64,000 nucleotides of DNA, from assembly GCF_020740795.1 (NCBI RefSeq), contig NC_067285.1, forward strand, positions 22,588,241 to 22,652,240. The letters run 5' to 3'. Shown one piece after another: positions 1-64,000 of the stretch. The DNA is from Apus apus (taxonomy: Eukaryota > Chordata > Aves > Apodiformes > Apodidae). A model generated the notes under the pieces. It ran no database searches. It was given only the letters and a program-made list of their open reading frames with translations, and was not told the DNA's origin. The position numbers and the translations under genes were made by a program. Within the stretch, counting starts at the first letter, position 1. Each line of letters opens with the position of its first letter.

Positions 1-3000
1 GTGTCTTTGGTAATGGGAACCAGTAATCCAGAAAGTCACCATAAAGCAGTGAACAAAGTCTCAGTAAGACACTGGCAGTAAATAAAAGAGTTAGCAAAAA
101 CAAGGGCAGTAAGTAACTGGTGGTGAACAGAGTGGAACTTGGCCTGTTTGAACAATGCACCAACACCTCCAAGCTGGGTGCATGCAGGGGCAAGGTGGAT
201 GAACGTTGTGGTTTATTTATAATTAGACCTAGAGCAAGTTTGAGTTTCTTTTAAGCCTGGTGGAGAAATAGTTGAAGCAGATGCAGACATGATAATCAGT
301 TTCATCAGAGGTGCAGCACAGCTTGGTGTGGGAACTTAATGAAGATTTGTTGGTCAACAACAATTTCCCAACCTGCCTAACATGCTCTCCATTTAATTTG
401 CTCTGCTGTTGTAGTAAATTTGAAGCCCCCAGGTCAGACTCAGCTTTCATGGCTCTTGTAGTCTCTGCAGTGTCAGCAGAAACTGAAGACTTATAGCCTG
501 GATTCGAGCAATGTGTATTTCTCCTAATGAAATCCAAAGCCAGGTGAAATTTTTGGGAGAGGAAACAGGATATAGAGTCCCTTTGGGGAACAGGAGGGTG
601 TTCACAACACTCAGAAACTTGGCCCACGTTTCTTGTCTCCTCCCTTGCTACTCCACAAAGGGTTTGTAGCATTTTTAGAGAAACTTGGATCCACCCTATG
701 GTGTGGGACAACCTGCTGTGAAATTTGGTGATTCCTGCACTCCAGGGCAGAGGAAATGTGTGTTTCTGCTTTGTGTTTTTAGGAAAGTAGGAAGATTAAA
801 TTCAAAATAAACCACAGCAGAATGGGAATCTCTCAGGGACAGACACCGGGAAATGTTTAGACAAGCTTTGTCCTCAGTCCTTGAGCTCAGGATTCAGCAA
901 CTAAACCATAGAGAGACTTGAGAAAGACAATGAAATACATTTTGGCTTGAAATACACTTCCTCCAGAATCCAATGAGAGTTGTGTGCGTGAATCTGAAGG
1001 CAAAATATAGCCAGCAGTATGGGGAATAGCTGTAATGTGAGAAACTCTCATGCTATATTATTGTAGTCTGAATTGTTTCCATCATTTAGGGTTAAGTAAT
1101 TCCCCACTATCCATCTCTAAAGTGCAAACAGTACAGCCTGATGTGCTGCAGGGAAAGGAAGCAAACCAGTCTTTGAATCTTTACCCAACCTTACTGTTCA
1201 TATTTTGCTTTCAGTGAATAACTGTTCAAATCCTTTAATATTTCATTCCCATTAAAATATATTTACCAGGGGTTTGTGTGGCAGCAGTGAGGCTGTGTTT
1301 ATTATTTTAAGAACACCACACGACTGACTTTAGAGAAAAGATAAGACAGAAGCACAAAGTGCTGCAAATCTATCAGAGAACAGAATGTTTTCCACCTGTT
1401 GAGGCAGCAACTAGAATAACAGATGCACATAATAATTACCTGTACCTCAAAGGCAGCACCAAGTCCTGCACCTTCTGCTCCCCACCTAGTAGACAGCTTG
1501 ATAATAGAATTACAAAAGAGGAGCCCCAAGAGAGTAGAGTAGGTAGTGCTTTGTGAAGAGTGATAGAATGGGTTTCATTAAAGAGAAACTGGAAGGAAGA
1601 TGAGAAGGAAAGACCTGAAGCACTATAATGCTAAAAGAAGAGTGGAGCTGAGGAACTCCAGAAGCCTGCCTTATTTTTAGAGTTGTGCTAAGTTTTTTTG
1701 CTAATACCTCTTACAAGGCTGCTCTCATTTGTAGTTTTAACAGATCAGAGATCATTTCCATTGATCACTAGGTGCCCCACACCCCTATGGAAGCCCACTT
1801 CTTTCCAGGTCTGGATGGCCCTGCAGTGGCAAGAGGGTACCTGTAGGGTAAGTTCCTCATCTCAGTAAGTGACACTCTTGAGTGGCCATTACTGTGTGTC
1901 CAGGACCCTGTTCCTCTTCCCTTCCCTACTGCCTGGCACTTGGAGCATTCTGAAGCTATGCTACCCTCGTTTGCGAGTTCCCCAGAGCATCTAGTGTAAG
2001 GAGAAGGGCTGGGAGCAGTATGGGAAGTAGGGATGCAGAGCAGGTGAAACACCTTTGGTCTTTCCTGCTGAAGTGCTGAGGCTTGTGAGGCTCTTCCCCC
2101 TCCTCTGACTATCAAGAGCAAAAAGGTGATATTGGGATTCCCAGAGTCCAGACTATATGACCTCTGGAGCAGTTTGTACCATGGTAGTTCCTTACTTGCG
2201 CAAAGCACCAGATCCTTCCTAGGAGGGATTTGCAGGGGAAGGGAATGATTTCAGCCCTGATTTAATCTTGACAGAAGCAGATGATGAGAAGACTGTGTGC
2301 TGAGTTGGAGTTTTCCTTTGAATTCCTACAGTGTTGAAGGCAGTGCTATAAATAGACATAGTATTCTTTTTTACCCTGGTACAATTCTGTCTCCAGCTCC
2401 CCACATAGACAGCAAGTCTGCTGGTAGGTATTTAGCAGGAATTAATTGAACCCAGTCTTCTCTTTCTGTGCCCTTTTACTCCAAGCATCTCACTGGCTTC
2501 CACAGCCATACAAACATATTTCCTTAATAAAAATGTTCTGAGGAAGGTTGCTGATACTAAAAATCCCACTTCTGTCTGAAAATGCTATCCTAGTTATAAA
2601 TAATCTGTAGAAGCCCCAAACTATAAACAGTTAGTACTAAAAAAAAAAACACCACCTCCCTCCCCCAGCTTCTTAATCTTTCAGATTTTTTCCCCTCAGG
2701 TTTTGTTTTTGAACTGCATAGCATTTTATTCAGACTGCTTCACATTTTCTGCAGTGTAAGTGGCTGGCCAGTTTCTGCCTTCTCAGGAACAACTCTTGTG
2801 AACATCAGCTGAGCAGTAAACCCAGAAACAGTGTTTCATGGATATTATCTTAATGATAGATCTGTAAGCAATTTAAATACAAGCTGGTTGGGTATTAAAA
2901 AAAACAACAAAACACAAACCCAAGCAAACCAAAAACAACCTTGAATGTAAGCACCATCTTCAGTGAGAGATCTTCAGCCTGGGAATCCAGCTGGAAAACT

Positions 3001-3340
3001 AACTCGAATTTCACAAATACTTGGGTTTGAGTACAACAGCAGAGACTATAATCTGGACTAGGTCTGCAGTTGCCTTGCTCCTTGTGGAGCTGGCAGTGGT
3101 TAAGTTAATGCTGCTCGGTGCATGTATTGAGTTCACTGGGGTGGGTTTGTAAACAAGCTTAAAAGTACTTGCCTGCTAGTGGAAGCTCCCGCGCTGTGGT
3201 GCCTTAGATTACCTTTGAATCGTACCACTTGGTTCCCTCCTAGCGGGTCAGTTGCACAACGGGTGTCTAGCACTCTCCGTGTTCAGCTTATTCAAAGTCT
3301 ATTTTTAATTGTGATAATTATAAACCATAACCCCCTGCCC
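1..3340. other. intergenic, no gene seen
   Basis: I see no conserved coding exon on either strand. The open frames here (up to about 160 codons) mostly open at non-ATG codons and match no family I know. The stretch is AT-rich with short A-tracts at about 2640-2650 and 2898-2940. A minus-strand exon of DUSP29, the expected next gene to the left in amniotes, was looked for by its conserved exon-1 motif (VNEVWPKLYIGD type) and not found, so it should lie beyond base 1. Confidence 0.6.
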
Positions 3341-3486
3341 TCTTTGGCGCTGCAAGCACCAGCCGGAGGGAGGCAAGGGGCGGGCGCAGCAGCGGGAGGC
3401 TGCTGGAGGGAGCCGGGGTGCGGTGCTGGGGGCAGGCGGCTCGGGGCCAGCCCCGCTGGGTCACCCCGGCCCTGCTGGGGGCAGGA

Positions 3487-3650
3487 CTGGGGTTTGCCCC
3501 AGCGCTGGGAACAGCGGTGGGGCGGCCGGGGTTTACCCCACACAACCAGGGTTTTGCCATGCGCGCTTGTTGGCGGGGCAGTTGGGGTTTACCCCACGTC
3601 AGCTTGCCCACGGCCACCCACGTTGGTGGGCAGTTTTGGGGGTGCATCCT
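3487..3650. repeat. degenerate GGGGTTTACCCC minisatellite
   Basis: The near-palindromic core GGGGTTTRCCCCA occurs at about 3489 (GGGGTTTGCCCCA), 3529 and 3585 (both GGGGTTTACCCCA). A weaker version lies at 3548 (AGGGTTTTGCCA), and a palindromic relative (AGGGGTTACCCCT) at about 3706. The stretches between cores share a GGYGGGGCRG-like tail just before the next core. This suggests a degenerate tandem array with units of about 40-57 bp. It lies inside the CpG island. Unit borders are approximate. Confidence 0.5.
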
Positions 3651-4000
3651 TGTAGCGGGCGTCAGGGTGGTGGTTGAGTCCTCCCCCGGCCGTGTGCAGC
3701 AGCGCAGGGGTTACCCCTGGCAGGCGTGTCCCAGGTGGCGAGTCCCGCCGTGGGCAGGAGGCCGCGGGGTCTGTCTTGGCGGGGCGGGGCGGGGGGGCTG
3801 CGCCCAAGCACCGCACCCGCTCCGCCCGCTCCCTTCCCCTGGGCTTTGACCCGCATTCGCAACAGAAGGGCCGATACGTGGCTGCGGCGGGGGGCAGCCC
3901 CGCCGGACCCCCCGTCCTCGCCGTGGGTGGCGGCGGCCGAGCCCCCCCCCCGCCCCCCGCGGCCGCTGCGGGACGGGGCGCCGCCCGCGCCGGGCCCACA

Positions 4001-4014
4001 GCGCCACCTGGCGG
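4001..4014 (-). promoter_or_regulatory. CTCF binding-site motif
   Basis: Read on the minus strand this is CCGCCAGGTGGCGC, which fits the published CTCF core CCRSYAGRKGGCRS at every position. The flanking bases (GCGCT after the GGTG) also fit the longer motif. It sits inside a CpG island between the DUSP13 cluster and sequence leading to the expected DUSP29. A boundary role is an inference. Occupancy cannot be seen from sequence. Confidence 0.6.
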
Positions 4015-4110
4015 CGCGCGCGGCCGTGCGGGGTGCGCCGGGCGCGGGGGGAGCTGCGCGTGCTGCAGCGTGAGAGCTGCGGGCTGCGCTGCTTACAGAC
4101 GTGCGGCATC

Positions 4111-5160
4111 AGAGCAAGGGGCAGCTTTCCCGGTAGTGCCGACCAGCATTTTAAAACTGCTAAGTTGTTGTTGGTGGTGTTTCTTTTTTTCACCTGAAAT
4201 GGGTCTGTCTTGCAGGTGCTCTCGTGCATCTTCAGCTGTGCCCTTTGCTCTACAGCTGAAAATGGCTGGTTGGCCACAGTCCTGCTGCTGGTGAAGGCGA
4301 GGAGAGTTTTCTTACAGGTGGGAAGCATAAGGAGATGTAGTTCTTGAGCTTGGGACTGGGAACATCTCTGTTGGTAAATCCACTGTTTTTCTTTCCCCAG
4401 GGTTCTATAAGTTGCAATCATATTGTTAGAGTTAATTCGTAACTAAGACAGGCATAGTAACTTTTCTTTTGGGTCTGAAGCATGCTTTCAAACTTTCTGT
4501 TTCTAGTGGCTGTGTTTTTGAACTTGTAGAACAGTCCTGGAGCTCACGAGCAGGTGTCCTTATGCAGGGACTAAAGCAAAGAAGCACTGCAGCACTTCTC
4601 TCCTGCTGCTCAGAGATGTCCAATCCACAGGGTTAGTCCGAAGCAACATCCCTTGAGATGCCCTCCGTGTGAGTGTCAGGTATTCAGTGCTGAATGCTCT
4701 GCTTTGTGCTCTCCTCTAGCCTGGCCTACATAGCAGATGTTCGTATTTCCAAAGAGTGTTATAAAAGGCGCTGAGTTATCTGTCCTGAAGGCAGAAATCT
4801 GCCATGTAGACAGCACTGGGAATGGCAAGGAATGTTTTCCCTTGTTGCTGTGCTGTTCTTGAGCAGCCAGCTCACATGGTGGGGAGTATTCATGCCTCTG
4901 CATTCCTGGGTTTGGTACTAGGAATGCAAACAACTGCCATCCCTAAGCTGGCTTTGTGCTGCGAATCTTGCTGGGAACCAAGAGCCAGATGTGCTTCACA
5001 TAGTTTTCAGGCAGCACTGATCCATCAGATGACAGTAGCTATTGAGTGCTCTTATGGTGGCCCAGAGACAAAAAGATGAAAGCCTGATGCTTGTCAGCAC
5101 CTCTCTTGCTATTCCTGTGTCCCTTCAGTTTTCACTCATAAAAGCAAATGCCAGAGGACA
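4111..5160. other. intergenic, no gene seen
   Basis: Unique-looking, mixed-composition sequence between the CpG island and the likely 3' end of DUSP13B. I see no conserved exon, RNA gene or repeat family. Confidence 0.5.
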
Positions 5161-5164
5161 CTAT

Positions 5165-6073
5165 GTTACAATGTTAATGATCTTTATTTTTGAGAAATAA
5201 AATCCCAAGTTTTGTAATGTTGAACTGACAGACAAATTTGGGATATGTTGAACTTTGTTGTCTAATGCTTTCCTGCACCCACTTCTAATGCCAAGGCTGC
5301 TGTTTGAAGCCTCAGCTGGTAACCCACCTTCCTCTTCAGAAGCATTTTCTACAGCATCTCCTGTATGTATTTTACTAGGCACAATGGAAAATATTTGAAT
5401 GTCCTCTGAAACAAAGGTATTTTCATGGAAGAAAAAAAAATTAATCTGGTGAACAGCGAAAGGGAAAATACTGTAGAGAGATCTGGAATAATTTCTCAAA
5501 GAGTGGCTTGTGTTGTTTCCCAGCTGCTCTGCCTTTGAACAGCCTCTTACCCCAACTCAGGGGCTCCACCAATTGTAAAAGCAAGAATTAACTAATGCCA
5601 GATTCAAGTCTCAAAATACAGACCATTTTAGAGACAGGGAGCAAAGGGGTGGAGGGCTGGTTCATAAGAAAACTTCTAAGCATTGTTGTAGCATAAATAA
5701 TATGGCATCTTTCACCTCAAATAGCCTAACACTTCATAAAGTGATATGAGCTTCACTAGTTGCTGAAACACAGCTATTTCTGAAGTGGAACCTGATACCT
5801 TTTTTTTCTTACTTTCTTTTTTTCTTCCTTTTTTCTTTTTTTTTTTTTTCCCCAGCAGGGAGCAATGTTTTAAGGTGGAGAGTGAAAGATAAAATATATA
5901 ACCAAATTTAAGTATAATCTAGCAAAACCTGAAAGATTGAGTAAAATCTACTCTTAATAATAACGCACATTCTGGTGTATTGTAAATTTGTGTCCTTAGT
6001 TTACAAATGCAATTCATTTAAAAGAGATACAGGAAACTCAAATAACCTTTTGTCCTCTTTCAGCAATACTGTC
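5165..6073 (-). other. DUSP13B 3' untranslated region with poly(A) signal
   Basis: Minus-strand sequence downstream of the DUSP13B stop. The first canonical AATAAA on that strand is at 5183-5188, which predicts cleavage near 5165. A long pyrimidine run on the plus strand (about 5799-5850, A/G-rich in the transcript) lies inside. A 112-codon minus-strand frame at 5161-5499 opens at TTG and is judged non-coding. Confidence 0.5.
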
Positions 6074-8959
6074 TTACAGCTCTTTGGTAGCAGATGCTTT
6101 AGTTCCTTTCCTCTCCTCGTTTAATTTAATGTCCAAGTCCCGAAGCTGGCTGAGGAACCCTGAATTTGGGCAGATGTCTCTGTGAGCACTCACTGTTTTT
6201 AGAGCATCCACTAGTGTCATGTTTTCATGGATCATTAAAAAGGCAAGCACTAAAGAGGCAGAACGGCTCAACCCCATGGCACAATGAACAAACACTTTAC
6301 CTGCAGAAAAAAAAAAGAGGCACAGCAAGGTGAGTGGGCTTTAGCATTTCTAAAGGTCGAAAGACACAGGGAGGACAAAAAGTACTAGAAACAAGTTGGG
6401 GAAACAACGGTAACAATTAGCAGATCCTCCTGTTTCCGGGGACAGTTTAGCTTAATATCATGCTTACATCTCAGGCAAGGTGGTATTTCACACTGACCTC
6501 ATGCATCTAACTTAAGTCTCAGATTAAAATAGTAAAAATTTTATGTAGTAGGAGTAGGAGTATGTTCTGTGACCGAACAGGTTAGTATAGTTTTCTGTGA
6601 GAAAACAACAACACACAACAACAACAAAACCACCACAAAATAAAACAAAAACCCAAACACCCCCCTCCAACAAAATAAACAGTTTTGAAAAATAAGTTGA
6701 CCCAGCCCTGACTGTGATCACTGACAAGTCCCATAAAGTCTGTAGGATAGTCTGCCTGTAAAAACAGACTCATAATTTACTGTATCTGTAGCAGCCCAGT
6801 GTCAGCTATAACCAGGGATTTCATAATGCAGTCCAGCAAAAGCAGCAGATCTCACAGACAGAGTCGGAGCAAACTCTGGAACAAATGGAAATTATGATAA
6901 CTAGGCCATAATCCAAACTCTACTGACAAAAATTCAGCAGGCTGTGGGTCAGGCTCGTAGTTTTTTCTTAGTTCATTAACCTCTGCTGCTTCGATAGCTT
7001 AATAGACAGCCTGAATAAAGCTCCAGTTCTGCGAAGCACTTAGGCATGTGCAGCATTTAAGCCAGCACTGAAGTGCTGCTGCTGCCAGCTGCGCGGGGCC
7101 GGGCTGCGGTGCGCGGGGCAGGACCGCCGGGCTGGAGCCCGGGCTGCGGGTGCGTGTGGAGCACACAGATCCTGCCGGTTCCTGCAGGATGGACCTGTGG
7201 GGGAACACCCGTAGTGCCATAGGCCTTCCCTCTCGGTCTGCCACTATTGTTGGCCCTTCCTCTCCCCACGCTGGGCTGGGGGCAGCCGGCCTTCCTCAGC
7301 TCCTGGGGACCTGGCTGCGGCTGCCTTCCCCGTGGCACATGGCATAGGTGCCCTTCTCCCATCCTTCGGTGTTCTGTGTGTGCCTTCTTGAACCCTATGG
7401 TGAATCTGAGCTTTGCTGGCTGCCTGTTACTGCAAAGAGAAGTCATTTGGCTCACATTGAAACTTCCTCCCAAAGCTTCTCTTTGCCTCTCTCTTACCTC
7501 CTGAAGTGTTTAAGGCTTTGCCTATGAAATTGGCAGCATCGTAGAAAAAGATACTTAAATCAAAGGAAGGATCATCAAATGCTTCTACTCCGTAGTACTC
7601 TATTTGTAGATCGTTGTAATATTTGGCTCCTGTGTTGATGCTATATGGCCCATCTGCTGCATTAAGGATATGAGTAATGTTGAGGCTTTGAAGAGTAGTT
7701 TTGCTCCTAGCAGCCCACCTGTGGAAAAACATGAAGGGGCTCACTGGCAACACTTAACATTCTGCAAAAATAGCATGGTTTAAAGGTAGTGCCTACGCCA
7801 GCTAGGGAAGGATGCAGGGACTGCAGCTTGCTTACAGAGTCTCAAATTTTGAGAAGCCCACAGTGCTTTGCACATGAAAAGTGTGATCTGGTGTTATGGA
7901 GAGCAGCAAGAGAACAGACTTGCCAGTGGGATACTGTTAGTTAAGCAAATGCCTCCCAGCAGTTAATCCCTGGGAACATGGCTTACTGCATAAAGTGGTC
8001 GAGATTTTTCTTTAAATCATTGTTTAGCAAGCTCTAGAGTTTATCTCTCATTCATAGTGGGCATGGTTTGCAAAGGGCAAGAACCCACACAGATGCAACA
8101 GCACCTCATTCCTGGTTCAGACATGAAGCAGCATAGCCCTCACTAGCTAGGTTCTCCCCCCTTCCCACCATAAAGAGGGACTGAAGCTATTTCACAGAAC
8201 TGTGATCCTTAACTGATGTATTAATGACAAGGAATTGGGAAAGATGAGCTGATCTATGTAATCTGCAGTAATCCAAATAGTAGGAAATGGCAATAAATAA
8301 AGTGGTCACAAGAATAAGGTATTTGCATGAAAATTCCTGTTTTGATATTTTCAGTTTTACCACCTTGGAAAGAAAGTTTGGATTTGGACTGGAAAATCTG
8401 TGTAATTATCTGGCTCTTGCTCCTGCCACTCCTGTTTGAATGTGAGGGCTACTGTGCTCTTGTCTGCTGACTTAGAGCAAAGTTTCCAAGGCAGATTACA
8501 CATCTCAGAGTTGACACCTGTTTGGGATGCATTCTTTAAGGACCTTCTCTGTAGATTACAATTACTTTTTACTCTGCCACTATGGTTCACAGAATACAGA
8601 AAACACAACTCAGACACACTATGAGTAAGTCACAATTTTGTACGTCATGTTTTTCATTATATCCAAACTCCTTATGTTACCAGTTTTGGAAACCTCAGTA
8701 CAAAAACATTCCTGGAGACCCAAAAGGTGCTTCCTAGTGTAGCCCTTCCTCATCCCAGGGACTGATAACAGCTTAATGGTAGGATCAAATGTGCTTACGC
8801 ATCTCCCAGGTAAATATTTGGCCAGACTTGGTCCACATGATTATCAGACCCTCCTCTCAACCAAAAGAGCCGCTGGAGGTCTGATAGCGAGGGTGTTTCA
8901 TAGGAAGCTCGGCTCCCTGCACTGCTAGTCGGAGATGAAGAGCGTCTGGTGTGAGGCAT
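6074..8959 (-). CDS. DUSP13B: dual specificity protein phosphatase 13 isoform B (TMDP-like)
   Basis: Three coding exons join to 202 codons plus stop: 8799-8959, 7498-7718 and 6074-6300. Donors are GC|GTAAGC and GAG|GTAAGA, acceptors CCACAG|GTGG and CTGCAG|GTAA, and phases are 2 then 1. The product is a small atypical dual-specificity phosphatase that would remove phosphate from Tyr and Ser/Thr. The Ser-rich N-terminus leads to HVDQVWPNIYLGD (41-53), ITHILNAADG (68-77), a loop with likely general acid Asp102, and the signature HCAMGLSRS with Cys134 and Arg140. Human TMDP has 198 aa and the sequence is closest to it, especially NICPNSGFL-type residues near 169-177. The start is the first ATG (8959, AAG before it). 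The frame extends upstream only through non-ATG codons to a TAG. The human protein is testis-enriched; expression here is inferred. The gene lies in tandem with DUSP13A on the same strand. Confidence 0.93.
7055..7345. other. GC-rich patch in DUSP13B intron 2
   Basis: Within the 1.2 kb intron between exons 2 and 3 the composition becomes strongly GC-rich (for example 7081-7150), then returns to AT-rich. Frames across it show no conserved protein. It might be an intragenic regulatory patch or a chance GC pocket. Confidence 0.4.
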
Positions 8960-9006
8960 CTTGCTCCTCTCTTGCACGCACTCAGGCTATATCAGAGGCA
9001 GCTTTT
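8960..9006 (-). other. DUSP13B 5' UTR part of first coding exon
   Basis: On the minus strand a pyrimidine-rich tract ending in CATTTCAG (AG at 9008-9007) precedes the start codon by about 47 bases. This looks like a 3' splice site, so the first coding exon probably begins at 9006 and an upstream non-coding exon should exist at higher coordinates. I cannot identify that exon. In mammals DUSP13 transcripts can begin from upstream exons. Confidence 0.4.
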
Positions 9007-9525
9007 CTGAAATGAATTAAAGAGGAAATTTTCATACAGAAATAATATTCCCTAGAAAGTAGTCCTGTCCATTACCCTCCAAATAGCATTACATTATTGT
9101 AACTAGCGTGTGCAGCAGGGCCTGCAGGTGTTGCTGAAAGCATCCAGAGAGCAGGACTAACTCTGTGGTAGGACTCTACAGGCATATAGTTCATCACCTG
9201 AGAAGGCAGCAGCATGAGACAGTATGATTTAATTTCTTGTCAAGCAACGCTGTTGATAAAGAACGTCCTGTGCCACCCGAATGCAGCACTGGCTGAACCT
9301 TCTAGGTGCAGGTATTATTTCTGTTGCTATAGTGCTGAATGTATGCAGGAAAGCTCCAGTACTTTATGTTGGAGAATTACTAAAGTGTTTGGGCACACTT
9401 GATTCTGGTTAGTTGAAACTGGAGGTTTCTGAAAAGAACGAATCATTGGACTAAATTATACTTAAACAGCTCCTAGGGCCAAGGTGGAAATCTTAGGATG
9501 TGTATGTAAGACATATATTTGTATA

Positions 9526-9700
9526 GTGTATGTGTATATATATATACATATATATGTATATATAAAAGGTATGTGCATACAATTTTCTTTAATTTATATG
9601 AATGTATTTAAATGCATGCATGCACATACGTATAGATGTATATATATTAATGGATTTTCACAGGTATACATACATATCTATATATCTGTACATATATAAA
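9526..9700. repeat. TA/CA/TG-rich microsatellite region
   Basis: Imperfect TA, TG and CA dinucleotide runs occur at about 9530-9566 and again at about 9630-9700. They produce a low-complexity frame rich in Tyr, Ile and His that is not a gene. Confidence 0.75.
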
Positions 9701-12047
9701 TAGAAATGGAGATGATTTGAACTAGGTTTTTTTTTAATCTCTCAGGTGAATACCCCTGAACACTCAGCTGTACTGGTATACTTGTGTCTGTCTGTCTCAG
9801 TTTCTCCTCTGGGAGCTGTTCCACTTTGTATAAATAATGTGATAGCTATTTACCTCCAGAGAGATACTGTCCCTCTTGTCTGAGGGGTAGGGTTCTTAAC
9901 TGGGATGTAAGAAAAAAGAGCATAATAATTTTGGGAAATTATGGAGTGGAAAGTTCTGCTTTTGTTGCCCTATTGAGAACCCCTCTAGGACTGTTTTGCT
10001 CCCTCACAGATCATGCCATGGAATTGGGCATGCCTTTTGCAATGTTGTTTGGTAATTTAGACCAAGGAAGCTCAGGCCAACTGGTCCAGCCTGAAGCAGA
10101 GCTCAGTCAACAGCAAGTTGTTCAAAGGTATCCAAGACAGCAGGAGTTCAAAAGATATCCAAGCAGCCCCTTCTTTGAGAATTTAGGAGCATTTCTTCTG
10201 CCAGGATCTAATTATCCTGAATTGCTGTTTTCACCCTCAGATAATATTGGTAAGCTTTGTTTGGCTGCTTTTTGGTATTAAAGCTGTAATCAACATGGGA
10301 GCTACACTAGAACTCTTCCCAAAGTGGGGTGGCTGGTGTTAATTCTGATGTGGTGTCAGCTTCACTCTAATGCCTGAATGCCTAAATCTAGAGTTTAGGC
10401 CTATTTTCTCATCAGTTCTAGAAAACAAGTGCAAGTGGGACCTTTGGCAGTCATTGAGTCTGTCTGTTGTCCACAGCCAGAAGGATGTTGCTCCTAAAGC
10501 AAAACCAACATCAACTTTGACCAAATATCCAGGTACTTTATTTTTAATAGTGCAGGTTGATTTAGGGAATAAGCCAAAAGCAAGGCAGAATATCGTGTTG
10601 CTTACGGAAAAAGTAGAGATGATGCAAGGCATATTATTGAACATACCACAAATATTTCTGTGACCTCAACCTAAATTTTCTTCCCCTGCACCCTTCTTCC
10701 TCCTCCCCACAAATGTTAAGAGCAGTTATAGCTTTTCATATGTTCCAATAAAAAGGAAGTGTCTCTAGAGTAACTACTTAATAAGCAAAATATGAAATGC
10801 ACAATAGAGATGGAAAAAAGCTGGCTGATTTTACTTTTAATGGTGAAGGAGAAGAACTGCAGGAAAGCAGAGAGGAATATAGGGATAAAAGCCTATGAAT
10901 TTTTCAGGGCATTTAATGTAACACCAAGAGCTTTGGTAAAGGAGTATGTTATGCATTCCCAGCACATATTAGCATGAAGGATAGCACAGAAAAAGATATT
11001 TTGCATTGCACTACAAGTTTTACTGCCTTGCAAAAGTCATGCACTGTGCTCAAGAGCTACTGCCAGCATCATCATGATGACCTGTTTGTACTTTCACTGA
11101 CACAGAACATTAAACTGAAGCAGTAAAAAGAAGTCAAGAAAAAGATAATACAGGTTCTACATCAGGAGATTCAAAAGACCACAGGCTCATTTTCAAGCAG
11201 TGTGGCTGACTCTCAGTTGCTGCAGATGTTTATAGACTGAAGTTGTGGAGGTAAGTGGATGAGTATTAAACTTTCAGTGCTCCTAGTCCACAGTGCTTTA
11301 ATCTTCAGTTGTAGCCTGTCAGCTAGTTACAGTAATAGAGATGATTTGCAGAAAGAATTACATTGTGAGGCCTCTTGTTCAAGACCTGACTTTGAGGAGG
11401 TTCTCCAAGAATTGAGTCATTTTGGTGCCAGTGAAACTTAGCAGATGACTCCAGCCTTTGGAGTCAGGGAGGTGCTTTGCAACAGATCTCCCTTTCATAC
11501 AGCAATCCTCTTTCCAAAAAGTGCATCGACATTGTTGCTTCACATGACTTAATGCCAGATAAGTGAGCTCCTTGTGTCAACACGAAGCGGAGCTCATCCC
11601 AAGCACACTCTCCGTCCTGTACTGTGTTGGCCTTGAAATTGAATTGTTCTGCAGGGCCTTCAGGGTAAGCTTGGAAATAACTATACCAGATGATTGGACT
11701 AATGAGGAAAGTAATATGAATTTTTTAATTGAAGGCCAGGGACTTTGCTGAGGCTTTCCTCCCCCCACAGCTCCACCTTCTACTTTAAGATACTGCAAAG
11801 CTAGCAAACGGGCTGCCACTGATTACATTTTTCTAAGCTTCTCCCCTTGGGTGGCTCCCAGAAGCCGCTCTAGTTGGAAACAGCTAGTGACTGCAGAAGG
11901 GGAGCAGCCCCTGTAACTGGGGACAAAAATAATAATCTGTCTTACAAAGTGACTAATATTTCCTGCAGAGATCTAGACCATGAAAGTTGAGTAGGATTAC
12001 TTTCTTTTTAAACTGTAGCCTGGAAGTACCAGAAGACCATCTCACTA

Positions 12048-12120
12048 GATTCTTTCTCTCTTTCTTTCTCTCTCTCTCTATTTGTTTCTTTTTTTTCTTT
12101 TTCCTTCTGGTTAAAAAAAA
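12048..12120. repeat. CTTT/CT simple repeat and T-tract
   Basis: A run of TTTCT and CT units is followed by a T-rich tract and then an A8-A9 run. It is a low-complexity pyrimidine microsatellite. The Lys/Arg/Glu-rich minus-strand frame over it is an artefact. Confidence 0.75.
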
Positions 12121-14320
12121 AGCAACAGCAACAACAAAAAAACTTTCACCTCTAGGAGGCATTTGAGATTGGATAGACATTTTAAAGGTAATCCAGGTGT
12201 ATTAACCTCCTTGCTTCCCTGGGAGAATACAAGGTAGCACAAGCTTTAAAACTGTTTTGTCCTTAAGCATCAGTTCCCAGATGCTCAGAGCACTGAGGCA
12301 TACTCCAGCTGGCCAGGGACTGCTTGGCTCCACTTCTGAGCTGTGGAGCCTGAGACCCAGAGGCTTAGATTTCCTGAGAGCCACCCCAGAGGCAGAAGCT
12401 GCAAGTGGCTGTGGGGCCAGTATTGCTGATATGCAGGCAGCACCCAGGAAGGGCTGTGAGTGACACAGTTCTCAAGGGACTCAGTCATTCCAGGACCTCA
12501 TCTGCAACAGCCTGGCTGAGTTTTGTACCTCCCCGATATTATCCAGCCACTTGAGTACTACAGTCTGCAAGGGTTGGTTTTTTTTTGCTTTTTTCTACAC
12601 TGGAAACAATTGCCATTTTCTACTGAAGATTTTTCTGGCAAAGAAAAGAAAAAAAACCACACAACCCCCACTGACTTGAATTGGCTAAAGCATTTAACAG
12701 ATTTGTGTTGCATTTGCAGATTCCAGTGAAAAAAAGTCAGCAAAGTTCTGGAAAAAAACACAAAGACTCCAATACTGTAGATTTGAAGTAGTTCATTTTT
12801 TTCCCCCCCCCAAAAAAAATTACCATTTCCATTTTCACTTCTGCAGCAGGCAGAAATCCTCTTGCTGTTTTGCCGTGGTTGCTAACTTGTCTCCTAAAGT
12901 CCAAAGTGAGTTGTAGAGAGATTAAATGGTTGTCTGAAGTCCCAAGAGGAGTCTGTGGCAGCGCATTAGTTGGGCCCCAAGTTATTTTTTTCTCTCTCTC
13001 CCTTCTGCTAGCATCTTCCTAGCTGGCACAACTCTGCTTGTGGTTATGATGGTAACCCAGATGAGGACAGGTGTCTTTCAATAACAAGATCTTACATGAG
13101 ATTATTGATAGCCCTGGGCACAGCAAGGCACTGATTTTGGCTGGACCTGTGGTTACTCCAATAACACAAACTCTAGATAACAATAACGTGATAAAGCTCC
13201 TGCAGCCAAGTATCCTAAATTCCCTGAATCAAAACCTGACAAACTAAATGGTTCAAAATATCAAAGCATGAGATCAGGGTATCATTCACATGGGGGGGGG
13301 AATAAAAAAAGCAGTATTTCAATGCATTTGAAATTGCTCTCTACTCCGTTTTTTCTTCTCTTTTCTCTCAGCTAGCATCCCTGCACTCATCTTTTATACT
13401 CCTTGCTGTTTTCTTTCAGGTAGTGCTTAACACTATGGCTCTTTGTCCTCCTCATGGAAAAATCCAGATGGAAAGAAGTGTGGTTCACAGGGAAATGATC
13501 ATGTAAGTGGAATTAATCTTTCAGATACTGTAATGTGAAATCTGATCTTCCTTTTTGTTAAGAAGACCTAATCTGTGTCTCTACATTTTGGCCAGAATCC
13601 GACAGAAAGAGAACCCAGGAGTCTCTTGAGGTAGAGCTGAAAGCCTTGTATGCAGAAACAGGCACATTTAAAAGCCATAGCAAAGTTAAAACAGCCAGAT
13701 GGGAACCTAGCAGGCAACTGAGAGGGGAACTCTCTGTTTTCCTTGCAAGCCTACAGGGGCTTGTTTGCAGGAATTAGAATCTCTCACCAGCAGTTCACTG
13801 CAGCTCTAATACCAAGTGGTATTGAAAATGAGAAGCAGGTTATGGCTGATGGTTTAAATGAGGCACCTATGGGAATTCAGAAATGAGATCCTGGACTCGT
13901 CTCAGTGTAGGCCCTGCACATGGCAGAGCAATATTGCTTTCTTGGCTGACTGCACCATATATTATGGCCTTTTATTTTGCCCACACTCAAACAGCGGGAA
14001 ACAGCAGAAGTTCATTGCTCTTGCTCGCTGTTTAAACCCTGATCTGCCTCACCAGATGCAGTGCCCCTGAATAATGGAAAGCAGAATCGGTCCCTCGGCC
14101 TCACTGCACGTATGTGTTCAATGCAGCACTATATTAATGCCATTACCATTATTCCAGAGTGAAGAGAAAAGCAAAATGTACAATTAATGCTCTGTTTGGT
14201 TTGGGTTTTAAGAGAATTTATTACCCAGGAAAGATGCCAGATTGAGAGTTCTGGAAAACACAGCCCTCTCTTTAACTGCAACATGGGGAAGGAGCAGGAG
14301 CAGCCCTGCAAGCCTCCTCC

Positions 14321-14890
14321 ATGGCTGCCCCCTCAGATCAGCTCCAATCAGCTCAGCTTGCAGATGCCCCTCACCCTACACCAGCAGCCATGTTTTACTG
14401 GGTAGGAGAAAATCTGATTCTTCACACCTCTTCACTGCTTCATCTCCCTCCTGACACCTACGTTCACATCCGGCCTGGCACATTTATGATGGGGCTCCCT
14501 GACTCCTCCAAACTGAGCTGGAAGGTACTGACTTCTGCTTGTGAGGAGCTGGGCTGGAGAGCAAAAGGCTTCTTCCTCCATGAGTCCTCCCATCCACACA
14601 CAGGGCTGCCTGTGGGGCTGGGACAGCCTACCAATGCCTCACAGGATCTGCAGACACCTGGGGATGAGACAGACATGCAAGGCCATTTCAGGAGTGGGAG
14701 CAGTCAGAGGGCAGGGCAGGAGAGGGTAACCAACCTCAGCCAGGGGCTGGAACAGTCAGGAGACCCTGTGGAGGTGAGGCAGGTCCCAGGTGAGGGTAGA
14801 AGCCAAGGGGGCCAGGTAGGGGCAGAGCTGCAAGGCAGCGCAGGTGAAGATGAAGCCCAAGTGTCTCAGCTCAGATGGGCTCCTGAATGA
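14321..14890 (+). other. unrecognised 189-codon open frame
   Basis: A plus-strand frame opens with ATG in a CCATGG context and runs 189 codons. The predicted protein is rich in Gly, Gln, Ser and Pro. I see no domain, signal peptide or membrane segment. The region is moderately GC-rich, which lengthens frames by chance, and no splice sites or poly(A) signal support a transcript. It is recorded because it is the longest ATG-initiated frame away from the genes and CpG islands. It is more likely non-coding. Confidence 0.12.
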
Positions 14891-17800
14891 GGTGGGGAGC
14901 TCCAGCAAGGCCTCCCACCGCTTGCTCTCACACAGCTCTTGCCAGCAGCCCTACCCCAGGAAACACAGCCACCATTGTTCTTGGACAAGGCAAGTCCCCA
15001 GGACAGGCAGAGCTTGCCCAGCTAGGCTCAGGGCCCTGACAGCAGGATTCAGGCTTGCAGGGGGGACCTTCACCTGTGCCCTGCTGGGTTTTGGAGAGAG
15101 GACATTACTGCTAGCTCATGGAAGTGCTCCTGGAGAGCATTTCCTTTGCTTTGCAATGTAACTGATCTGCACATTTTCCCATGACTATATCTTTCCAAGG
15201 GGGGAGAACCTCCATGGTGCCTCCAACCCCCAGCCTGCCTCCCCCAAGCCTCCTGTTTCAGAGCCATGCAGCCAAGGAAGGGGCACTTGCCTGATGCTTG
15301 GAGAATCGGGGCAGTGGGTGGAAAAACAGGGAGTCCTGCTTGCAGTTACCGGCTATAGCTGTGGCAGAGCAACAGCTTTTCTATCTGTAGCTTTTAGATT
15401 CAAAGGAGATAAAAAAAGTATTACCTTAGCAGCTGGCATCTCTGAGCTATTCAGTGCACCATCCTCAGCAAGACAGCGCTGCCCTCCACAGGCTCCTACT
15501 GTAATTTCTCACTCGGCTGTGCATATCTGTCAAACGTAGAGTGGTGATGCTTTCCCCTTTAATTCTCTTCTGGGGCACTCCTGCCCAGGGTACCACGGCT
15601 AGGAATTAAAAAAACACAGAACTACCGCTTGTCTTGACAGATCTTGACTACGCTCATCCTTCTCCCTGACTTGAAATAGCTGCAGTGTTAGGTCCTGCTG
15701 CCAGCAGCTGTAACTGTGCTATGTGCTCTAACCAGGAGAGCACACAGTACTCATGCAGTGAACTGCTTCTAATAGTAGAAACTTCACCCTCATCTTATAT
15801 AACGGCAGTAATGGAGGAGAGAGGCTGGTGAGGAGCTCAGATAGCCTCCTTGAACAGCCTCTGCCTGGAGGGCAAGAAAAACAAAGTGACCTTGATGTCG
15901 ATAACAGTGCAGTGAGTGCTGTCACAGCCAGTGCTGCGCCGAGATTTCATCGGTGTCACAGGCTGTTGATAGGTGTAAGTTATGGGCAGTTCTGACACAA
16001 ATGATGTTGAAAAGACAAGGCTCTAAAAGATGGGGCTGGGGGGGGGAGGGAGGGAAATGCCTCGCAAGCTTCAGGAAAGACAGACAAGGATGTTAATATA
16101 TTGCTATTAAAAGGGGCTCCAAAGCACTTGCCTTTCTGCAGGCAGTATGGATTTGTGTGACTGTGGATTAAAGGGGGTTTCCTTCTTCTCCTTGATTTTC
16201 TCCTCATATGATTTTTTTCTCTGACTGCTGCTGTCAATGTAAAATTGACAATGCTGTCAAGCTTGCTAGACTTCTGAATATTTGAAGGCACAAGTAAAGG
16301 GGTTTGATATTCCTTAGTCATTTTGCAGTGGTATCTTTGAGCTGGATCTCCCTACACTTTTAACATAAGCAGTGAAGTGCTCTCCTTGTCTTGCCTGACT
16401 TGAAAGGGTGCATATGAGAAAGACACCTTTTTCTAAGGTTGACAAAGCTGTACAAACTCTTTTCAGTGGAATCAAGAGCAAAAAGATTTCAAAATTCTAC
16501 AGTGGAAGATGTATTTTGGCACTTTTTCTGGGCAAATCACAGAACTTTCAAGGGACATTCAGCTTTGTTAGGACATAGCAGAGTATTTTTTTCTTTATGT
16601 TTTCTTAATTGCTGGCTTTAAAATAATGTACTTTTTTATTAAGCCATCTTTTAAGTAGGGTGATAGGTTGAATCAAAGGAATTGACCGCTGAAGAAGTGT
16701 GTGAGAACAGCTAAAAGGAGATAAGACCTATACTGGAGTTTACTTTCTCTTGCAAAGTTTTGATTATGTGTCTGATGAATATTTGTTCCTAATTCCTTAT
16801 CTTGAATTTGAAGAAATAAAACTGGGAGTGATTTTCCTGTTTCTCCTCCCTGGTATTGGGGCACCAGGTAAAGCAGAGTGCAAGAAGCCAGGGAGCTGCG
16901 TAGTCAGGGGGCATGAGTAAAGCAGTGAGTGCAGCCACCTTTCTGGGCTGTGATGGTTGAGAGGCCAAGGGCAAGGGGGACACACTTGCTGCTCTGTGAG
17001 ATGACCAGTCCCACGGTCACTGGGAGGGCTTGTCCTGCCGTTTGCTGGCTTGTGGGAAAGAGCTTCCTTGCCACTGCTGCTGTCTCTGCAAGCAGCCAGC
17101 AGGGTGGTTCTGGCCTACTCTCCAGACAGCATGTTGATGCCACCTGAGTTCTGCAGTTGGTCAGGCAGGGCAAGAACAAGGGCTGTTAAGTGCCAGCAAG
17201 TGTCTGAAGTGGTTTTTTACACCTTTATCTTGTCAGGTTTTATGCTGTGATTTTTCTGGTGCTGTTTCTTGTTGAGGCTTGGTGTGGACTGTAGATGGAT
17301 GCCAAAGCTGGTAGAGTGATGTTGGGAGGAAGAGCCTCCAGCAAAGCAGCAGCCTTGTGGCTCCTAAGAGGGTGAGTCAAGCACAGGTAGCAGGGAAGGG
17401 TGCAGCCTTGCTGGAGGTTGTGCATGCTGGAGGTGGTTTATAATAGACAGTTTGGGAGCAGGCTGCAAATACAGTCCATATTCCCAAAGCAAACCCCAGT
17501 GCCTCCAGCACAGCCCTGGCAAGGCTGTCCTCTGCTTGAGAAAGTTGCTGTGAGCAGGAATACATTGAAGACTGTGAGCTTCTCAGGTACAATGGTAATG
17601 GGAGCATTCCGAGAGCTATAAATAGTATCAACATACTTTCTCTCCAATGCCTGGCATCCCAGGCAGTCATTTTTGCTGGTGCTAGTGAAAATGAACAAAG
17701 CTTTGAAGAGCTTTTATTTATGTTCTCTTTGCAGGCTGGAATTTTGTCAGTAGTTTTTCTCACTGACTTTGAATTGTGAGTTTATTTTCAGAAAAAATAT

Positions 17801-18122
17801 TGACATTTTCTCCTTTTGGATTTGTTTTTCCTTTTTAAATTATCATACATTACTTTTATATTTTTAGCAAAACTATGTTGGAAAAGCTATTCTGACTAGG
17901 AGAGTGAGGATCCCAAGTAGTCATTTACAAAGAAACTCTGTGTGATTGTAGGAAAAGGGGAGGGGGGGGAAAACCCAGAAATCGTAATTCAATCTTATCT
18001 AAATCTTACACACTTTTAAAACAAAATATGAAAAGTGGTGGGTTTTTTATAATAATGCAAATAATGCAAGGTGCTTTGGCATGATTTGTGATGTTTACAT
18101 TGACAGATCAGAAAGAAATAGT

Positions 18123-18658
18123 TACACAGAATCACGGAATGTTAGGGGTTGCAAAGGACCTCAAAAGATCACTTAGTCCAACCCCCCTATCAGAGCAGGA
18201 TCCCCTAGAGTGGGTCACATGGGAACACATCCAGGCAGGTTTTCAATGTCCCCAGAGAGGGAGACTCCACAACCTCTCTGGGCAGCCTGTTCCAGTGAAA
18301 AAGTGAAAGAGTTTTTCCTTATATTTACATGGAACCTCCTGTGCTCCAGCTTGTATCCATTGCCCTGTGTCCTATCACTGCGAAGAGCCTGGCTCCGTCC
18401 TCCCTTAATGTATTTGCAAACATTGATGAGGTCACTCCTCAGTCTCCTCTCCTCCAAGCTAAAGAGACCAAGCTCCCTCAGCCTTTCCTCATAAGGGAGA
18501 TGTTCCACTCCCTGAATCATCTTTGTGGCTCTGTACTAGACTCTTTCAAGCAGTTCCCTGTCCTTCTTGAACTGAGGGGCCCAGAACTGGACACGATATT
18601 CTAGATGTGGCCTCACCAAGGCAGAATAGAGGGGGAGGAGAACCTCCCTTGACCTATG
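18123..18658 (-). mobile_element. CR1 LINE fragment, minus orientation
   Basis: The left end (CACAGAATCACGGAATGTTAG) is the reverse complement of the bird CR1 3' end with its ATTCTATG-type repeats. It runs through the typical CR1 segments: AGGTCC, the GTTGGACTA complement, CTGTTCCAGTG, TCCTCCAAGCTAAA and GTGGCCTCACCAAGGC. The element's sense strand is therefore minus. It is 5'-truncated near 18658, the usual state for CR1 copies. The minus strand keeps remnants of the end of its ORF2 with stops. CR1 is the dominant retrotransposon of birds and other reptiles, and this supports an avian source. Confidence 0.9.
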
Positions 18659-18659
18659 A

Positions 18660-20796
18660 AGTTGTTGCAGTAGAAGGAAAATCTTTACATGCCTATCAGG
18701 CAGGATCTTGCTGTGGTTTCATAGAAAACAAAGATGTCTTGTCCAGGAACTATAAACAGCCGAGAGCAATACTGGCAAAAAAGCACTTTCTTCGAAATAT
18801 TTAGGGTACACTTGATGAAGTCCTGTTATAAAATGATAAAGCCTCATGTTGTGCAACTTTCCTTTGCCGTTACAGACATTCAAAAAACATGAGGTCCACA
18901 AAATAGGTGTTTTACCCTGGGATAACACCTGAGCCACTGCTACTAGATCAATTGGTAGAGCTGGAAGAATTAGGCAAGCTTTCAAATAAGCAAGAAGGGC
19001 TCTATTTTTTTCCAATTATGCCAACCAATTTAATTATACACTGCCTTTACTGACAACTCTTGCCTATAGACCGGCACAGCAACACTGCTGCTACTGAAAC
19101 GCTGTGATTTTTCATATTGCCAGAAGATGGCAGAAGAAAGCAATCTTGAATGATTTAAAAATATACAGTATACACATGACTGCCCTTTAAAGGGAACTGT
19201 TACTGAGATTCTAGAAACTGCACTGGTTGGATGGATGAAAAATGTGAAGTGTACTGAGTGAATTAAATTGGTGTTGACCTGAGTGTGCACATCAAACTAT
19301 CTGCAATAATCAGACAGGTTGGGGGCTTTGAGTTAACCGACCACTTTACTCCTCCTCCCCATCCAGAGTGATGTTTCCCTTGTATCCTTCTTAAAAATAA
19401 AGTGAAGAAAACTTGACAAAGTTATTTGGCATCAGTGAAAATTACCAGGTGCTTATCAGGTGATAGGAGTTATTTCTGAATGGCAGAGCTGTGCAGACAG
19501 ATGCCAGGGGTCCCAGCAGTGGGGTCCCTGTGGGGTCTTGGCCCCTGTGGCACTGTGCTGGCCACCACAGCTGGTGGGAGCTGTGAGGTGGAGCGGGCTG
19601 CGGGCCTGCTTTTAGTTTACATGGCACCTTTTCCACCTGTCTTATGAATCAAGTTTCCACCATATCCAGCACTAAATATTGAATAAAACATGGGCATCCC
19701 AGCCTGGGAGTATGTTTGTCACTGTGACCCAATATTCATTTCACAGTGGCAGCAAGGAGGAGGATGACAAGGGATCAGGAGTGAAGAAGCAAAAGAAAAA
19801 TATTTAAGGCAACTTTCAACTGTTGTGACAATGAGGAAAAACAACTGATGATATAGACGGGCATCACCTGGGCAGGAACACCCTTGCTCCTTGAGATGAA
19901 TCTAACACAGACCTCAGTGCCCTCATACCTACCCCCTCAGGATCCTACTTGGCTTTCTAAGGTATTGTTCATTATACTATTCCTTTTGGTAAAATAACTT
20001 TCTTTCAAGCTTGGTTCTGTGGTTAGCAGCAGGAATCATCTTCATCTTACAAGGAAAGTGAGTGATGGAAGCTCTGCAGCTGCTCGCAACACCAGCATCC
20101 AGGAGCTTTCTTTTGCCCTTTGGCTGCTCTCCTCTGAGTTAAGGGACCCCACCTGCTATTCAGAAGTAGATTAAATTTTCCTGAAAATGAATAGGTTTAA
20201 CAGAGCACAACATTATTTAGCATCTGCTTATCCAGGACATTCTAGAACCTGGGTCCTTTTCCCAGGTTTCCAAAGCACCTCCAGGGTATGCTTAATCCTG
20301 CTCTGGACATGAGGTGAGCAAGCACATACTCTTTAAACATTGAGGTTTCAGTAGGTATGTCTGTGGAGGAAACAACACTCTATAGACATCTGCTCGCCTT
20401 CTATGCTTGAACGGAAAATCCTTCCATTTCAACACTGAAGCATTAACTTCAGATGTTAATTTTACGTACTTTTTAGTGAAGACAGTAATGAGAAACAGTT
20501 CAGCACAGGTAGTTTATCCTCAAAACAAAGGCAAATCAGGGCTGTCCAAGAATATGAAAGTTCTGTGTGGGAAGGATTATGTGGAGTTTTCAGTTTATAT
20601 TCTCTTGAGTGAGGTGTATATACCCGAGAGGGAAAAAGCATCTGCACAGATGAGTTCAGAAGGGAGGAAGCTCCTGCACAGCTGAGACAATCACAGTTGG
20701 GGTGCCAGACCAGGTCTTGAGAGGGCTACACCAAATTTGGCTCTGCTGCTTACTCTTGACCATTGCCACAGATAAGGGCTGAGACTAGGTGGATCA
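18660..20796. other. intergenic between two CR1 copies
   Basis: No gene, RNA or repeat family recognised. The sequence is mixed-composition and unique-looking. A 92-codon plus-strand frame near 20407-20685 has no recognisable content. Confidence 0.5.
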
Positions 20797-20798
20797 GT

Positions 20799-20953
20799 CA
20801 TAGAATCAATCATACAATAGTTTGGGTTGGAAGGGACCTTAAGGATCATCTAGTTCCAACCCCTCTGCATGGGCAGAAACACCTCCCACTAGACCAGGTT
20901 GCTCAAAGCCCCATCCAGCCTGGCATTGGACACTTTCAGGGATGAGGCATCCT
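20799..20953 (-). mobile_element. short CR1 LINE 3' fragment, minus orientation
   Basis: The stretch starts with CATAGAATCAATCATACAATAG, the reverse complement of the CR1 terminal repeat. It continues with GGGTTGGAAGGGACCTTAAGGATCATCTAG and the CCCATCCAGCCTGGC and CAGGGATGAGGCATCC blocks. It is a roughly 155 bp 5'-truncated CR1 copy, inserted in the same orientation as the one at 18.1 kb. Confidence 0.88.
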
Positions 20954-23900
20954 AACCCAAAAGATAAAATCTGGTCTGAAATGTAGGAGCCCAGAGCCAG
21001 GTCAGCTCATTTGGGCCCTTTAATCCATTTCTGGGACTGTCAGACACAGGAGGGTGCTCACTGGCTTGCTGACTATTGGAAAAGGAAAACATGCCACAGA
21101 ACGGAGATGCTTTCTTATTAAATCCCTGTCCCACTTTCTTCATCTGTGGGGACAACAGACTGTGTTAGGGTCTGCTGATCATGCCTTCCTAGGGTGCAAA
21201 ATAATTGTGATCACCAAATAACTCCATTTCGTCCCCCTGTTAGCTTAAGCATCCTGTTGAATCACAAATTGGGTGGTGACAGGCACGACCTCTATGGCTA
21301 AAAGCTCAGTTAAAACTCTCCCTGCTTGCAGAGGTGCTGGCATGGTGGCGAGACTCTCTTCACGCACATGCAGCCTGCTTTCTGCCAGTTACCTCTTGTG
21401 CAGATGTTGCATCTTGACTTTACAGCTCACCTACCTGGCTACACATGCTTTCATAGCATGATCTGTTAGCACCAACCAGTCCCCTTTGCAGAGACCTGAA
21501 GCATGCCACCATTGGAATGCAGCCTGCTACCCCCAGAGGAAATAAAGACAAAATCCTGATCAAAGAGAGAATCATGAGAACACAGGTACAATTATGACTT
21601 TCTAAATCTTTATCTTCAGTCTGTATTTGATGTCTGGATAATAAGTTGACCAGTCTCTTACATAAACCTCAGGCAGGTTAAACACCACAGAGGAAAACAG
21701 TTGTTTTCCTGAGCTGCATAAAAGAGGGTGTGAGGGACCTTGCCATCCCTACTTACAGCCTCTGTGGCTGAGGATTTCATGCAGTGTCTCTTCCTAAGCC
21801 CTTCAGATCTGAGTTTTAAGTATGGTTGATTCAGCTGCACTTCTTTTTTATTTCTAAAAAGAATGGCTTTCTGTTTGTACTGCTTGCATTTTGTCATGCT
21901 GCTTTACTTCACTCACCGTTTTCCTGAGTTTAGTGAAAAAGCTGTCTGTAAAAACAAGAATGGAAAAAAAAAAAAGAAAATTATCAAATACTTTCTTTTT
22001 TATTTATGGGGGGAGAGATTTTTCAAAGGCAGAAAGGAAAGTCTATCAGATTATGCACCTGAGTACTATTTATGCCCTTGAAAATCTTCCGCTTACAGTG
22101 CTTAATTGGTCTGTGCAAATCCATTGCCAGAAGAGGTAATTGACCATTTTTATAGAAGGATCAGTAACAAAAACACTCTGGGCTATTGTTCTGGAAATAA
22201 AAAAAAATAGGAATTATAGAAAGAATATGTTTCAGGGCATCAGCCAGCCTCTCCTGAAACCATTCAAATTCACTTGGTGAAAACAACAGCAGACACAATG
22301 AAATGAGTTTTATGTGAAGAATTGAGATCTCAAATGTGATATTATGCAGAAGGTAAAGAGTCTGTACTAGATAAGTAACAGCTCAATGTGATATCAAGGG
22401 TGCACTTTGATTTTGATGAATGTTAAAAGAACCTTTAGCCTTGAAAATAAAGAGGATAATTTCTCTCTAGGCAATGGCTGCTCATGAAAGTAATAAAATG
22501 AGAGCACTGGAGCCCTAATTTTATAGTGCTTTTTAAATGATTTTCAAATGGTCCAGCTGCTTTGTGCCACAATAGCACACGGCAGAGATATTTACGCTGG
22601 CGATAACAAGCATGCATCAACCTGCCTGAGCTGCTCTCTGCAGGCAGCCTTCGTTAGGTGAAACACACACGGAAAGCTGATACTTGCCAATGCAGATTGA
22701 TCACAATTACACCGTGGCTGCAGCGATCCTGGGAAGCTGCTTTTTCCACCAGACAACTTGATTGTTTTTCTTGTCTGCGTCTCGCCTGTGAAGCACAAGA
22801 TGTACGTGGCCGGTGATGCTGGTTCTATTTTGACACTTGAGAGCCTGCCAGCTCTGTATGCCTGTTAGGCCATACCATCCTTGGCAGACTTCTCTGTTCA
22901 GAAATAAGCGGGTAAATTTAGCCCTGGGTTGCACCACTGGTTTTTGGTGGGAGTTTCCCCAAGTATTAATTTGGCCTCAGTGTTGGTGTTCCAATGTTGT
23001 GCAGTGTTGTCTTGCATGGAAATGTGCACACGATGCAAGTAAGCTCTCGACAAATGCTACGTAGTTCTTCTGAGATGCTGAACTGCCACCAGCATCTTTC
23101 CTCAGGTATTTTACTTCTGCATGGCTAGGACTTAAGTCTAAAACTATTACTTCTTTTCCAGGACCTGCTCTAAGATGAGAACTACCCAAGGACAGTTCTT
23201 CTATGCAAGCTTAGCTTGTCAATTTGAATAGTAATTTCAAAAGTCTGATTGGTATTTCATCTTTACAGTCCTCTTTCATTTGTGAGACAGTGACAGAAGA
23301 CAGCGTACTGGGGGAAACTTTTCTTCTGAGCAAGCAGAATAGGGTTGGAAGTCCAGGTGCTTCATGAAATATTCCCATAAAATTAAAGAATTCGCCTCTT
23401 TGTGTTCACCAGCACTAGAGAGAGACAGCACTATTTGTATAAAGAAAAGTTTGGTGGGAATGGGGAGTTCTGAGTATGACAAGAAGGCTAATTTATGGCT
23501 GTAAATGTATTACATTTGCTGTAAATCTCAGGTCGATAAAGATAAGATAGATCTGGGCAGAGGGCATGGTGGGATAAAGGTACCTCTGAAAAACCCCAAC
23601 CATCAAGCTGACCCATGAGCACATATTGTCACCAGAATGGAAAGTTCTGCCCCCAGTCTGGGTAACTTCTTGTATGTGTTTGACTTGAACATTTTCTCAC
23701 CTTTTAATTTGCAGATCCCAATGGAACAAAAAAGGTTACCATCTTTTTATGTACAGAGATATCCTTATGAGCTTTAACTTTAAACAGAGGCTTATTTTCT
23801 CTTGGAGTTGAGTTTTATGAGTTTACATGAGCAGAATCGACAACAAACTGGGAATACATCCTAGAGGAGTATCTAGCACATTTGTTGCTTCCATTTAGCC

Positions 23901-24048
23901 AAATGACTGAGAAGTGACTGAAGTATACAAAATTTGGAAACCCTCCAGCCAGAAGGGAAGCAGAGAGGAGAGCGAGGTTTGATGTCAAAGCTTTAGGTCA
24001 TGTTCCTTTCATCTTTATGTCATATTTGGATTGTCTGTCTAATGTTTC
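20954..24048. other. intergenic, no gene seen
   Basis: Mixed AT-rich sequence with short homopolymer runs (for example A12 near 21965). I see no conserved exon on either strand. Confidence 0.5.
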
Positions 24049-24296
24049 TTACTGTCGCTTTGATTTTATTTTTTTTAATTTATTTTGTAAGAGTTTACAT
24101 AGATGTATACTGTATCTCGATTCAATGTCTAAATCCTGCAGGTGTTTCAGGAACCCTCAGCTTGATGAAATTGCTCGCTACTGGATAACTCTTTGGATAC
24201 CATTGCCCAGAGGAATGTGATGGAAGCTCATACGGTAAGCCAGCACAAGGGAAGCAGATCTGCTTTTTCCAAGAATACAATGAACAAAGATTTTTC
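24049..24296 (-). pseudogene. DUSP relic, exon 3 with catalytic loop
   Basis: After the acceptor TTCTGTTTTGAAG the minus strand reads GKIFVHC (the Gly split by the intron) and continues with [14 protein letters not shown], so the phosphatase signature HC-x5-R is complete. The frame then hits TAG (24178-24180) and TGA (24157-24159). It resumes as GFLKHLQDLDIE, aligned with [13 protein letters not shown] of DUSP13A, and ends at a TAA at 24049-24051. There is no frameshift within this exon. Confidence 0.85.
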
Positions 24297-24985
24297 CTTC
24301 AAAACAGAAATGAATGCATGTGATGCTGTTGCAGGCTGCACAGGATTGTGCCGTGGCCACAGATTGCATATGTTTGTACTTCTGTCTCGCTTGCATCTCA
24401 TCTCATGTCATCTCTGAGAGATCCAATTTACAGCAGCTGAGATAAAGTAGCCTCCATGGTATTACATTCATCCCTTTCATAAATCAAGAACCACTTTTTT
24501 TTTTGAGTCCAGAAAGAGAGGAAAACACAGGGCATTAGGCTTTGTAAATGGCTCATTGGCATGTCTCTGCAATAGCACTTTGCAGCTTTTTTTTTTCAGA
24601 CCAGAAACAATGTTTGTGTTGTATAGAAAAACTTTTTAAAAAATCATTGTTTTTTGAGTGGTAACTCAGAATCTTTCTCTCCACTCACCAAAACACAGCG
24701 TAATTCCCTTTTAGAGTTGTGGGCTTTTTTTTTCTCTCCTGTTACAGAAGATGCACTTTGATTTATATTGTGTGATCCTTGCCTCTGACGTGGACATAGT
24801 TTTTGTGGATTACTCCTTATCTTTCAGGATCCTGCTTCACCTGATTGAGACAATGCCTGTAAGTAGATAATTAGGCTTACCCAAGTGGTTGAGTCAGGTT
24901 CAGTTAATGCTGCTAAAGTAATTTGTGACTGCTTAATGACCGTGCTGCCTAAGAGCAGTGGCTTTCCACCAGGAGAAGGACTCAC

Positions 24986-25187
24986 CATTGAGCCTTGTGA
25001 ATGTACTCAGAGAACAGAAATGTAAGCTGAGGTGAAAGTCAATCAAGTCAATTAAGTCCTCTGCAGGTATTGCATTTCCTGGCAGTGGGCAGTTCGGTAT
25101 CCTTTGATTGCCCATGCAAAATGTGCAGCACTTGGTGCATGGCTGACACCAAGCCTCTTCAGGTCTTCCTTGTTATGGACTATGGAG
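24986..25187 (-). pseudogene. DUSP relic, exon 2 with frameshifts
   Basis: After the acceptor CTTTCCACAG the minus strand reads HNKEDLKRLGVSHAPSAAH, which aligns with [19 protein letters not shown] of DUSP13A with identical spacing from the splice site. The later part appears in a second frame (AIPAEDLIDLIDF, 25073-25035, compare [13 protein letters not shown]) and the end in a third (FLFSEYIHKAQ, 25020-24988, compare [13 protein letters not shown]). It ends at a clean GTGAGT donor. At 202 bp it is shorter than the 218 bp intact exon, which fits small deletions. Confidence 0.75.
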
Positions 25188-27826
25188 CTGTGGAAAGTCA
25201 TGACAAAAAACAGCTCAATGTATGCTGTTCCTTTGTAATGTATTCCTGTCTGCAGAGCCCAGTGCCCCCCATGCTTTGAGACTTGTTGTGTAAGAAAGAG
25301 TAATGTAGTAAAATAAAGGTTAAACATTGTGATTCCTGAATATATTCATAATAGATGCAGAAAATGCAAAATTCCACGTAATTTAATTTCTGTAAAGACC
25401 ATTTCCTGTCTAGAATTCCCAGTAAATTTAACAAGTGTTACAGGCTCCTTTTGACTACAAAGGCATTGGGAATTACTGGCCCAAACACCTTACCAAAATT
25501 CACTTCACAAGGTAGCTCAGGTCTTCCTATAATTGGACATAAAATACATACGTTGAAAGAACATGCTCAGGTTTTAGCAGAGCTTGTAACCATTTTGCCT
25601 CAGCATGTAATTGTATGATGTTTCTTGCTACAGTGGTAGTAGCTTACTAATCTGGCTAAACTCCAGCTGATAAACATGCCTGCTTAAAATTCAGCATGGA
25701 GTTTGATTTCTGCAAGATATTTTACATCTTGTGCCCTCAGCTGCTTATTATGTAGCACTTTAAAAAATATTTTACCTTTGAACACAAAGGGTCTTGGCCT
25801 TGAGTATCAGCAATAGCTGACAGTCAGACAAATATTTAATAATTAGTTTTTTGACCACTTCTAAGTCCTCCCTCCCAGGGATCCCTCCCAGAATCAAAGA
25901 CATCATGTGAAGTCAGCCATCCCTACTTTATTTTAGTAGAGATACTAAACTCATTTTAAAAGGCTGAACATCAAAATTCTGATAATAGTCATAAGGAGAA
26001 ACGTGTCTTATAAACTACAGCTTTAATTCCAGATGGATTTTTAATTTCCAAGTAGCTCCTCAGAAGCTGCACATAACTGGTTCCATAGAAATAGGCAGTG
26101 ACAACTGATGGTAGCAATTCAGGTTATTTTAGCTATGGCACAAGTGCTGATGCTGGCACAGGTTCACTTAGTAACAGAAACATCCTATGTTTATTGACTT
26201 CACTGAGTACTGGATTTGGTCCTAAATGCAAATACTGTCTCTCTTCCCCATTCACACCTCAGGAAGATCCCATGAAACCTTATTCTCAGGTGTTGTTGAT
26301 GCTTATCTTATTGATGTTGGCAGAGTAAAGAAAATTCTATCTATAGCACCTGATAAGCTTCCAGTTTCACTGATTGCAGTCTGTAACTCTTTGTATTTAA
26401 GCTCAATATTTGTGATCCACTGTTGCATTTGCAAACAAACCTGTTTATGTTTTTATTCCTGCTAGCTGAATGTTCTGAAAGTTCATCTTTTCCTTACTAC
26501 ATGTACACACTGTTGTTATCTAAACATTTTTCTCCCACCATTCATTTTTTTCCCCGATAGAATGTGATTGAAAATAAATACTCAAGAATAATTTGTAGCA
26601 TATGTACCCACAGGCGTTAAAAGGATATCTTAAAACTGCACTTAGAAGTATATCTAAAATCCAATGATGGTGATAAGACAATACAATTTCAGTGACTTTT
26701 ATAGATTCTTTAATCTTTGGTTTTAATATGTGTTGGGCTCAATTCTGCAAATCTTTATTTCTCCAAAGGGTTCTAATAAAGTAAATAAGTTAATTTCCAA
26801 GTTTAGTTATGAGGTTTAACTAGAAAGGCAAAGGTTGGTTTCTCCCTCTTATCATCAAGGCAGAAGCTCAGTGAAGTACTGCATTTTGCTGGCTTCTGCC
26901 TTTCCCCAACCACGGGCAGACCAGCACAACGATGGTTCTGGGTGCTCAGTGCCTAGTGGTGGACAGCCACTCCCTGTGTACTGTTCTCATCTGCAGGGTG
27001 TGACACTTCTGATTAGAAATTAAGTAAGATTCGGAAGCAGGCTGCAATTTCTTCTCTAGTTTTATTTCCTCAACATCGTCTAGCTCATCTTTAGTCTGTC
27101 CTTTTTTGTAGCTAAAGGAATGTCCACTTTTAGCTGTAATTGATGGACAGTTAGCCAAAGGATTATTAGTTCCTTCTGTTTCTCTTATTTAGGATTTATT
27201 GTAATTGCACTTTCCAGATATTTCAGTAAGTTTGCAAACTGCTCATGGTAAAAAGAACTTGTTTTGGCATAACATTGGGCACTAGGCATGTTGAGTGCAG
27301 ATGACTGATGATTGTGCTTTCTCCATGCTCCAGAGTGAAACAACCATTGCATAAGTTTGAGAAATAAACAGTGAATTCTTCTGTCATTCGGAATATCCGA
27401 ATATTTTGTCAGAAAATTCAATTGCAAATCAAGAAAACAGCAAAAATGGGAATACTTTCTTTTTAATGTGAACATTTCTATTCATTTTTCCAGTTAAACA
27501 GGAAGAGGTAAAACCAATTGTAGTTCAATTTTAAGGCTACTCAGGATCATGAGTCAGTCTTGTGCTTCGTATGGTAAATGTTGCAGCATTTATAAAATCT
27601 ATATGTTGAATAACTATAAAATAACAAAAAGTGGTAATCTTGCTCTCTTTTTAATTACTTGTATTCTGTTCTGTAGGTTCTTTCTTTAATGTATAGTCCT
27701 TTTGCTTTCTTCTATGCTAATTGTAAGTCTAACAATGCTAACTAAATAAAGTAGTTGGACAGCACATGTTAACAAGTACTATACTCCCCAGCCCTTCAGA
27801 ACAGCTCAGCCTCAAATAACACTTAC

Positions 27827-27950
27827 ATACCGCCTGTGTAGAGATTACGCCACTCTTCACCCATGTGATTTCATGTCACTTTACAGATGTCCAAAATCTC
27901 TGGCAGCTTTTGGGCAAAGGAAGTGCCAGGCTCAGAGCATTCCTGGGTGG
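27827..27950 (-). pseudogene. DUSP relic, exon 1
   Basis: The minus strand reads NHMGEEWRNLYTGG directly before AT|GTAAGT. The intact DUSP13A exon reads [14 protein letters not shown] before CT|GTAAGT. The residue count from NH to the donor and the phase-2 split are the same. The Trp and Asn-Leu are kept, while the key Asp-Val-x-Pro is lost. A TGA sits immediately upstream of NH. Upstream residues (LPEILDI) resemble the hydrophobic start of the domain only weakly, so the 5' limit is uncertain. Confidence 0.65.
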
Positions 27951-30900
27951 ACCCCTTTGATGGCCACCCACAGATTTAGGCAGGAGAGAGCCTGCTGGAT
28001 GCCACTAGTGCAGAATCTGCAGGGAAGTTTCAGTTGTTTTTGCTGAAGAGTGCTCTTTGCTGCCACTTGATGTTCCCAAGCAGGTGGCTGTCTCTAAATA
28101 TGGCACGCGGCTTGACGCCTCCCCGGATTAGCTCTGAGCTACATCCCTGATGGAATGGGGAACAGCCACCAAAATTGAAAGTCTGCATTAAGCAAATCTT
28201 ATGCAAGAAAATCTGCTGCTCCTCTCCCCATATTGCTGTGCCCGACAGCCCTGAGCTCTCCCCATGATAGAAATGTCAGTCAGTGCAACAGAGACACAGT
28301 CCCAAATGCCTCATGTGACACAGTTCTAATAATAAGCTACCAGGAAAGAGGGGACAGCTCATCTTACAAGGGAGTTCAAAATAAAGACATGAGAGCAGCT
28401 GTCCTGGACCTCACCAAAGGTCCATTGAACCACTGTCCTGCATCTGACTTTGGCTGTATGTGGATGCCTACAGAAAATAAGAACTCACAAGCATTAATTA
28501 TGCTGCTGTCTAACACTCTTCCAGCTTCCAGCTGGCTGCAGCTCATGAACTTCCAGATCTGGATGGAGTTTCTAAGTATCTGGTAACCCCAAATGGATTT
28601 CTGTTCTGTGATGTTTTCCAGATACCCCTTAATGTTTATGGGCTTTTTCCTCTGTAGCATCCAGTGGCAAGGTGTTACAAAGCTCACCTAAACCTCTTCC
28701 TCTTGTTTCAGACCTGCCTTCTATTGACTTCATCTTCATTTAAATAAAATTAAGGGAAGTTTCTGCTGGAATTTTATATAGCTCCCTTCAGATGACACTG
28801 TGGTTTTTGTGATTGCTTTAAGCAGATTTAAGTCTTCCACAGCTGTAGTTGGGACAGTCCCATTAACTGTGCTCTCTGCTCACAGACACACACACACTTG
28901 CAGCCTCCGCTGAGCTGGCACTAGCCCTCATGACCTGCTTGGTAAGGTGGCTCAGGAATTGTATCTAGAAGAAAATTTCTCTTAAAGGAACAAACAAATT
29001 TGTTTTCAGGTCCTCTCCAGAGAATGCCTAATTCTTCTTTCTGGCATACCCCTTTCTCATTGGAGACGGTGACTCCTGAGTATGCCCTCTGCTGTGAGTT
29101 TTGTCAGATGCATTCTTCAGCTAAACACTAAAAAAAAAAAAAAGTTTAAAATGGATAAAGGAATTAAGAACAGATTGAGGAAGGACACCCGTGATAAGGC
29201 AAGCGTGGAGCAGGAGAGACTGTGTGTCTCTTTCAGAGGAGATGGAAGGTAATCAGCTCCTGGTCAGGCTGGATCTCCAGGACTGACAGTTCCTGAGGGT
29301 TCCTTGGAGGCTACGTAGGCACTGCTGCATAAGCCTAAGTGCTCTGGCAGCTCTGTAGGTACTCAGCTTACCTTTAGATACTTAAATATCTTTAAAAATG
29401 GAACCCTCCCTCAGTTAGGAGTTAACATTCAGTGCCTTTAGTCTCCTGGGTTGTGTAGACCCTGTTGACAGATGTGCATTTTCTGAACAAAGTGCCACTG
29501 GTGAGGCAATATTTTTCTTTTGGTTTCGTTCCTGAGTCTAACTTTCTAAACCAATATTTGAAATACCATTTTTCTCACTGGTAATGGAAAACAGTGAAGT
29601 ACTAATGTCTCATCACATCATGACCCAAACTATGGGTAGTGTAAGTTACAGGTCTCTTTTCCTCCTAGAACATCACAGGAGACAGTGTTTTCCATTTTAA
29701 GAATTTACAGGACTAATTCTACTGCTTTTGCTTATGTCAGCTGGAATCTTTTTCCCTGAGCAGACCTGGAGCGAAAGTTAAACTCTTTGTAAGGAAGGAA
29801 ACAATATAGGCAGGCAGAAAATATAGGCAACACTAGCTTCAGAGATGAAAAACCCATCTGTGATTTGCCAGTGCCCTTGAAAAGAGTTTCTAACTAATTC
29901 ATTCCCTCTACTGAGGGAAAACAGCAAATAAGTTGTGCTGTACAAGATCGCTACCATGTCACTGGTGGTATAGATGCCACACCAACTCGGCTTCATGCTG
30001 TACTCTACCCCTGATGAAACAATACTCTCCCAGGATGAGCAGTATCTCTGAGAGCAGGTACTGATTTACAACAGGAGCAGCTTTCACAGCTGTGGCTTTG
30101 TGAGACAGATGTTCAGGGGCATGCAAAGCAATATCCTGATGGGAGATTCCATTAATCTTGCTCACACGTGTCTAATTTTGCCCAGCCTAATGCCATTAAG
30201 ATGCATTATTTCACTCACATGAATTTCAGATTTTTCAATGCCATGTCTTCAAAAGGTTTCCAGACTAAAACCTACTGTAATGTGAATGAAGTATAAATTA
30301 TAATGAAATATTAACTCATATAAATCCAAGTTAACTCTAATGAAGAACTTCAAAGCAAACCCAGCTCCTCCTCCACCACTCTGCTGCTTTGTGAGGTATA
30401 AAGATTATCCTAGCACTGTTGGGTTTAAAATGTGATTTTTCTGTTTGATCTTTTTACACTCCAATCTCTTTTCTTTCTCTTGTTAGTGGAGCTCTTTGGC
30501 AAGATAGAGGAAAATCTGAACAGACAGTCAAATAGACCTCTGAAAGGATCTTAAATATGCTTATTTTGCAAAACATTTGTGTACACTGAAATAGGGAGGT
30601 ATTTCTGTATTCCCATAAGTGCTAGGCAGAATCAGCATTTATTTCATAACCAAGAATTAAGGAGGAGTCTGGGAAGGAAGAGGTTCAACTCAAAAATCAC
30701 TATTATTTTAGTCTTCTAACCTTGCCAGTCTCTTCCAGTAGAGAGGAAAATTATCAGAACTGATGCCTCAAATGCAAACAAACAAGCAGAAATTTATTTA
30801 CTTAATCTGGCAGGGGACGTTTATGCATGAATCTGAAATGCTGTTGCTGTATTAAAAATCACATTGGTTCAAGTACCAATTAACGGGCAATAGGAAAAGT

Positions 30901-31640
30901 GGTATCTTCAAAACAGCTAAAATCTAATTTGTATTAATTGAGCCTAGCCATTGATGTAAGCTAAATAAGTTCCTCCCTGATGTTAAACCAGAGGTGATAC
31001 AAAGCCACTTACACTGATTTGGGATAATTTGGAGGGAGAGTAAAATGATGAGTACAAGCTTACAAAATGCTGTGAAGATCTGACTTTTTTTTAATGTCTT
31101 CAATATGCTACATAATATGCAGGATCTTGCTGAAAATATATTAACACAAGAAAAGGTTTGTGCGTTTGCTGACTCAAAGACTGCAGAGAGAGCTGCACCG
31201 AAGTTTATTCTGCTGTCAGGCTGTCACAGCTTTCTGTAGCACTGCAATATTTGGCAGACCAGTGAAAGATTAATGTTTGTGTAGCAGTGCCTGAGCTCTT
31301 CAGAAATTGCCCTTGCCACATCACCAGGCCTGAAACACAAGAAGCTTTTCGTATGAGAACATGCACATGAGAACTGTAACCAGAGTGAGTAAGCTGGTTA
31401 TGTCACACTCCCAAGTAAAGGGGACTCAAAACATACTGTGAAGCTAGATGGAATTATTGAACTTGCCTCTGGCATTAGCACAAACCAGGAACAAACTTGG
31501 TCCTTCTTGACCATTCTAGTGAAGGCATCTGGTAGCACCGCGCCAGGCACAGCAGCTCTGCAGCACACAGTGCTTACTGTGCTGATGTTGGCTGTGCTGG
31601 TCTTGGAGGAACAGAGCTACCAGAATTAATCCATTTACAG
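27951..31640. other. intergenic between DUSP relic and DUSP13A
   Basis: No coding exon or repeat family recognised. It contains short A- or T-runs (A13 near 29131-29143) and a CACACACA run near 28888-28896. Frames up to 117 codons (28233-28586) carry no recognisable domain. Confidence 0.5.
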
Positions 31641-31649
31641 TTCTGTTGA

Positions 31650-31776
31650 CTTTTATTTTTCTTTGAGGCATAATTTTCTTCAGTTTTTCAGCATGCATTG
31701 AACATTGGAAGCTGTATATGCACAACGGCAGTGAAGACTGAAATTCAGAAATGTGAATGTAAATGGGTTTGCCCTT
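31650..31776 (-). other. DUSP13A 3' UTR with poly(A) signal
   Basis: On the minus strand an AATAAA lies at 31652-31657, about 120 bases after the DUSP13A stop. If used it gives a very short 3' UTR. Longer forms cannot be excluded. Confidence 0.45.
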
Positions 31777-33762
31777 TCAGCCGTCCTTCCTTTGCCGTAG
31801 CTGAACATCCAGATTTTGCAAATGTTTCAGAAAGCCACGATTGGGTGAAATCCATCGATGTTCCTTCACTGTTTTGATGGCTTCAACCAATGGGAGGTGG
31901 TGATTTATCATGAGATATGCTAGGACTAGGGAAGCTGACCTGCTTACTCCAACTGCACAATGTACCAGAATTTTAGCTGGTTTAAAAAAAAAACAAACAA
32001 AAACACAGAACAAAAATTATAACTTTGGAAGAGAAGCAGTATCATGGATGAAGTTTAATTTAAGGGGAAGGCACACCCCTTCTGCCTTCTCCAGTTTGGT
32101 CAGAGTAACACTACAAAGATGATGTATTTCTTACCCTTCTGACAGATCACATGAATTGCTGTCCATTAAGTCTAATTTGCAATTGTTCAACTCACTTGTA
32201 TGAGAAGTGCCAGGAGACCCCAGACTGATCTCAGAAACATGGGTAAATAAAAGAAAACCCCATTGAAGTGTTGAAGTTGTTCCATTGTGAGCAAAAGGAA
32301 AATCCCACTTTGGTTTCAGAGGGGCTTACATAGTGAAGAATAATGCTAAAATCTTGCCTGAAAGGATGGCACTAACACAATAGCCACCAAGAAAAAAGAC
32401 TGGTCTAGTACTACTGTGTAATAAGGCAATTTGCTGTGACTGTAATTCTCTTTTGAAAGCAGAACTTGTGAAACAGACTGAGACAGCTCCATTAATGCCA
32501 GTTTACTCATGCTAAGAGATGGTCTTTTATGTAATATAGGTTAATTAGTATTTTACTGCAGCAGTGCCAGGAAGCTCAGTCTCTTGTGCAACATGCCATA
32601 AATCATCTTGGCTAAAGGTAAATCTTATCCTTGGGGGCACAGCCCTGCAGGCCCTGTTCACACTTGAAGCTCAGCTGCAATATATAGGCCTCTTCATCCA
32701 GTTGGTGGCTGTAGAAATCAGGACTTTCGTCTCTTTATTAACTTGTTCTTACAATTACAGTTGCTATAAGAGGGTCTCAAAAGATGATGTTCATTTCAAA
32801 TGTATCTTTTTGCTTTTTGAATGAGCTTTTCCTTCCACATATTTTTCTCTCTATTCTGCCTCCTTTCTCCTCTGCCCCTGTCTTTCTCCTGCACTGTTCA
32901 CCCCTTTTCTAACATCAGCTTTTTGGGACCTGCTTAGAGCTGTACCTAGGTACCCAGCACTCCTCTCACCTGCCACACATCATGCAGATGTCCAGTAGCT
33001 GGCAGGAGACCATGTAGTGACTTTACCCCTGAGCTCGTGAGCTGAGCTGTTATGAGAGGCTGCCAACTCACATAAAAATGCAACCAATTATGATTTTGTA
33101 CCTCCTGGCGTGTTCAAGGCGTTGTGGATAAACTGTGCTGCAGAGAAAAAGAACTGGCTTATATCAAAGCTTGGGAGGTCATGGGCTGGTACACCATAGT
33201 AATCAATGGTTGCTCCGTAGAAGTCCTGGCCTCCGTGGCTGTACGCGGTGCCGTGGGCAGCATTTAAAACATGGGTGACACCCATCTTCCACAAAACAAA
33301 TCTGTTGTGAGCTGTTACTCTAAAGAAAAGACAAACACAAACAAATTGAGATGGGCACAGAGACATTAATGGAGCAGAAGCCCTGGGATTGCATCTCCCA
33401 AGCCATGTGCTGGAGCATCAACCTGTGCATTTCTTCTAAACAAGAAGCAAGTACCAACTTAGTAATAATTTTATCTCGGGAACCGTGTTGTCTGCAGTGT
33501 AAATCACAGCAACAGCAAAACTATGAGCTGTTTAAAGTTGCACCTATGAGGCAAACTAATGGATAGAAGGTATGGCAGAGGTGGGCCTACAAAGCTGTAC
33601 TTACAGATCTCCTAAGAAGAGATTAGGCCATACTTCATCAACGTGGTTGCAAGGCCGCCCAGTGTTCAGGAGCTGCTCAATTTCTTTAAGGGAAGAAACG
33701 TCCCCCGTGCAGGCCCCAGTGCCTTCGGATCCCTGAGGGCCCAGCCCGTCCGCCCCAGACAT
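31777..33762 (-). CDS. DUSP13A: dual specificity protein phosphatase 13 isoform A (MDSP-like)
   Basis: Three coding exons join to 191 codons plus stop: 33605-33762, 33102-33319 and 31777-31976. Splice sites are AGATCT|GTAAGT, TTCTTTAG|AGTA, GGAG|GTACAA and AAACCAG|CTAA, with phases 2 then 1 as in DUSP13B. The product is a small cytosolic-type dual-specificity phosphatase. Landmarks are [14 protein letters not shown] (39-52), [10 protein letters not shown] (67-76), likely general acid Asp100 in [11 protein letters not shown], the signature HCAVGVSRS with Cys132 and Arg138, and a C-terminal [12 protein letters not shown] block. Human MDSP has 188 aa and matches throughout (for example the [19 protein letters not shown] region). 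The start at 33762 is the ATG that keeps a Gly-rich 20-residue leader in frame with the domain. A CTCTCAG just before it could be a splice acceptor. The human form is skeletal-muscle enriched; I infer the same here. Confidence 0.93.
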
Positions 33763-34200
33763 TCTGAGAGCCAGGGACAGAGCCAGCTCCCAGCAGCCCG
33801 AGGCGCAGCGCTGGGGTGTTGTCAGTCCCGGGGCCGTGGCAGGGAGGCCAGGAGATGGGCTGGGGCAGGTGCGGGCAGCAGCTCCCGCTGCCAGGCCATG
33901 CCGTGCCAGTGTCCCCCAGCCCCTCCCCGGGGCTGGCCCCTCACCTGTGCCTTGTTCTGGCAGGCATAGCCAGTTGAAACAGATGCGTGTACTGAGCCTG
34001 GCCTTACTGGTTCCTTACTGGTTCCAGTCTGCTCCCCAGGGCTTGTGCCCAGAGCCACAGTGCTGTGCCAGCGCCGGGGTGTCAGCCACGTGTGGCAGCC
34101 CCTGCCCGCAGGACGCCCACCGAGGCACGGCTGCGGCTGCCCTTGGCGGTGCCCTGGATGCAGCAGCGGCAGGCGGCGGGATCTGGCCGTTCATCACAAG
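33640..34200. promoter_or_regulatory. GC-rich 5' region of DUSP13A
   Basis: GC-rich sequence covers the first coding exon of DUSP13A and about 440 bp upstream of its ATG, then drops to AT-rich near 34200. This is the likely promoter or 5' UTR region. No TATA box is evident and the transcription start cannot be fixed. The plus-strand and minus-strand frames here are composition artefacts. Confidence 0.45.
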
Positions 34201-37200
34201 TGATTAAAGGCCTAATGGGAACGTGTCCAGGGCAAGAGGAATGGAAACCCTCTCCCAGTAACAACTGTCTGTCTCCCAGTTATCTGGAGGTGCTTAAAAA
34301 CAAAGCTGCAAAAGGGACAGAAATGCACCAGCAGGTCCTACTGACACAGTCACCTGGATGTTAAACACTAAGTGGATGATGATGTCTTGCCTATCACCAG
34401 TAACCTACAGAAATGTATTTCTTGAAGCTACTGTTTTTTCACCTAGTAAATTGATCTGAGCCTAACTAAACATTACATGTTTAATCTCTTCTATTGCAAT
34501 CATTGTTTTCATCAATGTGTTAATACTATACACCTGCTGGATATTGTATGATACCTCCCTCTGTTGAAGAGAGAACAAATAACTCCTGTATAATGGTAGT
34601 CAGGTGAAACTTGTAAGCCACTGAGTTAGTTTTTATAGGAAGGTATGAGGAGACACAGGTTGGAGACCCATTGTGTCAAATTGTTGTATTAATAGGCCCT
34701 TTCAAGCACAGCAGTGCTTGTGTGACTGCAGGTAGGGGGCTGCAAGGCTGTCAGTGATAGAGCTACAGGACAAAACACATGAAATGCTGGTGTTCTTTGT
34801 AAGCCTGGCAGCTGATGTGCAGAGCATGGTTCCTCTATCAAAGGAGGCCAGAAGAGAAGGTGATTCAAGAGGAGAAACTTGCTGCTGATATTATCCCCTG
34901 TAGAAAAAGGGCAACAAATGGAAAGAACGTTTTGTCAGATCTGAACTATCTTTATTTCACATGCATAGATTTACTATGATAGAGAGGGGTTTGCTTTATT
35001 TTATTTTATCAAGACACATATTGTGGAGAGCTGTTTGACAAAAGGTATTAAAGTCTGGACTGATTAACTATGCTTAGGAGTACCTGGAGTGAGACATCAC
35101 CCTAATACAAGGCAATAGTTTTCCAGAATCAGAAGGCGAAAGTTGTATGCAGGTTAAAAAAAGTTACTTTAATATTTAGAGTGCCTCATGAGGCAGAAAT
35201 TGTGGATTTAGAAAAGAAACTGTTTAAGAGCCTCCTGTATACAAAGAGACTGTTAGTTCCCATTGCCATATATGCTCTGGCCTAAGAGGTAAAATAAGAC
35301 AAACTGTAACCAACAGTGCTGCAGGGCTTATTTAGAGAGCCAGCCTCTGCTCTGAGTAAGACAACCAGCTGGCCAGATCCAACAGAGAAATGCAAAAATG
35401 GTTAAAATTTTACTTCAAGCACTATGTATATGTCCCTAATATGTTCAATTGTTTTTATGTTTTGTTCTTTTTTCCTGCTGTAAACTAGTGCTTTTTAAGC
35501 TGATTGATTTGTGCTGCTGAATGAGGAAAACCAATTAAGCAGGTGAAGTTGATTAATTTAGTTTACTTTTCTCAGGTTTCTGGGTGGAGGCTTAAGCTTT
35601 ACTAGCAGGGTTTTTTTTTAAATGTAAGCCCAGCCCTTTTGTTGCCAATCAAGTTCTGTCAGAAATGTGACAGTCCTGTTTAATTCTGGCCCTTTTCAGC
35701 TGTAAAACTTTTATGGGCCTCTACCTCAAATACGCTGACTGACAATTCAGAGTTCATCTGTGGCGTGAAACCTTTTGAGCAGAAAAATATGAACCAGAAG
35801 AATGGTCTCCAAGCCCTGTGTTCCTTTAACATTTGTATGGCATATGTCCATTTGCTTCAAAATTCTGGCCTTCCACACCCAGCACTTTCTAAATGTTTAA
35901 TAGTCTGTAAACATGACTTTGATAAAGCTGTGTTACTGACTTTTTTTGCCAGGACCTGTCTTTGAAACAGATAGAAGGCAGAAATCTGGCTTTCAGACCA
36001 GCTCCATTAAGCATTAACCCACAGGATGTAACCTCGCTAGAGAGAACAAGACTACCTTTCCCACTCTGTATTTTCCCTTGCCTGCCATTCTGCCCACGAC
36101 ACTGGGCCTGGATGTCTCAGAATATACCTCTCCTTCAATGTATTTACACAGGATTTCGCCATCAGGTCTGTGAGTCAATCCAGGACAGTCAGGCTGTCCT
36201 CTACTGAGATGTATCTTGACATGAAACTCCTGGGAAGCTGGACAACTCTCTCAGCAGAAGTGTTAATGCCCTTAAGTAAAGCTGAAGTCTTTGTTCTATC
36301 TTCTCCTTGCTCCTGCAACGCCTTATTTTGTCCTTGTGTTAACATTCAGGGTGAGGCCATGATTCTCTGACTTTGTGAAGAATTGTTGTATTTTAGTTTG
36401 TATAAAAGTAACCTGAATGCAAATGCTAAAAAGACTATGGAAAGCATGAAAAATGGAAAGCATTTGTTTTCAAATTTGGCAGAATGTTCCTTCTAGTTGT
36501 AACCTTTTGTCTAGACGGGTTCCACTCTCCACAGCTTTGCTTCTTTCCTGGCCCTTTTAAAGATACTAAGGATGAATGTGAAACGCAACAAACTGATATG
36601 TAGTCACACTGAATAGAGGCAAAATCAGCTTTCTGTGCAGGCTTTTTGAGGTTCCAAGAATTTGGACATTCTCCCAACTGTTGAGATGGTGGGTAGCTCT
36701 AAGCCAAACATCTATGAACTTCAAATAGCTGCTGTTTCAGTTGAATGTAATGCATGAATAATTTTGGGAAGCTCAACAGAAGGCATCCTATTCAACAGAA
36801 GGCATCCTATTCATCAGTGGACTATGCCTTTGTGGTTACTTTGTAGGTAGTACCTGGTACGATAATCTAAATCAAACATTTCCTGGGTAATAACGTATTA
36901 GGTGGCAACAGTGTAAACTGTCCCGGAGTGCTCTAGTAGCACACAACATGGCCTTGCCAGGAAAATGGGCAGCACTCGAAACCAGGATGCTTATGAAGGC
37001 CCTTCTATTGAAAATACTGCTATCAGTACTAACTGATGCTATGTCTTGTGACAGCCCTCCATCTCAAAATCAAAATCCTTTCACATATCCTGAAAGCAAG
37101 TAAGTTTTTATAGAGGAAAAATTACAGCATGAAAATTCAGCTAGAGTAAACAAACACGATTCCACAGATACAGTAATCTCCAGCTGCAAAAGATCTGCTC

Positions 37201-39590
37201 ATTTCACTCCCCAGTCTGTTTTCAGGATTTGATTTTTGGGATGGTTAGCTACTGAAGATGAATTGAACTAATTGAATTCTGGTACATTGAGATCAATACT
37301 GAGACAGAGTTTTCTGGTCTTCTGCACTATGAATGTATTTTTAACATGGAACAATTTTATCTGATTAGCACATTAAGTTTGCCTTTTTTTTTTTTTTCCC
37401 CTCCCCCCTCTAATAAACTTATTTTCTCTCTTGAAAAATAATTATGATTCACTGATTTGATTATGTTAAAAAAAACACACAACAAGCTTTAGGCACTCTT
37501 AACAAAGCAGAACTTTCCTGGCCACCTACCATTAAAAGGCTGAGAACAAGATCCTGGAAGGTGAGTTAGCTTCAGGACTGTGCTTAAGACACTGACATGG
37601 TGACCTGTTCTGACACAACTCTGTAGCCTGCCACAGTTATTTCTGCAGCAAATTTTAATTTTGGTTTTTACCACTTTTTCAGACACAAGCAAATGTGGCA
37701 ATCTGTGGTAAATTGTACCAACTTGACACCTGAAGTGTGCCAAAAGTTGTGCCTGACTGGTAGCTGGTGAACAAAAATTCATGGCAAAAAAAGCAAAGAA
37801 TGCACCTAGTAGAGAAGCATGAAGTCATTTAACTGAATTGCCTTGCTCTCCTAAAGTTTTGTTTTCTTTGTCAGAGGACTGCTAGTTATTTTGAATATGA
37901 ATACACTGATTGGAAGTAAGCAAAATTACCTCGATTTTCAGCCAGCTTTATTAACAGGTCCATTATTCAGAGGAAGATAATGTCCATTTCAATTTTGTGG
38001 GTGTGGTGTTTCTTTACAGATTCATACGTATGTGTTCTAGGGTTTGCCATTGATAAATTCAGACTTGTCAGTTTTTCATCTAATGCATGTACAGGGAAAG
38101 AAGGGGAACTCTGCAAGGACTGGAATTGCACTTAATTTCTACACTGTTTGCAGAGGCTGCTGAACTGGTAAACAAAGTGAAATAATCCCTCCAATTTCAG
38201 CAGCTCCTTCAGGAAACTACACATCTGTTTATAAAAGTAAATGCAGGATGGAACAGACTGCGTAGAGATAAGCATCTTTGAACCAGTATTAGGGCATTTG
38301 GTAATGAGCAGAAGTTCTTACCACTTGTTTCTGTTCCAAATATCTGTATTTGATCAATTTGAAACGTATATAACCCATTACAAGTGAGATTGTACAACTG
38401 TGGACATTTGCCTTAGATTGCTTGATGACTTGACAACCTGATGTAGCTTAGAAGCATTTTGAAATGCAAAATTTCCTTGTTTCACTGTAGCTGCACAGGG
38501 GTGAGGATTGCAAAAGATCCCCCTTTTTTTCCCCCTTCTGTGAAGAAAGAATACAAGGCCCAATTCTCTGAAGAGGCTAGTGTCATTAACTTAATGAAAC
38601 TTCACTGGCACCTGTTTTTTACTTCAACTTAGACCTGCCTTGGACCTCATAGTAATTATGTCATCAACAACACAAATTCTGCATGTTTTTCAGACCCCAC
38701 TATGGTGCTGCAAAGGGCTGGCTGCTACCACAGTCAGCTGATGTACAAAATACATTTCTTTCTGGAGTAATTTGTTTCTAATTTGTCTGTCTCCTTCTAT
38801 CCCATCAGTTTGTATTATGCATAGGCTATGGAGCACCTGAAGTTACGGTGCCTTGTTGAAGCTTTCATAAGTCATCTCTGCTGTTCACATCTGTGCTTTG
38901 CACCACCTTGGATGAACGGCCAGGTGCTGTCAGCCAGCTGCCAGTTTTCAGATTTATTTTTTCTACAGACATCAGAAAAGATTTAACAGTGCAAAAAAAC
39001 CAGTCCATCTAAAAAGAAGATAAATGTTTTGTAACATTTGCTTGATCTGAAAATTGATAGTCTGAGGGTTCTGCAAGTTTTCCCTGCTTTTTTCTCCTGA
39101 CATATGCCTTTAAAATTAAGGAGGGGGTTATTTTCATGACTACACTAGTGGGTTTTTTAACAGTGACAGGATCACTCTGTATTTATTTTTTTCATTTAAA
39201 AATCAATTAAAATCTATTTAGTGTGGTTAGAAATTTCTACCTCTATTTGATGTCCCCATTGTAGTAAGCTTACTTCCTAATGATGTGTAGAAAGATCACA
39301 CTGTAAAAAGGTATACTGTAGTCACTTTCAGGAGTACAGTTTTCTTTGTTGTTTTTGTTGGTTTTTTTTAAACCTTTACTCTGGTATAAGCATGTTCTAT
39401 TCTTCAGTTAGAAATGCAAGATGCAGTTAGAAAAGACACCCATGCTGCTGCATTCAGCTGATCTCTGCTGGGATCCTGGAAGACTTAATTTCTTGTGACT
39501 TCTTTTTTCTCTAAAACAAACTTGCCACCCACCTCCTCTGGTCTTTGAGTTTCTTACACAGCTCAAAGGGATTGTGCCTAACTTCTACTA
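34201..39590. other. non-coding interval between divergent DUSP13A and SAMD8
   Basis: AT-rich, no conserved coding exon. DUSP13A reads left and SAMD8 reads right, so upstream regulatory sequence of both genes should lie here. Visible features are a 19-bp tandem duplication at 36773-36810, a T-run at about 37385-37399, and short A-runs. Confidence 0.5.
36773..36810. repeat. perfect 19-bp tandem duplication
   Basis: The unit TCAACAGAAGGCATCCTAT occurs twice head to tail with no mismatch, followed by TCATCAG, the start of a third imperfect copy. It is most likely a local slippage duplication. Confidence 0.9.
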
Positions 39591-40039
39591 TTTAAGACTT
39601 TCATTCCCACGGCTCCAGGGACGAGGCAGCCCAAGGAGCTATTTGTGCGTTGTACAGCCTGGACCTAGTGAGGAGTTAAAGGAAGGGGACGGTATGGAAA
39701 GCTGCCCGCAGGCCCACGAGGCCCAAGTCAGGAGGCAGCGACCCTTCCGGGCTTTGAGCCCGTATCGACAAGGCCCGCGGTGCCAGCCCCGCAGGGCCCC
39801 CGCACCTGGCGGTGCCCGGCGCCGCCACCAACGGGCCCGCAGGACGCCGCCCCAGGCCGAGGCGGGGCCCGAGGCCCGGAGCGCGGAGCCGCGCCCCGCA
39901 CCGGCCCCAGGGGCTGCAGCCCCGCCGGGCCGCGGGGCCCTCCCCGGGCAGCCGGGCCGCTCCTGCCGCCGGAAGCGGCGTCCCCGCCGTCCCCGCCCCT
40001 TCCGCCGCCCGCCGGGCGCCGCCGGCTGCCACTTCCGGC

Positions 40040-40154
40040 CGGGTGATGGGGGCTGGCGGTGGCGGCGGCCGCTGCGGAGAGAGGGCGCGGAGGAGCCGCC
40101 GCCCCGGGCCGGGCCCTGCGGCAGCGCCGCGCAGCGCTGCTGCCCTGACGGCAG
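40040..40154 (+). other. SAMD8 non-coding exon 1 (approximate start)
   Basis: The 3' end is set by the donor GACGGCAG|GTGAGGC at 40154/40155. The 5' end is only inferred from the ETS sites just upstream. It would splice to the acceptor TGCAACAG at 45936, which lies 27 bases before the start codon, giving an intron of about 5.8 kb. Human SAMD8 likewise starts with a non-coding exon. Confidence 0.5.
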
Positions 40155-40265
40155 GTGAGGCGGGCCGGGCGCCGCTCCTCGCCTGCCCCCGGAGTCGCGC
40201 GTCCCCCCGCGGCGCAGCGCGCTGGGAGCGCGGGTCCGCCCCGCTGCTGGCTGGGGACGTGGGGG

Positions 40266-40317
40266 CCGGGGGGCTGCCCGGGCCGGGGGGCTGCCCGGGC
40301 CGAGGGGCTGCCCCGGG
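40266..40317. repeat. three tandem 17-bp GC repeats
   Basis: CCGGGGGGCTGCCCGGG occurs twice exactly (40266-40282 and 40283-40299). A third copy follows with one substitution and one inserted base (40300-40317). It lies at the start of SAMD8 intron 1. The G-runs could form a G-quadruplex on the plus strand. Confidence 0.85.
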
Positions 40318-40812
40318 CGCTGCTCCCGCCGCAGCGGGGCCAGGGCGGCGTGTGGGGCCCGGGCTGCGGGCGGGCGCGGCGGGTCCTGGGGGGAAAAGGC
40401 AGTTTCGCTGCATTGGCTGGCCTGGAGGAGAGCGGCTTTATCTGCGGCAGGAGGAGGTGGCGGGCGGGGTGCCTCTTGTAGGGTCTGTGTGCACTAAAAT
40501 CCGCTCCGCCGTCTTTCCTGCGCCTGTCTTTCATGGACACGTCTCCCGAGGCGTGACCGTCCCCCCTCTCGGCGGCGGAGCCCGGGGTGCCGGCGCCAGC
40601 TGCTGAGGAAACCAGTCTGCTGAGGGCTGAAAATCGCGCGTCTTCCTCCATTGAGTTAACTCTGTCTGCCGTGGGGAGGATGAAGTGTCTACGCTTTTGT
40701 GTCTGGTTGCGTCGATTTGGTTCTGAACTTTGAGAATTGTGCGCTTCAGCAGCTGAGCAGCGAGTTAAAGCCCTCGCGAGGGGGCGGGGGCTGTGGCGGT
40801 GGTTGCGGGGAG

Positions 40813-41067
40813 ATGGCGGCGCGGCCGCCGCTGGTAGCGGGGCTGCTGGGGGAGCTGGTTGGGTTTCCCGTCGCTGTGCCAGCCTTCGCAGGCAGCACGC
40901 TGCTTCTGGAGGTGATGCCGAGCGCTTGTGCTTCGTGCCAGCCTTGCGGTTGGGTATCAAACCCGTCGCACCGGGTCAGAACAGATACTCCGCTTTCTTG
41001 CTGCTTTCTCCGCCGGCGGTGTGAAGTCGGTGGGTTTTCTGCGGGCAAAGTAGGTAGTTTTGAGTAG
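40813..41067 (+). other. YY1-type motif with an 84-codon ATG frame
   Basis: AGATGGCGGC at 40811-40820 matches the YY1 motif that often overlaps start sites and start codons. The ATG in it opens an 84-codon frame beginning MAARPPLVAGLL, with a possible donor (CTGGAG|GTGATG) about 100 bases in. It could mark an alternative first exon of SAMD8 or a small upstream frame. No homologue is recognised. Confidence 0.2.
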
Positions 41068-44000
41068 GAAAGTTTTTGAGTATGCAGGATCTGATAATTG
41101 ACAAGGCAGCATGGAAGAGCGCTGTTAAGGGCTTGCACGTGTGTTGGTAGAGTTTCTGGGTTAGAAGGAGGAAGCTGCCGTGAAGGACAGATTTTATGTG
41201 AGTTTAAGGCCTGCGTGTGTTTAGGAAGCTGAAACTGCGGACACTGTTATCCGCTCAGTCTGTCAAATCTACATTGCCAAGGCATTAATTAGGTGGCCTC
41301 GCAGAGTCTTCACTTAATGGTTGTTGATTGCTGTTTTTTAAAAGTAGTGCTTCTAAAGGGCAGGTTTTTTCAACTCTGTAGTTAATGGAGGAACAGGCAA
41401 ATGAGAGGCAGTTTAAACGTTCACGTATTTTTTGGGTTGTAACTGGAGATAAAATGGTCTCGTGGTTTTGTATTTGATACTTCAGTTTGCAAAATCTTTT
41501 TTTTTACAAACGTGGCACACGTTCTGTGTTGTGAGATGACTTGGTGGAAATGCTAAGTATGCTGCATCTCCACAGAGCTCCCTCGTGCAGCTGGACACCT
41601 GTCTGTGCTGTGTCCTGGAGTGACAAGAACTCTGCAAGACATTTCCTGGCATTTAAATGTATATTTTAATCCATTGCTGTTTGGCAGGGAGTGCTTGCTG
41701 CTGGATATTGTAAGTAAGGAGATGCCTGTGGTCTTGTTCTTCCTTTTGCTCTCTGATACAGAAAAAGAGGTGAAATTAACTTGCATGATGGGAGAAAAGT
41801 GATTTTTATACCCAGTGGAAGGAATTTTTTGGGAAGTTTCTTATGTTTTTGTTGTGAAAGTGCTATTCAGCGTGAAGGAAATGTTATGTAGATTTGTAAA
41901 GGGTAGGAATTTTAAATTACCCTCTTTGATGCTCTATGTGATCATCTTCTTACTGGCTGTTTGGGGGTTTTTTTGTCTTCTTTTGGTAGTACACAGTTAA
42001 AAACACAGGCTGGCGTAGGTGTTGCAATCTTTCAGGCTCTATACTACAACTTTCCATTATACAGAGCTCGGTTTTGCAGCCCAATAAGCTGGTTGAGACC
42101 CGTAAACCATATTACCATAATATAAATGTTTATTTGATAAACACATAACTTTAAAATTTTTTAATTGTTATTTTAATGCTTCTAAGATGAGAAAAGCTTC
42201 TATATTTTCACTAGACCAGAAATATCAGGTTGTAAATTATTGTGGAGAGTAAATACAAACATAGTTTCACTTTGGATACTGTTCTGTTATTAATTTGGAT
42301 TAATTGTTCATGTTTTCCCCTATTTCCATCTGAAGATGAGGGTGTGGGAAGAAAGGAAAGAAATAAAAGGGAAAGAGCAAGCCTGCATTTTTTTTTACTG
42401 CTAAATTGTATAAGGATACAGAGCAACAAACATTCTGTTGTAAGATGAATAAATTGTTGCTTGAAGATGGAGAAAAAAGTACTTGACACTTGTTGTTTAG
42501 CATGTGACAAGTTCAGTATCTTGTACAAATATTAATGAAATGCTGTGAATTACATCCTAAGATAAGTGGTGGAGTACTTGATCGGTTGTTTAAAAATCAC
42601 TTGTGTGTGCCTTGAATTATGGTGGTAGGATAAAAATGTTTTGTTAGCAGGTTGGTAGATTAGGAGTAGAGCCACTTCTAGTGTTCACTTGAGTATAGTG
42701 CAGCCCACTTGGTTTAATGAGGTGTGAGAGTCAGTGCGCAGTGTGTATTCTGTTCAGTTTGCTGCAATATGTAACTGCTCTTAGTGGTTTTTGAGACAAA
42801 TATGTTAAGCTTTCAAGACTTTCTGTAGTAGCTGCAGTCAGTTTTGCATGGAGGTGTTCCAACAGAAAGATTCATAAGTGTATGGAGCTAATATTTGATT
42901 TTACAGTGTCAGTTCTGTATTTTTTACAATGCAGCACTACAATAAATAATTTTGGAAAAGTGTATCCTCCCTAATGTTTTAAAATCCAAGACATACAATA
43001 AACTAAACAAGTGTGACTTCGTGTATTTTGTTATCTTGCTGTCACTAAGACCTTTGAGTATGGTTAAGATACTGCAGATAATCTCACTGCTTAGAAATGT
43101 TTATGAAACAACTCTGATAGCAAAGTCACGAAGTAAATCTGAATGCAAGTTTTACAGGAATATTTCTGCATTTGAAATTATTGTATGCTTGCTTCAGGAA
43201 AATGCCGTTTTCAGTCTCATTGTGGGGATTGTACTGTGTTTGATCAGTTTCATATATAACATGGTAGCTATTGTATTAAAAAACCCTTGAAAAATCATGT
43301 ATTGTTTTGCAAGTGTTCTTTTTGTTTACAAGATACTGTAGTACATATGGTGTGGTGGCATTTAGAAGGTAAGGATTAAGTCATTGTATACTGCATGGCA
43401 GTGAAACCTTTTGGTGCTATTTGCATTAAATAAGCACTGAAGAATGTAGAGTTTTCAGGAAGAGCCAGTGACAAGCTTCTGATGCAAGTCAGCAAAGTGT
43501 CCGAGAATTTTTATGCATAACAAAAAATACTTACACACATGCACATGAAGTTCATATTCAGTTGTGTTCATGCTGTTAATTGAACGGCTGTGGGAGGAAA
43601 AAGGGAAACGAGGCATGTGATACTTACTGCTGATGAGTTAGTTAACTAAATATAAAGTCACAGTAGCAGGGAAGTAATCGACTAGGTAGCAGCAGACATT
43701 GCTGATGTCAGGCAAAAAGTACATTTTGCCCTCTGACGCATCTGTGCTTGCTTTGTATTACTCATGAGTGTTATTCATCATTAAATAATGTTATCCATTA
43801 TTTGGTTTCAGCAATAAAGCTGGTCATGTAGAAGGCAAAATAGTTACCAGTGTTGTTTTCCTTCAGAGGACTTGTACAGTTATCTAGGTGACTTGGCCTC
43901 TTCTGCTATGTTGGTCAGTCTTGCATTGCAGTTAGCAATGTTACCTGGCATTCTTAAGCTTGAAAAATCAACAGGAGCAGTTTGGCACAGAGGTCAGTGG

Positions 44001-45963
44001 TGTATTCCAGGTGCTAAGATTACTAGCAAACGTGCTTTTTACCCTTTGAGCTACAGGACTGGGACTAAAAGAATAGTCTGGAGTTTGTTTGTGTTTGCGT
44101 TTGTTTCTTTTGTTGTTTTCTTTGTCTTTCCCAGTTGGTTAAATGTTCTGTCTTTGACAGCATTTAAAACCAGGAGCAGGTCCTATCAGGTACATCCTAA
44201 AGTTAATGTAGACTTTCTCCCAGGTCCAGCCCATTCAGTGGTGACCTTTGGTGGGTATGCTTACTCAGTGTTATAAGGTCACTTTTACTGTGTGTTTGAT
44301 AAGGGTTGATTTTTATTCCTTCGCTGCCAGACGAAGAAACTGGCTGGCATTAGGCTACTTGTCTTGTTATAAATGAACAGAATTCTTGTAGGTTAGGCTA
44401 CGGAGGGTTTCCTGCCTTTGCCCTCAGAAGTTGCTTTAGTTAGAAGATAAATCAGTAAGTCGAGTGTGTTTTTGGTAAGTCTAAATTCACTGCTTTTAAA
44501 AAAATTGTCATTATTACAATGGTATAAGTAACAATTTTTTTCAGTATTTCATCTGTATTTCTGAGTAAGGAAATCTGGAAGCCTAGGTTCTATTCTATTC
44601 GAGGTCCAGCAGCTCGAGTTTGTGTATTTGTTTTACTGGAGTAAGATAAAAAATATATAGTACAAAAAAGGTCAGTTAACTAATTGTTAATTACAAATTA
44701 AATGTTATTTTCTTTAGTTCATAGCTATGTGAGCCAACTAGTTGTTACAGTTGTTCTGAGCAAGACTTTCAAAAATAGTAAGGAGCATAAAAATGAGAAA
44801 ATACCCGTTTATATGGAGAAGGAAGAGTATGGTAAATGTGGAGTTAGTAGTAGGGGTTTATGAATGTTTTGGCAACTATTCAAATGAAGGTATTAAAGTT
44901 TATTTACATGGTGACTATATATGAAGTTGTAAGAAACTAAAACAGTGCTTTAAGTACATGTTGTTAATACGCAATCAGTATCTTCAGAAGTGCCACCCCC
45001 TTAATTCTTTTAGAAGAGCAGCTTTGATTTGTGTGCTGATTTTTCTTCTAAACTATTTCTTTTACACTGCTGGGAAATCTCATAGTACAATTTTAATCTT
45101 CTCTGATATAGAACAAAATATTGTGTGGTCCTGTTAGATGTGGGCTGGAAGAAAAAGTTACATCCAATAATTAAGACAAGAGCTACTTCTAACAATAGGC
45201 ACAGGAGTTCTTTAAAAAGAAGAAAAGAGCTTCTGTTTTGGGAAGAGCTGTGCCCCTGAGCATTATGTAAAATTTTGTGTTGAATTTTCATGGGGGGGTC
45301 GAGTACGTGCTTACTATATGCAGAAGCTAAATAATAGATTAAATAGGCTGTTTCCTTGCTTTCTTTCAGAAAACCTTGAATCATGTATGTGTCACTAGTG
45401 TACTGTACTATCTTGTATTTTCTGAGATTTGGTTGGCATGATTGAACCATTCTAGTTAATCAGACTTTTTTCAAGTACAAAAGAGCTGTGAAATTGTAGC
45501 TGTTTCTTAGATGGTAGCTGTACATAAGCCACCAAGTATCAATTATGCGCAAATCCATTCTATACTGCAGTGGCTCTTAAATACAGGATAAGCTTTTTAC
45601 TACTTTTACATCACCAGCAGCCTTTCAAAGCTTTTTCATGTATTCTGCGTAACATTCTGTGGTTATTTTTTTTTCTGATTGTTGTTCTAAGTTGTCCTGG
45701 TGAGTTGTCACCTCTATGTGACAAAGATGTTGCTGAGATGCCTTGCCTTCCTTCAAGCAAGATTCTCGAGTCAAGAAAACAGTTGTTGAGAAATCTGTAT
45801 AAAGATAATACATCTTTTTGGTTTTAGTGTGTTATGATGCTATCTGTGAAGATGCTTTGGAATTAAAGCTAATACTGGCATTTCACTAATCTTCATTAAA
45901 CATTCGGGTCTTCTCTCTTTCTCTAATGTGCAACAGGTCAATTCTATTGGTGGATAGAGAAGG

Positions 45964-48900
45964 ATGATGGCAGGCAATAACCACCTTTGCATTCGACGTT
46001 GGACTACCAAGAATGTGGCCAGGTGGCTGAAGGAAGAAGGCTTCTGTGAATATGTGGATGTTTTGTGCAATAGACACAGGCTAGATGGAATTACACTGCT
46101 GACACTCACTGAATATGATTTACGATCCCCTCCTTTGGAAATCAGAGTCCTGGGGGATATCAAAAGGCTCATGTTGTCCATACGCAAACTACAGAAGCAG
46201 CATATTGATGTTCTAGAAGAGCTGGGTTACAACAGTGATAGTCACATTGGCACAGTGTGCCCAAGTATGGGTTCTTTACAGGGTGTCGATTGGTTTTGTA
46301 ATGGTGAAGTACCTCGAGACTATGATGGAGCAATTACTGACTTGAATGGTGATCAGTATCAATATGCAAATGGAAAAAACAAACACTCTACAAGAAGACT
46401 GGACCCAGAGTATTGGAAGACAATTTTAAGTTGTGTGTATGTCTTCATAGTGTTTGGCTTTACATCATTCGTTATGGTTATAGTACATGAGCGAGTACCT
46501 GACATGCAGACTTACCCACCTCTACCAGACATATTTCTCGATAGGTAAGACATTTTCTTTTAAACAAAATAGTAACTTGATGGTTAAAGGATAAGCTGTC
46601 TTGTCTTCATTCTCAAAGTTTAATTTGAAGATGCCTCTGCTCTGGCTAATATTGAAATGCACATCAGTTAGATGCAGAGATTTAGTCTCCTGAAGGGAAA
46701 ATAAATAGAGCTGATGTTCTACCCAGTTTTCATTTAATTCTACATCTTTAGCTAATCACTACACAGGAATTAATTTGTCCATTCCCTCATTCTAGTAAAA
46801 TGAGTCATGGTGAGCTGGCATGGATAAGCAGCCATGTGCTTTTTTCTGAAATCCAGAAGCTGCTATGAAGCTTAACGTGTCTTGATACAGAAAAACTGGA
46901 TGAAGGACGATTTTGGTTTGCCAGTGAGCAAGGAAATTGGAAGGGAATAGCATTGGTACTGTATTTTTACTGTCTTGCCTTGTCAAATTGTTGAACATGG
47001 TTCAGGAAAGCTCTTAAGAACAGACCAGCATCTTTTTTAATAATAGACTATCTGTGTACTAAAATGCTGTTGTGACTTACATAGTACCTGCTCATTTTAA
47101 AAATAAAATATTCCACTTGTGGCATAAAAGAAACACAATAGCAAAGGTGAAATTCTAGTCATCGACTAGATTTAATAGGGTATAAATGCTCCTTTTGATG
47201 AAGTGCGCTTACATCATAGAGAACTTAATTGCCTAGAGAGATCTAAAAGAAAAGATAAAACTGTTGAAGAGTTCAGTCTTTGTGATCTCCTTATTCTGGA
47301 AAGCAGTTTCCATTTTTGTTAATGGTTTTCATTAAGACAGTAATATTTTGAGTAAGTGGTGAGAATCCTCATAAACTTACGTTTATCTCAGCAAGGATGG
47401 CCATATCCAGATAAGTGGAAAAGGGGGGAGAGAATGGGAGCTACGACATTACTGGGTTTTGTTCCCAGGCCACCACCACGGTATTCAGTGGGTGGGAGGA
47501 TGGGAGAGGTCAGAAAGCAGCAGCTCACAAAACAATGTGAGGGGATTATTACAATGCTAGCGTTTGAGCAGCCTTTGCCAGCACTTTGTGTCTCGGGAAC
47601 AAAAAGCTATGAGGAACAGCCTCTCTTGAAGTCTCTCTTTGTATTTTGGTGAAATTGCAGAGTTGGAATTGTTACAGATGCCATACATGTGCAAGAAAGT
47701 CTTACATCTCTTGACAAGCAAGGCTAAAAGGTTTGCATGTAGTGATTATCGCTCAAGTCTAACGTAGAAAACAATTCTACTTTTCCTAATGCTTTTCTTT
47801 GTAGTTCTGCTTCATTACATGTCTAGGGTCTAGGACTTTGCAGTATTTCATTAATTGTGTTAACATGGCAGCATGCTTAGAAGCTAAAGCAGGATACTTG
47901 GCATGATGCAAGTTTGTGTCAGAATGCAAAATGTTGGGAAACACTAGTGGAGGAACACATCCTGTTAGCAAATCACATGTATAAGTTCAGGGAACATACT
48001 AGAGATTTTCTTTTACTTAGTGAATTCTGTGTAACTGTGTGGTGAAAATACATTATTAGAAAGGAGATAACCTAATTTAAAATTAATTACAATTCTATTT
48101 TGTTCAATCTACTAAAATATTTTTTGTTATAATTTAAACTGTTGTCAGACTAATATAAGTTAGTTTTGTAATTAGAACTTTATGTCTTTATTCTCAATAC
48201 TGATAGTACACTTATTTTTTGTAAGTTAACTTTCTTACTTCATCCCTGTTTGTTTTGGGTTTTTTTAGTGTCCCTAGGATACCATGGGCTTTTGCTATGA
48301 CTGAAGTATGTGGTGTAATTCTTTGCTACATTTGGCTGTTGGTTCTTCTCCTTCACAAACACAGGTAGAGTATATAAAATTCAAATTAACTGGTACTTTG
48401 ATTCAGAGAAAGAATTGTAGCAAAAATTTAGGATGATTGTTTAAGACTTCCCAATCAATGAGGATCTTGTAAGCATCTAATATGTCCCTGTTAAAATGGA
48501 TTAGGGAGGATTTAATCAAGAATGGGGAGCGGTGAATCTTTTTACCAGATTTATATGCAATTTCCTTCAGAACGTATGTATTTCAGAGAGTCGTCAGTAT
48601 ATATTCCCATACTATAACAAATTTGTGTATAAGAAAATCCTCTAAGAATGAAATTCCACAGGTTGACTGAGCCAGTGTAGCAGCTTGCTGTCACTGAAGG
48701 GCAGAAAACCCTTTTGTGTGCATATGTATTTTAAGTTAAATTTTTACCAATTCACCAACAGAAGGTATGAGTGCCAAAGCCTAATGTAAGTGTAACTGCA
48801 GGGGAGTGGAGCTCTACCTTTTGGTGACAGTAAGCTTGCTGCAGTGTCTCATCCTGTCAGGCAGAACCATACCACTACAGTGCTAATTTTAAAAAAATAT

Positions 48901-51384
48901 ATTTTTTTTTTTTACTGTGCAACTTGCAACAATGATGAAGGGACTTGATGGGATCAAGCTGGAGTATGGAAAATGTTTTTATCGTGATTCCTTATTTAAA
49001 AGTATAACACGTTAGGATTCTTGCACTCAGTTTCTGTGTACTTTTCCCAGATCCATACTTCTGCGAAGGCTGTGCAGCCTCATGGGGACAGTATTCTTAC
49101 TACGTTGTGTTACAATGTTTGTTACCTCACTTTCTGTGCCAGGACAGCATTTGCAGTGTACTGGAAAGGTAAAAATTTAAAATTACATTATTTTTCCTGT
49201 TTCCTTTTTATTTATTTTTTTAAATTTTATTTTACTTACAATACCATTAGGCATGTTGTGACTGCAGTATTAGATGTTTGTCTGTAAGCACAGTGTTGTT
49301 TCTCTCCTGTTCCCCTCCACATCTCTTCATTAATTGCTGTTATGCAGACAAGCATCCTTAGGGGTTTTAGAAGCACTTGGCACTTTGAAGAGGAGATAGT
49401 TATCAGAGGAGGGGTGTTCAGTATATTTCATGATGTAAACTGGAGAGAATACATGAGTGAAGTGTGCACTTAAAGATACTGACTTCATGAAGTAAAGCTG
49501 AAAGTTGAGTAATCATTTCTTTGTCTTGTTGGATACATGGTTTTGGAAAAACACAACCCTGTTTTTGCTGCACCCCTTCTCATAAGGGGTATTCCATACA
49601 ACATGGGATTTTATGCTTTTATCCTAACTTTTAGTTGGAAGCAGTTTGAGCTGAATATGTTGGAAGCTTGACAATGACACGTTGGTAGGTTGAATACATT
49701 CTAAAAAAGGTGGCAGACTCTATGTAAATCACTTGCAACAAAATACTTGCTCTGAATTCCAGTATTCATCAGAGGGATGATGAATACAATTAGTAATTGT
49801 AGTTACTAAGGTAACTCACTGCCACAATACTATTCAGTGATGTGCTAACCTGCATTTTAATAAAAGACCCAACATGATAAATGGTATCAAAAACACATAG
49901 TGCTATACAGCTTTAAAGACATACTGTTTGAGCAGTGGGTTTGGAACTTACTCAAAGTTAATGTCACTGTGTTTTAGTTGTATGGCAACATTTGGGCAAA
50001 ACTTCAGCGTGCATTTGCAATATGGAGTGGCTTTGGAATGACTCTGACTGGAGTACATACATGTGGAGATTACATGTTCAGTGGCCACACTGTTGTCCTG
50101 ACCATGCTCAACTTCTTTGTCACAGAATGTAAGTATGGAGTGTCAATACTTAAATGTCCTTAAGTGTTGAGAATATGTATTGCTCGCTGTCAGCCAAGGG
50201 TGTGAGAGTGTAAACACTTAAGTGTCCTTAAGTATTAAGAATATGTGCTGCTTTATTTCCTCAAAGATTTTCAGAGTGTAACTTTTAAGCCAACAAGTAT
50301 AAATTCAGATTGCTGTGCTCTTCTTAGGTTTGTGACCATTTACTTGCAGACAGGAAGGGAGCAGCACCACATGGATTAATGGAAGGATGAATAAGGCATA
50401 TTTGAAAGAACTTGTGGGAGAAAGAAATTAGAAAGGCTTTCTAGCTTGCTACTGGGAGAACACTGGAGAAGATCTTTGATTGTCTTTTCCTATACACTTC
50501 CTTAGGTATTTGCCACTGACTCCTATCAGGCAAAATACCCAACTAGGTAGCTGTACATCTAATATAATCCAAAAAGCCAGAACACCAAACCTCATAATGA
50601 TTGAAACAATATTTCTCTTCTGTAAATATGAAGTGTGAGTTGATACATTATGTAGCAAGCTAAGATAATTTGAGTTAATCTATGATGGAATGAATACAAT
50701 AAGAAAGTAGTGTATGCTTTATGACCTTTTCTCCCTTATATGGAAAAGGTGTGGTTTAAAGTAAAAGAAGTTAGTTGAACAAAGAATTCTGCTTTGTATG
50801 ATCCTAAACCATTTTAGGATGCTCTATTAATCCAGAAAGGCATAATAGCTGTATTTGTAAATGAAGTCATGAAATGATAGGCATTTATGACAAGGGTGGT
50901 TGTTTTAATTGGGTTTATTGAACCTGTAGGTATAAACAGTATTTACATATGAAGACAATAACTTCATCCCATTTTTTGATGAAAAATCTGTATAAAAACT
51001 TTCTGTATCTAGGCCTGGATTTCATAATGACCCAGATTTTTAAGACATTCAAGGCTAGTCACTTTCTGTTTTCTCCTAGATACGCCAAGGAGCTGGAACT
51101 TCTTGCACACCTTGTCCTGGGTCCTGAATCTCTTTGGAATCTTCTTCATTTTGGCTGCACATGAACATTATTCTATAGATGTCTTCATTGCCTTTTACAT
51201 CACTACAAGACTGTTTTTGTATTACCATACATTGGCTAATACTAGAGCATATCAACAGAGTAGGAGAGCAAGGATCTGGTTTCCAATGTTTTCTTTTTTT
51301 GAATGCAATGTTAATGGTACTGTTCCCAATGAGTATTGCTGGCCCTTTTCAAAACCTCTGATACTGAAAAGATTGATTGGCTGA
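45964..51384 (+). CDS. SAMD8: sphingomyelin synthase-related protein 1 (SAM domain-containing 8)
   Basis: Five coding exons join to 416 codons plus stop: 45964-46544, 48269-48364, 49051-49168, 49978-50128 and 51080-51384. All introns are GT-AG (donors GTAAGA, GTAGAG, GTAAAA and GTAAGT). The product is the ER enzyme SMSr, a ceramide phosphoethanolamine synthase. Residues 9-75 form the N-terminal SAM domain, followed by a linker and about six membrane helices from residue 153 onward. The motif PPLPD is at 185-189. The likely catalytic residues of this lipid phosphatase/transferase family are His302 ([10 protein letters not shown]), His345 and Asp349 (HEHYSID). Human SAMD8 has 415 aa and is near-identical from the first helix on. 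Two ATGs lie in tandem (45964 and 45967). The human start matches the second, so the protein may begin MAG. The exon-2 acceptor is at 45936. Confidence 0.96.
46545..48268 (+). other. SAMD8 intron 2
   Basis: Runs from GTAAGA to a T-rich acceptor TTTTTTAG. No exon-like or repeat content recognised. A 98-codon frame at 47356-47652 has no known domain. Confidence 0.8.
48365..49050 (+). other. SAMD8 intron 3
   Basis: Runs from GTAGAG to CTTTTCCCAG. It contains an A/T run near 48891-48914 and nothing else notable. Confidence 0.8.
49169..49977 (+). other. SAMD8 intron 4
   Basis: Runs from GTAAAA to GTGTTTTAG. AT-rich, nothing else notable. Confidence 0.8.
50129..51079 (+). other. SAMD8 intron 5
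   Basis: Runs from GTAAGT to TTCTCCTAG. It holds a diverged direct repeat of 37 bp at 50148-50184 and 50216-50252. Confidence 0.8.
50148..50252. repeat. diverged 37-bp direct repeat
   Basis: ACTTAAATGTCCTTAAGTG and the bases to 50184 recur at 50216-50252 with a few substitutions (offset 68 bp). A local duplication just inside the exon-5 donor is the simplest explanation. Confidence 0.8.
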
Positions 51385-54300
51385 AGAGCGTGTGGGTCAA
51401 TTCATATTTTTATGGAGTGTGATGACTAAGATCCTACAAGACTAGCTGAGGGGAGGGGGGAGTGGTGTAAAATAGCTTTTTTCCCTCCATGATCTCTTTC
51501 TCCTTGTCTTGGTTCTTAGATTCTTAGCCATAAAATGGGGTTCCAGTACTTCACAGGGATGTGTTCTGTTTTCTTGTTGCTAAAATGGACAATAATGCAG
51601 GAACTGGTAAATCCATGAACCATGAATCTGAACCAGGATACTGTCACCCTTAGTAAGGCTCTATCTGAATGTTTAAGTAACTTTAACCTCAAATATGTGC
51701 TTGTATAGAATTTAATATACCCTTTACAAGTCCCACTAATCTCCGTTACTTGACATGCCAGCTTTTACAAATACTGACTAAAAAAAAAAAATAGAACTTC
51801 ATGAAGGCTGAATTTTAAAACAATCATAAACGTAATTTTCAAAACTGTATATACTTAAAGATTGAGGAGTACTGTGTCATAATGAGGAAGACAATATACT
51901 TCCTTGCTAAAAGGGTCTCTTAACTATTAAGTAACATGTCTTAAAGTATAATTGACAGCGTATGAGGTCTGCATACGGTTGCCAAAAATGCAAGTCTGCC
52001 TTGTGGCTATGCAGTGATGATGGTTTGTTTGGTTTGGGTTTTGTTTGTTTTGTTTTGTTTTAAATGAGAGCTTATTTAGTCTAGTCTATCAGTTGCCTAT
52101 ACGGTTGTTCTAGGACTTGTAAGTTTTCCTTTTTGTTTTTAAATAAATGGGTTAATGTAAATGCTACATCCACTGAGAGTAAAGTTAATTTAGGTTTAGT
52201 GAGTTTAAAGCCACAAAATAACTTTTACGTGGTTTTAGTTGTTTGACACCCAAACATGTGCATGCTTTTTAGGAGCAGCTCTTTAATATTGGAAAATCAA
52301 AACAGTTATCTTCATATATCTTACTGTGCCATAAGTGGATGGGGAGAATGAATGCATGTAGTAACTTTCAGGAAAAGTAATAATAGTATTGGAGATAGTG
52401 CTCATATTGATGTATGTTTTAGAACTGTGTCAACAATATGGTGAATTTCTCTGGATATATATAAACAGTATGTTTGTTTTATATATATATATACACACAC
52501 ACAGTGTATGTTTGTCTTAACAAGTATGAAAAGTGACTAGTTCTTAAGCTACTCATTTACTACACTGAAAGGTGAAAGTACCATAAACAGTTGAGTTTTG
52601 GTTATTTGAAAAACCCACAACAAAGCACCCACAAAACCCCCAAACCAACACTAGAGTCCATAATGCATAAGCAAGGGTCACATAGTTGGTGATCTCTTAT
52701 GCAGTGGTTTGTAAGGGGACAATACTAACATGGGCTGTAGAGACTCGAAATTAGATTTATGCTAAATGAAAACTTACAGGTAAAAGGTGCACATCATAAA
52801 AATGGTGTAGACCTTTTAATTTGATTATTGCAATTTCAGAGTAGGTAGTATGTGCAAAAAGTAGTGTAAGTCAGCCTCAGAAAGTTAAGTGAAGCATTTC
52901 CAGCTTGGTACAAACTGACTTAATGGCCACAATGTACTTAAATTTCCATGGAAAAGAATCCCTTTGGAATTTTGCAAGAGAGTTTTGTATTTGGAGGCTT
53001 GTGACCTAGTGTGGGCTATTTCTTGCTGTATTGTGTTCCTTTTATAAACCTGGATTGTATTAACTTGACTGTCTTCCACTCTTCGTAGTGTATTACTTTT
53101 GTAACTTAATTTAGCTCCTATTCCACAGAGGAATTGTTCATCTTAGGGGATCTCTGCCAGCTGTATTGAGCACACATAGATTATGATATTCTCCAGGCTT
53201 TTATGTTTGTAACATTCCCATTTTTTAGCAAAATTGCAGGTATAATCCTATATTTTTCAATCAGTTGTAGCCTAATGGCTCTTGCATCCAAATCCAGGGA
53301 GCATGCTTGCGCTTAAGAAAAAAAGGAGAACATATTCTGCAAGATGTAAAGACATTTAATTTGCTGTTCTTACCTTTCTGATTTCAGAAAGGCAATTTGA
53401 ACATTCCTCTTGAGACTGTATAGCAGATGTTAATTTATATTTGCCTTTGCTATCCACACACAGCTACAAATACTATTTTTTAAACTCTAGGAAACCATGT
53501 GTTCTGAGGATGTGCAGGATTGCATTCTCAGTTCTAACATGCAGAGAAGTATGCAGTTAAACTGCAAAGATGTTGATTCCAAAAGAAATATGTCAGTGCT
53601 AACTGGCATATGTGTGACTAAACTGAAAAATTATTTTGCAATTTGGACATGCAGAAGAATTTTCAAGTACAGCCCAGTGTAACAATGTTTACATAAAGTA
53701 AAGCTATCATTTCAGTACCATTTTGTCTTAAAAATGAAGTTCATATACTTTGAAACACAAAGCTTATCTCTTTGTTCTAATTTAATCTTTCAAATTCTGT
53801 GAAGTAAATCCATGTTTTAAATCAGCATTGCCTGTCAGTATTTTTTAAAGGAAACTTGTTTTTTTGTGCTGTTTCCCTTCATGCTAAATATTCAAGTCTA
53901 CGATTGTAATATACAATTTTGTGAGCGTTGAAGTGGGTTAAAACATAGGATAACTGTCCTCTCCTATTTTGGTAGTTCATTTTGTCTGCCTATAAATAAG
54001 CAAGAGGAAGGCTCAAAATTGATAGAAAAATCTGATCTCACATGCAAAAGAGTATGGGTCAGTCTGTGAAGTAGGTAGTATAAACTTTATTGTTAATTAG
54101 ATGGAAACAAGTTGGGTGCAATTTGACAGGCTTGCAATTCTGTACCTCCTTGTTAAAGAGTCATTGTTTAAAAGCATTTTGCTGCTTCTCTGTTGCTGAC
54201 AGGCACTTCTAAGGAAAGGCAGCAGAGCATTGTTAGGCCCTGGGATTTAATGCTAAGTATGTTCAGAGTTGTCCTTCCTTATGTTCATGAACCAGTCTTT

Positions 54301-56745
54301 TTGTTGTGCTTGATGCACTTTGTGCAAAGTCATCTTCTGTGGTCTGTGGGAGCACACACACAATCTGAATTCTGAGTAGTGAATGAATTTTTGCTGCGTG
54401 TCAACAAGAGAATGTGTCTTAACAATATTAGTCTAGTACAAAAAATGCACAAATTAATAAAGTAGAAAAGTCTTAACTGAATAACTGGATATCCAAAAAG
54501 AAGTTTAGATATTTTTGGTAGCTTAGGAAGTCTAGTAACATTTGAGACTTGATAATAGTCTAGAGCTCTTCCTTATTATTATTAGTTAGGGATAGGTATG
54601 CACATACCTGGAAGAGGTATACACATGGGCTTTCACCCCTCTTTTTTTTTTTTCTTTCTTTTTTTTTTTCCCATTGTACCACAGCTTCTTATAATAGATT
54701 TCATAAACTTTTGCCTTTAGTTTTTCCGTTCTGGAAGATCCCTTAAACTAGTGGGTTTATGACACTACACCTGCATACAGGAATTAGACTTTCATAGATG
54801 TGTTTATTTAGTAAATTCTGACTGCACTGGCAGAAGCTTATGGAAGAATCTGTAAGTAAGGTTCCTCCAACTATCCTTGGATAACAATATAGAAAGCTTC
54901 TATATATGCCAGTTGTCTTCATGTCCTCTAGTAAACAAGGTAAAACTTATTCAAAGTGTTGGTACAGAAGTGTAGATAGTCCTGTATTTAAATGTCCAAG
55001 ACAGCAAGAATTGGGTCCTGAAAGTATACTGCTTGTGATGAAGCAAATAATAGGCTTAAATACTCTCGACTTCAGTGAGGGTTACCATTTCAGATGAAGT
55101 ATTTTCTTGTATAAGGCCAAATGCATGCTGTGCATGGTAAACTGCTGCAGTAATTGGAATAGGTAATGTCACTTTCTTTTTGGATTTCCCTGATTTCTCC
55201 CCCCCCTCCCCAGTCTAGTATAGAATAAAATATTTTGTAGAATTTCAAAGAAATTACTACTTAATTGGGTTCTAAGAAAATTAAATCTGTGGAAAAAAAG
55301 TTTTAAGAAGCAAGAGTCAGATAAATTATTGGGGAAAAAAAGAGGGTTTTTTTTAATGGAAGCATATTAAATAAGGTTATTTAGAAGTACTGAAGCCCTT
55401 CAATGAGGATAAAAGCACAGGTAACTATAATCTCATTTTCTGTATGGCTGTGTCTCATTAACTGCCAAAAAGAGTATTGAAGAGAAAGAGGGAAGGGTTG
55501 AATTCAGACACCAGTACAAGTCTTTTGCAACAGTTAATACTTCCTTGTTTTTTTTAAGAAGTGCTTGCATACTTTAGTGCTAAACTTGTTCATTGCTATT
55601 TAGCTAGTTTTTTGATCTATGAAAGTCCACTAGGTTTTCAGGCACCAAAATTATTGTGGAGCTGAATCTTGAAAATTAAATATGCATTTGAAGAGATAGC
55701 ATGTCTTAAGAAAAAAAGTGGGTTTTGTGGACCTGGAGTATAACAAAAGTAACCTATGACAACTTTGATAGATTTTCATCCTGCCGATGTAGTTTCTACT
55801 GAAGAGCGTAGGAGAATTTTCAGTAATTGATAAACAATATTGATCTGTATGGGTTTTTTGAGTAATCTTGGATTGTTTTGTAGAAATTTGACCTGTAACT
55901 ACAGGAAACATTATAGTCTAGGCAAGATGGAAGTACATTTGGCAGACTTCCTAGCAGTGAGCCAGCTTACCTTCTGAGTTCTTTTGTACATGTAGACTTT
56001 TATCCATCAAGGGTGAATTGACAGAGCACTGGTGATTCATACAGATTACTGTTTCTGGGGTATCTTTGACACTGTCACTGTTACAATTGAAACAGTAATT
56101 CTGGGGGAAAAAAAAGTCCTTTGGAGTGAACCTAATGATGTCTTCTTAGTTCTATGAAGACAAACACCAAGAAGCCCCTCACAACCCCTCGAACACTGTT
56201 GTGAACACTAAACTTTCCATATAGCACTATCCTGCATACTTACCATTTGTATCTTAAGAAATTTGCAGTGAGCATTATGTACATAATTAATTGACATGCA
56301 CATTTTTTAAGCCAGTTTGTAATACGTGTGTAAGAACCTAAGATTGTAGATGTGGAGCACAATAACCTGATGTATTAGCCCAGTGACTGCATAGGTAGAA
56401 AGACTAACTGTAACTTAGTATTGCTCTTTCAGTTCAGTTTTGTCAAATACGAGAAAATTGTCAAATGTGAGAAACCACAAACTACATTTTACATGGTACT
56501 TAATATAATAATGACATAGAAACATGGCTTTTCACACCAAACAGTTACTCCAGTTTTGTTCTGACAAAATAGTATTACCTAATGGCTAAAAGATATGCCA
56601 GTGAAGTTTAAAAGTGAGTACTGTAAATTAAGTAAATACTGTTTTGATTCTAAACTCAGATTGTATTAATATATTGTTTTATATCTTTGTTGTATTAAAG
56701 CATATTTAAAAGTACTAAAATAAAAATTTGAAAGATGACAAATGT
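51385..56745 (+). other. SAMD8 3' UTR with alternative poly(A) signals
   Basis: AT-rich transcribed sequence is expected after the stop. Canonical AATAAA signals lie at 52142-52147, 54456-54461 and 56719-56724. The last is followed by a TG/T-rich stretch, and I take it as the most distal end, giving a 3' UTR of about 5.3 kb. Shorter forms could use the earlier signals. A TA/CA microsatellite (52482-52502) and a poly-T stretch (54642-54670) lie inside. No other coding exon is visible. Confidence 0.5.
52478..52503. repeat. TA/CA microsatellite
   Basis: A run of about seven TA units is followed by CA units (ATATATATATACACACACACA). It lies in the likely SAMD8 3' UTR. Confidence 0.85.
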
Positions 56746-56749
56746 TTGA

Positions 56750-59700
56750 TTTACTTTGTGTGAAATGATCGCTCAATATCTCTGTTAGTGTCATGACCAT
56801 AAAAGTCTACTGGAGTAATCTAGGTATTAGAGTTGTTTTGCCCCATAGCTCTGTACTGGTGTGAAAATGCATACTGCATAATGCATATATTGGTGTGCCT
56901 GATATTTTTGTCAGTTGTAAATTGTCTTGGCCAATCACTGAAATATTTTTGTTATTATAAATTTAGAAAATTTATTCTGTCTTGTAAGATCTCAGCTAAG
57001 TATGGTAGGGGCTTTCAAAGACTCCCTTCATCAGAAGCAATTTTGTTGTCTGTAGGTGTGGTGGAGAACAGTGTTGCAGTAAATCAACAGTCAGTGAAAA
57101 AACTGTGAAAGAGTAAAGTTAACTTCTGAAACTTTTACATACTCTCCTAATGGGTTTGTATGTTAGGCCTGTTACTACTTGCAGTCGCTGACTGCAGTCA
57201 TTTGGAACGTGAAAGGATGTGCAGTCATTCCTTTGGAGAAGCTTAAGCAGTATATACCAGCCATGACACGTGCCCAGGAGTTCTACATTCATATTTGTGA
57301 ATCACCATTTTGAAATATATTTTAATCCAGCTAGGACATTCTCTCATTAGAGTGAGCCAGGTAAATGTAATGTACTGAACCACTGGAAAGCTTTTCCTTT
57401 TATTTCCTACTGAATTATAAAATGTTGATCAAGCGGATAATTTATAGCGAGAATCCTGAATATGTAGCTCTTCCTCAGTGTGATTTATTTTATTTTTTTT
57501 TTTTTTTTTAATCAGTTGTTAAAGAGCAGATTCAAAAAGGAAAATGGCTGTGACAGCACATCTTTCTCAGAAACAAAAAAAATATGTAGAAGTCAGAGGA
57601 AGCAAAAGCCTTAAGTGTACCAGATGCAGCATACTTAGTGTGGGCTTTGGTCTAATACTCTGGGAAGCAGTAGATTGTGTTCTAAATAGCTTTAAACTAG
57701 TATGTGCTTTGTGCATTGTAAATACGGACTGGAAAAACTGCCAGGGAAAACAGCTGACTGCTTCCCAGAACATGTTACAGTATTGCTTAGAAATGTGAAC
57801 TTTGGAAGAAAAGAAAAATCTTTCCCCTCCACAGTAACTTGCTCTTCCCCATGTTACTCCTACAACTAGAGATAGAAAAAAAAAAAAGTTGCTATTATCT
57901 GTAAGAAGAAATAAAACAGAATCTATGTATACAGACTTAAATTTGGTGTTAAAATGCAGGCAAAACACCTCTTACTAGCCTAGATTCTTCTTTGATAGAG
58001 TTTGGAGATAATCAACTTCAGATTGTTCTTCTCAGACCATTTTGTTCAGATTATTGTCAAAAGTCTCATAAGGAAATCTGGTACAGAAAAGAAACTACCC
58101 TCCTGAGTAATTTAATGACATGAAAAATACCTTCAGCAACTGCAAACTGCTTCATTGTATCATTGCATCCTATCTCTTTCTTCAGTGAACTTGACTGCAA
58201 GGAAGTACTTTATTCTTACCTGTTAAATGTGCAGGTGCCAGTCTCATTTACTGTTCATCGTACAAAACTGTTAGTGTTGGCCTTTCATAGAGCTGTCAAA
58301 TTAGTTCAGAAAGACTGCACGTTTTCACAACTAACTTTGGGCTAACTGAAATTGAGTTCTTAAAGCATAGGTGTGTGAATAAGATTCGTGGTTTGAACAC
58401 TTCCTCTAGGACCGAAATCAGTAATGCTGACACAATACTGTTGGCATTCTATGTGAATCCATTATAAGTAAGTGCATGAACTTCAAACTGTTTCTGGAGA
58501 GAGAACTCTTCTGGGTGGTGTAGTAATTAAAGGTTATAGCTACAGTCCTAAGTCTACAGCTATATATGACTGGTTTGCTTTTTATCTTGGCATTAATCTA
58601 CAACAAATTATGATGCAATTACTGGTTCTCTCTAGATTGCTAAACTGGGTATAAAATGGCAAACTCTAAAATAATTCCTGTTGCCATCAAAACTGTTCTG
58701 AAGTTTGATACTAGGATAGGTACTCACTGTACTGTTCACAGTAGTCATTAGACTTGTGTAAAATTATGACAGCCAGTTTATTAACATTTGTTTTTTCTAA
58801 CTAGTTTTTTTCTAACTAGTTTCTCAAAGGATCTTTTCAAACTCTTAATTTGTAGTAAACCACAGCAAACAAGGTCAATGTGAAGGGAGTCGGGGAATGC
58901 TTCTTTTCAAGGAAGCATTATTTAATCTAAAAATAAAAAGGAATTAACTTTTCCCCCCCTCACTCTTCTAGATGAAGTCCTCAAAACTGAATCTGTGTCT
59001 CTCAATTACTGGTAGATTCTCAAATATCATAATTGGAAGCAATAGCCCTAAAAAGAATGGGGGCAGAGAGGAAGAGGAGACAGCAGCAGGCAACAAGTTT
59101 GCTATTCCTCTCTAGCATTGAGAAGGGTCTTTAGTAAATGTAGGGAAAAGCTATTTGTTTCACAGACTGTGGAGGAAAGTGGAGAATGAAGCTGGGGGGA
59201 GGCCATTACTAAAAACTATTCAACAAGTGACTGTGTCTGCTAGGTAATCTGGTGTATGAATGGAAGCACTCAAAGGGGCTGATAAAACTGAAATCTACCA
59301 TTTTTCTGGCTTTTTTAGCTGTTAAAAGTCTCACCACAAAGGCCCCCTCCAGAGATTAAGTTTTTGGGTTCAAAGTAGTTAATCATGTCAGGGTTTTGTG
59401 GTTGGTGTTTTGGTTTTTTATTGGCAAAGCTAAGAAGTTAAGACTTCTGTTTCCTAGTGGCACTTTAATAAACATTCCTTGGTTGTTTGGTTGTTGTTTT
59501 CTTATACTGGGGGAGACTTGTAATACTAAATATGTACTGAACAATAACCTGATATTTCTGTTCTTTACATATATATAAAGGCTGTTATACATAACAACAA
59601 CTATTTTGTGCGTGCTTTTGCAGGAAATAAGGTGTGTCATGTTCACCCCACTCTCTTGTACCCCAAGGTAAGCACAGGCTGTGATTCATGTCACAGTGAA

Positions 59701-62700
59701 AAGCCAAGGAGAGTAGGTCCTCTCTGAGGAGCAGGGTTATGGCAGTGCTTTGCTCCCAGTGATCTTTGGAGGCACACTGGAATTTTTTGCAAAAAGTGGC
59801 AGTTTGACCTAGAAACAAGAGCCAAAGTTAAGGAAAAAGAGGCAATTGAAAGCACAAAGCACTAGCTCCAGCTTCTGTAAAACCACAAATGTTATTTTAC
59901 ACCAGATCATGCTGAACTAATTTGTAGCTGATGGCCAAATTAGGCCTAGATTCTTGCAGCCCTTGTTTTGATTCTCTGTAGTTTTCCATGTATCTTAATA
60001 AGCTCTGCCTTGCAAGATACTAACTGGACTCTGGGGGATGTCACCCTAGCTAACAGTGCCCTGATGAAAGACTCTGCAAGGTGGGCTCTCCTGCTCTCCC
60101 ACCTCAGGCTAAAACAAGTGCTCCAGTGTGTTACAAGGGGCACTTCTTGCTGATACTGGTGTTTCTGAAGAGGAAAGTAGTTTGTTAGCCAAATGCTTTT
60201 AGGCGAGTGCCAAAAAGTTACTCAATCTGTGAGTAACAGAGGGTTGTGGTGTACTCAGCCAAAGGCTCCACCTCTGTTTCTGCCCAGCCTACTAAAAATA
60301 GTCCCCGCTGGCTAATGCCAAGGGATGTAACAGCTCCTCATGTGACAATCATAAGCCATTGATCATCAGGCTGCAAATACCTAGAAAAGTGTTTGCTTTA
60401 CTGTGTGCTGCATTCAATAAGCAAGAGGAGACAACAGAGGAAGGGAGAGTGGTTTGCAATGGGCTTTGCTCAATGCAGGCCTTGCTGAAGGCCTCTGGCT
60501 GTTACCAAGATGGCCTCTTCACGAAGGTGGATTTTAACAAAGGTGGTCTTCTGTTTTAGTTGTTCTGGTTTTCTCTGAATCAGGCTGTTTCTCCAAGCTG
60601 TGGGTTGCAGTAATTAAAACCAAGGCTTTAACAGAAGGCTGGAGTCTGCTGCTGGCTGGCTGGCAACATGGAAGCCCCTTGGGTGCCATCCCAGTGCTGC
60701 TTTGGACTCAAAGTGTTGAAGTGGGGATGGTTTGGTGTGATGGTGTAACTGAGTTATGGCAGCGTTGCTGCCACTAGTGTGTGTGCACACTGACCAGCAG
60801 TGGATTGGGGTTTGTATGCCAGGATTAATTTATTTTATTCCAGGAGTAACTGTCCTATCGAGTTACACCAATAGTTAAATCCACAGACTCCTGCTCAGAC
60901 ACTATCTCTACTATGTTCAAATGCATCTGAGTTCAAGGCAAAACTGCAGTAGCTGGAGTAGTTTATAGATGGTTCACAACTTGGTGTCATTTTCACTTTG
61001 GCTTTTCAGTGGGGATGTAGACTACACGCTATGACTATTGATTTGTCCTTGAATTTCCACATACTATTTATATGCTCCCTTCAGTTTTCCTAGGGCATGG
61101 GCAAACTGGCAAAGAATGATAGACTAGCTCAGATCACTGAAGCACAAAAGGAAGCCAACCTACCAACATCTGGTGTGAACACCTTATCCATGAGAAGACA
61201 GCCTGATCTTACCTTTGGCTACATGCTGTACATCTTTACATCCCATCTGGGGATTCAAAGTCCAATGACAACTAATTGAATACTAATAAATGCTACCCCA
61301 TCAGATGCAGTAATAGTTTATGCCCAGAATTGCACAAAGACTGAGGAACCCTAAGGCAACTGGCTCAGTTCTTTGACTTGATGTTGAGAAATTCCCCAAT
61401 AAAATCAAATGCATATGTATTTTTCAATATTGTTCTTAGTTTCAGCTCTTAAGAGGGAGTACTTGCCCAATCTCCAGATGTGAAATATGTGGGAATTTAA
61501 ACCCAGTTGGATCTTGGAGCAGTAGGTGCTTGGGATGCAGATCCCTGGTATACCAAACTCCAATCTAACTGTGAACTGTGAAAATCTTGAGACAGGTAAG
61601 AAAGATGCTGGCTTAGGAAGGAAGCTTTCTTACCTCCCTTGGTAACAAACAAGGGAGCTTAACGAGAATACACTGACAGACAAATAAACTCATCAATGTA
61701 TCTAAAGGCATTTATCAGAAGCAGGATAAAGGTAGTTTGGGTTCTTTAATTGAGTGTGCTGACTTGAACTTTTAATGTTGAGTCAAATGTCGTGTTCTTG
61801 AACAATTTTCTCCTTTTTGCATTACTTAATGGAATTTAGTTTTGTCCACAGATTCCTGTTCTTTAATGCTCCCAAATGCAGGAAATACAGGGCTGTAGTT
61901 GACTTGGATTCACATCCATGTTTTCTTTATTCTTTCTTTTCCCTTAACCACAGAATTCTTAAAAAGCTTGTGCCACATTATCTGTCTTTCAGTCATCATC
62001 CCTGTAATACTGTCTTGACAGATCTCTTCTAGGAATGAACTAACTTGTCAGGTAGCTACAAACATAGGCAGAGTAACTGAGAACTAATACCTTGTTTAGG
62101 TATAGGAACTGCAGAAGTGGTGTGGCTGACAAGTCTGCTGAGTCTTCCAGGATGAACCTGTGGGGAACCTCACGGCAAAACCTCATGTTTTCCGTGAGGC
62201 TGAAAATCCCTTCTGGCACAAGCTTTATATGCAGCGGCATCCTTTTTTGCTGCTTGAGTATAGGCCAAAGGTGAAAGATTTTTGGAAGGCCTTTTCTTCT
62301 GACAGAAGTGATTAATGGAAAGCAGTTGGCCAGCAGATCGGAGTAACAGCTGGTGTGCCAGGATCCTGCCAGAAGATGTATACTCGTGCATTAAGATTAC
62401 TGAGCACTGGCTTTTGTCACTTGAACATCTGCATCCTGCTTGGAGCAGATTTTAAATTCATCCTTCTGCAAAATGAAAGCACAGAAGTAGTCCCAGGCAT
62501 GCTGAAGATTGCAATGGGCTTAATCAGACAAACCTATTTTACTGCATCTGGCTTTTCTGAGAGCTTATTTAAAACAGCTAAAGTAGTTTTGAATCATAGT
62601 CTCCTATATATATATTATCTGAGCAGTAAGAAATCAGAACTGAAGTAAAAAAAAATAAACACCTGGCTAGTTAAACTAGCTGTTTGTGCCTACAATGAAC

Positions 62701-64000
62701 AGCTGAGCAAAACCACACAAAGGAAGATGAAACGGAAGGAAAGACCAACATGTACACAATTGTTGTTGGTCCTACACATCTAGCAGTCTACAGAAGCCAG
62801 CTCACAAAACCTTAAGAGCTGCTGGCAGCGCCAGTTGCAGAAGCTCGGAGAAGGCAAGGCTGTATATCGATTGGCATATTGTGTACTGCAGAGAAAAGGC
62901 AGGGAGGCAGATCAGATGCATCCCCAAGCACCCACAGCATTACTTCATGTTACTTTAACTGTAGCCTGTGTCAGAAGAAAACTGCCAACTATACTGAAAA
63001 TGGTGCTGGAAGCATGAAAACCTGGAGACAGAATGTATCCCCCAGAAGGACCACAGCTCAAACCTCCAAGCCCCCCCCCAGCATGGGGTGAGGTTGTATA
63101 CAGTGCAACCCATGCTGTATTTCACACTTAGTGCACTTAGTCTTACGCTGTAGTACTGACCCAATGCTATTAGCCACATAATGGCACAAAGTTCAGAAGT
63201 CCATAATTTCACTGACTCAGCCATCTTGGACTGTGTTGGTGGGTATACACACTGCCATTTTATTAATGCAAGTGCCGTCTTCATTTTAGGATTTTTGGTT
63301 TGTGTTGTTAATGCTTTTTCCCAACTTGAGATAGTGTTGGAAAGCTTGGACTTCACAGGGCTTGATTGTCAAAGGGTAGATTATTTTGCCATCCCTGGCT
63401 TAAAAGAGTACCAAAAAAATATATGTGCCTCTTGGATAGGGTTAATGTTTCCAAAGTGTAGATTTTCCTGTTCGCTGCTGCTGGGTCATTTTTCAGTGAT
63501 GGCATAACCTTACATGACGATGTCATCAAGATGAGGCATGTTAGGCTGCTGTTTGATGGACTGATTTCCTGTGGCCAAATAGGAGAAAGATCTCAATGTA
63601 CTGGCATCTTGCAATCTTTGTCATCTGTAACTTCTTTTTAGTGTAGTGTATAATAAATCTTATATTTTTATCTCCTGATCTCATTACAGCTTTCTCCTAT
63701 GAATATCTAATCTTGATAGATGAACATAAGATACTGAAGGATGACTTTTAGGCACCAGGTGATTAAGTAATACTGGAACTGCAAGACTGCAAGCAGGACT
63801 TCCGTATAGCTTAATCTCTGTTGCTGCTGCTATTTGCAAACTCGGTACAGCATAATTTTTTTTTTTTTTTAATCTCTGAAGAGATTACTATATCCCTTTT
63901 GTAGCCATTAATTCTCTAAATAGTAGCTTACTATTTAATTCATTAAAAACTTTAAATTTTATCCCTGTTAGCAGGGGAAACAAAGAGAGACTGTACTGAT
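56750..64000. other. intergenic after SAMD8, no gene seen
   Basis: AT-rich and without conserved exons. VDAC2, the expected next gene, was looked for by its beta-barrel exons and not found, so it should start beyond base 64000. Visible details are a T-run at 57481-57510, a tandem TTTTTCTAACTAGT duplication at about 58794-58820, a short inverted repeat (GCTAGTT-A-AACTAGC) near 62665-62679, and a T-run at 63859-63871. Frames here, up to 133 codons, carry no recognisable domain. Confidence 0.5.

Follow-up and report, generated by a model that had tools for sequence, protein, structure and literature searches.

The array of dual-specificity phosphatase genes considered here lies partly within, and partly below, a stretch of 64,000 nucleotides of the Apus apus genome (contig NC_067285.1, positions 22,588,241 to 22,652,240 of the forward strand), hereafter called the window. 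The order along the chromosome is SAMD8 - DUSP13A - dead gene - X - DUSP13B - DUSP29 and, since the better match to DUSP13B lies below the window, the array comprises five DUSP loci, four of which are intact. The dead gene, which adjoins DUSP13A, consists of three collinear DUSP13-type phosphatase exons on the minus strand (27915-24049). The features of the locus are the following, with positions counted in the window unless a contig position is given:

45958-46548 (SAM-domain exon) and 51031-51384 (PAP2_C exon), together 45958..51384, plus strand: SAMD8 exons, the synteny anchor beside DUSP13A
33762-33605, 33319-33102 and 31976-31777, minus strand: DUSP13A (MDSP), intact, spliced frame open from ATG to stop
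27827..27915, minus strand: exon 1 remnant of the dead gene (aligned part only), with profile, shuffles and edges checked
24986..25187, minus strand: exon 2 remnant of the dead gene, with profile and shuffles checked, bases and edges read
24049..24296, minus strand: exon 3 remnant of the dead gene, with DSPc match, profile and shuffles
8959-8799, 7718-7498 and 6300-6074, minus strand: paralogue X, intact, spliced frame uninterrupted between ATG and stop
C5:22569072-22577693, 10.5-19.2 kb below the window start: the better candidate for DUSP13B, intact, matching human DUSP13B

The gene at 33762-31777 is identified as DUSP13A by comparison with the PDB, where it matches isoform A of human DUSP13 best (239 bits vs 194 for DUSP26). 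Pfam recognizes SAM_1 (3.3e-11) and PAP2_C (9.4e-16) in the exons at 45958..51384, a gene which we take to be SAMD8 from this domain pair and from the human neighbourhood. A single block lists SAMD8, DUSP13 and DUPD1 together (PMC3436827). Neither N runs nor Rfam families were found in the window, and only one copy of the dead locus was found, a DNA search of the genome with 24049-27950 having matched itself only.

The exon 1 remnant translates as ..KLPEILDICKVT, followed by a stop (TGA, 27871-27873, minus strand) and by NHMGEEWRNLYTGG, and ends in a phase 2 donor, AT/gtaagt (the slash marks the exon edge). Exon 2, bounded by the acceptor ccacag/C and the donor ATG/gtgagt, measures 202 bases vs 218 in exon 2 of DUSP13A; it reads as SIVHNKEDLKRLGVSHAPSAAH.., a frameshift, ..AIPAEDL.., a 9-bp tandem repeat, ..FHLSLHFCS, a frameshift and EYIHKAQ, the first shift being located between the blocks ..RTAHC and AIPAEDL and the second one before EYIHK. 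Exon 3 opens with a phase 1 acceptor, ttgaag/GA, contains two stops, TAG at 24178-24180 and TGA at 24157-24159, and finishes with the end stop at 24049-24051; the active-site loop HCILGKSRS, corresponding to the family loop HCxxGxSRS, is still readable. Taken together, three stops and two frameshifts leave no open phosphatase reading frame. All splice sites are canonical, the intron phases (2, then 1) are those of DUSP13A, and the exon edges fit the three-exon catalytic-domain plan, as seen by comparison with DUSP13A, X, DUSP13B, DUSP29 and DUSP26. A processed pseudogene (retrocopy) is ruled out by the presence of both introns with their GT-AG ends. An earlier note on this DNA had described three recognisable exons with matching splice positions and phases 2 and 1, in a frame broken by a TGA in exon 1, two frameshifts in exon 2 and two stops in exon 3; the profile scans and the splice-site comparison with DUSP13A agree with the former description, and every one of the disablements is present at the positions read.

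Exon 3 of the dead gene emerged unprompted from a whole-genome search with the Pfam domain DSPc (window 24133-24300, E 8.3e-6), as one of the 42 matches listed, with one TGA and one TAG inside; its score, with stops entered as X, reaches 37.4 bits vs a Pfam cut-off of 33.5. Frameshift-tolerant exon profiles, built exclusively from intact genes with the dead gene left out, were scanned over both strands. In a 242-kb scan, which used nine intact sequences (five from birds and four from human, DUSP3 being left out), five sites per exon stand clear of the background, namely those of the four intact array genes and, in fifth place, the dead gene as the sole broken one. The dead site scored 39.9, 49.2 and 128.7 for exons 1, 2 and 3, respectively, vs 30.4, 30.0 and 36.6 for the sixth-ranked sites. 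A 162-kb scan with profiles from five bird genes, which contained small row errors at the first residue of DUSP29 exon 3 and at the end of DUSP26 exon 2, again ranked the dead site fifth (42.4/29.2, 46.3/30.7 and 134.8/37.2 against the sixth site). In 200 dinucleotide shuffles of the interval, no exon ever scored as high as in the real sequence (z 6.1, 10.4 and 29.7 for exons 1 to 3). The comparison of similarity with background, which the earlier note had set beforehand, thus came out on the side of real exons, in the 242 kb scanned as well as in the shuffles. A minus-strand motif scan also returned dead exon 1 among five exon ends, but the motif had been loosened to admit this exon and the scan is therefore not an independent test.

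The codon positions of the dead gene are relaxed. At second positions where four intact bird genes agree, the dead gene differs at 25-29 of 88-90 (28-33%), vs 4-7 of 93-96 (4-7%) when each of the five intact bird genes is compared with the other four. At first positions the differences amount to 11-14 of 56-60 vs 3-7 of 59-63 in the intact genes, and at third positions, where sites are few, the dead gene has no excess over the intact genes. First and second positions together correspond to a K of 0.25 neutral substitutions per site (0.15-0.37), with 0.15 (0.02-0.31) for the first and 0.33 (0.18-0.50) for the second positions alone. Neutral decay simulated at K 0.25 yields a mean of 2.7-3.0 stops, three being observed, and at K 0.1 at least three stops arise in 11-16% of the simulations. 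All eight core splice bases survive, with an expected probability of 0.15 at K 0.25. The second positions of exon 3 have changed less (11/50) than those of exons 1-2 (27/61, p 0.016), which is not predicted by uniform drift and may reflect the poorer alignment of exon 2. Taking neutral rates in birds of 1.23-2.21e-9 per site per year (PMC2911116), the decay would have lasted roughly 70-195 My, an age that leans old because it assumes all of the excess divergence to postdate the death of the gene. The amount of decay points to an old loss rather than a recent, species-level one in Apus apus, and the loss is perhaps common to many or all modern birds.

With respect to its relatives, the best genome-wide match of dead exon 3 is the adjacent exon 3 of DUSP13A (66.2 bits, the next being 49.7), with 59% identity over query residues 4-64. 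The trees rest on a protein alignment assembled manually from conceptual translations, with X at stops and gaps at shifts in the row of the dead gene. To keep the columns, both DUSP3 rows lack two residues and the human 13B row lacks one in exon 1; the active-site position of human 13A, mutated in the crystal chain, was entered as X, and DUSP3 exon 1, which was not found, was gapped. Maximum-likelihood trees place the dead gene with DUSP13A, its pairing with bird DUSP13A being poorly supported (45.7/53). The AU test rejects the dead gene as sister of X (0.003, all exons) and of 13B (0.030), but not the placements with DUSP26 (0.185), the DUSP13A+26 stem (0.286), DUSP29 (0.131), the X+13B stem (0.060) or DUSP3 (0.062); with exon 3 alone, the grouping with X is not rejected either (0.096). 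Under the SH test, none of the placements is rejected at 0.05 (X 0.075, 13B 0.088). The branch of the dead gene is very long (1.9), and attraction artefacts are accordingly possible; its identity to human DUSP13A (36.3%) is lower than that to human DUSP26 (42.0%). As judged from these sequence comparisons, the closest relative is apparently DUSP13A, even if the evidence is not decisive. Among viral contigs, DUSP13A exon 3 gave 76 pattern matches, but no relative was confirmed.

The other neighbour of the dead gene probably requires a change of name. The earlier note had placed the dead gene between DUSP13B and DUSP13A; a dead DUSP13-type gene with kept introns does stand beside DUSP13A in a tandem array, but DUSP13B is better represented by the gene below the window, which matches human DUSP13B/TMDP with 269 bits vs 230 for X and has the N-terminal stretch DSLxxxDLxRPKI in common with the human protein. 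The pair formed by bird and human DUSP13B is supported at 92.3/95 and 91.5/94 in two trees, and X lies outside the pair in the best tree. Joining X to human 13B alone (AU 0.049 and 0.056 in two runs) or to bird 13B, as a duplication on the bird side would imply (0.071 and 0.055), is disfavoured, though not firmly rejected. X (8959-6074) is probably not the orthologue of DUSP13B but a further intact paralogue, i.e., a phosphatase gene which simple naming would fuse with DUSP13B.

Very probably, the dead locus is what is left of a DUSP13A-like atypical dual-specificity phosphatase gene: an unprocessed pseudogene with introns, derived from an old tandem duplication in the array and subjected to long, near-neutral drift. 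The kept introns, the tandem position with the parent family, the disablements and the relaxed codon positions are those of an unprocessed (duplicated) pseudogene. An old duplication within the array would have yielded an ancestor endowed with the three-exon structure and the active-site loop of the family, which would then have lost its reading frame and drifted close to neutrality for a prolonged period, leaving a locus that now would yield no phosphatase. The gene was presumably functional in the past, since it retains the active-site loop and both splice pairs, along with 39 of the 50 second positions of exon 3 that are common to DUSP13A and DUSP26.

Among the other explanations, one that is unlikely, though worth keeping in mind, is that splicing still includes the dead exons, as noncoding parts of the 3'-UTR in DUSP13A transcripts that read through, their sequence being partly kept as a splice platform. 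The dead exons come next after DUSP13A, in the same orientation, with four of four splice sites canonical, and the mammalian MDSP transcript, best studied in mice, is reported to continue through downstream exons, its long 3'-UTR comprising exons 4, 5, 7, 8 and 9 (PMC11274236); however, the eight core splice bases would survive by chance about once in seven cases, and the first two exons have undergone heavy change. A recent duplication of DUSP13A or X in Apus apus or close kin would account for the position next to DUSP13A and for the best match to that gene, but is very improbable. The introns fail to align, blastn outside the exons giving nothing better than E 0.18 (plus strand) against the four intact genes; the second-position divergence is large; and exon 3 is 63% identical to DUSP13A in nucleotides, when DUSP13A itself is 64% identical to DUSP29 and 63% to X.

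That sequencing or assembly errors disfigure an otherwise working gene is scarcely credible in view of five disablements and relaxed codon positions, in a locus free of N runs and found as one copy, and nothing favouring such errors was found there. Mere chance similarity has a negligible probability: exons 1 and 2 are individually weak, and the first 34 residues of exon 2 match no Pfam family, but the shuffles never reached the observed score and the three collinear matches on one strand are each the best non-intact site in 242 kb.

As such, the dead gene is of an ordinary kind, a tandem pseudogene, and its interest resides in the array, which looks longer than the human one. Human DUSP13 stands out because a single annotated locus carries two separate reading frames (PMC11274236), and no description of a third DUSP13 locus was found in the accessible texts on DUSP13 and its paralogues. 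An extra intact gene and a dead gene between 13A and 13B suggest that the human arrangement may be reduced, and the five-locus array supplies a concrete, checkable history for the muscle and testis phosphatase cluster. It is conceivable, albeit doubtful, that the ancestral amniote array consisted of 13A, a 13A-like gene (dead in birds), X, 13B and 29, that mammals lost both middle genes, and that exons 4-6 of DUSP13 are spliced relics of one of them. These exons lie between the two mammalian reading frames, 4 and 5 being described as part of the 3'-UTR of the MDSP transcript (PMC11274236). If so, the 'one gene, two reading frames' of DUSP13 would be what remained after an in-between gene died while its splice sites were still used.

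By its DSPc match, its loop and its exon plan, the dead gene belongs by ancestry to the DUSP3/13/26/29 group of atypical dual-specificity phosphatases, as delineated in PMC7828806, and it is a relic of this group rather than a working member. DUSP13A (human 5xjv; bird 33762-31777) resembles it by three coding exons with phases 2 and 1, by its place as array neighbour and, in the bird gene, by the stretch GFLKHLQ.LD, but differs by an unbroken frame, by introns to which those of the dead gene show no match beyond chance, and by only 45.6% identity between the dead gene and bird DUSP13A over 147 readable sites; bird and human DUSP13A are 65.8% identical, well above the identity of the dead gene to either. 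DUSP26 (human 2e0t/5gtj) offers the best PDB match of dead exon 3 (51.3 bits), whereas the bird gene is located on another chromosome (C27) and the identity to the dead gene is 40-42%. In this PDB search the first four letters of the query did not belong to the sequence, but all printed alignments begin at residue 5 or beyond. DUSP13B (TMDP; human 2pq5/2gwo, in birds the gene below the window) shares the array and the exon plan with the dead gene, and so does X, the next gene downstream, whose reading frame is intact whereas that of the dead gene is broken.

The phosphatase genes found in this array all lie on the minus strand and run downwards from SAMD8, as we presume the gene carrying Pfam SAM and PAP2_C exons to be, in the following order:

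33762-31777, minus strand: DUSP13A, upstream of the dead gene (239 bits to human DUSP13 isoform A vs 194 to DUSP26)
27915-24049, minus strand: the dead gene, three exon remnants of DUSP13 type
8959-6074, minus strand: X, an intact paralogue downstream of the dead gene (230 bits to human DUSP13B)
10.5-19.2 kb below the window start, minus strand: bird DUSP13B (269 bits to human DUSP13B)
-46.4 to -61.2 kb, minus strand: DUSP29, beyond DUSP13B, grouping with human DUSP29 (support 99.7/99)

Two CpG-island-like stretches accompany these genes. That at 39501-41000 (GC 0.71, observed/expected CpG 0.86), some 5 kb upstream of the exon encoding the SAM domain, is perhaps the SAMD8 promoter; the other, at 3301-4400 (GC 0.67, observed/expected 0.72), lies between X and DUSP13B, and no gene start was recognised beside it. 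Positions 18120-18660 and 20795-20960 carry what we take to be a likeness to CR1 retroposon 3' ends.

When the whole genome (1.10 Gb, 110 contigs) was searched with Pfam DSPc, five of the 42 matches listed fell in the array, and only one of these five, at 24133-24300, is interrupted, by one TGA and one TAG. Since exons 1 and 2 of the dead gene were weaker and needed testing, both strands were scanned by frameshift-tolerant alignment with one profile per exon, derived solely from the intact genes. In scans of 162 kb and 242 kb, five places rose above background for each exon, namely the four intact genes and the dead gene. The latter scored 39.9, 49.2 and 128.7 for exons 1, 2 and 3 in the 242 kb scan, next to 30.4, 30.0 and 36.6 for the following hits, and in 200 dinucleotide shuffles of 24049-27950 no score was as high for any of the three exons. 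The profile scans and shuffles thus bear out the likeness of the three segments to DUSP exons, and the dead gene is well supported as real. Its exon remnants are collinear and keep canonical splice sites as well as the intron phases of the family, and the disablements listed in the earlier note (a TGA in exon 1, two frameshifts in exon 2, two stops in exon 3) were all recovered, together with, in exon 2, an in-frame tandem repeat of 9 bp; that exon has 202 bases vs 218 in DUSP13A. The dead gene is a tandem unprocessed pseudogene of the ordinary kind.

Decay was scored at codon positions that are the same in four intact bird genes, with five intact bird genes, each compared to the other four, as the control. 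Second positions differ at 25-29 of 88-90 sites in the dead gene vs 4-7 of 93-96 in intact genes, and first positions at 11-14 of 56-60 vs 3-7 of 59-63; third positions, with few sites, gave no excess. The excess at first and second positions corresponds to K, the neutral substitutions accumulated per site, of 0.25 (0.15-0.37), or 0.33 from second and 0.15 from first positions alone. Simulated neutral decay at K 0.25 yields a mean of 2.7-3.0 stops, three being seen, but at K 0.1 three or more stops also arise in 11-16% of runs. According to PMC2911116, neutral rates per site per year are 1.23e-9 for the ancestral bird, 1.91e-9 for chicken and 2.21e-9 for zebra finch, with the Galloanserae-Neoaves split set at 90 My. 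At these chicken and zebra finch rates K 0.25 represents ~113-131 My (~70-195 My over its range), and one lineage accrues 0.17-0.20 over 90 My, so that our central guess puts the death before or near that split, at an age which is rough and biased old. If the death is that old, a remnant is to be expected in many or all birds. The dead exons could still be in use, e.g., within read-through 3'-UTRs, as described for the mammalian MDSP transcript in PMC11274236. Two findings that count against the reading as a plain relic may be signs of this, though not strong ones: exon 3 is less decayed (11/50 second positions changed vs 27/61 in exons 1 and 2, p 0.016) and all eight core splice bases survive, with a chance of 0.15.

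The relatives of the dead gene are less sharply defined. Among 16 genome-wide matches including itself, exon 3 best matches exon 3 of the adjoining DUSP13A (66.2 bits, 59%), followed by DUSP26 on contig C27 (49.7), DUSP29 (49.6), X (49.2) and DUSP13B (48.7 bits). Among solved structures, DUSP26 comes best (51.3), followed by DUPD1/DUSP29 (48.7), DUSP13B (42.8) and DUSP13A (33.1 bits), which disfavours a simple DUSP13A label. When all exons are compared, the dead gene shares 45.6% identity with bird DUSP13A, 42.0% with human DUSP26, 36.3% with human DUSP13A and 35.4% with X; the best trees pair it, at low support values of 43.6/51 and 45.7/53, with bird DUSP13A, and exon 3 alone does so at 78.7/82. 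As sister of the dead gene, the AU test rejects X (0.003), DUSP13B (0.030) and human DUSP13A by itself (0.049), X surviving on exon 3 alone (0.096), and it does not reject DUSP26 (0.185), the DUSP13A+26 stem (0.286), DUSP29 (0.131), the X+DUSP13B stem (0.060) and DUSP3 (0.062). The SH test at 0.05 rejects no placement of the dead gene and, together with the stem placements, weakens the DUSP13A part of the reading. A place next to bird DUSP13A (0.624) is fully compatible with the data, as is one next to the DUSP13A pair as a whole (0.804), so the duplication fits either before or after the bird-mammal split. Beyond its exons, the dead interval aligned with the intact genes at no better than E 0.18.

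X, open from ATG to stop with the active-site loop HCAMGLSRS retained, had been named DUSP13B in the earlier note. It is DUSP13B-like, and no solved human structure is nearer to it than that of DUSP13B; the name itself better fits the gene below the window, which matches human DUSP13B from the N-terminal stretch DSLxxxDLxRPKI onward, whereas the match of X begins later, without that stretch. In two trees omitting the dead gene, bird and human DUSP13B pair at 92.3/95 and 91.5/94, with X outside, joined to the pair at 60.3/69 and 77/76. AU values for X are 0.049 and 0.056 as sister of human DUSP13B alone, and 0.071 and 0.055 as sister of the bird gene alone. X is thus unlikely to be the DUSP13B orthologue and is probably a further intact DUSP13B-like paralogue. 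Duplication of DUSP13B on the bird side is a disfavoured though conceivable origin for X, so we only infer that X was lost in mammals.

With X as an additional intact gene, the history of the locus is richer than the earlier note supposed, and the human locus may be what is left of an array like that of Apus apus after reduction.
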